A stretch of 64,000 nucleotides of DNA from positions 29,060,284 to 29,124,283 of the forward strand of contig NC_089857.1 in NCBI RefSeq assembly GCF_036373705.1. Direction: 5' to 3'. A program made the translations under genes and the position numbers. Positions 1 to 64,000 of this stretch are shown one piece after another (positions within the stretch are counted from its first letter, which is position 1; every line of letters starts with the position of its first letter). This DNA comes from Amia ocellicauda. Lineage: Eukaryota > Chordata > Actinopteri > Amiiformes > Amiidae. The notes under the pieces were generated by a model. It had not been told where the DNA came from. It made no database searches and saw only the letters and a program-made list of their open reading frames with translations.

Positions 1-1770
1 TCAATGTATCCTTTAAAAGAAATACAATAATGAAAATACAATTAATTATTTTGGACATAACCCAACTGGAGGTTATTCATAATGGTAATCCATACTGTAG
101 GCCTATGTTTTAGTATTACCAAGTTATTTAGTAGACATCTTTATCCAAGGAGACTTGCATGGTTTAGAAAATCACGAATAAATAACATTTTACATATGAG
201 CAATATTACAAGCGTAACTTCATCACTACTAAAGTGTACACACACAAACTTCACAAATACCACTTGCCATATACTGCACCTTTAAAACAACAATTCACAA
301 TAGTATTTCCACAGCAGTGTATGTTGTGATACTAATGTTATATTGTTCAGTGTCAGGACACACCCATCCCTCAGTTTTGTGTCACAGAGGTCAGACTTCC
401 ATAAATAATAATGTCACAGGAGAGTGATTTACTTGTGTGATCATGGCCAGGTAAAAATATATATTTCTATCCCTCACCTTACCCAATTTGAATATGCTTC
501 CATAATGAGATCCCTACGGCTTCCATTATATCTCAATTAGAGCACACATTTGCTGCATTTCAATATACAGACAGATATAATATATGTAGCTTATGGGAGA
601 CGAACATAGTTTTAAAAACAGAAGGGTTTCAACAGCTCAAACAAAAATTCAACAGTTAGGTTCAGTGAGAGTTACACAAAGCATGAGTTTGATGATATCA
701 CATTTTCCAATTGGAAGAGGAAAAAAAAACTAAAGAATTGAAGAAAAAACAAAACAACAATGCATGCATGTTTATGAATTTGCTAGCCAGCCCTGGGTGA
801 GTATCAAATGTTGATGGTAAGCATTTAAGACTCCCCAAAGTGTGGAGCAGTTAAAACCAATGCTCAACCTCAACAGCTTCTCTAGGACCTGGCGAGTGAG
901 GGGTTTATGATTTATAGACATTCAGGGGAGGTTTCATTACAACAATGTCGTGCTCTTGTGTCCACTTTCAACTAGAGAAGCAAAGCTGTGTCCTTATCTT
1001 GGATGTCCAAAGCCAACACAACACACACCCTCCACTGGTATTATGACATACAGTGGTGTAAATGTATCCCATACATAGTGGCATTTTACACAACAAAAAC
1101 AAACACGTATTCCTTTGTATACCAAATTGCAGTATAACCCTTGAATTTCATCCAAGTTGTTCTGATTTGTTTTTTGGTTTCCAGTTCAGCGCCTACCTAA
1201 TTTCCCCACAAATAAAGATTGCAACTATAAGCTATAGAGGAGAAAATAAATCATACGCTCTATTAGTTAAACTGCTAATAATTCATAAACTGGAGCGCCA
1301 ATAATGCGTTTTTAAATTGCACCCCAAATGCATTAGACAACTCAATACAACATAATTAGTGCTTAAAATTAGGCTTTCCCCCAAACCAATGAAACCTTTT
1401 CAATCTGACTACATACAATTACAGCACAATTGCCCATCTGCCATACGGTGGAGGGCTTGGTAAATCTAAAAACTTATGAAAATGAGTAGCTTATAAAAGC
1501 AAAGACGAGTGTTTAGACCAGTAATGAGGTTTACAATGTGAACAGATATGCCACTGCAATATACGAGATTGAGCCAATAATATGTGGCCAGAAGAAGCGT
1601 ATATGCCTGTCCACGGTTCATGGCAGTATGAGAGCCAGATAATGAGGCAAACTAACGTTGTTGGCAACCTGAAGGAAATACAAACGTTCAATAATAACCT
1701 CTGTTTGTACAAAAATACTGCGGTACCTGGAAGATAAACACCATACATAATAAAAGCACTGCTGTACTTA
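1..1770. other. AT-rich non-coding sequence
   Basis: I see no exon with convincing coding character here. Short open frames at 82-285 and 1062-1304 resemble no family I know and have no plausible splice context. If the patch at 1772-2110 is the promoter and first exon of a minus-strand gene, this stretch would be its first intron. Confidence 0.5.
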
Positions 1771-1771
1771 C

Positions 1772-2110
1772 ACAACAATAAAGCAGGCTCAGAAATGTTG
1801 CTTGCAGGTGTCTGCCTAGCCCATGTCTCCTAGTGCTGAAGCATCGTCGTCTCCAGAGCCTGGGAGTCAAACGCAGGATCCGGCGCGACAAGAGACGCTC
1901 TCCTCTGCAGCAGCCCTGCCTGCTGGACTGTTTCTCGGCCGGGCAGCCCTGTGACACCCTGTGCTACTTCGGATTTACACAGATGTGAACTAGAGCAGCC
2001 TTACCTCACCAAATCCGCTTCCTCTGCATGCTGCTTCCTTCCTTGTATAACACTTCAACGTCTGTAGCGTTTGCACGCAGCTTCGTAGCTGCGGAGGACA
2101 CCATTATTAT
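1772..2110 (-). promoter_or_regulatory. CpG-rich promoter-like patch with a strong minus-strand splice donor
   Basis: CpG dinucleotides cluster at about 1845-1945 and 2040-2100 in otherwise AT-rich DNA. On the minus strand the sequence runs into a consensus donor, GTAAGT, read from 1771 down to 1766. This suggests an untranslated first exon of a gene lying to the left of the window. The minus-strand ATG codons in it are followed at once by stops, so it would be leader rather than coding sequence. A plus-strand open frame over the same bases (1810-1965) is described in the findings. Function not established. Confidence 0.35.
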
Positions 2111-5100
2111 TCAGGGTCCTAACGCCCTTTTTTAGTATTTCAAATCCTGCAGTTTGCTGATATTGCAACAGGTGTCACGCAACCCGAAATCTCTGCATTT
2201 ATGAATATAATCACAGGGATACATCAAAGTCTGTATATTTCAATGTATTTTCACTGAGCTCTATGCTTCAGATGGTTCTGCACCTCACTTAAATCTGATC
2301 CATGTTTGTATTTCATACTGTGTAGTCTACATTTTTCTATACTTATGTATTTTTTTGGTTTGTTTTTACAATATTAAATGGAAAACATGTTCAGCAATGA
2401 GCATTATCATCATCATCTAATTCTGGTGTTACTATGGTGACTCAATGCAATTTATAGAAGTTGCTGAGAACTTAGCTGAGCTATAAGAATAGCTACATAG
2501 AACCAGTCTGGGGAATTGCAACATTTGTCAAAGCTGTATTGGCAGTATTATATTTCCTCACAGATGTTGAGAATACATCTAATGTGTAACACAAAAGAGT
2601 AAGTTAAAGATTAAGCAAATGTTTATGGTAAAATGTTTTCTTTTTTTTTGCTTCATCTTCTTAAATATGAACAAAGGAACAGAGGTTTCACAAAGTATAC
2701 ATTGATACATTGTTATATTTTTATGCAATAAGAACTATAATGCTAAGGCCCTATATACGTCCACTATTGTTTGTTTTGGGTTTCACTGGCACACCTATAA
2801 AATTGTGTGAAACAAGATATGTGATTGTCTGAGAATGGTTTCTGATATAAATTGGGCATACACCTGGGAGCACAGAAATCCCACTACTGTCTTGGAGACC
2901 TTATATTTTTAGTTGTTAAAACATTAGCTATTTGGATATTAGAGAATTTGTATGAGTTTCCAGGCAGTTAACATAAAGCAGACAACTAAATAACTCCAGT
3001 TTTTTCTCCATTCTGGATCATAGTGCAAGATAAAGGGCTGTCTCTAGTGTGATGCCAGTCTACCTTTCCGTCAGTTTGACTCCCATAATGTAAAGCCCAG
3101 TCTGTTGCCCCCACATGGGATTGAGATGGCTAGTCACTAATCTCCTCCACACTCCTTTTAGTTGCCATGCCAATAGATTGCCATCCCCAGCTGTCTGGGG
3201 CAATGCAGGACCAAGTGAGGCTGAAGAAGGAGCCAATATTAATCACAGGTTTCCACTGTGTTTACAGACCGCCTGCAGGCTTCTGCTCTGGTTGATATAG
3301 TCAGCACCTGCCTTTCTGGGAAGGATGTGGTTTTCTGCTGTTTAAGTTTCCTTTCCTTTTTGCTGATTAGGTTCTAAGGATTTGGTGGTTGCTTTCTGAT
3401 GATTGACTAAACCACTGGCCCAAGTCTTAAGGTGAAAGATGGAATTGCATAACCACATCCTCCATTACTCCAACCATCTTCTGAGGTGAGTTAGTATAAG
3501 GCAATATGGCTAAACAGAGAGAGGCATACAGAGAGCCTATGGAATATATAGGCATATACCTATATAGATAGCTAAATAATTCTCTACCATCTGCTTGTTT
3601 TTTTACTGGACTTTATTTAATGGGGTAGTGCTGTGATGTGCTCTGCTTCTGCTCGTAACTGCATTTACCTCCCAGGTCAAAGGTCATGCTGTATTTTCTC
3701 TTCACAGACAGATTAACTGGTTGCCATGGAGATATCCTAACCGCTGGGTAACAGGGTGGAGATGTACAGGTGTTTAGTGAACAGTGCCCCTTGGGCTATG
3801 AGTTAGACAGGTGACACAGTAATTCTAAGACATCTATGGTGCTGGAACACATATATTTACAAGTTGTATGCATTGTAGGAGTAAAAGATTGCCCACACTA
3901 CCCTACATATCATTCAAAATGACTCATAGCATGTATAATTACAGCATCCAATATCAATGTTTCCTGATTTTTAACGTGCGTTTCCATGGAAACTTTTCAA
4001 ATGGAAACTTCTTGCCCCACGCCTGTTTATTAATGCCCAATTAGTTTCAGCATGACTGCGCTCAGTCTTTTAATTGAAAAACATTGTACATGGACCTGAC
4101 TCTTGTAGACTGGAATCGGTGAGATGAGATCAGAATTGCATTGCTTCAGATTGCCAGCAGTTTTTTTTTAAGTAAATTGAGGAATATAGCTTTTATTGGT
4201 AACACACATTCCACTATTTTGTCATTTAACTTTGCGAAGGATTTAAGACATCAGTATATTACTCCTTGACCAAAGGCAAGTATTTGGGTTGTCATCATAC
4301 TCCAGATATGTCCATGGATAGAATATTAATTGCAAATCATGCCCACTTTTTATTATATTATTATTTACCTTTAAATATGTTCTTGGTTTTGCAAAAAGGT
4401 GTGTTTATTAATGTACCAAAGCAGTAGTGGTGCATATATTCTATTTCCTGTTATATGTCTGGTTATATTCCTACATGTTGCACATTCTTAATGGGCAGAG
4501 TTGTTTGCAAGTCTTACTATTCATTCCAGAAGCAACAGCTTCTGCAAAGACCTTTCAAATACTGAGGGAGGGGAAATCAAGGTTACAATGATGAAAGGAG
4601 TTAAGTGGTGGGGTTCCCAAAAATGGCATAATCCCTTATACTGCTAGAGCTGTTTAAAGGTCTACTGAACAAGAAAACACAATATAGTATCACTAACCGT
4701 GCAGTTTTCATTTGAAATATTTTATTTCAAAATGCTGTTCAGTAGACTTTTAAGTAACATAAATATTTTGTCTGTATTTACCAAAGTTGTCTTCCGGAGA
4801 CATTTTCTACACTAAAATGTCTATGTCGTATTTTTTAAGATGTATTGCTTTTTCAGTACAGTGAGAAATTCCCCTTTGACCACTTCCAAAAGAACAATTC
4901 ATAAACTCCTAGTAATAAACTCCTTAATAGACTCCTCTTTCAATTTTTCTGATGGCTTTCACCACACCATCATTGACCTATCTGAGCCACATTGAAAACC
5001 GATTTGGACCCACACGAACAAACAACTCAACCTTGGATGAAAGCCAAAGGTTTCTAAATGTATTTTCTGATAAAAGCCTAATCTTTTCTTCTAGTAAGGT

Positions 5101-5250
5101 ACTGATGAATATGTTTTTTCTACAAATCTCACCACTGAAACTTTTCCATGGTTAGACTGCTAGAAAAAAAAAAAATATCCTCCAGCTAGTTGTTCCTGAA
5201 TGGAGAGATGTGTGATCATATCTGGCTTAAAATCTGAATATATGTGTGTG
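2111..5250. other. Intergenic, no recognisable gene
   Basis: AT-rich sequence with only short chance open frames (for example 3115-3300 and 4952-5155). No transposon ends, RNA gene or tandem repeat could be identified by eye. Confidence 0.5.
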
Positions 5251-5254
5251 TATT

Positions 5255-5350
5255 CTCACAATTGCCTTGCGCCCTATGCCTGCCAGGATCAGCTCCGGCT
5301 TCCCCGTGACCCTCGCCAGGATAAGCGGTTTCGAAAATGGATGGATGGAT
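5255..5350 (+). repeat. LINE 3' tail (RTE-like) ending in GGAT repeats
   Basis: The stretch around 5281-5349 reads like the familiar 3' end of fish RTE-type LINEs: a GACCCTCGCCAGGATAAGCGG core followed by a run of ATGG/GGAT repeats. Only the tail remains. Family name is from memory of the consensus and is tentative. Confidence 0.5.
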
Positions 5351-5451
5351 GTTCTCACAATTGTTTGTTTTTAACTGCAGTTTCTTCTTTACAAATGAAA
5401 CATTAAACAATAAATGTACCACTGCTTCAATATTTGCACACTATATTGATA

Positions 5452-6339
5452 TACACTGATCAGCCATAACATTATGACCACTGACAGTGAAGTGAATAAC
5501 ACTGATAATCTCGTTATCATGGCACCTGTCAGTGGGTGGGATATATTAGGCAGCAAGTGAACATTTTGTCCTCAAAGTTGATGTGTTACAAGCAGGAAAA
5601 ATGGGCAAGCGTAAGGATCTGAGTGACTTTGACAAGGTCCAAACTGTGATGGCTAGACGACTGGGTCAGAGCATCTCCAAAACTGCAGCTCTTGTGGGGT
5701 GTTCCCGGTCTGCAGTGGTCAGTACCTATCAAAAGTGGTCCAAGGAAGGAAAAGCGGTGAACCGGTGACAGGGTCATGGGCGGCCAAGGCTCATTGATGC
5801 ACGTGGGGATCGAAGGCTGGCCCTTGTGGTCCGATCCAACAGACGAGCTACTGTAGCTCAAATTGCTGAAGAAGCTGGTTCTGATAGAAAGGTGTCAGAA
5901 CACACAGTGCATCGCAGTTTGTTGCGTATGGGGCTGCGTAGTCACAGACCAGTCAGGATGCCCATGCTGACCCCTGTCCACTGCCGAAAGCGCCTACAAT
6001 TGGGCATCAGAACTGGACCATGGAGCAATGGAAGAAGGTGGCCTGGTCTGATGAATCACGAGTTCAAGGTGTTGACTTGGCCTCCAAATTCCCCAGATCT
6101 CAATCCAATCGAGCATCGGTGGGATGTGCTGGACAAACAAGTCCGATCCATAGAGGCCCCACCTCGTAACTTACAGGACTTAAAGGATCTGCTGCTAAAG
6201 TCTTGGTTCCAGATACCACAGCACACCTTCAGAGGTCTAGTGGAGTCCATGCCACGACGGGTCAGGGCTGTTTTGGCGGCAAAATGGGGACCTACACAAT
6301 ATTAGGTAGGTGGTCATAATCTTATGGCTGATCAGTATA
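5452..6339 (+). mobile_element. Tc1/mariner element, internally deleted copy 1
   Basis: Inverted ends containing GATCAGCCATAACATTATGA are flanked by TA. The interior encodes pieces of a Tc1 transposase: the N-terminal helix-turn-helix part ([14 protein letters not shown]..., from about 5601), the first catalytic region, and the C-terminal [10 protein letters not shown] block. The part between the first catalytic Asp and the WPPNSPDLN block, including the second Asp, is missing. The joint lies near 6050-6060. A TGA at 5766-5768 and further losses break the frame. At 888 bp it is shorter than a complete element of about 1.2 kb. Confidence 0.9.
5601..6305 (+). pseudogene. Deleted Tc1 transposase, copy 1
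   Basis: Remnant of a DD34E transposase that would cut and paste its own element at TA sites. The first half begins at the ATG near 5601 and stops at 5768. The second half continues in a shifted frame from 5826 to 6305. The joint brings the first catalytic region next to [13 protein letters not shown]. Because the second catalytic Asp is absent, it cannot be active. The same joint occurs in the copies at 11.39 and 20.29 kb. Confidence 0.85.
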
Positions 6340-9300
6340 TAGAGGGTCAGATTTAATGCTCACTATTTGTTGGATGTAATGCTGAAGCAGAATGCTTTTC
6401 AATTACAGAAAACTAATCCTATGGTTTTTGTCTAAAGGGAGTTTTTCTTGTGTCTTCATTCAATATTTCAGTTGTTTTAAAAGCTACACTGGCTATTTGG
6501 AGCCATTGTGTGTCTTTGAAGTTTTTAAAGGCTTACCAGAGAAAAAGATTTGGATTGAGAAACGGCTCAGGTTTCCATAACAACTGAAGAAGAAACTCGT
6601 AAAACAATTAGTGGTAACATTTCTTGACTGTAAAAAAATAATAAGGGATATATTGTTTTCTCTCTTTTTTGTATTTGTTATCAATATTTATTTATTTATT
6701 TATTTATTGCTTACTTTCCTGTCACTATTTTAGCAGATCCTCATTTAAAAACCTTTCAGCAGAATTATAAGTTATTATAGTCGAGACAGATTTGTTGTGG
6801 CCAATTAAAATCTTTTCACACAAAACCTTTACACTTTGCCTTTGTGTGGAATGCACTCATTAACTGGAAAGATAGTAATTACTGAGCATTCTAAACACCT
6901 TTCCTAAAATAAAAATGTAAGCCTTTTCTTTTTTTCCCTTCATGCTGTTTGCCTGTTACTTGAATTATTACATATTTGGGTACAGAAATAGCCAGTGATA
7001 TCAGCTGCTGTACTGTGGGATATATGGATCCAATACTAAATAGCATCCATAATGCTATACTTTTTTAAACTAAAAAATCACGCTCATCTTATTTTTCAAC
7101 TTTTAATTGACAGGTTTATATTAACTTTGGCCTTGGCAAGACTCCTGTTAATTGAATTCAAATATTATATTCCTCCCCAGCTGCTTCTGTGATTACAAAT
7201 GGTTGGATATCAAAACCCTTTACACTACTTACAAGCTCAAGAGAAGGATGCCCATTACCCTCCTTACTGTTCTTCTTATTTTACTGAGCCTGTGGCAGCT
7301 GTTATTTGCCAGGACAATTATATTACAGAAATCTAAACTGGCTGTACAACTCATAAAATCAGTCTATACACATATGACACACTACTATGTCTTAAGCAAC
7401 CAGAAGTATGACCACATAGTCCTTAAAGTCATAATCCATTTTGTCTCTTACAAGAGTACCTCTTTATATTGTGGATGTTCAACCTCAAAGGTTTCTAACA
7501 ATCCAGATCTCCATAAACTGAAGAGAACTCTTTGAATTTAATTGTTCAGTTGTTATTATAGAATCAAATATGAAGAAGTTGCAAAATGGTATCCTCTTGT
7601 TTGAAAGAGCTTATTACCCAGGGCTATTTTTTCAATGACACCAGTTCTCACAAATTAGTTAGCATGTGTTACTGGAAAAGAATACATCATGGATTCAATT
7701 AAATAATCAAAATAAGTGAATTTAGTCTCCACTAGGTTTTGTGAACTCCTCTTTTACTGGTTAATCTATTTATCCAATGATCTACTGTAGATATAGACGC
7801 CAATATCAATTATTGAGGTGCCATTCACAAATTTATTTTTTTCTTTATTTGTTTTTTATAGTAAGTAAAGATATTCTGAGCTTTTTTGGTTTGTGAAATA
7901 CTGAAATATACTGAACAGAATTGGGCATGAATGGTTTCATCTAAACTCAACGACTTTGAGGACTTCAGTATCAAGACAGAAAAAACCTATACATTTCAAC
8001 CCTGCAAACTATGCAATAAATAGTAACTGGTACACTAGATCTGGAAATGTCAGCTCTATAACATTTATGATTCCATCAGACCCAACTCAAATCAAAAAGC
8101 AACTGAATCCAATATATCATGACTACAGGGAAATGGGTGTATTATGCAGCTATTAAACCTATATTTGTATTATAATCAGCTTAATTTGAATTGGCATCAC
8201 AGTTGTATGAGCCATACTTATAATTGGTTTAAAGCTGTTTCAATTTAATGCTTTAATTGGTTAAATAAAGATTAATGGGTAACCTAATAATGAATTTGCA
8301 TTCTTAATAGAAATGTATCTCCTGTAATCTTAATTTAACAATAATTCAAGTTTGGACGTGCGTAACTCTTAATAAGTTTATTAATTTTAAATTCTTTGTC
8401 TGTACTAACTGCTTTGTGAGAGGCTTATTTATCCAGTAGCTAAACCATATTGTTTGTAGAAGGGCTGTTTAGGACATAAACAATGTCCTGGGTGAAATAA
8501 AAAGATTAAACCTGTTCTCCAGCAGAACATTACATCAGTGTTTAGGCATTGACAAACCCATAGATATGAGTTCTCGGTAGGTCTTTGAAAACAAGTGAAG
8601 TAACACTGAAAGCATTACTAACCCTAACAATATTCACAGGCTTCTTCTTTTTATTATTAATATTAATAATAATTTTGTCAAAAAGAATATTCTCATAGAC
8701 AGCTGCTCGTGTGGATGTTTACTTTCAGCATGACTAATTGCTCCGAGCGGTGTGCCAAGGTTGCTCTCTCTCCCTCCCTGTCTCTGTCTAGCAAGTGGGA
8801 AGAAACAAAGAGGGCTTTTTGCTTATTTTTAAAGCAGCCTCAAAATTACGTTGGTGTTCATCCATAATAAATTAGCAAACTTTATATTTGGGAGTACGAC
8901 TAAAGATACATAAACCGACAGTACTTACAAGCCAATTTACAGATATAATATTATAACTGTAACTAGGGGGCAGGTAAACCAGAGGACAAGGTTGAACTGA
9001 AACTGCCAGAAGATTAAGCGTTTACTGCTTTATAAGGTATAATACCATTTAGCATAGTGACTGCATTTTGAGTGTATAAAAAAGCTCTGCTAAACTGTTC
9101 ATGAAGCTTGTGATTACTGATTAATGCAGTACAATGCATGCAGCTCTTATCCTGTAACCTGCTGACAAAGAAAATTAGTACTCTGCATTTTTAAGTAATC
9201 TTAATTACAATATGCTAGGTGGTGTTATAATCAGGCATTATTTTAATCCACATAATGACTTACTGCAAGATATCGGCCTTATCTGTTAATCACTAGGATT

Positions 9301-10740
9301 TTATATTAAAATGGTCTGTGGATCTTTATCAAACCTTTACTACTCTATATCCTATCTGAAATAACTTATTTTTTGTGTGAAAACTGTGCCTGTTTATTTT
9401 TAGTAAGTACATGGTTTTCCTTTTTTAACAGTGCATTTGCTTTGTCACAGTAAAAGGCTCAACTTCCTCCATGCCTTTTCTGTGACCTGTATTTTTCTAA
9501 ACTGTTATTGCAAAAATAACCTTTATTCCAGAGTTGTTTGTAGGATGGATATGTATATTGCGCTAGCACTTCCCAGAAAAAATGGCTCTACAAGACTCAG
9601 TTAGTTTTAATCTATGGTAAACTCATTAACCGTAACATTAGGAAGTGGTTGAGTAGCACTAAACTGGATATGACACATTACCCACAATTGATCTTTCTGG
9701 AAGAAAACCCTTAGAAGGCATATTCACACAAATCAATCAAACTCCCCTCTAATGATATCACACTGATTTTTTTTTTTCGTTTTTGTTCTTCTTCAGACAT
9801 ATGCAGCCAGGAAGATCCATTCAAAAGGCCTATGTAATGTTGACTACACAAACCAAGATTACATGTACTTAGGTACGTACAGGTACATGGAATTCTATTG
9901 CCTTCCACACTGCCTAAAGTGAGGCTTCACAACACAGTTTCAACTTCTGTTTGTATGAGAGTATTGGAAGAAAAATCTCTGATGTTTAAATCAATCCATT
10001 TAAAGGACTGTTGCTCCCTTTATCTATCATGAAAGTTAAGTTGCTTAATCGGTGCTCTATTGCAGAACATATGGTGGATTAAAAGCAGGACATCTAACTG
10101 GATAAGTAATAGGTTTCAATTAAAGACCTTGGAAACAATGAACTCTAAAAGCTGCATCAAAAATCTGGCCTCTGTGCACCTCTGTTGATAGTATTGCCCT
10201 CTGGTGGCTAAAAAAACCAACAAAAAACCAACAAAAAAACAAAAACACCCTTTGATAAGGTAGTCCTAGCAGCAGCATTTACAGAGGGTACATAATAAGA
10301 AATTGGCCTGATTAATGTAATCAAATCACATTTATATTTTAAAGGTCTAGAAAAGTGGATACACAATACTTTTTATTTAACCCTTTGCTTTTAGAAAAGG
10401 CTTTGCAATCTTTTGCCTCTTGAAAATAACAGTTTATTTTAGGTTTCTTCTATCATCATGTATTGAAAATTAATTTGCAACTGATAAAATTCCATCATGG
10501 ATAGCCACCAAATAAGGCTTTGGAATTTTAGTAAGCTTATTCCCAAACACATCCCAAATAAATGACAAAGGCACAGCTGTCAAGTAGATGCCTTAAAAAT
10601 AAACATATTACATATATGTTTATATATATTTTTCACATATATTAGCTGTCTGCTAGACTCTTTATTAGTCCTTCTTTGTTAAACACACTAATTACTCACA
10701 CAATGAAACAACCCATTCCTATTAAGTGCATGGGCAATTC
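6340..10740. other. Intergenic, AT-rich, possible regulatory DNA
   Basis: No gene found. The 127-codon open frame at 7152-7535 has no family resemblance and is probably chance. A TTTA microsatellite lies at about 6689-6710. The strip at about 9090-9330 is rich in TAATTA/ATTA-type sites and looks like conserved non-coding DNA of other fish genomes, but that cannot be tested here. A CTCF-like match lies at 10196-10208. Confidence 0.4.
10196..10208 (-). promoter_or_regulatory. Candidate CTCF site
   Basis: GCCCTCTGGTGGC is a close match to the reverse complement of the vertebrate CTCF core (CCACCAGAGGGC form). Motif match only; occupancy is unknown. Confidence 0.3.
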
Positions 10741-11390
10741 CAGCGTTATGGATGTGACATTTGCACACAAAAATGCAACTTTGTTGCCTTATTCAAGGGC
10801 TCATTTAAACAGATAACTAAATATGATGCACTATTTAGATAATGTGCTTTTTGAACTGTGTCATGTTAAAATTTCAAGGTTCAAAGTTTCACCATTAGTT
10901 TTTTATCACCCAAAAAAACATGTGTTATGGATGTGACAGAAATGGACAAGGATTGCTAGGTCACTTAAATGTTCTCAAAAGTCTGTGATTTGTAGAACTT
11001 GCCATTTTGTAAGGACAACTTAGCAGCTCCCAAAAATCACATTAAGAAATACATCAGGTTTTTTATATTTTCATAATATAACTCGAAGTGCAGCATTATG
11101 GATGTGACACAGTGTTATGGATGTGACGCTGTCTGAACTTCATTTAGGAAATGTATTTAAATCTTTCTTAAAAAACACTTTAAATTGTCATTTGTAATTG
11201 GAAGCCAAGATAAACTGAAATCAAGACAAAATTCTGGTTAAAGCCCATTTATTATAGTATTTAAATTTGTATTCATGTTTTTAAATATTTAAAATCAGAT
11301 ATGTGAATAGTAAGAACAATTTGATCAAAATAATGCAGAATAATAAACAAAAGGCATGTACAATGAGGGATTTATATATATATATACACA

Positions 11391-12254
11391 TACCGATCAG
11401 CCATAACATTATGACCACTGACAGTGAAGTGAATAACACTGATAATCTCGTTATCATGGCACCTGTCAGTGGGTGGGATATATTAGGCAGCAAGTGAACA
11501 TTTTGTCCTCAAAGTTGATGTGTTACAAGCAGGAAAAATGGGCAAGCGTAAGGATCTGAGCGACTTTGACAAGGTCCAAATTGTGATGGCTAGACGACTG
11601 GGTCAGAGCATCTCCAAAACTGCAGCTCTTGTGGGGTGTTCCCAGTCTGCAGTGGTCAGTACCTATCAAAAGTGGTCAATGGAAGGAAAAGCGGTGAACT
11701 GGCGACAGGGTCATGGGCGGCCAAGGCTCATTGATGTATGTGGGGAGCGAAGGCTGGCCCGTGTGGTCCGATCCAACAGATGAGCTACTGTAGCTCAAAA
11801 TGCTGAAAAAGTTAATGCTGGTTCTGATAAAAAGGTGTCAGAACACACAGTGTATCGCGGTTGGTTGCGTATGGGGCTGCGCAGCCGCAGACCAGTCCGG
11901 GTGCCCATGCTGACAATGTGCACGTGAGCATCAGAACTGGACCACGGAGCAATGGAAGAAGGTGGCCTGGTCTGATGAATCACGATTTTAAGGTGTTGAC
12001 TTGGCCTCCAAATTCCCCAGATCTCAATCCAATCGAGCATCTGTGGGATGTGCTGGACAAACAAGTCCGATCCATGGAGGCCCCACCTCGCAACTGACAG
12101 GACTGCTGCTAATGTCTTGGTGCCAGATACCACAGCACACGTTCAGAGGTCTAGTGGAGTCTGTGCCTCGACGGGTCAGGGCTGTTTTGGCGGCAAAATG
12201 GGGACCTACACAATATTAGGCAGGCGGTCATAATGTTATGGTTGAGCAGTGTAT
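11391..12254 (+). mobile_element. Tc1/mariner element, internally deleted copy 2
   Basis: Same family as 5452-6339, with ends containing GATCAGCCATAACATTATGA and CATAATGTTATGGTTGAGCA. The coding remnant starts at the ATG near 11538 and breaks at 11783. The catalytic deletion joint is at about 11980-11990. This copy has additional small losses near 11910-11930 and 12095-12110. It sits inside the 10.7-13.7 kb repeat cluster and is therefore younger than it. Short AC repeats follow it at 12255-12275. Confidence 0.9.
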
Positions 12255-13021
12255 ACACACACACACACACATATACAATTTAATTAAGGCTTAAAAAAAT
12301 CAGCAAGGAGTATTGGTGTAAATTAATCAATAAAAACTTTCAAAACGGGTGCATTTTACCCAACACAGCTATTTCTTGGTTAACTTTATAGCTTCCAAAA
12401 CATTTAAAATTTATTCAGCCAGGACTGCTTCACTGAAGTGAAATCTGTTTTGGTTAACGATAACTGGAATAAGTTTCCTGACAACCTGCTCAGCCCCAAT
12501 CCAGCCTTTGTCTTCCTTTGCAGGCAAGACCGAAAAAATGATGATGACAGATTTGTTTATAAGAAACTGCACCTCAAAATTCTCAGTCACATTCTGTGAC
12601 CAGACCCACAAAATGTCTAGTAGATTACCTGTAATAAGATTCTCTTCGATATTGAATGTAGTAATCTTCCTTGAAAGAATGCAGTGTTCTCTGACATTCT
12701 GTGGTTAATTACCAGTGTCAGTGAGAGATGAAAAAAAAACTACAGTGGGATTTTTTTTTTTTAATTAAAGGTGACCAATCAGATTACAAACACGCCTCCT
12801 TTCTCCCATCAACAAGGAAGTAAGTTGTTGACCAAAACAAATTAGACGTGCTGTACAAGTTCTTGAAAACGGAGCCTAAAACAATTGGATAGAAACATTA
12901 AAGTGGTAGCATACATGTTGTTGTTTTCAAATTGAAAGAAAAAAAAGTGAATTGTTACGATTCAAAGTTTATAGTAAAATCATGTTAAGAGCTTTTAAAG
13001 AAGTTAAGATCCTGGTATAGG

Positions 13022-13196
13022 CCGGGATATAATCAAATTGCACGGGACTTGCGAATCACACTTTACAAAATGTAATGTTATCGCCTTTTGTTGTTTTTGT
13101 AAGTATCTATTTTCTCCCACTCATAAACAAAAAGCGATAACATTCCATGTTGTAAAGTATGATTCGCAATTCTCGTGAAATGTGATTAGGTTCCGG
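13022..13196. mobile_element. Palindromic MITE-like element
   Basis: The left arm (about 13022-13098) is the imperfect reverse complement of the right arm (about 13130-13196); both share blocks such as TTGCGAATCA and AATGTTATCGC. No coding content. Long near-perfect arms with a short centre are typical of MITEs. Target-site duplication not resolved. Confidence 0.6.
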
Positions 13197-13734
13197 ACAT
13201 AGTTTCAGATTAAAGGTATGTATTTCATTTGGGCGATATTCTACAACATTTCAAATGATAAATTATGCCTTGCATGTACACGCATTTTTTAACTCCTTGC
13301 CACTCATTTTTCATTAAGTTATTAAAGTTATAGGCAGAGAAAGGAGCAGTCTTGAAACAATTTTAAATTAAGCAGATTAAATATATAAAAACTAGCCCTA
13401 TTACAACGACTGCCAGTAGTCTGGTGCTGTGATGTTAATATGAATTATGGCATGACAATGTGCTACCATAAGTGATGCAATTTGTATTTTGCTTTTACAT
13501 CGTAAGACGTATTATTTGCAATAACATCATTAAATCAATAGGGACATTATTGTCACGTCCATAACGGTCACATCCATAACGCTAATTTGGGCAATTGTTA
13601 TTAATAATGGGTAAAAGTTTTTATCCCATAACATAAGTATAAAAAAGTTAGCTTTGCATAGAAAGTTTGAAAAAAATGTAGTGTAGCATACAACTTTTAT
13701 ACAAACTTTACCAAGAAAACGTTATGGATGTGAC

Positions 13735-16700
13735 ATTGGTTTTATTTATAAACACCATTATTTTGAATGTCTGTAAAATAGTTTCCTTTTTTCTGTCAAA
13801 TGTAATATTAACTTGGAATTACATACCCATTGAGTTCCAATTGGGCATATTTACAAATGTATAAATAAAACATGTATCCTATAAATGAAACCTAAAAATG
13901 AATGAAAATTAGACTTCTGTAAATGTTGCTATTTTATTTTTCAACAGTAACTTTAAATGGCTGTAAAGTAAAGAAAAGGCATAAAGTGAACCAAAATAAT
14001 ACAGAATGCATAAATATACACCTTTTAGTAAAAACTGAGAAATAAATATTTTTGATATAGGCATATTTTGTTTTTCATGGCCAGGGTCACTTTATCGTAA
14101 AATTGCCCGCATATAATAGATCTAGGATTATAATTAATTATTAAGTGGATACTTAAAATGAAGTGTTAGGGGAATAATATACATATAATACAATAGAAAA
14201 TCTGAAATTTCTGTATAACAGTGCGTCACATATAGGGAAAAAGGTGGATATGTCTTTAAAGAATGCATACAAGGCTGAGACAATGGCAGTTATATTTATG
14301 GGATGACATTTGGCATTACAAACTGAGAGAAGAAAAAAGCAAATGTCTGTCTCAGGGGTGGCTTCATTCCTCGTGTTTGCATATTTCTTCCTCTCAGGGT
14401 GCATTCACATGTCTGAAGAAGACCTTATTTGATTTTGGTTTTGCTGCCGGTTGCTGGTTTAAAAGCTACATTGATTTATGCGTCTGTTACCTTAGGGACG
14501 TATCTTTATGAAGACTACAGGTTTACACTTAGAGGATTCCCTGGGGCCTAACGCAATAAAACCAGAAGAATAAAAATCATAGAGCAATTAATGTTTCTTG
14601 ACATTTTGGGAAGCAGTTTTTATTGGCTGTTTCATTCTTGCCTGGGATGGAGATTGTAGTGTTCGCTGTACTCACACAGCAAACACAATCTAACTACATT
14701 CTGTCTTTCAGGCCCTCTTTTATAATCCAATAGAAAGAATATAAAAGAATATAAATGTATGATCTGTATAAAAAGACATCAAATGCTGACCTGTCAAACA
14801 GTCCTATGGGCTGCCTTACAGCCGTGTTTACAGCAACTTCATCTCTTAGAGCCACCAGCCCTAAAACAGTGTGGCCTTCACTCCATAAGGTAGCACAGGC
14901 ACTCATTAACACTGCAGGCAACAAGCACTAAGGAAAGAAGCCAACTGTGATTATGAATGTGACATGTAAATTCATCTCAAAGGTGATTAGTTGGATTGAG
15001 ATTCTAGGGTTGTACAGGAAATAGGTGTCAGCTCATACTTCCCACACTTTTTTTTAATAATACTTTAATCCTAATGGGGGAGTAACTTTAAGCCTAATGG
15101 GGGTATGGTAATCAGAAAAATAACTTTAAGCTCCCAGAGAATTACTGCTGAAGTAAACAATGCTTCATCTTCCTCAATCATACATTTTAAATGTAGTGTG
15201 CTGCTCTAGGAGCTGTTTTGGACTGGTTTGCTTGAGTGTGTGCTTTGTGTTATGCATTTGTATGCATGGTTTGCATTAACCAAGTTACAGCAGCATCGTT
15301 AGATTGGATAATTGCTTTGTCCCCTCCTACACATAAACACATGAATGTTTCTGCACCAATGAGGTAGCACTGCAGAGGGAGACAAAGGCCAACTGCAAAT
15401 GGAGAGCTGAGCAGAGCAACGTATAGTGCCTACACATGGATCAATTGCAGAAGAAATTAAAAACCGTATAACACATTTCAGGTAAAATAAAATGTATATA
15501 ATGATGTTTGAAATGGTTCAGCTGGGAAAATGCACTATACAGCTATAGAGAATGAAAAAATTCAACTTCTAGAGTCAGTATGAAAATAAATAAAATGCTG
15601 AATTCTTAACTTATAAACAATGGTACACTCTTCTTGACAAACTTCAGTATTTGGTGGAGTGCTGTTAGTATGTGTGGCATGGGCCAACGAATGAACTTTT
15701 ATCTGTGTGTGTCTAGTGTGTCTAATTCAGGGTCTTGCCAAGCTTAAGATTGTAAAGGTCTGTAGAAAGAAGATAAGCAGCATATCAATAATAACTGTAA
15801 AATGTACATATTATTGACAGCTTGATGTCCTGATATGAAAACCATACACATAATAGAAAACATATGAGTAAGGATAATGTATTTATTAACGGTCTTAGAC
15901 ACTCACATTTTGTGACTGATACACACTGCTATCCTATGCAAGCTCTATGAGACGTTCTGTGTTACATCATGTGTTTGTGAAATCACATACAAATATTTTA
16001 TTTTCTTAGTGCATAATAGAAAAAAGGACATTTAATTGCTGGCAATTATGTTTTGTAACCAATGCTAGCAACAAGCATTTAATATAAAACTGCCCTTGGC
16101 TCCACAGACCCAGAAAACTCTGGTAACCTGAGAGCTCCAGCAGCACTTATATAATAGGAGTGAAACATTTATGAAGTCACTGAAAAACATTACTCTCATC
16201 ACTAGCTCTGAGCTGAATATTAGCCTAAAGGGACAGCTCTCCTTTGGCTGGACAAATTGTTGTGACAGAGCTAGAAAACCAATATATTTAATTCCACCTA
16301 ACACATCCAAAGCATGATGAATTAAGAAGGCAGTTGATGAAACATCCATGTTATTGCTCTTTGCATTCCAGTTTTTCATTAGGGCAGTGTAATGCAATGA
16401 TTCTATTTGTATAAGCAGTGGACAGCTGTGATTAATGGCTTTTCATTTGCCATCTCTCTCAGCTTTTCTGTGGAGCTTGGCTGTTGTTTATGTTAATTTT
16501 TAATGTTCTCAATTGCATAAGCATCCTCCCCTGGCCCTGAAAAGCATTTAAACTCCTCCTTTCTCCAAACTAGTCTTGCTGGGTGATTCTCACAAAATTT
16601 TCATTTTAGAGTGATCCTCTTTGAGGTTTTTTTAAAAATGATATTGACCAACAATTTTCTGGGGCATGCCAGCCAGTTGATATGCGACTAAAGCGGGTCC

Positions 16701-16738
16701 TAGATGCTCTGTCAGTCAGTTAATGTATTTCTGCAACT
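13735..16738. other. Intergenic, no recognisable gene
   Basis: AT-rich. Short open frames at 14263-14511 and 16065-16397 show no family resemblance. A degenerate relative of the 14-mer, ATTATGAATGTGAC, appears at about 14951. The strip at about 16405-16560, with a GTGATTAATGGC core, looks like possible conserved non-coding DNA. Confidence 0.45.
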
Positions 16739-16874
16739 ATGCCAGTTACGACAGCAACAGGGGAGCGATCATTCAGTGCGCTAAAACTACTCAAAGCATA
16801 TTTGTGCTCCACAATGAAAGACGAAAGACTTAATGTGTTAGCGCACCTGTATATAAATAAGGACCTCAAACTAA
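16739..16874 (+). pseudogene. hAT transposase C-terminal dimerisation fragment
   Basis: About 42 codons match the hAT family C-terminal dimerisation block: a P-V-T-x-A-x-x-E-R-S-F-S-x-L-K start, then L-K-A-Y-L-x-S-T-M and E-R-L-N-V-L-A-H-L. The rest of the transposase is absent on both sides, so this is a dead fragment. Confidence 0.75.
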
Positions 16875-17065
16875 TTTATGTAGTTGTTCTTTATGAATTT
16901 AGGCATCACAACAGGAGACTTGAATTCACCTAGAAACTCCTACATCAGCAGCAAAAACAGCTTATTTCCAATGAAAACGCATATTTCCAGGAGGAGCAAA
17001 AATCTAAAATTGAGCATCCTCACCCATTTAAAAAAATACATAGTTTATCATTTCAAGGAACACTA

Positions 17066-18468
17066 TACAGTACTGTGCAAAAATTTTAGGCAGGTGTGAA
17101 AAAATCTTGTGAAGTAAGAATGCTTTCAAAATTAGACGTTAATAGATTATATTTATCAATTAACTAAATGCAAAGTGAGTGAACAGAAGAAAAATCTACA
17201 TCAAATCCATATTTGGTGTGACCACCCTTTGCCTTCAAAACAGCATAAATTCTTCTAGGTACACTTGCACAAAGTCAGGGATTTTGTAGGCATATAGTCA
17301 GGTGTATGATTAAACAATTATACCAAACAGCTGCTAATGATCATCAATTCAATATGTAGGTTGAAACACAATCATGAACTGAAACAGAAACAGCTGTGTA
17401 GGAGGAATAAAACTGGCTGAGGAACAGCCAAACTCAGCTAACAAGATGAGGTTGCTGAAGACAGTTTACTGTCAGAAGTCAGACACCATGGCAAGACTGA
17501 GCACAGCAACAAGACACAAGGTAGTTTTATACTGCATCAGCAAGGTCTCTCCCAGGCAGAAATTTCAAGGCAGACAGGGGTTTCCAGATGTGGTACACCC
17601 ATCTACTGTCCGGAGAAGTCTGGTCAGAAGTGGCCAAAAAGCCATACCTCCGATGTGGCAACAAGGCTAAGCAATTCAACTATGCATAAAAACACAGGAA
17701 CTGGGGTGCAGAAAAATGGCAGCAGGTGCTCTGGACTGATGAGTCAAAATCTGAAATATTTGGCTGTAGCAGAAGGCTGTAGCAGAAGGCAGTTTGTTCA
17801 CCGAAGGGCTGGAGAGCGGTACACAAATGAGTGTCTGCAGGCAACAGTGAAGCATGGTGGAGCTTCCTTGCAAGTTTGGGGCTGCAATTCTGCAAATGGA
17901 GTTGGGGATTTGGTCAGAATTAATGGTCTTCTCAATGCTGAGAAGTACAGGCAGATACTTATCCATCATGCAATACCGTCAGGGAGGCATCTGATTGGCC
18001 CCAAATTTATTCTGCAGCATGACAACAACCCCAAACATACAGCGACAGTCATTAAGAACGATCTTCAGCGTAAAGAAGAACAAGGAGTCCTGGAAGTGAT
18101 GGTATAGCCCCCACAGAGCCCTGATCTCAACATCACAGAGTCTGTCTGGGATTACATGAAGAGAGAGAAGCAGCTGAGGCTGCCTAAATGTACAGAAGAA
18201 CTGTAGTTAGTTCTCTAAGATGTTTGGGCCGACCTACCTGCTGAGTTCCTTCAAAAACTGTGTGCAAGTGTACCTAGAAGAATTGATGCTGTTTTGAAGG
18301 CAAAGGGTGGTCACACCAAATATTGATTTGATGTAGATTTTTCTTCTGTTCTCTCACTTTGCATTTAATTAATTGATAAATATATTCTATTAACATGTCT
18401 ATTTTTGAAAGCATCGTTACTTTACAGCATTTTTTCACACCTGCCTAAAACTTTTGCACAGTACTGTA
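17066..18468 (+). mobile_element. Tc1-like element with long terminal inverted repeats
   Basis: The ends start CAGTACTGTGCAAAA and are inverted; pairing continues with interruptions for roughly 200 bp (for example AAAGTGAG...AGAAGAAAAATCTACATCAA on the left against its complement on the right, and the GGTGTGACCACCCTTTGCC block). TA flanks both ends. About 1.4 kb. The transposase inside is broken. Confidence 0.85.
17446..18325 (+). pseudogene. Broken Tc1-like transposase
   Basis: N-terminal piece at 17446-17670 and catalytic piece at 17655-18107. Recognisable blocks are VKHGGASLQVWGC, FILQHDNNPKHTA (second catalytic Asp) and, after a TAG at the place of the usual Trp in W-P-P-Q-S-P-D-L-N, an E-S-V-W-D block with the catalytic Glu. 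The first catalytic Asp region is frameshifted near 17735. A 13-bp tandem duplication lies at about 17764-17789. Not functional. Confidence 0.85.
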
Positions 18469-20285
18469 CATTATCCTATCACTCCAACACCACACTGTAA
18501 ATGGCCTACTAAAGACATAACTTTTGAAATTTTGGGACCAAATATTTGGGGGGGGGGGCTTGAGCTCCCTAAGCCCCCCCTTGGATCCACCCCTGAGTAT
18601 CATAACAATGTAATTATTCATCTGTAATATTTTCTCACTACCTGTCAACCTGGGCAACAACGTAATACATTAAAATCAATATTATCCATTAATATTACAG
18701 ATAAAAAGACTTTGACTCAGCAAAAAAATTATACATCATCTTGCAGAGCATTTTAAATACTGTCCTATTGATCAATAAAAATAATGATGATCCCAATTTA
18801 TCATCAATAGCAGTAATGAGAATAGTGTCGGGAACAGGGGGTTTAGACGGACGTACAACATTTTTAGTTAATAAAAATGAGGAGACTAGCATACTTTGTG
18901 TCCATCTTTGATCATCTCCTCTTGTTGATGCATCTTGGAAGAATAAAACTTTATTGACAATATTGTAATGATTTTGACGGGGCAATGAACAAATATTGCA
19001 GAAATGAGAAATGGGTTGATGGACACCATGTTTTTAATATTATCATCCATATGATGAAGTCTAGATTTTTAAATAAATCATTTTTATAGGCTTTTGGACA
19101 TTTGACACAACATACACTGTTTTTTTAATTTTTGTATTAGTTTATTTTAGTTGAAATACATTAGATGACTATCTTTTTCAATTGGGGACACATTTCAATA
19201 ATGAGAAATTAAATCAGGCGCACGGGCTTGAGATGCTAGTAAAATTATCTTCTAGTGGTACATAGGTCTTTTCAATCTTAAGAATTACTTAGTATTACTT
19301 GATGGGATTTTTGATTTTATTAATTTTATGTTGGTCATGAATGTCAGTTTAAATGTTGCTTTTTATGATTGTGTGATTGATCTGAGCTACAAATTAAGAT
19401 AATAAATTCACAGCTTCTATTTATGAACATTCTTTTATCATGAATTATGAAGCAACACATTAAAACAACATTTTAGGCAGGAACTGAATCTAGAACTTCT
19501 CGTTTACAGTAAATAAACTGCAACTTATTCTCAGGCAGTAATTTAGTCATGTCACTGCTGCGAAAAATCAACATTGTGACTTAAAACAGAATACCGACTA
19601 AATTTAGAGAATCTTCCTCAGGACATTCATTATTATTCGTGCATGACATTTAATAAACTGTGTTCCTACTCAACAGTATCCCTTTAGGACACTGTAAAAC
19701 TATGTTCCCTTCAAATTCCCCATAGTTTTAAAAATTAAGAAAAGTAGGGTGAACATGAAATCAGTTACTTCTATTATATAATACTTTTTTATTAAATGGA
19801 TCCAAAAATATCATGTATTTTCTGTAAACTATAATTGCTAAAGTTGCACAGATAAGTATTTCTTGAACTTCAGCTATTTCTGAGCTTAATTTATATCCAA
19901 TTTCATCCACCTATAAAGTCTAGTTGCTTGGAAGAATACAATAACATTGCATTACAGAACTGAACCTTCTTATGTAGGCCTAACTGCAAGAGCAGCTAAG
20001 TCTCTTTGTTTATTGTTCATAATACTGTTACTAGAGTCATTAGTAAATCATAGGAGGCCCAGATGGCACAGTAACTCATTCACAGACCTGTAAGAATATT
20101 TCAGTACTTCACAAGATTCACAAACTAGACTTGAATGCATTAGATTACCATATATTGTACATCACCAATAAAAAAACAGACCTTGATGAGAAAGTCCTTG
20201 ACCTTGTTAAGAGTCACAGCCATGCAAATAACACCATCTTAACACTTCACTGGTATTTAAAATGTATTTAATAACTTTATTACAG
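18469..20285. other. Intergenic, AT-rich
   Basis: No gene seen. A G-tract followed by a C-tract at about 18548-18581 resembles a common but unclassified fish repeat tail. The rest is unstructured to the eye. Confidence 0.45.
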
Positions 20286-21187
20286 TACACCGATCAGCCA
20301 TAACATTATGACCACTGACAGGTGAAGTGCATAACACTGATAATATAATTATCATGGCACCTGTCAGTGGGTGGGATATATTAGGCAGCAAGTGAACATT
20401 TTGTCCTCAAAGTTGATGTGTTAAAAGCAGGAAAAATGGGCAAGCATAAGGATCTGAGCAACTTTGACAAGGGCAAATTGTGATGGCTAGACGACTGGGT
20501 CAGAGCATCTCCAAAACTGCAGCTCTTGTGGGGTGTTCCCGTTCTGCAGTGGTCAGTACCTATCAAAAGTGGTCCAAGGAAGGAAAAGCGGTGAACCGAC
20601 GACAGGGTCATGGATGGCCAAGGCTCATCGATGCACGGGGGAAGTGAAGGCTGGCCCTTGTGGTCTGATCCAACAGCCGAGCTACTGTAGCTCAAATTGC
20701 TGAAAAAGTTAATGCTGATTCTGATAGAAAGGTGTCAGAACACACAGTGCATCGCAGTTTGTTGCATATGGGGCTGCGTTGCCATAGACCAGTCAGGGTG
20801 CCCATGCTGACCCCTGTCCACTGCCGAAAGCACCTACAATGGGCACGTGAGCATCAGAACTGGACCACAGAGCAATGGAAGAAGGTGGCCTGGTCTGATG
20901 AATCACGAGTTCAAGGTGTTGATTTGGCCTCCAAATTCCCCAGATCTCAATCCAATCGAGCATCTGTGGGATGTGCTGGACAAACAAGTCCGATCCATAG
21001 AGGCCCCACCTCGTAACTTACAGGACTTAAAGGATCTGCTGCTAACGTCTTGGTTCCAGATACCGCAGCACACCTTCAGAGGTCTAGTGGAGTCCATGCC
21101 ACGATGGGTCAGGGCTGCTTTGGCGGCAAAAGGGGGACCTACAAAATATTAGGCAGGTGGTCATAATGTTATGGCTGATCGGTGTAT
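20286..21187 (+). mobile_element. Tc1/mariner element, internally deleted copy 3
   Basis: Third copy of the family at 5.45 and 11.39 kb, with well-preserved ends (ACCGATCAGCCATAACATTA left, its complement right). Coding remnants start at about 20436 and break early by frameshift near 20472. The shared catalytic deletion joint is at about 20900-20910. Confidence 0.9.
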
Positions 21188-22255
21188 ATGGTAGTCAAAT
21201 GCACTGGAGTCTAGTTTTAAACATTGTTGTGAAACTTTTGATTGTGAAATGTTGTTACATTTCTATACATTTTGCAAAACAAACCAAGGCGTTAAGAGGA
21301 ACTACATAATTACTGTCAAAGAACAGCAGACATACAGGCATCACATTAGTTATGAGGATGTCTTAATTTATAGTTATACTGTTATTGTTATACTGAGTGC
21401 CGGAGAATATTTGTCATTTCTTTGTGCTAATATACCGTACGATTTCTCATCATTTAATGTTAAAATCTGAAAGAAGACCTCTCTTGTGAACATGCCTCAA
21501 GCTTTGGCACAACATTGATTCACTGCTACTGTGGGCAGCGTGAAGTCGTCTGCTCGAAGGACTTTGATACTGAACCAGATGAGTCAGAAGACCAGGGCTA
21601 AACTATTTTACCAATTAATACATTTACATTTGTTTCTCTATTTTAAAACATCTAATTAAAATATCACACCTTTTCAGCCAAGGGGTTATAATTGTTAGTT
21701 ACAGTAATTTTAAGTTACAAGTCTCAAGTTCTATGAGTACAATAATCCAGATTGAATGTATGTGTATGTGAATTATGAATCTGTACCTGCATTTTAATTT
21801 CCTAAAAGAACATAAGGACAACTCAATTGAATCGTGCAGTGGTTCCCAACCCCACAGATCAGTAATACACTTCTGTCTTCCAGTGTTGAACTATGCCTAG
21901 AGGCATACTATCAGAGGTTATTTTGTGCCAGATCATACCCAATCCCAGATGCAATACTTTTCTAATATGAGATCATTCAAGTTTACAAATGATGAGCCAT
22001 GTTTTATTTTTATTTTATTTCTGTCAAGCACTGTTTCAGCCTAGAGAAAACTGTAAAGATTCCAGTTGCTTGAATGTAGTTAAGAAACCTTGCACTGCCA
22101 CTCAAAAAATATAAGATGTTCAAACAACTGGAAATTGTGGGCAAATGTTTTTGTTGCACTATAATGCTGTTAAAAATGTGTGTGGGCTAAGAAAGATACA
22201 AAAGCTTTTTATCATCCTTAATATGAATTGTAATGTAAGTCTATTTACTCTTGGA
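21188..22255. other. Intergenic, no recognisable gene
   Basis: AT-rich. A CAGTGGTTCCCAACCCC string at about 21838 resembles a hAT terminal sequence, but no partner end was found. The short open frame at 21249-21470 is unremarkable. Confidence 0.45.
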
Positions 22256-22263
22256 CTCTATAG

Positions 22264-23430
22264 CACAGGTGCACAATTGGAGGACCGCGGTGTTGTCCAA
22301 TCACATACGTTATTTAAATCACTTCACGATACTCAGCCATTCGAGCGAATGAACACAATGCGTGTTAGGAGACTGATGTTGTCAGAGAGAGAGAGAGACA
22401 TGCGCAGAAGTCAAATCCAGCTTCCAGACAGGAGTGGTCTGACTAATATGCCTTTAGCCTTTAAAGCACAGATCTTTTTTCGCAAACATTTCCACGGCAG
22501 TGTGAGGTGAGGGCACGCAAAGCAAACCAACTCACAGCCCAGTGCGATGGCTGCACCAGTCCTCTGCCATGCAGCCACTGCCCACCGACGTGCACACGCA
22601 TGTTCACTGAAACAGCCTGGATGTTGCGTCAACAGCAAAACACGTTTAGTGATGGGGGAGAGGTGTGCATGAACGCTGCTGTTGAAACTTGAAGCTGAAC
22701 CAAAAAGATCCAGCAAATCCCAATGTCACGTACAACAACAGCAAGAAACAGTGAAATACTAACAAACAGGAAGTATTTCCAGCCAAGGTTCAAGTTACTG
22801 GCAGGGCAAGCAAGAGCCCATTTATCTCACTAAAGAGATGGAGACGTGAAGTGGGAGAGATACATATTAAACCTGTGTTTTTTTTAACTGTTCAACAATC
22901 AAAGCACTTTTTTTCAGAAACTTTGTTATTTTTGTGTGAAGATGCAGTCTTGTTTTGCTTGAAATGAGAGCATGTGTGATACGCAGCCTAATCACACACT
23001 CGGAACTAATGTGTTAAATTGAACACATTCTGAGTTTGTTCAAGGACAACACAACTTTGTGTTAAAAATGACCAAATTACAACACAATAATGTCCATTGT
23101 TAACGCAATACTGTGTGGGGAAAAACACAAATACCCAGTATTGTGATACAAAGACACACAATATTGTGTTGTCCTTGAACAAACTCAGAATGTGTTCAAT
23201 TTAACACATTGGTTCTAAGAGTGTAAATAAAAGTAGGCCTATTTATTTTACCTCATTGAAAATGTGAAATAAAGTTATTTAAATGTAGTACTTTGTTTAT
23301 TAGCTATACATATACAAGAACTGCATATGCCCATGAATCATAGCGCAAGTTAGACATTTTAATGCTTTGAACCTTGGGGGGAGAAAATGTGAGTCAGTGG
23401 TCCTGTTTGAATTGTACTTGTGCGCTCCTG
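22264..23430. mobile_element. Non-autonomous hAT-like element with 8-bp target duplication
   Basis: CTCTATAG at 22256-22263 is repeated exactly at 23431-23438. Just inside, the left end CACAGGTGCACAA and the reverse complement of the right end, CAGGAGCGCACAA, agree at 9 of 13 positions. An 8-bp duplication and CA-starting short inverted ends fit the hAT superfamily. The interior (1,167 bp) is GC-richer than its surroundings and has only short open frames (to 22510). A palindromic MITE is nested within it. Confidence 0.7.
22996..23224. mobile_element. Palindromic MITE nested in the hAT-like element
   Basis: Arms of about 60 bp are near-perfect inverted copies: ACACTC at the left end, GAGTGT at the right end, and shared AACACATTCTGAGTTTGTTC / complement blocks. 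Centre about 100 bp, no coding content. Confidence 0.75.
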
Positions 23431-23569
23431 CTCTATAGGGTTGCACAGCTAGTCCTGAAGGGCCTCTCTGCCTTTCCAATCCTCCCGTTTTACCTAAGTT
23501 GGTTTACAAGGCCACAGATGTAACACTGTATTATTGATATGGCTAAACTTGCTGACTACAGGCACGGTT

Positions 23570-23741
23570 ATCTCACCATGTCACTTGAAAGGCCGCTTCC
23601 ACTTCGGGACCGGGACCGTGTTGTGTGAGGCTTCCACTGTCACATGACCTACGAATGGGTTCGTCACATGACGGGCGACTTGACAAGAAAACAGGAAGTA
23701 AAGATCACAAGGATTTAAAAATCCAAAAACATTAGGGGACG
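23570..23741 (+). promoter_or_regulatory. WDR91: WDR91 promoter and untranslated first exon
   Basis: A GC-richer stretch precedes a strong donor (GGTGAGTAA, intron from 23742). The matching acceptor, TTTCACAG, ends at 24538, so a leader exon joins GGTGAGGACACG and the ATG at 24551. Two copies of GTCACATGAC lie at 23639-23648 and 23663-23672, and an ETS-like ACAGGAAGTA at 23691-23700. The transcription start is probably near 23690-23710; that position is inferred. Confidence 0.6.
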
Positions 23742-24550
23742 GTGAGTAATTTAATTAATGTTTTCGGAGTCTTATATGTTTAAATTTGACTGCAGTTTAG
23801 ACGCCAGAGGATAACCACGATGTTCTGCATACTTATTTGAAATTAAACGGATTTATCGTTTAATGGAGAAGATGTAGGCTATCTGGCAAATTATTTACCA
23901 TTCATACAATGTTTCAAAATAAAGTGATTGTTTTTTTCTATATTTGTATGTGAATTGTTTAAAATGCATCGCTGGTAATTGACTCGAGTAGTAGCAACTC
24001 TGTTAATTTGTATTTGCATACTACGCATTTTCTAACCATGAGATAGCTACCTGCAGTTGCAATCGTTTTGGAGACTGACATTGCGGGGGAAATATACTTT
24101 TCACAGTGTCTGAATACGCTCAATTGTGAATTAGCAGGGTATGGGTAAAAGTCGTTATGGTCCTTATGCAAAAAATATTTGAAATGAAATTGTTGAAATG
24201 CTATGAATTGTTAACACAAAATACAATGTACGTTAATGACAAACGCCATGAAAAGCAGTGAGTTGAAAATGTTCTTGCACTATCAAAACATGTATAAGAT
24301 ATTTATTTAGTATATTGTTGTTGTTGTTTACTTATTTGTCCTGTATCAAATAGTAAACATTATAACAGTTAGATATTGTATGTTGACTTAAAGAACAAAA
24401 CTACAGTTCAATAGTCAATTATCAAAAGGACTACAATCCAATTGCCTACAAGCTTCAGAAGCAACTATACTGTAGGTCATATCATTAGTAGTGAGATGCA
24501 GCAATACAGTAGACTTGAACATACTTTCTATTTCACAGGGTGAGGACACG

Positions 24551-27500
24551 ATGGGGTCCGCAGTGGAGAGGACTGATGACTTGGTCAAGGAGTACTTGAT
24601 CTACCGGGGATTCACAAACACCCTCAAACACTTAGATGCTGATATCAAAGCTGACAAGGAGAAAGGATTCCGAGTAAGTTAACTTTAATATAGTACTTCC
24701 TATTATAGCACCTTCTCATAAAACAAATAAACAATGGATTTTGTGTGAAGTCTTTTACTTTACAAATGATGATTTCACTTTGCCATAATTGCACAAGGAG
24801 TAGTTTGAATGTGTGTGCAGAAGACAAAGGCTTATGACTAAAAAGACTTGCTACAGGGTGTGGTTTGAGTTTTGCTTTATGTCCAAGACAAAAATGATTT
24901 GAAATCTCCCTGTGGAAATAATCTTATGGCTTAAAAAAACCCTACAGAAATAGGCATTCATTTCACGGCTGTAACCTTTTGTGATGTATGTCTGGTGTTG
25001 TGCTGTTTTATTAATTTATTTACTCTAATTTGTCCTTGTCTGGACTGTCTTTAACTCATAGCATGGGATATTGTAATGGTTGTCTGAAACAAGCATTTCT
25101 CAACGTAGGTGGATAAAATCATCGAGCAGCTTCAGCTCTTCATCCAGAGCTATGACCTGCCGGCGCTCAAGGAGTACTGGACATACCTGGATCGCCGGCT
25201 CTTCAGTCGACTGGAGGATGTCTACCGGCCCACTGTGAACAAGCTGAGAACCAGCCTCTTCCGTTACTACCTTGTGTACACAGTACAGGTATTGCCAGTT
25301 ACCTTCAAGACATCTTCACACTTAGGAGAGCAGTTGGTGCAGTTGGAGCAGTGCTTATAGCTATTGTGACTTCATGATCCCAAAACCCTTTCTCCATAAT
25401 GCTATATTTTGTTGCAAGTAATTTCTGAGATACTGGGAAGAATAGGCCTGAAAGGGTTATTTTTCAAGTTAAACATTGTCATATCTGACTGTTCAGTCGA
25501 AGCCTACAGCACACTACAGATAACAAACCAAAGTGCTTTTTCTCTGTTTTGCCTGCTCCAGTCGAACCGCATTGAAAAAACCCAGGAGTTCTTTCAGAAG
25601 CAGGCGGTTGAGCTGCAGGGCCAAGCAGAGTGGCGGGACTGGTTCATCCTCCCTTTTGTCCCGGATCCCGGGCAGAACCATACCTTCTCCCCGTACTTCT
25701 CCCGCCAATGGGCCGACACTTTCCTGGTCTCTCTGCACAACTTCCTGAGTGTCCTCTTCCACTCTATGCATATCCTTTTGGGTACAGCCACTCTAGGACT
25801 AAGGTATTTGACTCTGTCCTGTACAGTGACACTGTACTGCTTTGTTTATAAAGGATTTTCCCTTTTTTTTTTGGCTTGACTGGTTGTTCATGTAGAAAAA
25901 CAGCAAAGCATTAGTGAGCACTATTTCATTGATTTTATTTTATAATTGTGGTGACATATTGCAGTCAATCTTTTTTTATGTATTGTTTACATCTGTCGAG
26001 AGTTGAAGAGTTTTTTCTGTCATAGTGCTTTAATATTTCTTTAGTTGTCTGATCCTGAATACGAATGTTTCATAAATTAGCTATAAATAATACATTGTCA
26101 AAACATACTAGGCTTTATACATAATATAGTTTTGATTTTATTGCAAATACACAACCTTTTGATGTAAAAGCAGAGATTGTCTGTCTAGGGTTCTGAAACA
26201 TTATATCATGTATCCTATCCCATGTATCCCAAGGATGAAGGAAACTTTTTTTGCCCAGCAGAAGACCTTTTCAGGTATTTCTTCACTTCATTTTCATGAC
26301 TGTGTGAGACAGATTTGCAAAACCATATAATATAACCTACACACCCCTTTGAGTCTTGGTAAAAGACCATCATCAAACACATGTCTATCCATGTTCAAGC
26401 AAAGTGACCTTTTTGTGCCTTTGAGATTCACAAATTATAAAAAATAACTCCCTTTCAAAAAAGGCTTCATTGTTTTTTGCCATCTATGTTAAATAAAAAA
26501 ACTTGCTTTTTGTGGAATCATTTCCCAAATAAGGGACTACTGCATTAACAATGCCTTATAATAAGGGCTGTTACCGTACTGTCATTGTCAATGAAGAATT
26601 ACAGCTTCCTTGACCACCTCACCCCTGCCAGTGCTCCTGAGCTTTGACTCAGAGGTGCAGAGAAGTTCTGCCGCACAGGAGGAGAATGAGCTACTGCGCC
26701 ATACGGTAAGGAGACGGGGGTGAACAATCTGGGTGGGGTTAAGAGGCAGGGTATGTAATGATCATTACATGGATCAAGAGTGAAAAATGTCTGATATCAG
26801 TCAACACTACAACTGTAAAGCAGCAACAAACAGTGGGGATTCCATATAAAGAGCCTTGAAACAAAAAGGTTGCATAGTCAATGCAATGAGGCTATGCCAT
26901 GAAATGAAACAGTTTATTAATAGCAATATTACCCAATTACTGTTGTTAGTTAACGCCAAAATAAGCAATCTCTTTCGATAACAAGTGTAATGTATTAAAA
27001 TGTCAACATCAGTCGCCTATGTGAGCTCAGTTTTGTCTTTCTGCTTGGTAATTTGCATTGATACTAGGCCTGCAATATGTGTTATGTTTTCTTTTTCTTC
27101 TCCCCATTTCAGGTATTTGCATTACAGGCTGAGCAACCACGACTGAGGAAGGATGAGGAGATGGTGCATCACAAACTCCCGCCCTACGTACAGAACATGG
27201 ACCGACTTGGAGACAGTGAGCTGTGAGGACTGGAACTTGCTTCCTATACGGATTGACCGAGTAGAAGGGCAGTGAGGCAAAAACTATAATATTTAAATTT
27301 AAAAGACTAGGACAAAACATGGACATTCACCAGCTTTGCCTCCAGTTATATGAAGGTTGGCTTACATGAAGAAGAGAGAAAATCAAAAACGTTTGTGTTT
27401 TGTGCTTATGATCAGTGTTGCATCAATGGGTGGAAAGAAAACCATGAACTGTTCAAATGACATACTCAATAAACCATTGACTTAAATTATTAAAATAATC

Positions 27501-30500
27501 CTCAGAAATGGTGCTTAGGTTGTGCTTTCCATTCTTTAGATTAATTTTAGTACGGTTCTTCTCCGAGGGGGAAAAGTGTGTACGAAATTGAAAATTGTTG
27601 TATTTATTTGTCCATTTTAAAACATATTTTTCTTCTTCAAATAAAATTGTTGAGGGGTAGTTTCTTTACTCATTCCTGGTTTGTTCCCAGGCTTACATTT
27701 AGAACACGAAACAGCTGTGCCGATCCATGTGGACCCTGTGTGATGCAGAACATGTCACTTGACTTCCCACCGCACTCCTTATGAGTCTGTTGACCAGCTG
27801 AGTCTCTGTGGGCCGGCCAAGAGAGCTGGATCATCAGAGACTCATGCATAGATTGAAATATTATGGAGTGTACTCCACAGCCAAGCTGATAAACTAGATT
27901 AAGTTTGTTTACTTATGCACTGCAAACAGAGAAATTCAATCAGCTGCCCGTTTCTCACAGTAATATATTTGTTTTGCCTTGTAAACCAGTTTAAGCAGTG
28001 CCAGTAATCAATGGAGAGCAAGCTGTAATATAATGAAAGCAATTTTAAAAAATACAACTCCAGTGGAAGTCGCTAAACAGCTGGAGTATGTTTGTTGTTT
28101 TTCTACAGGGATTTGGTATCTAGCCAGCGCAATGTTAACCTAGCCAGCCAGCCTCGAGGGGGCTTCTTCCTCTCCACATTCCTCCCCCAAGGCAAGTGGG
28201 CACCTGCCAAGCCACCCCAAGGAGCTGGATCTTCGCCAACACAGGCCTCCATGGGGAGGAGAGACACTGCAGCCAATCAGGTGATTCCATATGTTATTTT
28301 TGGATATTGCCTTTTACAATATATTATTATTTTTGCTGTGCACTTTACTATTCACTATTTTCAATGTGATTGCTTTTAAATCAATTAGAATAATTATACA
28401 GAACATACATACAAAATAGGATCACTAACATGTCAGCTGTGTTGAAACATTTGCCATTCTATGCTCTGGGTTTGGTTTTCACTAAATAAAGCGCAGTCGG
28501 TGGATGGTTTATAAACCTACTAAAGAAGGCATCTCACCTGCAAGACTTTTTACAGCCAGAGTATGTTATCAACTGCTTGACAGCAATAATAGATGTTCCT
28601 GATGCCAAACCCCCTTCAGTAATAATTACAGTACATTCTTTGTGTTTTTGACTAGCTCTGTGCTTTCTGTGGGCTCTATGTATTTTTAGTTATACTACAT
28701 GATTCAGTTCAGGTCAGCAGTTGTGGACACCTGAAGCTGCTCAATGATTTTATCCACCTTTAATCTATAATCTATACATTTTTTCTAGAGTGGTAATGAA
28801 GATTATGATTATTATCATCATCACCGAAGGAGAATCTAGCTAGAAGTCTGTTTTGTGATTTTGAATCCCCATTGGTTAGTGGAGAAAAAAATATATATAT
28901 ATATACACTCACCTAAAGGATTATTAGGAACAGCTGTTCAATTTCTCATTAATGCAATTATCTAACCAACCAATCACATGGCAGTTGCTTCAATGCATTT
29001 AGGGGTGTGGTCCTGGTCAAGACAATCTCCTGAACTCCAAACTGAATGTCTGAATGGGAAAGAAAGGTGATTTAAGCAATTTTGAGCGTGGCATGGTTGT
29101 TGGTGCCAGACGGGCCGGTCTGAGTATTTCACAATCTGCTCAGTTACTGGGATTTTCACGCACAACCATTTCTAGGGTTTACAAAGAATGGTGTGAAAAG
29201 GGAAAAACATCCAGTATGCGGCAGTCCTGTGGGCGAAAATGCCTTGTTGATGCTAGAGGTCAGAGGAGAATGGGCCGACTGATTCAAGCTGATAGAAGAG
29301 CAACTTTGACTGAAATAACCACTCGTTACAACCGAGGTATGCAGCAAAGCATTTGTGAAGCCACAACACGTACAACCTTGAGGCGGATGGGCTACAACAG
29401 CAGGAGACCCCACCGGGTACCACTCATCTCCACTACAAATAGGAAAAAGAGGCTACAATTTGCACAAGCTCACCAAAATTGGACAGTTGAAGACTGGAAA
29501 AATGTTGCCTGGTCTGATGAGTCTCGATTTTCTGTTGAGACATTCAGATGGTAGAGTCAGAATTTGGCGTAAACAGAATGAGAACATGGATCCATCATGC
29601 CTTGTTACCACTGTGCAGGCTGGTGGTGGTGGTGTAATGGTGTGGGGGATGTTTTCTTGGCACACTTTAGGCCCCTTAGTGCCAATTGGGCATCGTTTAA
29701 ATGCCACGGCCTACCTGAGCATTGATTCTGACCATGTCCATCCCTTTATGACCACCATGTACCCATCCTCTGATGGCTACTTCCAGCAGGATAATGCACC
29801 ATGTCACAAAGGTGGAGTCATTTCAAATTGGTTTCTTGAACATGACAATGAGTTCACTGTACTAAACTGGCCCCCACAGTCACCAGATCTCAACCCAATA
29901 GAGCATCTTTGGGATGTGGTGGAACGGGAGCTTCGTGCCCTGGATGTGCATCCCACAAATCTCCATCAACTGCAAGATGCTATCCTATCAATATGGGCCA
30001 ACATTTCTAAAGAATGCTTTCAGCACCTTGTTGAATCAATGCCACGTAGAATTAAGGCAGTTCTGAAGGTGAAAGGGGGTCAAACACAGTATTAGTATGG
30101 TGTTCCTAATAATCCTTTAGGTGAGTGTAAAGCTTGATAATGTGAAAAGGGACTCAAGAACACAGCGTCCTAAACCTTTCATGGCCTCTGATATGCTAGT
30201 GATGACCTTGTATTACTTCTTGGAAGGTGTTTAATATAACTAGACAGACCAGTTTTGAACCTTGACTCTCCCTTTCAAACCTGAGTGAACAATTACAAAC
30301 AAACAAAAAATATGCTTTCGGTTATAGAAGCAGAAAATGCATTTCCTCCCTCTTTGGCGATTAGAACCAAAAAAAAAAAAATGCTTTTCCCTTTTTTAAT
30401 TTGAACAAGGGGTTATATTTAAAAAGATAACTGTTTCAAGTTTCAGTCTGTGAAGTCAAAGGACCCTCTGCCATCTAAGGATTCCAAGCCTGTTCCCAGT

Positions 30501-33500
30501 GGGGCAGGAACGAACGACCAGCCTTCCAGTCACTCCAGGCAACGACGACACCAGGACCATGAAAAGGAAAGGAAAGCGCTGCTCTCCAAACCGCCAGTTC
30601 AGGTGACTGACCATAGACACCTTCTCAGACAGTATATTGATACAATACAGATGCAGCCAGTTGTCCCCAGACTCTACCTAACCCAGACTCTGGACCTAGC
30701 AATTCACTGGGTATGGTTGTCTGCTTAGATAATAATTTTAATCTGTTGATCTTTGGTCATTTTTAGTCACAATTTTGTTATATTACTGAAGTGATGATTG
30801 ATGTCCCAGGATTAAAGCCATTCAAGACAGATGTATAAAAAGACCACTGATTCCTATGTTTACAAATACTGAAACGCCGTATATCAACTTCAGTGCTGAT
30901 TTTCAGGAGCAAGACTTGTGAGATTAACAATATTTTAGTTGAATTGGCACATCTTGCTTTTTAAAATCATACGCCACTTCCAAGGTATAGGAAACGGAGG
31001 GTGTCGATTAGAGGAGTTCCTTCTAACTGGAGTGAGGTTGTTAGTGGAGTTCCACAGGGATCAGGTGCTTTTCCAGATCTGCAGGGACACACGCATCCAG
31101 GGACACAAATGGAAATTGGGCTTCAAGGCATTCAAGACAGAATACAGGAGACAATTCCTCACACAGAGAGTCGTCACAATCTGGAACAAACTCCCCAGCA
31201 ATGTGGTTGAAGCTGAAAATTTTGGAACATTTAAAATCAGACTGGATAGGATCCTTGGATTACTCAGTTATTAATGGACATTAAACGAGCATGATGGGTC
31301 AAATGGCCTCCTCTCATTTGTAAACTTTCTAATGGCCTTCTTATGTTCTTAAGGTTATAATCACAGTGTGATTAAAGAGGAAGTTGCCATAGTAGGTTCC
31401 TTGAGCCATTGGCCACCTGTGAGCTGCTTATTTTTAAATTGATCTTAATTGGTCTGGAATGAGTTTTGAGCAAAACTGGGCAGAAGACTGTAATTATCCA
31501 GATTTAAGACGAGGCATGGAGGAAAAATTATTACACTTCAGAGCACTGATGTATTTTTAGTACTCAAGATTGCTTATATAGATTATTTAAGTGTTGTGAA
31601 AGTGGTTTGAATGAGGATGGTGGTCCATTTCACAGCATCTACAAACCTTCTTTCCCTCAGAGCACTGAGAGGAGTTTTGACACAGAGCCCCACCCTGAGG
31701 GAGCGGCTGACCGGACAGAATCACCAACCAATCAGATGCGAGGCACCGGACAGGGGGGTGGATCAGTGGAGCAGCCGTTCATTAAATTGAGCCAGGAGGA
31801 GTATGGCGAGCACCACTCTTGCATCATGCACTGCAGGTGGGTGCCGGTTGGGAAACATCTCATGCCTAACTTGGGTTAGGCCATAGGATACCTCAGCAGT
31901 GTTAATCAATTGGTCTCTCAGCTTTGGTCTTGATGGTTCATGATGTAGGTTTTGACATGGACTACTGTTCAGTGGACCCCTCTCATCCTCTTATCTTTTG
32001 TCTTGCTGAGGTTGAGTTGAGGTTCAGAATTAATAATGTGTGTCATGTAATTAATGTAAAAATTAATTATTTGCTACAAGCACATGTATAAGTTAACCAT
32101 GATGTGTTTTATTATTTGCAGAATGTATAATTTCCCTTGATCTCTGCATTATACTTCAGTGGGTCAGTGTGTTAAATTTGTCTGTATATTCACTCCTGTC
32201 AGTTTCTTTATTTTTTCCTTTACATTGCTCAGTAAGGTTTGATATGTTACCTACTCCCTGTCATTCTTTTTTTCTCTGTATGTAATCTTTGCTGCTTGTC
32301 TCACTGCCCCATGCCCTCTCTGTTTCCATTCTAGGGTGGATTGCTCAGGGCGCAGAGTGGCAAGTCTCGATATTGATGGAGTCATCAAGGTCTGGTCCTT
32401 TAACCCACTCATGCAGACCAAGGCCACAATCATGTCTAAGTCTCCTCTTCTGTCTCTCGAGTGGGCCACCAAGCCAGACAGACTGGTATGTGTGATTCAA
32501 GTGGCCATAATTAGTGCTTGACAAAAATTCTCAACAAGAATAAACCAAGTCAGTATTTCCCCGACCAGGTATTAGCATAGACATGGCGGGGCGGCGGGGG
32601 ATGCTAACGGATTGTCGAGAGTGGGTGGCGGACCATGTGGTAGGGGAAACGCCATACAAGATCGGGTCTCCGAGCTCCTAAAACAACTCAAATGTTTGAA
32701 TATATAAATATAAGATGGATTTAAAAAGAGATTTGAAAGAGTAGATGGTATAAATACTATATAATAAATAATTTGGATATTTTAAAAAAGTAGTGTGCAA
32801 AATTGTTGTTATTTTACAGCATATTTCCTGCAAGCATGTAGCAGTGTTATTCTTTAACATGTAGAAGAATCGGTATGAATTAGTAGTTATTATAATACTG
32901 AAGAAACTATGGTAGAAGATTAGGAGTGAAAGGATAATGATAGATGGTTCACCGCAAAAGTTGTGTGACAGTGCCTAGACTAGTGTGTGTGCAGCTGTGA
33001 TAGCTACCATGGATGTGTATTTTGCGGATGCTTAATTGCAGTAAAATGACTGCAAAACCATGTTCTTTGTTATATTTTCTTTAGAGAACGTTGTTAATAT
33101 TTTGTCAAAATCTATAATTTGAATTTTGTCTTTTGTTGTTTTATTTATGGCTGTATAATCTTGACCACCTTGAAAGAAGGTCCTATAATAGGAATAATTC
33201 AAATCTTTCACCGTTTGGACTTCAAAAGTTATGCCTGAATTTCTTTCCATGAATTTCCAGCGAGAATCCTATACAGATCTGTATGGTTTAGTGTGCTTTG
33301 AGCACATAGATTTGAGCACAGAGAGATCTGCTTCAAGAAATATAAATATACAGCAGCAATATTTCCATTGTCTCCTTGTGTATTATGTCAGCTGCTGCTG
33401 GGAAGTGGTGTGGGAACCGTGCGGCTGTATGACACCGAAGCCAAGAAGAACCTTTATGAGATGACAATTGATGAGGCGCATCCCAGGTAGGATTGCAAGC

Positions 33501-36500
33501 AAAAAGAAAAGTAACTTTTAGGCACACAACTATGCTTATATACAGTGAGGGGAAAAAAGTATTTGATCCCCTGCTGATTTTGTACGTTTGCCTACTGACA
33601 AAGAAATGATCAGTCTATAATTTTAATGGTAGGTGTATTTTAACAGTGAGAGACAGAATAACAACAAAAAAATCCAGAAAAACGCATTTCAAAAAAGTTA
33701 TAAATTGATTTGCATGTTAATGAGGGAAATAAGTATTTGATCCCCTATCAATCAGCAAGATTTCTGGCTCCCAGGTGTCTTTTATACAGGAAACGAGCTG
33801 AGATTAGGAGCACTCTCTTAAAGGGAGTGCTCCTAATCTCAGCTCGTTACCTGTATAAAAGACACCTGGCCACAGAAGCAATCAATCAATCAGATTCCTA
33901 ACTCTCCACCATGGCCAAGACCAAAGAGCTGTCCAAGGATGTCAGGGACAAGATTGTAGACCTACACAAGGCTGGAATGGGCTACAAGACCATCGTCAAG
34001 CAGCTTGGTGAGAAGGTGACAACAGTTGGTGCGATTATTCGCAAATGGAAGAAACACAAAATAACTGTCAGTCTCCCTCGGTCTGGGGCTCCATGCAAGA
34101 TCTCACCTCGTGGAGTTTCAATGATCATGAGAACGGTGAGGAATCAGCCCAGAACTACACGGGAGGATCTTATTAATGATCTCAAGGCAGCTGGGACCAT
34201 AGTCACCAAGAAAACAATTGGTAACACACTACGCCGTGAAGGACTGAAATCCTGCAGCGCTCGCAAGGTTCCCCTGCTCAAGAAAGCACATGTACAGGCC
34301 CGTCTGAAGTTTGCCAATGAACATCTGAATGATTCAGAGGAGAACTGGGTGAAAGTGTTGTGGTCAGATGAGACCAAAATCAAGCTCTTTGGCATCAACC
34401 CAACTCGCCGTGTTTGGAGGAGGAGGAATGACCCCAAGAACACCATCCCCACTGTCAAACATGGAGGTGGAAACATTATGCTTTGGGGGTGTTTTTCTGC
34501 TAAGAGGACAGGACAACTGCACCGCATCAAAGGGACGATGGACGGGGCCATGTACCGTCAAATCTTGGGTGAGAACCTCCTTGCCTCAGCCAGGGCATTG
34601 AAAATGGGTCGTGGATGGTATTCCAGCATGACAATGACCCAAAACACACAGCCAAGGCAACAAAGGAGTGGCTCAAGAAGAAGCACATTAAGGTCCTGGA
34701 GTGGCCTAGCCAGTCTCCAGACCTTAATCCCATAGAAAATCTGTGGAGGGACCTGAAGGTTCGAGTTGCCAATCGTCAGCCTCGAAACCTTAATGACTTG
34801 GAGAGGATCTGCAAAGAGGAGTGGGACAAAATCCCTCCTGAGATGTGTGCAAACCTGGTGGCCAACTACAAGAAACGTCTGACCTCTGTGATTGCCAACA
34901 GGGGTTTTGCCACCAAGTACTAAGTCGAAGGGGTCAAATACTTATTTCCCTCATTAAATGCAAATCAATTTATAACTTTTTTGAAATGCGTTTTTCTGGA
35001 TTTTTTTGTTGTTATTCTGTCTCTCACTGTTAAAATACACCTACCATTAAAATAATAGACTGATCATTTCTTTGTCAGTGGGCAAACGTACAAAATCAGC
35101 AGGGGATCAAAACCTTTTTTCCCACACTGTAGGACCTGCCAAGCACAAGAAGTTTAAAGGAGACACCAGCTAATATAAACCAATGCTTTTCCTAACCTGT
35201 TGTGCAGGATCCTGTCTCTGGCCTGTAGCCCCAGTGGGACGTCCTTTGTGTGCTCAGCAGCTGCCCACAGCCCTCGATCGGGGAGCCTGAATGAGAGTGG
35301 GGGTCGAATCTCTGTCCCTGTCTCAGGACAACTGCTGCTGTGGGACACCAAGACCGTGAAACAGCAGGTAATAGAGAGGAAGATGTTGGGGGACCAAACT
35401 GGAACTAAAACACATCTTTCACAACCAGTTTGCATACTTTTACATACTATGATCTTTTCCTCCTTTGAAAGTGAAGTGGTTGAAAACATCACACACAGGT
35501 GCTTTTCAACCTGAGTCTGATGGTTGGTCCCTAGTTTATCCATTCCATGATAGTCATTTTAAGATAATTACCTTCTAAACAGAAGTGCAGTCTGTTCAAT
35601 TTGTGAAGAAATTAATTATCCAGAAATGCATTCTTTTGATGTCGTGTTTATTTTATGTCTATTTTGGCTGGAGGTTTAATCACAGATATCAGTTGAATTA
35701 CAAACTCTAATTGGAACTGTCACTGTTTTACAGTGTGTACTTTACAGTGTGTAAGACTTCACAGCTCATGTAACCTGCACCTGGGAAGTCTTAAAATCTT
35801 AAAATCAGTTTTGCTATTCCCATTCTAGTAATTGTGAAATCCCCTGAAAGCTCCCAGAAGCTTTCAGTTCAATCCAGAAGAGAGGGAATTTGTATGTACC
35901 CATTTAGAAAGAAACCCTGTATAATAGCTTTATTGAGTTTCTGCTATACTCCTTTAGCTCCAGTTCTCTCTTGAACCTGGGCCCGTGGCGATAAACTGCA
36001 CAGCCTTCAACCACAATGGCAACCTGTTGGTCACTGGGGCTGCTGATGGGATAATCCGACTCTTTGGTAAGTGACTTGAACTTCCAAAAATGAATATAAG
36101 ACTGCTCTCATCACAGAGAGAAATCAGTGCCAAAGCCTTTCCATCACTAGGAATGTGACAGTCCTTTTCATCGGACACTTGAAGAGGTTTTTCCTGTTGT
36201 TTGTTTGTTTGAATGTCACAGATTCTTTACAGATTGCAATCAGTTCTGTTTTAAACCTTTTTCCATGTCCAAATCATAGTTGCGTGACATCGTTCTGCAC
36301 TACCTTGAATTCCATCCTAAGTAAATGTAGATTCTTCAGGACTATTCTAAGAGGTTCTGTCCTTGGATTCCCTCAGATATGCAGCGGTATGAGAGTGCAA
36401 TGAGCTGGAAGGCCCACGAGGGAGAGGTGTATTCAGTGGAGTTCAGCTACGATGAAAACACCGTCTTCAGCATCGGGGAGGATGGCAAGGTGAGGCTGCT

Positions 36501-38071
36501 CCTCTCAGCCGAGTAATATTGTCCAAACTACTTAACTGCTAGTTACATTGATTTAGAAGAGTTGCTTGGATGATATTCATAATTTCTTACTGATTTCCTC
36601 CTGATTATATGCACCTCAGTGATCATTGTGCTGTCAGGACTAATATCAGTATTGCACCTGCTATGCCTAGAGTCGTGTAACTGGATTTCTTTTCCTGTAA
36701 AGTTCCTGGCAGCGGAACAACGTGACAACTCAGATGCTAATGTCTGAAGCTGTTACCGTTAGAGCTGTTAATTGTCTGGCCTATAAAAAGATAAGCAGAC
36801 AAGATAGAGAATCATCTCACATCAGTGTAAATTTAACTTAGATCGTAGAAAAACGCATACATTATTAACTACTTCTATAAACTGTAGTGATGTGTAACTC
36901 ATTGGGGGTGTCCCTGAACAGGCACTATATATTAATTAAGGGAGTTTTGTATAACCACCAGCAGCAGCTGAAGCTGTTCTCATTAAATGTAATGAATTAA
37001 TTTAGCTCCCTAGGCACACAAGCAAGTACATTCTTAACTTTACACAGTGCTGTCAGTAGCACGCATTTTCACTCAAGCTTTCACTGCAACTTTGTAACCC
37101 AACTGAAGACTGTTAGTGTTGTACAAATCTGATGTCTGCTGTGTGATTGGAGTTGTCCTGGAAAGGGTTAACTTCCAGGCGGGAGGTGAGTTCTGGTCTG
37201 AGAGAGACTTAGAAGTGGTTAATGTTCATGTTTGTGGAAAAAAGGTTAAGACACACTAAACGTGGTGCTAGTTTATAAGACAGTCTTGTCTGCTTTATTC
37301 TCAGCCAAAACATAACATAACAGGAGTGGCACCTAACCTGCTCAGCTCTTCCCTCCTTGTCCCGTAGTTCATTCAGTGGAACATCCACCGCAGTGGGGTG
37401 AAGCAGTCTGAGTATTCCCTGCCCCAGGACGCCACGGGCCCCTTTGTGCTCTCAGGGTACAGTGGGTACAAGCAGGTGCAAGTCCCAAGGGGGCGGTTGT
37501 TTGCCTTCGATTCAGAGGGGAACCACGTACTGACCTGTTCCAGCACCGGAGGACTCATCTACAGGGTAAGATTATCCCCTGAGGATGGTGGGTATAACAA
37601 TGTAGCATGGACCTGTTGTAGTGACGTGCCTCCCCAAGACAACAAAGCGTCTCGAAGCCTTGGTTTTTGGCTTCATGTTTTTTTGTGCTCATTCTGGGCT
37701 GTGTAGATAGGGCTCTGGGGGGGGGTATATGTGATAGAGGTTCAAATCTGAGGTCTGATGTGCTTATGCCAATATGCCCAAACGCAAGGGTTCGCAACAC
37801 GTTGAACCGCTTCCTGGAAAGATTTGTATCCGTACCTCAGCAGGCACGTTGCACGGTAACCTTCAGTGAGCAAAAGCCTAAAAGAGTGTCTGCTTCCCTA
37901 CAGCTGAACGATGGGGAGAGTGGCCTGGAGAGTGTGCTACCTCTGGGGGGCCACAAAGCGCCCGTGGTCACAGTGGACTGGTGCACTGCCATGGACTGTG
38001 GCACCTGCCTCACTGCCTCTATGGACGGCAAGATCAAACTGAGCACACTGCTGGCACAGAAATCCTACTAG
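24551..38071 (+). CDS. WDR91: WDR91, WD repeat-containing protein 91 (endosome maturation)
   Basis: Fifteen coding exons: 24551-24673, 25109-25288, 25562-25781, 26632-26705, 27113-27222, 28109-28280, 30447-30602, 31661-31836, 32335-32485, 33392-33486, 35208-35367, 35958-36066, 36377-36489, 37368-37565, 37904-38071. Phases close to 734 codons; human WDR91 is about 747. The N-terminal third is helical ([12 protein letters not shown]..., [31 protein letters not shown]). A polar linker follows, then a WD-repeat propeller from about exon 8 to the end ([39 protein letters not shown]). In mammals WDR91 binds Rab7 and, with WDR81, lowers endosomal PI3P during early-to-late conversion. The least certain joint is exon 3 to 4, where the model gives HSMHILLVLLSF against human CMPVPVILNF. 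Transposons occupy introns 6 and 10. Confidence 0.95.
27223..27473 (+). promoter_or_regulatory. Possible intronic 3' end in WDR91 intron 5
   Basis: If the donor at 27223 is not used, the frame reads Leu then TGA immediately, and an AATAAA follows at 27468-27473. This would give a truncated protein ending after the N-terminal helical region. Sequence possibility only. Confidence 0.25.
28904..30129 (+). mobile_element. Tc1-like element in WDR91 intron 6, nearly intact
   Basis: Ends start CACTCACCTAAAGGATTATT and are inverted at 30104-30127, flanked by TA. Full length at about 1.2 kb. It lies in the same orientation as WDR91, between exons 6 and 7. Confidence 0.92.
29057..30095 (+). pseudogene. 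Tc1 transposase with one frameshift
   Basis: The frame opening near 29057 ([15 protein letters not shown]...) covers the paired helix-turn-helix DNA-binding region and reaches the first catalytic Asp in AWSDESRF. It then breaks at a T4 run at 29528-29531, where one extra T moves the reading frame. The other frame carries the rest to 30095, with the second Asp in [11 protein letters not shown] and the Glu in NPIEHLWD. Its end, KVKGGQTQY, is the normal family C-terminus. Apart from this single base it appears complete, which suggests recent activity. Confidence 0.88.
30985..31355 (+). repeat. LINE fragment (jockey/L2-like) in WDR91 intron 7
   Basis: A reverse transcriptase snippet ([18 protein letters not shown], 31010-31065) is joined directly to the C-terminal block of the same protein class ([19 protein letters not shown], about 31125-31260). 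Most of the polymerase is deleted between them. It ends in a GGTCAAATGGCCTCCTCTC-type tail common at LINE 3' ends in fish. Dead fragment. Confidence 0.75.
32551..32653. repeat. Small GC-rich MITE-like repeat in WDR91 intron 9
   Basis: A GC-rich island of about 100 bp in AT-rich intron starts CAGTATTTCCCC and ends GGGGAAACGCC, so its ends are imperfect inverted copies. A hAT-type MITE is plausible but the family is uncertain. Confidence 0.4.
33771..33869. repeat. Long near-perfect hairpin inside the IR/DR Tc1 element
   Basis: The arm 33771-33818 is repeated inverted at about 33824-33869 with a loop of only a few bases; the shared core includes GAGCTGAGATTAGGAGCACT and its complement. It ends about 40 bases before the transposase ATG, so it could affect its expression or generate small RNAs. 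Confidence 0.85.
33911..34923 (+). pseudogene. Tc1 transposase with one frameshift (IR/DR element)
   Basis: The ATG at 33911 starts a frame with an N-terminal helix-turn-helix region ([20 protein letters not shown]), a basic linker, and the first catalytic Asp in VLWSDETK. It runs to about 34615, where one G appears to be missing from a GGATGG-TATTCC stretch. The other frame continues 34615-34923 with the second Asp in [11 protein letters not shown] and the Glu in NPIENLW, ending NRGFATKY. With that single base change the enzyme is otherwise complete. Overlapping minus-strand open frames are shadows. Confidence 0.9.
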
Positions 38072-39711
38072 AACCCCTGCTGGACACGTAACAAATGTGG
38101 GCCACAGCCAAGTAGATCTACTGTGTCTCATTGCCGTCTGACTGCGGCCATCTTTGATTACACTTCACATAAGTAATGACTAAAATGTCCTAAACATTCT
38201 TAGCTGGTATGTTTTGCTTTTGCTGCCTTGATGTTTACTTTTGTTTTGTCAGCTGTAGCCTGACATTCGCTACATCTTGTTCTGTTAGTAAATTAGTTTA
38301 CTAATATCATATGTAATGTTTGTAAATGTACAGCGCAAATGGGTACTTGTGCCACTAAAAAGCTTCCTCTAAAACAGTTTTTCTGTGTTTTCCATGATTG
38401 TTTGGACTCATTCAGATTGTCCCTGGTGAGGTATTAATTTATATTGGTTAGAAGAGAGAGATGTGTCACTGATGTAATTGGTTTAACTTGAGGCCTCAGT
38501 AAAAATGGCCACGATATACACTTGTCCTTTAAATCAAGAAAATAATGTCTCTGAAAGAAAAGAAAAGCATATCTGACAAATGCCAAAAATCAATCCGTTC
38601 AAAGCGATGGTGTGTAGGACAAACCTTGGCCTTCGTAATTGCTGCAACCCTTCTGATCGATGATTTGGAGAAAACCAAAATCTCTTTATATAATCTCTCT
38701 ACATAGCACAAGTACAATTCATTACAAGGGTAAGGAGATTAGTCCTGTATGTTTTAGTTATATAGTGTATTTTACTTATAAGGAACAACCATCATAACCA
38801 TTTAAGGAGTAGGTTTTCAATTACTTTTGATGGCAAAAATGTATCAATATATTGTGAATTTAGCCTTTAAATCAGGAATAGTATAGTCTTCACAGAGGGC
38901 AACCCTGGTCCAACATCATTGATGAATCACTAGAGTCAGTGGTCAATTGGTTTGGTTTTTGTGCATAATTCACCTGAATAATGAAGGAAATACTCAAGAG
39001 ATGCAAACTCTTGTCAGTAATTTATTTTTTGAAATGATACAGGTAATAGAACATTGTAAGCACATTTGTAAACAGCTTTTTAAGCAAATAGAATTAGAAA
39101 TGGAGAACTGCAATTTGCCACCTATAATCTAACTTCTAAGCTCATCGGTCTTAATCCTTTCATGGTCTTGTACATTCTACATAAACCAGCATGTGTACAC
39201 AAGGAATGAGTAAAGCATTTTGATGCCCACCACAGGTAGTAATAAAAAACTTCAGTTATTAACAACAGAATAATCAAAAAGATGCCTGCAGGGTTATAAA
39301 GACAAGCTGTGCTCACCCAGCTGTAATAGAGGGAACGTAATAATACCTTTGATATGGAAGCAATATTTCCAGAGGAGGTTAAAAACAGCACTGTTACATG
39401 ATGACTTATCAAAATGTGACTGACTGCCATCCTCACACAAGAGTGAAGTCTCACTACAGGTTCATCCTTCTGAATCACGAAATACACAGGAATGTGAGAA
39501 AAAACGTCAAAGATTGTCTGCAGCTTGTTCCTTATAGGTATGTTTGTTTACCACAGCATCCAAAACTTACATGACATTGGAATAATAAGGTATGAAGCCT
39601 AGGATAATATAAAGTACATTGTTGCTTGGCGTGGTTGAGATTGCTCCATCTTAATGAAATGCTATGAATTTAGTCAAGCTATTATTTTGTGGACTGCTGC
39701 CACATGCTAGT
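38072..39711. other. WDR91 3' UTR and intergenic DNA; bicupin 3' UTR
   Basis: No coding exon seen. WDR91 and the minus-strand bicupin gene face each other here, with stop codons about 1.6 kb apart. TTTATT at 39021-39026 reads as AATAAA on the minus strand and may end the bicupin transcript. I see no canonical AATAAA close downstream of WDR91. Confidence 0.5.
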
Positions 39712-42700
39712 TTAAGGCAAGTTAATGTCTTGGCGAGTCTTGAAGATGGGGATTTTCTGGAACTCACTTTGCTTCTTCCTGAAAAGCTGGGCTAATATGA
39801 AGTCTGCTGTGGACTGGAAGTAGATGTTCATGTTCATGGTTTGCAGCTGTCAAAAAGAAATAAATACATAATCATTAAAAAAAAGGAGAAAACTGCACAG
39901 GTCTTTCAATGTAAAACAAAATATGGCATAAGAACAATTCTAGTCCACAGTTCCTTCCCCAGGCATACCCTGAAAACACAAGAGTTTCCACATAAAGAAC
40001 GAGCTATCCAAGTGCCTACTTACCTCATTGCCAGTACTGTAGCCAATGACCAGAAACAAATCCTCCTTGCATTTGCTCTTCATGTAGTGTTGAGTCCCAC
40101 GAGGGAAGAAAAAGACGTCTCCCTTCTTAATGTCGAAGTCGGCCACACCTCTGTCTATGACACCAACCTGCAATACAAGTGCATTTTCTTTTTCAATAAC
40201 AGATCTGACCACTGTCTTGCTCCATTAAAGTTGCATATGGAGCACAATAAGGGGACAGGTCTTTTTCATTTTCATTTATGTGGAACTGGGGACGTTGTAT
40301 AATTAACAGTTCCAATCCAGTAGTGTGTATTTAAAAGGGAGGTAGAATTCCAGTCCCCAAGGGCCACAATGTGTTTAAGCTTTCATCACACAAATTTGCA
40401 AATTTATTACATGAATGATTTAATTGTACCCTTTTGCAGCTCTTTATCCCAAGTTTTATACTGCTCCTTATGAAATGCCTTCAAATAAAAAACAACAACC
40501 GCAACATGGAAATTGTTTAACTGTAAATGAAGTGTGTAGTCTATGTGTATTGAGTGTATGGGACTTTATGTGTGTCCTTTGCTCGTGAGTTACATCAGTA
40601 CTTGGCTTCCTGAAGCTGACACACAAGTGGTTTACCACTGTCTGTATCTCCTTTCAACACAAACAGAAAAGACGTCCTTCCCTACCGTCCCACAGCCACT
40701 CAGCACATATCCCATCTCATTGGCATTGCCATGGAAGTGGGGCTGCCTCATGCCATTAGTGAAGATCCTCATTGTCGCAATGGTCACTGTGTCTTCATGC
40801 TGTGGGTTGAGAAATCAAACGCTTATCTTTAAATCATTCAGTGGGGAGAATGAACTCCCCACATGTTAGAAAAGGATAATATTAAAATATACAAATAAAG
40901 AGAGTTGAGATCACAAATCATCAAATCTTTGCGTTAGTATTTAGTCCAGGGTGCATTTGAAATGACAAACTACAGCAACCAAGAATGGTGATGGTCCTCC
41001 AGTAATAAACAGTACTATATTATATATTACAAGGCAGATGCTTGTAAGACTACAATGAAATAAGGAGGTGCCACACGCGTAAATACCCAAGTAATCAACT
41101 TCCAACTGGATTCCCTTAATGAAGTACAATAATACAATTTAATACAATACAGATTTATCATGTGCATTTAGTCAAGACCTCAAGGTGCTTCACGTAAAAT
41201 TACAATGCTGACTCAAGGAAACTGGTCTTAAGCCAAGATTTTAAAACAGACCAAAATGCAGTCTGATATAATTTGACACAATTCCATAAAAAAGCAACAA
41301 ATGATCAGCTAATGGTCTAACAGTAATAGTTTCTTAAATTCTACTATTATGAATTGCAAACGAGCCTGTCTGCTTTCACAACACTAATTTTATTTATTTA
41401 TTTGGGGTTTTACTTTGTGAGGATGTGGTTTGAGAAACAGTCTTTTGAGTGTTTTAATCTCTAATATTTGTTTCATAGGCAAATGAATAAATAAATGTTC
41501 TGTAGAAAAAAAACAGGAAGAAAGGGTATTGGCCTGTTTTAGTGCATCTTTATGGGATAACATTGGTGGTTTCAATCTAAAGATGAAGGTAAGGAACTTT
41601 TGACCAGTTTAAGCAACACGGAGCACAACTACACAGACAGGAAATGAGCAAAGCGTCTGGATCAGGAGCCAGGCACGAAAGCAAACAAGACAGATCCCAA
41701 TCTCCCACTAAAGACTAACAGCAAAACCAGAAAACCAACAGTCTTGTGACTACACTACACCACACACCGCATTTTGTGTTAAAACTTTGATATACAATAA
41801 ATAAATGTTTCACTTTCTGTTGTAATGTTTTTATCTGTAAAAGGAGTTACTGAAATAGCAAGGTCATATCATTTTGGTGCCTTGTGAGTGGTGACAGAAT
41901 CAAGTCAGGTGAATAAAACACAGCTCTGAAGTGCAGGGGCAGGGACAGCAGTGGGTGTCCATTTTCACCCCAGTGAAAACTGAGCTAGCTGACAATTTCT
42001 CACTGATCTGACTATCGATTGTCTTATTCGTTATCTTATGAGAAGGGTAACGGATGCGAGTAATCTGCCCCATAACTGTTGCTGAATTGCAACTGAGACT
42101 TGAGGAAACACCAATTGGAAGCCTTGATCTAAAAGTACAATCTGTTCCCTTCTTTTTTCTTTTTAAAGAAATATACCCATATTGATTATTAATGAAAATG
42201 AAATATTTCCCTTATAGAAAAGAGCATGACTAATGTAATTTATTTCACTACCAAAATCAAACTGCATGCTTTTTCTGTTTTTAATAAAATAGTGCCTGAG
42301 GGTAACTCCACAAGCTCTGTCTAAATAGTTTTAAATGCTAATAAACCTGCTTGTTGTTTTGCATTTGCTTGAATATGTATTTCATGAAGAGCTGTGGAAT
42401 GGTTATATATGGGTGTATAGTGTTGCAGCTACTTGGAAATTAATTTCACCATTAATTTGTTATCGTGACATTTTCTACTACAGGAACTTATAAAACATCT
42501 GCCTGTAATAACAGAAAAGGTCCAGTCCCTTTCTGTGTTTATTTGATATCCCCAAATGAGTGAGATCTCACTGAAACGCTGTCATTACATTTTTGGTAAA
42601 GGTGTAACAAGTAGACTCTAACATGGTGATATTCCTATGCACTTAATATATTGAACTAATCCTTGAGAAACTGAATAGCAGAGTTTCTCTGATCATAAAG

Positions 42701-45535
42701 CAGTCTTACCTCGTGGAGGGATTTAGCAAATACTTTTTCATTGGGTGAACTCCAAGTTGATTTCTTTAAATATCTTGCCCACTGCATCACTCCACCTGGG
42801 TACCTGAACTGCTTTGAAGCTAAAAGAGGCAGAATAATTTAAATCATCATCATCATCCTCATTATTTTTATCATCTTACTTTTTATAACACCTTTGTTGT
42901 AAAAGCATCTCAAAGTGCTTTACAATATAAAGAGAACAAGAGCAATGCAAAATAAAATCAAAGAAATGGTTAGAGCATAAAATGAACTATTCAAGCTGGA
43001 TTTGGAATAATCATGTTGCCTTATATAAGGAAAAAGGAAAGCAGATTTGTACCTTTGAGATCAAAGAAGTACCTCCAAACTAGGAAATTCTGGGACTGTA
43101 TGTAACTGGCTTTGTTCACCAGCTCTTTGAGATTAGGAGGAAGATTGACAGCCTGGTTCTCTTTGGGCTGCTTGAAGGACTTGATAAAATTGATCCCACC
43201 CTTAGGCTGGAATCAGAAGAAAAAGTCAGGATTTGCAGTAGCTTTATAAATCAGTTTCTCAAAGAACTGTAGTTTCAAATCTCTATTCCAGAATGACCTT
43301 AGGAAATTCAAACTGATTTAAGAAAGCTATGGACTGTAAGTGGAATATATTTAAAACTATGTTAATTAACAAAATCCCATGTAATGAGAGAAAATGTATC
43401 GGCAACTAATCTTGTTTAAGCCAAATAAATCAATCAAATCAAATGCTCGGGGTTCTTTATTTCACAGGCGCAGTCAACACAGGTGCCCAGTTCTAAGATG
43501 TGTATTGTTTGGCTTTTGAGGAAGGGGGTAGATCTGGCAGTGTTGTTATGTAACTGTGACAGCTTGGGCGTCTCTGGCTCATTTTACCTTGAGGGATTGA
43601 GCGGCAATTTCTTGCGGTGTGGCGTAGAAGACATCATCCACATCCCGGGAGAGCAGCTCATCACTGGTGCTGAAGAACAGCACGAACAGGCAGTCCACAT
43701 CCCCCACACACTTCATCCAGTGCAGAGTGCCCCGGGGTAGGAAGATGACCTGTCCCACTGAGACGTTGTAGGACGTCACTTGAAAAGGAGCCGAGTCCAG
43801 GACACCAATCCATGCCTTGCCCTGATTAAAACACACAAAGCAACACAAGGTTCACACTATGCCTACGACTATGTCAGTCCTGCAGATCAATACAGTAATA
43901 CCTTAAATTAGAGAATATCTGTGACATTGAACTCTACAAGAGCAGAGATCTCATACAAACATCTGTTGTCATAAGTCAATTTTTATTTTAATAGTAATAA
44001 TAATGCCACTACTCCTAAAATAATAATTGTCAGTCTTACTGTTGCTAGGTACCCATGCTCGTTAGCATTGAAGTGCCAGTGAGGAACTCTACATCCATCA
44101 GGCTTAATCAGTAAAGTGGAGGCAATCATTTTGGCATTTTTCTCATGGATATAGTTGCCAAAGGCTTCTTCTTCCCTGGTGTCATAAGTGTTGGGGCTTT
44201 GCAGATACCTGGCCCACTGGACAACTCCGCCTTCCAATACAAATCTCTGTCAGACAGAAAAACAAGACCAGTTAGAACAGATTACCAGTTTACCAGAATT
44301 CATGATTATAAAAAAGTGGAAGACCAATTTTAGGGTGTAGCTCACAGAGAATGCAGCATTGGAAACGTAACTCCTAACTTTTTGAATTGACCCAACATTG
44401 CTGTTGCAAATTTAAGCTGCTGTACTGTGACACACATTTTGAAACCCACGTCAAAAAAGGGCTAACTATGAAAGTAAATCTAGTATTGAGTTATGGAGGC
44501 ATACATTAGTACACTAAACTATAAAGAAGCATATTATTTAAATACATATATGTATTGGAATATTGAAAAATGGCCATAAATATATTAAAATAGATGTAAA
44601 ACTATATTAAAGTAGATCTAATTAAGCACATATTCTCATAAATATATAATTTCACCAATCTCCTCTTCTAACATATTCTCTCAAACAAAATATTTAAGTT
44701 ATTGTTAATGTCAACAATAGTTCCATACCTTTGAACTGTCCATGTGATTCAGGTATTTGTATTTTGGGTCAACTGGAGCAGGGTTGCTTGGCTCCTCACT
44801 TTTCTCCCAATGACTTTCCTCCATCTGAATTTTCTCCACATGCCCTATCTCCTCACTGGGAGGTTTGAAAGTGGGAGTCAGGAGAACCACAGAGACTCCC
44901 AGCGCAATGGTAATAAAAGAGGTCAGCAGGCACACCACAAAGATCTTCATCAGGGAAATACGGATAGTCCTTATCTGAAAAAGACACTAGAATGAGCAGC
45001 CTGTTTTTGACAAAAATGAAATGGCCCCCAACCAGTGCTCTGTATTTACACTGTTACTGCTGTCCATTCATTTCAAAAACTCCGTGTTCTGAAGTAACAA
45101 AGCGAGTAAAATAATTCAGCTGAATTTCAACTGTATTTTGAGTGGCAGTCAGTAATTGCAATTGACTAATCTGTTTAGGATTTGTCAGAAATGCAGTGCA
45201 GTTTTAAAAGACCATGGACAACAATATTCATCAAGGTGATTCCTTCTAACTAAACCTCCAGCTATGCATTTCACACCCAAAGGGGAGAGCTGGTTAAAAA
45301 GTGGTTAGAAAGATCATAATGCAGAAGACTGATGATTAAACTGGAGATCTGAAGAGGTGAATAAAATCCTAAAAATACTTTTTAAAACTGGGATGTTAGT
45401 TCAGATTACCCTCTCAGCAGGAGTGATCAAGGTGTTATTGAGACTAACCTCGTTTACTGGGTCCTTTTCTCTCATTTTACTCTTGTTGTAGAGATGCACC
45501 TTGTCATTGGTGGTTTCATTACTGTTGAAGTCCAT
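39712..45535 (-). CDS. Membrane-anchored bicupin, oxalate decarboxylase-like
   Basis: Nine coding exons in gene order: 45449-45535, 44729-44974, 44040-44246, 43588-43821, 43053-43206, 42710-42819, 40686-40799, 40024-40167, 39712-39846; 476 residues, all phases consistent. Residues 1-39 are polar and basic, 40-61 form one hydrophobic segment (type II anchor), 62-111 a polar stalk. Cupin 1 has His167, His169, Glu174 (PHWHFNANEHGY) and His214 (FLPRGTLH). Cupin 2 has His367, His369, Glu374 (PHFHGNANEMGY) and His411 (FFPRGTQH). Both sets match the HxH-x4-E...H metal site of germins and bicupins such as bacterial oxalate decarboxylase, where Mn is bound. The catalytic part should face the lumen or cell exterior. 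The substrate is not known; oxalate is only a family-based guess. I recognise no vertebrate gene symbol for it. Confidence 0.88.
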
Positions 45536-45648
45536 TGCTAGGAAAACAAAAACAAAAACCAGTCACAAAGACTTACTTTCTTTTGGAAGAGATAGCAAGC
45601 AGTGTTCCGAAATTAAATGCATAAGGAAAGAAATATATCTATACTTAC

Positions 45649-45816
45649 TTGCCACTGACTGACCTGGTAAGTGATATAGTGTGGTTGTGCCTTTTAAAGC
45701 ACAGCAGAGAGATGCAATACAAAGAACTTCCCTTTGGTCAGGTTTTCAAAATTTGCAACTGCCTCCCTCTAAAAATAACCTATTGCAATATCTAACGGTT
45801 ACTGGTCTTTATAAAG
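45649..45816 (-). promoter_or_regulatory. Bicupin promoter and untranslated first exon
   Basis: On the minus strand a donor GTAAGTAT (45648 down to 45641) ends a leader exon. The acceptor TTTTCCTAG just before the ATG at 45535 completes a short intron. A TATA-like TTTATAAAG lies at 45807-45816, which would place the start near 45780. Positions of the start and leader are inferred. Confidence 0.4.
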
Positions 45817-46202
45817 ATTTATCTGGCTTTGCACTGCTGAAATCCCCCCCTTTGTAAGATAAAGACTTTCTAATTAATGCTCATTAGCATTTTATGGTTT
45901 TTTTTTTTTTCACTTAAGCATGAATTCATCAGAGCATTACGTCTCTACAACATCTTCATTGTTACAGGTCACTCGTAATCCAGATTTACAATTTGACTGC
46001 AGTTTTAAGTTGCATACCATAGGTATTTACATAAGTACCAAGCACAAGAATTAATTATCTTTTTTGACTACTATTGGTGAGGATAATATTCAATTGGAAA
46101 TAAGCAGTCTAGAAATGAAAGGTCAAATAGGTAGATGGACTGCACTTACTCTTTCATTCTCTGCTTGAACCGTCAGAGCAGGCCTGAAAATCAGGTCTTC
46201 TG

Positions 46203-46254
<52 letters not shown>

Positions 46255-46774
46255 AAGCCAGTCGCTATGTGAAGAGTGGGCTGAGAGACCCCTGACTGTA
46301 CCTAAAGAATCAGATGGCTTGAAAATGCATTTATCCCAGTAGACGTATACATCACCTTCATCTCTCTAAGGCTGATACCCAGCATGTATTTATTACTCTG
46401 GTTGAATGGTAATTGGTCATGCATATTTAGGCATCAAACTGAAATTACACTAAGTTTCCCACCTATACATACAAAATAAACTACTCTACATACCTTCTCA
46501 AAAATAAAAAAGGACAGACTTGGAGATGTTAACACACATTTATTTGATTTATATATAAAACATTTATATAAAAAATACATATATTTTTTAGTTTTAAAAA
46601 TACTTCCACAGACCTCATTAAGGCTTTTATACCATTTCAGTGTAAAATAAGAAATGGGTAATTTCAAAATGTTACAAAGTGCCTGGAATTTGCTTCAATC
46701 AACCATGCAACACTGATTTATGAGTTCAAAATTAATTTCACATAAAGATACATGTAATACATAGCATTTTCTTT
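45817..46774. other. Intergenic between bicupin promoter and LAS2 3' end
   Basis: Contains a (TA)n(CA)n microsatellite at about 46206-46254. TTTATT at 46539-46544 reads as AATAAA on the minus strand, a candidate LAS2 poly(A) signal about 230 bases past its stop. The rest is featureless AT-rich DNA. Confidence 0.5.
46206..46254. repeat. (TA)n(CA)n microsatellite
   Basis: Compound dinucleotide run, about 15 TA units followed by about 9 CA units. Confidence 0.95.
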
Positions 46775-49700
46775 TTAGGAAGTATTCAAATTTACTACAT
46801 CTTCCAAGTGTTTCTCTTTCAGAGCCACTTCCTCCTTCATGCTCTTTTCACTCATGTCATCAACGAGGTGCTTCAGCTTTTCCAAATGGTGCAAAGCCCT
46901 GAAAACAATTTCAAATTCATTTTAAAAAGCCAGATTAAGTAAAAGATTAGTGCAGTTAAAGTTTCAAGTAAGTAACAGAGCTCAGTTGAAACAAAAATAA
47001 GGACAGTGGGTCACCAGGCTCAGAGTTGAAAACCACAGTGTTTCAACAATTCAAAACAACGGTTGTGCTATTCATGAATTTGTTAACTCTTCTGACTTTA
47101 TGTACCAGAAGAGATAAGGGCCATACATGTTGTGTTGGGATAGATTGAACAATAATAATAATGATGAGGATAAAACGCAGGCACAGTGAAAGGTCTTTCA
47201 AATGATTATAAATAATGATTAATACAATTAATGAATAAAACAAGTGGCAAAAGTATCTATTCTGTAGTTCCATTTGAAAAGGAAAGTGTCTGCCTATAAA
47301 ATAACCAAATTGAATGTGTTGTGTACTGACTTCACAAATGACTTGCACACACATACACAAGTAGTTTGTCCTGCATCTAACAATCTCACTTCTGCAGGAG
47401 TCATCAACTTAGTTTGGCTGACTACTCGGTCTTGTCTGGAAATGGAGTGTAAGTGATGGGTCAAAACTGAATGCTTTAGATTTGTGATCTGCTTTTATTT
47501 TAACTGTAATCCAGGAAGCACTTTCTTCTTATTATTATAGAAATAAATGGGGGGAATTTGCATCAGTCCTCAACTGGGTCTCAATGGCACATGAAATAAC
47601 GTTTGGTTCTCTGGGCACAACTAAGGTTTCCCAGCTCATAATTAACAGGGTAAAAATTTGGATTTTAGAAAAAAAATTAGCTTTGTGCGTCTTATAGTGT
47701 GTATTTCAACAAGACTCTTACTTCTCCAAAGACTGACTGCCTTGTGCTGTTTCATAATCCACAAATGCAGATTTTCTGATCTGCCGTAAAAAGAGAAAGA
47801 TGACACTTGTGGTTACTTTCACAACATTTTTAACAGTTGACAGTTGGTGTAAAAAGAACGGTATTGCTCATGCAAACTAGAATACGTCTGCTTGCATGTT
47901 AAGATGTTTTAAAGTACAGTAAAGGTAATGTAAGGTTGTCAATTACTCGCCTCAGAACACCAATTTATCTGACTTGCAACAGTAGCTCAAACCCAGGAAT
48001 ACACTAAAGTTTTTAATATATGTATATCGCTAATGACACAGTAATATTTCATAGATTAAATTCAGCTGGGTAAGAAGTGGATTCTGAAGAATAAAAATTG
48101 ATGGGCATTTGTAACGATTAAGAATGTTTAACCTCTAAAGTGAAGTATTTATTGTGTATTCGGTTCCAAAAGTAACTTAAAGCCTTTCTAGAGACATGAG
48201 AGGAAAAAAAAAAAATGAGACACCAAATTAAAGACCGAGAATACGTGCAGGGCAGAGTACGGCAGTCACTCCCGCTGATGACCCATCTTTACACTGGTCG
48301 ATTCAGGACAGAGGCCAGTGGCATACGTTTATACAGATCCTGGAAATTAAAGAATCCTAGGAGTCCTCACTTTGCTAGGGGCCCGTTGGTGCTGCTGCTC
48401 AGAGGACTCCTGGCTGACACGCTGCTCCACAGTCTGCAAACTGAACAGCATCTGCTTCAAAGCCTCCACGGGCCCAGGGTGCTTTCTGCTGCTATAACCC
48501 GACGAAGATGAGCCTGCAGCCTTGAAACAGAATACAGAGGAGAGCACAAAGTCAAATATTAAATTCTCCAGTCACTGTCCTCTCAGACATGCTCTAGAGC
48601 AGATTCGGACGCATATGCACTTGCAGACATTTTTCAATTATTTACCTGTCAATCATGGAGAGACCATCTTACCTAACAATTACAATTAGCTTAATTCCAA
48701 TAATACTGCTTCCTGTTCTTCATAGATGTCACCTTCTAAGGTGCAGAATTGATTCAATTTAATTGGTTCAGGTGTAATTAGAAGGTCCTCGAGTGGTATT
48801 TACAATTTTAAGAAGTATTTGTAAATACATTTGAACCAAAGTCGGCCCGGCCCAGAAACCAGGTGTCTTAACTGCTCACAACAACTGTTAATTTTTAAAC
48901 TAAACACACACAATATGCTTAAATTTCTCCTTCATATTTGTGCAAGATGAATTTGATCAAACTTTCAGGATTTCAGATGCTATTAGCTTGATAGATTGTC
49001 TGTAGGTCCTGCAGTGTAGAAAATTTAAATAGCTTGATCTGCAACTGCACACACGTACTTCATGGCAACCTTTGGAATAAAACTTGACCATAGTGGTCAA
49101 AAATGGAAATACGAAATTTTAACCCAAATAGTTATGAATAGTTAAATAGTTAATAGATTAACAAAATAGTTTGTGTTAACTAAATTGCAGGAATGGATAT
49201 CACAGTTATTGCAGAATCATTTCCTATGTCTTCTGTATTACACAATTTTTATTTGAAAAGTAACCGTCTGTATTACATACATTATAAATGATAATGTACA
49301 TTCTATATAGAGGAACCAGTTTCTAAAGTGGCAGAACAGTGGGTTCCCTTTTTTCTCTGTGCTTGCACATCCTACATTACCTTGTGAAAAGCTAAAAAGC
49401 TTCACTTTTCCATTAATAGCAGACTACATGTAATAAAGCACACAGATACTTAATTTCACCTCTGTATATTAATAGCAGTGTTAAAGCTTGTTGAATAATT
49501 ATGACATTAAGTATTCTTACGAACCTCTATGCAGTCAGAGAGATCAGTGCTGGCAGTTTTATTAGGGTTTAGCCCTTTGGTGTCCCCTACTGGCACTGGA
49601 GATTTACTACAGAAGGAAAGAAATTAACAGAACATCTTAATGACAGAACAAGACATGTTAATTTATGGCACGTATAAATTAATCAATTTACACTGATTTA

Positions 49701-51925
49701 TAAGTATTTGGAGTATGTGCTTCCCTATACTAATCTTTAGTTGTCACTTTGTCAAAGCTGCTTACTCAAGTGTCTGTGTAGATTGTTTGGGACAGGACAT
49801 TGATGGAGATGCTCCTTTCACTAACAAATTCAGATTGCTTTGAATAGCAGTCTTATTAATAGATGCAAATATGCTCAATTTGTTTTATGACTGCTCTACC
49901 TTAAATCCAAGTGCCATCTTCTTCAGAAGAGCTTTTAAACAAATTATACACACACACACATACTCACAAGTGCACAGGGGGGTTATCCCAAGAGCGGTCG
50001 GCATCTAGCACCTCTTCAGTGCGAGGGCTCAGCCCATCCTCTCTCACAGCACAGCCCAGCCCTAGAGATGGGGAAGCTAAGGCATTCTCTGCTTTCTGGA
50101 TCAGTAACTCTATCTTGTCATCTGGTAGAAACAAGGGAATACAAAAATACTGCATTATATTAACTTTGTCGCCCAAGAGCTTTGTTATTTTTTTAAAGAA
50201 ACCTAATGAAAACATAGAAATACATAAAAGCAGTCTTTGTGGTAAATTAAAGGAAAGTATTAGAATGCAAAGGCAAAATAATTGTAAAGTAAAGACTGTG
50301 CCAAGGCAAAGCAAAATACATGCATGTTATAATTAAAACCAATGGAAAAAAGCTCAATAACTTTTAGCATAATTAATTGTTCATAAGTGGAAGCAAGAGT
50401 GAGCAGGATAAATATTTTCATTATGTCACTAAAACTTTAACACACTGCCACTGGATTTAATTTTGGATAGATCTTAATAAATAAATAAATACATAAAGTT
50501 TACAGAAGAGGGCATTGGATCCAAATGAATCTAAAAAGGAAAATCCACAGACGTTGCTGCTCAGTGAAATTGTTATACCTCTGAAGGGCTCCTCAGAATG
50601 GTCCTTTCTTCTTGCCATCTCCTCTGCAAACTCTTCTCTTAATCTGCGTAGTGAACCTGGGCCCCCCTCATCCCGGAGGATGCCAAAACGATTTCCCTGG
50701 TGTTCACCTTTCTGTGCCATCTCATTGGCAGTCCTCACATACCTATCGGTATTTGTTTGCAGGTCATGGTAAGAAGCTTCCAGCTCATCAAGCCAAGAGG
50801 GAACTTTGGACAGGGCCCTGGGCGTTTGTGTTTGACTGAGACGTGACCCAATGTCTCTCCCAGCCCTTTTGTAGCTGCTTGGTTCACACCCAATGTCACA
50901 GTCTTTCAACCATGCTGGGTATTTCAAGTCTGGAATGCTTGTGATCCCAGAGAAATCCATTTCGGATTTCTGGCTGGTAAGCCATCTAGGATAGTTCTTG
51001 CTAGAGCTGGTGTCATGCTTGGTTTTCTCGGAAGGTGTTGGGAGGCTGTGCAGAGATGACAGATGCTTCTTAACCCTAGAAGTCCTGTAGTTTGACTCCG
51101 TACCCAAAAACCCTGTATCTTCAGTTTTTTTTTCAGGCTTCTTCTTCTGCTTCACGTGGGAGACCATGTCTAAGAGGTCTTCAGATATCCTGTGAATGTA
51201 ACGAGGGTCGCAATAGGACCTGGAGCGTGGGCTGTAGCCAAGGGGATGGCATCGAGACTGCGTCAGAAAGGCCGAGGTGCGTGTGATGGGAAGAGAGCCG
51301 TCGGGGGGCAGGAACAGGAGGTCATCTGTGGTGAGGCTGAGAAGGTCTGCTTCTTTGTGGTGACTGCTGCCTACGGGGAGGTTCAGAAAATCCAGCTCCC
51401 TCTCAGAGAGCCTCTCTTTAAGCACTGCAACATAACACAAAAAGAAAAGTCGGTAAAACAGGTGATATTTTTGCCAGAGGACTGACAATACAACAATCAA
51501 ATATTTTATATATTTTAACCTCAAACTACATCAGAGGGAGCCCTAAATGTGTCCCTCCCCCCTACTTTAGAATACTCTCATGTATTAGCCATTAAGAGAG
51601 ATTCTGTTAAGAATGTCTCCACATAAATGGAGTTCTTCAAATTACCATCCTTGTTTCTGAACCTTGGTCTTGACAAAACGTGGCTGATAGGGTCCTTGTG
51701 CAGCTCCAGTTTCCCAGTTGTTTTTTCTGCAGTACTAAGAGTCTTCTGAAAGTCTTCAATGTAGGCATCCAGGGCCTCTGTTGCTGACTCATACTGCCTG
51801 TCATTATATTTGATGGAGGAATGTGAGGCATCCTCTCTTTGATAAGAGCTCCTCAGGTGTCCAGAACTGGCCAACAAAGATGTGACAGTGGATTCTGGAG
51901 AGTGGAAGCTGTCATCTGCGCTCAT
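46775..51925 (-). CDS. C18orf54: LAS2-like protein (C18orf54 orthologue)
   Basis: Seven coding exons in gene order: 51646-51925, 50579-51424, 49968-50121, 49525-49606, 48371-48520, 47722-47780, 46775-46898; 564 codons, phases close. The protein is polar and Ser-rich. Three P-x-W-L motifs stand out at about residues 239 (YPRWL), 263 (YPAWL) and 302 (VPSWLDELEA), and the C-terminus is a charged helix (LHHLEKLKHLVDD..., EEVALKEKHLED). There is no signal peptide, membrane segment or catalytic motif. I assign it to C18orf54 (lung adenoma susceptibility protein 2), a poorly understood vertebrate protein, from sequence character and from its place next to STARD6 and POLI, as in human 18q21. The neighbourhood carries much of the weight. 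Confidence 0.75.
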
Positions 51926-52480
51926 GCTAGCTGTGGTGCAGTTGCAGTTATAGAGCTGCTCACATCAAGACAACCTGGAGAAAACAGGAGAAAACAAGAG
52001 GTTTGTATTTATTGTGAATTGGGTAGCTAGCCCCTTTCATATAACTGCCTAATGTTGGGGACAATTACTGAAGAACAATGTTTTGAGGAATGCACAGAAG
52101 TAAAAATCATACAATAAAAGTGAAATACAAGTATTTTGATTGATTATCTTATCCAGGCTTAGAGCACAAAACACAAGATTAAGGGGAAAGAATGAATACA
52201 AATGGCCGCACAGAAAAACACACAAGAGATACATATACTTAGATCGGAGCCATCACTCGATTTGTTCAAAGTTATTGATTGTTTATATATAAAAATATGC
52301 AAAATATCGCGATCTGACATTTTTGAAATGCTTCAAAGGTTGTTACACTGTTTCATCACAGTTACAAAACAATACCTGAGAAAGTGCGAGGTAGTTGTTG
52401 ATGCTTCTGCTGTACATAATATTGAAACCAACTCCAGCCAACGACATTTCGATTATAGTTGCTTTTGCCACTGAGGGCTG
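51926..52480 (-). promoter_or_regulatory. LAS2 leader exons and promoter
   Basis: The start exon extends upstream to 51974, where an acceptor (TTTCTCCAG on the minus strand) ends. A donor GTATTG read from 52375 downward defines an untranslated exon from 52376 to roughly 52470-52480. The start is therefore about 0.9 kb from that of STARD6, head to head. Start position inferred. Confidence 0.45.
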
Positions 52481-53399
52481 TCCGGCTTTGATTAATCAAT
52501 CAAAACCATCTTGCTCCAGAGAAAATGTCAGTTTGCTAGCATGCATCTGACGTTAAAGCGATATTGCAAGAAAACGTTAATTAACACAGCAGTTAATTCG
52601 ACTACAGATATATTATCCACAGAGCTTTATTTTTTTATCGTTTCATAATTCACCATCATTCCTTAATGGCAAATGACCTGCCTCCACTGTTCCTTAAGGA
52701 AAAAAACACGCCTCTAACTGAATACTGCAAACTTCCTGGCAGTGGTGAATCGACTACCTACCCACGACAATTCAGACAGAAAGTGTCGATCGTAGAAAAC
52801 AGTCGGGCCGATTAAAAATGTTCCCGGCGTTTTTGGCGATAATGGCAAAATAACATATATCATTAATTGAAAACGTGTTCCACGCAAATGTAAAGATATA
52901 CCATTGACATATTCAAATAACATATTGGTTTATGGGCTCAATGAGTGCGCAAGATCAGAAAAAATATATACAGAAGGAATGTAATGGGGAACCAATTTAC
53001 ATGTGTTTATTGTGTGTTTTACATTATTGTAACATTTCAATCTTATCACTTAACGATCAATTGTGATATTTTAAATACTCTGAAATATTATGTGTTATAT
53101 GTTTTCATAGATAAAATATATATTTATATAGGACATACTGTATTTTTCCTCAGGGACCAAAGTTGGAAAATTATGTAAATACAGTATATTTTTTCTTTAC
53201 CTATTTTTATTTATTATAGTATTATTTCATCACAGTGCAATGTACACACCAACGTAGCTACAAGTGACTAACCCGACCAATGTACCTCAATGGATTGATT
53301 ACAATGCCTAGTTTGCCTTGTTTGAGTCGGTATGTTTATTGCAACACCGCTGTATCCTATTTCAGGGTTTTCTTTTCCTTGGTTATTGTCTGTTTTTAT
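52481..53399. other. Divergent intergenic region between LAS2 and STARD6
   Basis: About 0.9 kb of AT-rich DNA with a GC-richer patch at about 52740-52840 containing an E2F-like TTTTTGGCG. It probably holds the promoters of both flanking genes. No coding exon seen. Confidence 0.4.
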
Positions 53400-53805
53400 A
53401 ATCAATGAACGAAAGCCCAGCAATTTAAACAGTCCGTGTGTAACACAACATAGTTTTGGAGCTGGCTGATCAGGGTAAGTAACAATTTCAAAACCACAAG
53501 TAATTTAGTACAAAGATCATATCAATGGAAGTGTTTGTTACGGTTAATATAGTACGTGTGCTATTTATTTTGGTCGCTGAATAAAAATAACCAAAATGTA
53601 CGGATGGCCTACGACAACGGCATTAAATATAAGTGTACAATGTCTCCCTAGCAATTCGAGGCTACTGTGAAACTACTGTTTGAAAAAAATAACTGGTTTA
53701 TATTGCATTGCAAAGACCGCTTTTCTTAGAGACATAAGAGAAGCTGCCTCTCTCAAACTAAGTCATGTCTTTGATTTATTCTTTAAGCTTCGGTGCTTTT
53801 AAAGG

Positions 53806-56800
53806 ATGGATTTCCTCAAGGTAGCAGATGACATTGTGCAGAAGTTGTGGTCTTACAACCAAGATGAGTCTGGCTGGACACTGGCGAAGAATTCAGTAAG
53901 GATTACATATTATATGACATGACAATTGGGTTTAGGTGGTGTACCCCAAACTTATTTCAATGCCCAAGCAACACATTCAGTGTTTGCCTCATGGCTACTG
54001 AATATCTGCAATAGCTGTAGTAATCCACTTCATAATTGAGGTAATAGTTACTCAATAAATTACTTAAGTTACCCACATAATATGGGTTTGTATTTCTTGT
54101 TTTTTCTTTTCTTTTATTCTAGAAAACTTCTGAGTGTACTGTCCACTCTCATTTTACCCAAATACAGTTATTCTGGTATCGGTGTTGCATGCTTTTCACA
54201 TGCATTGACCAATCAAGTCTAAATGTGTCTCTTGTCACAGAAGGATGTTGTTGTGTCTTGGAAGCCATCCAGCGAGTATGGAGGAAACATGTAAGCTTGT
54301 CTGACCATTTTGACGTGTGTGCAGGGTTTCATTTTTGGGGACACTCGGTTAATCTGTATGAAATGGCTTTTCCTGAACAATCTTAGAACAGAGCAAACAT
54401 TTAGGCCACAAGTAAGTAAGATGTAGAGCATCATGCAGAATAAAACTAATTATACATTATATGTTTATATAAAGGAATCTGTATCTATTACTGTTGATTA
54501 GTACATACAAATTCAGTTTAATTCTGTGAGTACTTTTTTGGAGCAAAAAGATGTCCCACAATATAAAATGCAAAGAAGAATTAAATCTTAACTATCCATA
54601 AAATCCATAGTCCATTCAGCCAACTCTTCCTCTACAAAGTATTTGTTATAGCATGAGAATACAGTCAATCTGATGTTGTATTAAAACCATTTTAAAAGTC
54701 TTTGGTTAATAGTGTCTAATTACATTCACTATTAACAATAATTGACTAAGTGAGATTGAGTTTATGTCCAGCTTTATGTCTGTTTTCAGGTACCGTGGCG
54801 AGGGCATAATAGAGGATACTCCAGAAAACATAATTCCTTTCATGTACTTACCTGAACACAGGATGCATTGGGACAAAGCCTTGAAATCTTACACTCTCTT
54901 AGAGAGAATCGATGAGGTAAAGTTAAAGTTAAACGCTTCCGAGTTTCCTTAGTTGGTGTAGCACTTTGTATTTGGCTGTAGTGAAATCACCTCTGTTCCC
55001 TACTGTTAAGGCCAGGCTTACATCATCCAAGCATGAGAAAAACTTTATTTGGCTGTGATTAAAAGAAGTGATTAAAAGAAACTGCTTCAAGTAAGTCTTG
55101 TGAGTTGTGTTATTGGACTAAAATATAGTGTTTGGTCTGCATATCTTGCTAATTAGCGTTTCACTTTTAACAGGACACCGCGATTTGTCACACAGTCACC
55201 CACAGTTACGGAATGGGATTAATTTCATCCAGGGACTTTGTTGATCTTGTCAGGGTTAAAAGATATGAAGGGGGGATAGTAACTACCAATTGTAAGTACT
55301 GCTGTAGAGTCATTATTCTAAAATCAATTACAATATTTTTTAGTTCTACAGTTACATAATGTTTTCTCATAAAACGGATTCTGGTTATATGTATTAAGAG
55401 CACTTCACTTATTAAATGTGGTCATCTGAAATGGGGTAGTCTTCTTTACAATGTGATGCAAGTTCTTTGGAAATCACTGCAGGCTTATCCTGAGAGAGTA
55501 GTACACGATGAACTGAAGAATTAAATGCACTCAAATCTACAATGTATCTATATTGTGACAATCCAGAAACTGTCAATTACGCCTCATATAATTTGAGTTC
55601 TCCTGTATGAGGGAAGTATCTAAATGTCACCTAAGGCTCATTATTATTTAAAAAAAAAGACTAACTGCTGGTCATTTCCTGTGCGAGTTTTTTTTTTTTT
55701 ACAGACTCTTAACCCCGGACTTAATTCTCCTGTTTACAGCTATGAGTGTTGATTACCCAGAATGCCCTCCTTCTCCTTCTCACATCAGAGGACATAACAA
55801 CCCCTGTGGATATGTGTGCTCACCTCTTCCACAGTAAATAGAACACATTCATAATTTATTCTGTCTGTCCCCCCTACCTTTGTTTTGGAAAATACCCTCC
55901 TATTTGTTTTCTGAAGTGATTAGCACTTATAAACTTTATCAGATATTCAGACACTACAGCGTACTCCACAAATGTTTATCATTATTGTTAGGTGAGGTTG
56001 TACTAGGTTTAGTCATGGTAGTAATAATAGTTAACAGCAAACTTACTGTGTGAATTTTATCATCTGGCAGACTATTCATTTGAATTATATAGTGCATATA
56101 CACACCCCTGTTTCCTTTTCTGTTTTTTGTCTGTGTTTTTGTTATTCTGTCTCTGTGGTCTCCCAATCATAAAACAAAACATCCTGTTTTGAGAGAGCTG
56201 ACAAATAAAACTGTTTTGTTTCGCCATTTGCTTTCCTGCAAGTCAAATTTCAGTTCAAATTCCCCCATGTCCGCTAGTCATTTCTCGAGCAGCTGTTGCT
56301 AAACAGAAAAACAAAACAAAAGCAAGGATAAGAAACTAAAAAATCATAACGGAGCGACATGCCAGTTTTGGTAGGCATCAACAAATATTAAAGTCATTAC
56401 AATTTTTATGGAAATTATGTAGAGTCCCATATGAGTCATCTCGGAACTGATGAGCAGTGATGTGCTCACGATTAAAAAAAATTAAATGTAATTTCTTACA
56501 CCCTTGGGTTCTGTTGGTCACTAACCTGTCACACATCCTTTCTTTATCATGCTGTTGGAGCATGAAGTGACATGTTAAGCTTTAGAGATCACTAAATGGT
56601 TATGTCTAATTAAATTTCTGTTTTATTGAACAAGCTAATAAAAACTATGCAGTTCTAATAAACAAAGAGGTAATCTAAGCGTTATTGAAAAGCAGTCAGA
56701 TTAGGCATATTCTATTGGGAATGTTATGTTCATATATCCACAATAAACAACTCATCAGACACACATACAGGAAAATATCATCTGGTCTGTATTCAAATGC

Positions 56801-57044
56801 TTATTTCTGCCTGAAGAAGGGAGACTGTCCAAGTCTACAGAAAAAGGCAGTTTTGTGAAAGTAAATTCTTCCTTACCAGTGTCTTTGCACTTTCAGGAGT
56901 CCAGGCCACTCTAAACTGGTGGTGTTCATTCAGCCGGACCTGGGAGGGAGGCTGCCGCGATCGCTAGTGGAGTCCGCCTTACCAAACAACATCATCAACC
57001 TGATCAATGACACGCGTGCTGGAATAAAGGCCTGGGGCCGGTAA
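53806..57044 (+). CDS. STARD6: STARD6, StAR-related lipid transfer protein 6
   Basis: Six coding exons: 53806-53895, 54241-54290, 54790-54916, 55174-55291, 55740-55833, 56897-57044; 208 residues against 220 in human. An untranslated exon ends at the donor at 53475. The whole protein is one START domain, the fold that encloses a sterol or other lipid and carries it between membranes. Recognisable blocks are [62 protein letters not shown] and GYVCSPL. There is no transit peptide or membrane anchor, so it should be cytosolic like other members of the STARD4 group. Human STARD6 is mainly expressed in germ cells; whether that holds here is unknown. AATAAA at 57295-57300 is a likely poly(A) signal. 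Confidence 0.93.
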
Positions 57045-58079
57045 TAGAGGAACCCTGAATAGACATTGAAGACGTAAACTGAGCTAAATCATTTCTATTC
57101 CATACAGGTGGTATTTTTTTTTTTAATATATATTTTAATATGTCCTCTGTGACCCATTTTTATCAATCACTTTTACAAATTAATTATATTAGAACCTTGC
57201 TGCTGTTACACCAGATGACCTCTAAAAACTTGTGATTATGATGTAAAAAAGTGGCCAGTAATTATAAGCATAAATATGAAAAATCATGTACTGTAATAAA
57301 AGAAAAGAGAACTCTCAACCAAAGTCAGGTTTCGTAAGCTTTGGAACCATTGTTAATGTCTAGTTGAGCTATCTTAAAATATAGTAAAACTAATTTCTTA
57401 AAGATGGTGCTAAAATACAAAAATAATGACATTAGCCTTTTTGGCATGTGTATTTAATTGTCAAATTGGGTAGCATGCAACTGTTTTAACATTCCTTATT
57501 TGTCAATTAAACATTAGGTAAGCAATGTAAATAAATACATCTAATTGTATGACTGATGAGCTGCAGCTATGAACTCCATTTGAAAAATAAAATGATTTAA
57601 GGAAGTCTTGCTGAAGTCATCAACCAATTTATATTATATCCACTTTTTAACCTGCTGATTAACAAGTACATTTGTGTTTGTTATTATACCTACTAAGTAA
57701 TTTCAAATGATAAATATTTTAATGATTGCTCTTTTTCTGTGATACATTACAAGAAAACACTAGAATTTGTTTTGATAGAATATACATACTTTTTTATTTT
57801 AAAGAAAACAATTGTGTAGCTGTATATAAAGTGTGATTAGGTTAGTCCTTTAGATTTGGCAATGCAGTCTTAAATAAAATTTGCAACAGCAGTTTTACAG
57901 CATGGTGGCATGAACAGGATTCCTAACAATTTTTAATGCTATGCCATTATTGTTTTAGAGTTGTTTTTTGGTTTCCACACCAATAAATGTTTTGCAATAT
58001 CATGCCAACTTATGAACAAGATTTATCACATATAACTACACCTTATGTACAAAGATAAGCACATGATATACTTGTCTGT
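57045..58079. other. Convergent 3' regions of STARD6 and POLI
   Basis: The two genes end tail to tail about 1 kb apart. AATAAA for STARD6 lies at 57295-57300. TTTATT at 57793-57798 reads as AATAAA on the minus strand, about 285 bases past the POLI stop. No other feature. Confidence 0.6.
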
Positions 58080-61000
58080 TCAGTTGTGCTTGAAGTATTT
58101 CAATAAGCTGTTGGTCCGAGTGCTTTTGGCTGTAGCGAGTTTTGCTTCTTTTGCTGCTCTGCCTTTTGCAAGGTGTTTATTGACATGGATTTTAGAGACT
58201 GGTTTGTGCTGCTTCCACTCAGTTAGTAACTCCTTCTGCAGCTCTGCGGGCAACTCGGAGAACACCTTGGTGTCCACATTAGAGGGAAGCTCAGCTGTTT
58301 CGTAGTCTGGCCCACATTCCATAGGGCTTTCCTGATCCACACCCTCAAGGAGCGGACAGGGAAGGGCACTGGATTCCCCGCAGTCATCGGCGATCTGTGT
58401 GCCAGGCTGAGCACAGCCCTTCAGAGTTTCCTCCTTCTTATATTGTGACATTGGAAAGCGGTTAGCTTTACATTCAGGAGAACCAAAGAATGTTTTCCAT
58501 TTTGGCTGCTGAAGTCCTGAGACTTCACGCTGGTGGATAGTCTGCACAGACGCTTTCTTCTCAACGCAAGCACCGGGAGAAGGGGCGAGAGACACATTAG
58601 ACATGATTTCTCTTTGGATTTCTGTGGGCAGCTGGCTGAATACTTCGGGGTCGACCCCAGGGGGTGGCTGACAGCCATTATCCTGCGCGGGCCTGCTCTG
58701 CCGCTGCTTTGTTTGCTGAGGCTCCTCCCCGGTTACAATACACTCCCCGCCACATGTCCCAACTGCTTCTTTGAGGCAGTCGGTTGCCACATTAGATCTA
58801 TTCCTTCCCATGCATGACTGTATCTGTATGGAGAAAAGGCAAAGAGTGTTGCTGAGCTATATAGTACAATAAGGACTGCCATTTTTTAATGTTTAGGACT
58901 GTTTATAAATCATGATTATAGATTATTAAAACCCAACCCTGAACACTAACCTAAACCATTAACCCCAATCTATAGCCCAAATCTAAACCAAACCCCAACC
59001 ACAAAATCTCAGCACTTAACTCATACCCTAACCACAAATCTCAACCAGAACAGGAAGTCTAGACATAAACCCCAATTCCTAACTTTTAGTGCTTCCCATC
59101 CTTATCTGTAACCTCAATACCTACTTCTAACCTTTAATCTTTAAACATACTACAGTGTTAGAAATTAAAAACCCTTTAACAATTCCATATTTTTAGTGAT
59201 CACATTTGTATAACATGTGTGAAATACTATCTGAGGAGAAAGTACCACAGTTCATCACTTAATACATGTCTCTCCATGTTTTGTTGACAACAACCAATCT
59301 TTTCCTTAATGTTTGTTTTGTGAAAAGACATGAAAGGGCGATACAGTGGGCAGGCAGCTACTTTGAACTCAAATTATGTTTCCGATATTGTAGACATCTG
59401 ATACATTTTCAGTTCAATCACATACTGCATTTCTCTTCAGTATGTTTCTATTCATTAAAGTTTCTTTTGATCACTTTTGTTTGATTCCCTTTACACTATT
59501 TCTTAATTCAAGCACGCTTAAATATAAACATAACACATCTACATACTGTTATACATACTAAGTATAATTTCACCCCTGTCTCAGTCACTTACCCACCTTT
59601 TACTTTAACACCACACCTTCATTCTTTGGACATTGACTCCACAGAATCCAGTAAGATAGCAGAGACTAATTTTAAATTATACCCCTGGCCTCCAGATGTA
59701 ATTGTTTTGTAAGATTTGCATTTCTGATTATATAAGCATAACAATTATAATACTCAAAATACAGGACCAAACTCAAATAAGCAATTTAACTTTCACAGAT
59801 AGGACACTCAACTGCTTTATCAATATATAGTTCCCACATGGCAGGAAGAGGTTATATCTGGATATTAATTTAATCTACAATACATATTTGATCACTGAAT
59901 AGATCCTTAGATTAAATCTCTTACAGACTTGCAATGTTATTCTGAAACCACCTCAATTCTACAAAAGAGTTTAAGATGGGAATGACTGATGAGTTAACAT
60001 AACCAATGATGAATACATAATGATAGATTTACTAGTCTGTTTCCAACTAGAACTATGCATATGGCAGCAGTGGGAATAGCTGTCACTAAGCCAAGGATGT
60101 TGAACAATCCTTTCCCAGTCAGGTAATCCCTGAAAGGAAGTGATCAAAGTGAAATCATTTTATCTCCTGTTTCAAGTTGCAGGTGAAGCCTAATACTATC
60201 TGGTGTTAATTAATCGAGCACTTCTTTAATTTTAAGCACAATCTGTCAAACCAATGGAAACGTATCGGTTTCTTGAAGGTAAAATTCTTATGACATTACT
60301 CGACAATATCCACAGCAAGGTTCAACTGAGACAGTGACTTGAACAGAATCCCTGGACAGAGTATGAAATTATTTAAATTGACAGCAATTTGAACAAAATC
60401 AGAATATTCTAGAAATCTGGATTGTGAGATTTAGTTAGACCTACAGTCTGAAGGGACATGGATGTAATCTAATTTTATGAATCGTATTATAATGCATATG
60501 ATCCACAGAACAAGGAATACAATAACAACAATGTTATCAAATTTCCAAGGCCTACCTCACTGTCAGTGCTGGTTTTATTCAGTCCTGGAGATTTGGGTGT
60601 TAAAAATAATCCAATAGAGCGTTTGCTGGATAGACATGCTGCCTGTAGATTACTGAAGCACACATTCATCAGGGTGAGATGAAAGGGGGTCTTCGTGTCA
60701 ATCATTTTCCGAAAAAGCTTCATCAAAATGTCAACTAAAAGTACCACTGCATCTGAACTTCCTATTTCGGCACAAAAATATACAAAATAAAGATAAAAAT
60801 GTGACTTGATTTCGCAGTCTAATATTACAAACTTCTTAAAATGTAATAAAGGTCACTTCTAAAAGAATGAACCTAAAGCAGGATGTCTATTTCAGAGATC
60901 ATTCTAAATCCAAGGTTTTGAAGCAGACGTTCTACTGAGCAGTGTTTCATGAAAATGTATTAACACAAACCCCTCTCTCTCTTAATTATTCTCAAATACA

Positions 61001-64000
61001 GAGATGTCCAATGCTTGAAGAGGCCTCATTTGAATGCTTCTAGTTGTTTTGCGAGGATACTGTGTTATGTGTTTACCTGTGTAACCCGACCCCATTTTAA
61101 CCCCAACTCCCTAGTGTGTACAGCATGAGAGTGTAATTTCAGAGGGAGGGGTCTGCTGCTGCCTCTCAATAGAGACGTCACATGGATTACCAGAAGCAAC
61201 TGAATAAGTGCGTCTCAGATCTTTGTAATTCTTCAATAAAGTTGAGTTCCAGAATGCAACATGGAATAAGTGTTAATACTAATTTTCATTTTATGAACTA
61301 CAGTTCAGTTAAATTACATGACTTCTTTGTCATGTTCTAGCTCAGATTAACCATCTGAAGACTGCTTTCACCTGTGACGATCTTCTGTCCGATGTGGTTT
61401 GGGATGGGACACTGGCGACACTCCCTGGCGAACCACTTGTTAGTGACGTGAAAGCGTCTGATGGTCAGTCGAATGGTGCGGGGCTGCCTGCCATCCTTGT
61501 GCATCCTGAAGCCACAAACAAACGTGGTATACAAATGCGACATTTGCATTGTTCTTAATATGATATGGTCACGGTTTATTGCTCGATAATTAGTAAATTG
61601 CAATTAAAAATGGTAAATCTAATATTGATAATTATTCCAGCTCTACTCACAGCACATGGTAGGGATCTAACCATATTTTGTACTTGTTTTTAGTTCACAT
61701 TAACTAGGACCTACTAATACTGTAAATTGTATTTTGCATGCATTGTGTTAACTGTATTACTGCTTTTGTGAAGTGAAGTTTGTCACAGCTGTAAGTCCGG
61801 GTATGAGTGTCTGCTAATAAGTAAGTAAGTAAATAAATAAATAAATTCAAGTTCCTTCCTGATCAAATCAGTAGCCGTCCTCAGCTGTTTGCTTGCTGGA
61901 AGGAATAGGAAACAGCTGGTCAGCGCTAACTGTCGGCTGAGCTTGAAAATTATACAACAAAATTTCTCTCAAGGTGTAAAGCCTAATTCTTTGTCATGTT
62001 AATTCTTTCGATCTTAATGGCAACATTCAAATCCCGCCCAGTCTCAAAATGTCCCATTGCCAGTCGTGACTATAGTCACCCTAATCATTAGTACTGTAGC
62101 GTAACTTCTTACCCTAATAATAATAGAGGAGAAATGTTTCCCATTATCTTCAAAATGTACAATCACACAAACAGCACACTTTTTATTTTTTAATAAGTCT
62201 CAAACCCCTATAAATTTAATGGTCAAATGCTTAATTCTAATAGATTTACTCAAAATGAGTCAGATTCTTCATGTCCCTCACCATTTTACATAAGGAAACT
62301 TATTTTTTCTTCTAAAGGTCTACTACTATTTCACACATCGGTCAAAATTGTCAGTTAATTGTCATCTCATATGTCTCACCTTAAACCTGTAAATAAATAA
62401 ATTAGTCTTTGTAGATAATAATGGGGAGAAGATGGGGAACTTTTATGCATTTTCTTAAATAAAGAGGTGTTTGTTATCACTAAGAAAATCGTAACAAACC
62501 TTTTTTTCCCCCCCATCTTCTAATCGAAAGCAATCATGAGATTATCCACACAAGAGAACTGGATTCAATTGATATGTTACGTTAATTAAAATCAATTCAA
62601 ACATTGCAAAGAAGAATGATTTTATATATGCATGTACACATTTATTATAAATGATAGTGCGTAATGTCTTAATAATGATAAGGTGATAAGCTTATAGCAT
62701 GAATGATTTAACATGACAGTTAGGAGTTTACGTTTGAGATGAATTTTGGTGCTTCACTTCCAAGTGTAGCTTGCAGGTAACATGATCAGCTGTTCACTAT
62801 TACTGCTACCAAGCAACGCTGCTGATTTGATAACGAGAACTCACCTTTATTTATTTATTTATTTGCGGGCACATTTACCCTGGGGGCGACAAAGTTGTCA
62901 CAAAATACACTTCTCGAAAGCATACAATCATTGAAACATACTATAAAGCAATATACCTTATAGGTTCAATTTAAAGTGAACTAAAAACAAGTACAAAATA
63001 TGGTGCAGAGTTACATACAGTGAGTAGAGCAGGCATAATAAGCAATTACAATTTAATAAGATCAACAACTATCTAATTATTAACCACAAAAAAATATCAA
63101 AGACCAAAAAACGAATGTTATGAGCCTTTATTTGATTTACTGCAGTGCAATGGGACTCAAATTAGCAAATAAATAATGTCCGATTAATATGTTATTGTTT
63201 CCTTTTAATCTTTAAAATCCTGTCCTGTCTCACAGTATGTTTACCCTACCACTGCCTTAAATGTCAGATTTCAGCTCAAGCCTCAGAGATATCCGTGCAT
63301 ATCATGTAAAACTATACAAGTCTATTCAGCTCGGCACGCCGACAGAAAGCCTCAGGCCAAGGGTGGGCATGAAGTGATAGGTCATTAAAGGACAAGGCGC
63401 ACTGGCAGGACAGTGTGCAAAGATCAAATTACTATTGCCACACTGTACCTGACCTGAGTGAGAGCTTCAAAATTGAGTGCTAGCTGTCAATACTTTTAAG
63501 CGAGAGCAAGGTGACCTTATATATTTATATATACACACACATACAGACACATGCACAATATATAACGTACAAACGTCTAAATAGTTATCAAGCAATAATA
63601 TTTATACTCAGTACCTAGTCTTGTGAATAATGTGTGCTAGGTGTTCCTTGGAAACTGAAAATACCTTTCCAGCAGACCTGTCAAAAGTTCCTCAGCCTTC
63701 TTCATCAACTCTGTCTCTGTGGAGAGCTTCCTGAAGGAGTCTTCATTGCTAAGAGACTGAAATGAAAATAAATACATATCTACATAAATGCTGATGCCAA
63801 ACAGGAAAAAGTCCAAAAATTGTATAAATAAATAAATACAAGTGTTCTATTTGTAAGACATTCTAGATCAATGTTGCATGGTCAGCCATTGTGGTAAATA
63901 AATTAAAGACAAAATATGTTCTTTTCCCAGGTGGATATTTTGAGTCCCCTCCTGTATGCTTCCTATACCTGCGGAGGGCCTGTGGGAGTAACAGGAGCCT
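58080..64000 (-). CDS. POLI: POLI, DNA polymerase iota, 3' part (partial)
   Basis: Five exons in gene order: 63969-64000 (continues beyond the window), 63665-63756, 61372-61505, 60556-60752, 58080-58823. The phases agree. They encode the C-terminal half of a Y-family translesion polymerase. The little-finger region has MHKDGRQPRTIRLTIRRF and RQCPIPNHIGQKI, followed by ILMKLFRKMIDTKTPFHLTL. A weak PCNA-binding-like stretch (SKRSIGLFL) comes next. The last exon has two ubiquitin-binding motifs: VDPEVFSQLPTEIQREIM and VDTKVFSELPAELQKELLTEW. These let the enzyme bind monoubiquitinated PCNA at stalled forks in the nucleus. The protein ends SLLKYFKHN, a further PIP-like sequence not present at the human C-terminus as I remember it. 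The last exon could begin at 58823 or 58817. The catalytic palm is outside the window. Confidence 0.93.
58929..59130. repeat. Degenerate CCCTAA-like tandem repeat in the last POLI intron
   Basis: Repeated units such as AACCCAACCCT, AACCTAAACC, TTAACCCCAA and ACCCTAACC form a run of about 200 bp. It resembles heavily mutated telomere-type satellite. It lies between the two last POLI exons. Confidence 0.6.
61787..61846 (+). repeat. SINE/LINE tail with (AAAT)n in a POLI intron
   Basis: CTGTAAGTCCGGGTATGAGT followed by GTCTGCTAATAAG and AAGT/AAAT repeats is a diverged form of the widespread fish retroposon tail (TAAGTCGCTCTGGATAAG..., GTCTGCTAAATGA). Only the tail remains. Confidence 0.6.

Follow-up and report, generated by a model that had tools for sequence, protein, structure and literature searches.

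The window analysed here is a 64,000-nucleotide stretch of the Amia ocellicauda genome, which carries on its minus strand, at 39712-45535, a bicupin gene of nine coding exons and 476 codons (Table 1). On rebuilding the gene from sequence, no internal stops were found across the 476 codons, the exon phases joined and all eight introns had GT-AG boundaries, in agreement with the first-pass annotation, which had described nine spliced exons encoding two cupins with full metal sites. Upstream on the same strand, a TATA-like sequence begins at 45698 and a GTAAGT donor at 45648, with the AG of the coding acceptor ending at 45538; a non-coding 5' exon with its donor at 45648 is likely, because the start ATG lies 2 bases downstream of the acceptor-like TTTCCTAG. 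A search for structured RNA at 38000-47000 gave no Rfam match.

Table 1. Features of the bicupin gene, listed in the direction of transcription
Feature	Position	Strand	Basis
Candidate non-coding first exon and TATA-like box	45649..45698	-	Consensus only
Coding exon 1: residues 1-29, forming the cytosolic N-terminus; phase 0 at its end	45449..45535	-	Cytosolic side predicted
Coding exon 2: CLLAC-bearing membrane helix, then stalk	44729..44974	-	Sequence, Pfam, AlphaFold2
Coding exon 3: cupin 1, first half; R164, H167, H169, E174	44040..44246	-	Sequence, alignment
Coding exon 4: cupin 1, second half; H214 and lid-region E235	43588..43821	-	Sequence, alignment
Coding exon 5: inter-cupin linker	43053..43206	-	Sequence, AlphaFold2
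Coding exon 6: start of cupin 2; GGVMQWARYL, repeat of cupin 1 GGVVQWARYL	42710..42819	-	
Coding exon 7: cupin 2 ligands R364, H367, H369, E374; F368 where Trp is usual	40686..40799	-	
Coding exon 8: cupin 2 with H411	40024..40167	-	Sequence
Coding exon 9: C-terminal helices and stop	39712..39846	-	Sequence, AlphaFold2
Candidate polyadenylation signal (AATAAA), 3' of the stop	39021..39026	-	

The gene sits next to vertebrate genes, at around 29 Mb in a contig of 45.5 Mb. It had been placed between WDR91 and a block of LAS2, STARD6 and POLI, a setting that holds for the last two: POLI was confirmed by matches to UBM (3e-12) and to solved DNA polymerase iota (2.1e-10), and STARD6 by its top PDB match, StAR-related lipid transfer protein 6 (2mou; 4.9e-6). 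The neighbour that we take to be WDR91 is weakly supported, one of the three pieces scanned having a CTLH-like match in Pfam (5.2e-7), and what is presumably LAS2 (C18orf54) matched no Pfam family over the cut-off in three window pieces and one two-exon stitch. An MBD2-like gene is also found nearby. No second copy of the bicupin was seen in this one fish genome (988 Mb); among the best candidates scored, all seven protein matches and both Cupin_1 matches fell within the same gene. A viral origin was rejected, no relative being found in viral contigs or phages; among the PHROGs, one family of unknown function matched a single cupin stretch (5.8e-8).

The encoded protein consists of a membrane helix followed by two cupin domains, each with the pattern R-x2-HxH-x4-E and a later histidine, the first predicted metal site comprising R164/H167/H169/E174/H214 and the second R364/H367/H369/E374/H411. 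Pfam Cupin_1 matched two stretches (E 1.2e-33), and AlphaFold2 modelled two barrels, with pLDDT in 10-residue blocks of 84-94 over residues 151-230 and 90-95 over residues 351-430, as well as a membrane helix at residues 26-53. Matches of the second cupin to AraC_binding and JmjC_2, barely over their cut-offs (22.8 against 21.1 and 22.4 against 22 bits, respectively), were put down to overlap inside the cupin fold. In an 84-row alignment, both metal-ligand sets and both arginines are intact in the bicupin, R164 and R364 aligning with arginine, a residue belonging to the search pattern, in 84 of 84 rows; lid-region E235 aligns with glutamate in 69 of 84, and W168 is kept, while F368 stands where 84 of 84 rows have tryptophan. 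Metal is very probably bound at both sites. Among the matches listed, the closest solved relatives by both sequence and predicted fold are the bacterial MncA and oxalate decarboxylases (OxdC); the resemblance to germins and oxalate decarboxylases proposed at first pass holds, with the sequence nearer to MncA and OxdC than to germin in the PDB matches.

In trees of cupin halves, which included no eukaryotic bicupin, the two fish halves were each other's closest relatives (support 100/99), albeit on long branches. AU tests on this sisterhood, with groups named after the tree had been seen, gave p values of 0.0009, 0.0033, 0.0004 and 0.00035. Without the N-terminal insert, in a tree that left out the locus of row L020_D1, the fish halves were again sisters (99/96), and two AU tests gave p values of 0.005 and 0.023. 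As the halves are each other's closest relatives, the fish bicupin may have arisen through a duplication separate from those of bacterial bicupins.

The gene is very likely the orthologue of mammalian DYNAP (C18orf26), the human protein of which is linked to cancer and known for transforming cells. The human gene strands at the DYNAP locus, and the human DYNAP letters used for alignment, are those that we presume to be correct; two out of four published primers encode peptides of this presumed sequence, one belongs to another isoform and primer #1 agrees for four residues only (VADI). Aligned with it, the fish protein is clearly alike over only approximately 25 residues. The fish membrane exon was the top match in the 988-Mb genome to Pfam CLLAC (PF15675, the DYNAP family), with an E value of 0.028, whereas a control of nine transmembrane shuffles produced, at best, an E value of 0.012 against an unrelated family. 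The CLLAC match covers residues 35-56. When the first 111 residues were scanned, it scored 22.9 bits, short of the cut-off of 25; in the genome scan it reached 24.7 bits, or 25.1, over the cut-off, with neighbours in frame. Both genes have a phase-0 intron ahead of the membrane helix: fish exon 2 begins nine codons ahead of K39, and dynAP exon 3 starts twelve codons before the aligned lysine of the presumed human sequence. The neighbour order of POLI, STARD6 and the MBD2-like gene is likewise the same, as judged from Table 2 of PMC4868023 for human. A legend in the dynAP paper puts the start of exon 3 at residue 101, in phase 0. The two product sizes that the paper gives, 649 and 497 bp, differ by 152, whereas 55 residues correspond to 165, a mismatch that touches residue 101 as the start of exon 3 and not the phase of that exon.

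DYNAP shares both the CLLAC helix and, as predicted here, the type II topology of the fish protein. It is described as a cupin-free protein of 210 residues with a Ser/Thr-rich C-terminus; this lumenal tail comes from the membrane exon, whereas in the fish exon 2 is followed by cupin exons. The first-pass view that mammals have nothing of this kind calls for correction: their counterpart of the gene probably exists in the form of DYNAP, minus the cupin part, on the grounds of locus order, CLLAC and intron phase.

The reading that we favour, at a probability of about 0.5, is that the fish DYNAP orthologue is a type II membrane bicupin, probably a Mn-dependent carboxylate enzyme, and that the bicupin was lost towards human. 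Such a single-pass protein would comprise a short cytosolic N-terminus, a CLLAC-type helix, a stalk and then the bicupin, which would face the Golgi lumen or the cell exterior. It would probably be an enzyme of the oxalate decarboxylase/MncA kind, in which Arg164 or Arg364 would hold the acid at a 3-His-1-Glu metal, with E235 as a candidate proton donor, favouring decarboxylation over oxidation. That the substrate might be oxalate or a similar small dicarboxylate is a tentative proposal, to which we would give somewhat less than even odds; oxalate activity as such is a guess. The bicupin was probably ancestral and then lost, rather than gained: the bicupin exons would have disappeared on the way to human DYNAP, whose membrane exon ends in a Ser/Thr-rich tail.

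Other histories of the gene are less likely. A fusion, in which the ancestor was DYNAP-like and the fish lineage gained the bicupin downstream of the membrane exon, would suit halves that may have duplicated apart from the sampled bacterial bicupins; it appears improbable, the loss of seven exons being simpler than the capture of a seven-exon lumenal domain. Less likely still is that the likeness to DYNAP is coincidental, with a fish-specific gene lying by chance at this position and encoding a similar membrane helix. The short extent of clear likeness, the presumed human letters and the low complexity of membrane helices would allow for this, but the fish exon ranks first in the whole-genome CLLAC search, and the neighbour order, the intron phase, very nearly the intron position and, as far as predicted, the topology are shared. 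Contamination or recent transfer from bacteria is scarcely credible, despite the nearest sequences being bacterial in the collections searched (PDB and bacterial, archaeal, viral and plasmid sequences), as identity to the 80 bacterial loci kept is at most 29%. Both are contradicted by the splice structure, with its eight GT-AG introns, and the position beside vertebrate genes deep within the contig also speaks against them; contamination was rejected on these two grounds, and the earlier claim that this is a true vertebrate gene is upheld.

Assuming the same gene and orthology with DYNAP, the cupins could instead function as a germin-type oxidase or superoxide dismutase releasing extracellular hydrogen peroxide. 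The match to barley oxalate oxidase is significant and the fish lid is shortened, lid changes having been described in part of PMC3585803 as pushing OxdC towards oxidase activity; the retention of the lid-region glutamate, and the much stronger sequence matches to MncA and OxdC, make this function unlikely. A rather better, if still doubtful, candidate is that the cupins are structural or non-catalytic ligand binders, similar to seed globulins or serving in adhesion or metal storage, and that the gene acts through its anchor like DYNAP. Against such a role stand the complete ligand sets and intact arginines, which storage would not need.

We know of no other vertebrate protein that combines a membrane anchor with two cupin domains whose metal sites are both intact. 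Judged by title and the start of the abstract, no paper on such a protein was present among the open-access matches listed, and by title a search for DYNAP together with cupin found nothing on dynactin-associated protein. In sponges, spherulin is reported as a bacterial gene; the word cupin occurs 0 times in the main text of PMC4633127. The link to DYNAP would provide an origin for a human protein whose physiological function its paper, in the part available, calls undetermined. Oxalate degradation by the fish enzyme, if it occurs, would represent an animal-made route for breaking this compound down. Mammals handle oxalate mainly through excretion and gut bacteria. The abstract of PMC9498451 states the contrary of the view that mammals lack oxalate-degrading enzymes, namely that they do possess them. 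A bolder and rather doubtful proposal is that human DYNAP is the stump of an ancient vertebrate surface metalloenzyme, of which fish keep an extracellular or Golgi, acid-degrading (oxalate-like) bicupin of their own duplication, while the mammalian lineage lost both this and self-made oxalate breakdown.

Of the known systems, OxdC (PDB 1j58, 5vg3 and 6l9i) is approximately 16-19% identical to the bicupin over the fold. The fish protein scored 92.6 bits (E 2.6e-26) against the TIGR03404 bicupin family, missing its curated cut-off of 254.2, yet it has the two barrels, each with three histidines and one glutamate, of that family. R164 and R364 are the equivalents of Arg92 and Arg270 of OxdC, to which a substrate role is ascribed in part of PMC3585803. 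In place of the lid sequence SENS, with its proton donor Glu162, the fish lid reads DELL and lacks two residues relative to the OxdC-like rows, and Glu333 of OxdC has no acidic counterpart. The pair of relay tryptophans formed by Trp96 and Trp274 is incomplete in the fish protein, with W168 kept and F368 replacing the other, the half-to-half correspondence being uncertain; this pair is needed for efficient catalysis by Bacillus subtilis OxdC, W274F leaving around 20% of the Mn-normalised kcat/KM (PMC8254039, in part). Further differences from OxdC are an insert after GGV-QWARYL in both fish halves, the membrane anchor and the possibly separate duplication of the halves. MncA (Sll1358; PDB 2vqa), a cyanobacterial Mn-cupin, is bacterial, and to our knowledge has no CLLAC anchor. 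Germins have the same ligand set as each fish cupin, and barley oxalate oxidase (PDB 1fi2) matched at 3e-6 to 5e-6, far more weakly than MncA or OxdC; germin was absent from the 50 structure matches listed, which excludes nothing. They are single secreted cupins, whereas the fish protein combines two cupins with a membrane helix. By contrast with the 11S and 7S seed globulins, which are storage proteins, it retains all metal ligands intact in both halves.

The bicupin gene lies on the minus strand of the window, which spans 29.06-29.12 Mb of a 45.5-Mb contig in a genome of 988,188,214 bases. The nine spliced exons and 476-residue product proposed in the first-pass annotation are borne out: nine coding exons rejoin in frame into 476 codons with zero internal stops, and all eight introns have GT-AG ends. 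Seven exon junctions are in phase 0 and one (exon 5/6) in phase 1. Because an acceptor-like TTTCCTAG stands two bases before the ATG and the bases from 45648, upstream of the coding part, read as a donor-like GTAAGT, the splice consensus makes a non-coding upstream exon likely. A (TA)15 simple repeat occupies 46207-46236, in the interval that separates this gene from the putative LAS2. Several Tc1/mariner-type transposase frames, all on the plus strand, populate the part of the window towards WDR91; Pfam found HTH_Tnp_Tc3_2 in three of the five scanned (33902, 29054 and 5769) and not in those at 17442 and 30423.

Features around the bicupin gene (window positions; L089 and L091 are genome pieces beyond the window)
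Feature	Position	Strand	Remark
AATAAA	39026	-	bicupin gene; consensus alone
Putative WDR91	25109-38071	+	CTLH-like match; name from first-pass annotation
STARD6	54746-54952	+	identified
POLI	60487-60852 and 58080-58856	-	identified
MBD2-like gene	L089:8013-8108 and L091:2446-2550 (C8:29132296-29132391 and 29146729-29146833)	+	beyond window
Tc1/mariner-type frame	33902-34735	+	HTH_Tnp_Tc3_2 (Pfam), Sleeping Beauty-type HTH
Tc1/mariner-type frame	29054-30095	+	HTH_Tnp_Tc3_2 (Pfam)
Tc1/mariner-type frame	5769-6305	+	HTH_Tnp_Tc3_2 (Pfam)
Tc1/mariner-type frame	11487-12097	+	by eye only
Tc1/mariner-type frame	20669-21152	+	by eye only

Pfam matched Cupin_1 twice in the protein (1.2e-33), together with Cupin_2. 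An AlphaFold2 model, for which 51 of 80 bacterial loci were aligned to the window protein, shows a helix (26-53) followed by a stalk of low confidence and a pair of cupin barrels, with pLDDT of 72.7 and pTM of 0.69 overall, and pLDDT in 10-residue blocks of 84-94 at 151-230 and 90-95 at 351-430. As originally described, each cupin carries HxH-x4-E and a later histidine, the sets being R164-V-P-H167-W-H169-x4-E174 with H214 in the first half and R364-Q-P-H367-F-H369-x4-E374 with H411 in the second. The lumenal part has a single NxS/T site, N199.

The gene had been placed between WDR91 and a LAS2-STARD6-POLI block. POLI and STARD6 were recovered; the gene between STARD6 and the bicupin gene, which we take to be LAS2, received no family name from the Pfam scan, and the CTLH-like match makes WDR91 a putative name for the other neighbour. 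If the human strands are, as we assume, minus for MBD2 and STARD6 and plus for POLI, C18orf54 and DYNAP (dynactin-associated protein), then order and strands in the window, taken on its minus strand, equal the human ones, and the bicupin gene therefore occupies the position of DYNAP. Past POLI, methyl-CpG-binding exons carry the shared order beyond the window, matching at 97% and 86% a provisional MBD2 fragment that does not distinguish MBD2 from MBD3. RAB27B was not found within the 104 kb scanned with a provisional query. Human WDR91 is presumably at 7q33, so that the join of this block to the putative WDR91 differs from the human arrangement. The human chromosome 18 order is tabulated as MBD2, SNORA37, POLI, STARD6, C18orf54, DYNAP, RAB27B, CCDC68 and TCF4 (PMC4868023 Table 2); published accounts call the block highly conserved in amniotes (PMC5327424) and count DYNAP among its bird genes (PMC5327406).

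Within the N-terminal 111 residues the sole Pfam match is to CLLAC (PF15675), the family of DYNAP, at 6.1e-5 and 22.9 bits (cut-off 25); a provisional human DYNAP sequence gives 63 bits against this family along its entire length. Two of four published dynAP primers translate to peptides of this provisional sequence, a third matches VADI only and the fourth represents another isoform. The CLLAC match was lost in 9/9 shuffles of the helix, one of which matched an unrelated family at 0.012, and the score of the anchor aligned to provisional DYNAP was reached by 1/5000 shuffles. In the strongest test, a blind genome-wide search with the CLLAC model (41 candidates scored, nine places at E up to 10), the bicupin membrane exon ranked first at 24.7 bits (25.1 with in-frame neighbours; E 0.028), ahead of a runner-up at 20.6 bits; no other listed place exceeded the CLLAC cut-off, and hence no second DYNAP gene was seen. 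In both genes the membrane exon opens in phase 0, the fish one nine codons ahead of an aligned lysine and the dynAP one at residue 101 (PMC8329785, exon table), twelve codons ahead of this lysine in the provisional sequence. The same source describes dynAP as a type II protein that resides in the Golgi and the plasma membrane and has an external C-terminus. Given this agreement in position, anchor, intron and predicted topology, we take the two genes as orthologues, with a probability of about 0.88. The fish bicupin would then face the Golgi lumen or the extracellular space, and human DYNAP would have kept the anchor, with a Ser/Thr-rich tail. A loss along the mammalian lineage would be a simpler history than the acquisition of a bicupin by fish, and is the probable one.

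The two halves are 37% identical over 134 columns and share, at residues 117-148 and 317-346, GGV(V/M)QWARYL followed by an insert lacking a counterpart in the bacterial rows shown and mostly modelled at pLDDT <50. In a tree of 72 rows, comprising both halves of 35 loci hand-picked from 86 and the two window halves, the latter are sisters (support 100/99). Placing either within the matching half-clades of either bacterial group was rejected (AU p 0.0009, 0.0033, 0.0004 and 0.00035), p-values weakened by the groups having been named only after the tree was seen. With the N-terminal insert region cut out and locus L020 omitted, sisterhood held at 99/96, the pair fell in with the smaller of the two bacterial groups (28 rows, 95/92), two AU tests giving p of 0.005 and 0.023. 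A duplication separate from the bacterial ones may well have occurred, on a tree of long window branches and bacterial bicupins only; gene conversion would look the same. Like halves are in themselves nothing special to this protein, since bacterial halves also resemble their own partner more than they do the window halves (mean score 244, against 113-124; 83 loci, L002 skipped).

The active site was compared with 84 bacterial bicupins (78 of 80 genome loci and six plasmid loci; L069 and L086 excluded for length). In each half, the arginine and all four metal ligands are identical in 84/84, a count biased by the scan pattern containing R-[EQ]-x-H-[WF]-H and by an ORF picker that required R-x2-HxH and favoured frames bearing a pair of HxH-x3,4-E motifs; these selection criteria did not extend to the downstream histidines (214, 411). 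E235, in the region of the lid that bears the proton donor Glu162 in bacterial oxalate decarboxylase (OxdC), aligns to Glu in 69/84, and the lid has two residues fewer than that of OxdC-like rows. At the place in the strand where we believe OxdC Glu333 to lie, the window protein reads LFLVIGY, with no acidic counterpart. Glu333 is named as an OxdC residue in PMC3585803, which has lid sequence governing decarboxylase versus oxidase activity in OxdC. F368 stands where Trp occurs in 84/84, and would correspond to Trp274 provided that the second half is equivalent to the OxdC C-terminal half; Trp96 and Trp274 form an electron relay between OxdC subunits, and W274F retains ~20% of Mn-normalised kcat/KM (PMC8254039).

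As read from its residues, the site is complete for binding metal and acid, and its sequence is compatible with a decarboxylase, an oxidase or another reaction. For the bicupin, Mn-dependent chemistry on a small carboxylic acid is predicted as the likeliest function, with oxalate a tentative first candidate substrate; the main rivals are non-catalytic ligand binding and a peroxide-making oxidase. Among open-access papers, judged by title or abstract start, none on a cupin in DYNAP/C18orf26 was found, and fish gene lists may already include the gene. The cupin fold and metal sites are of known kind; what is new is that the protein is anchored in a membrane, that its host is a vertebrate, that it is probably linked to DYNAP and that its halves may have arisen by a separate duplication.
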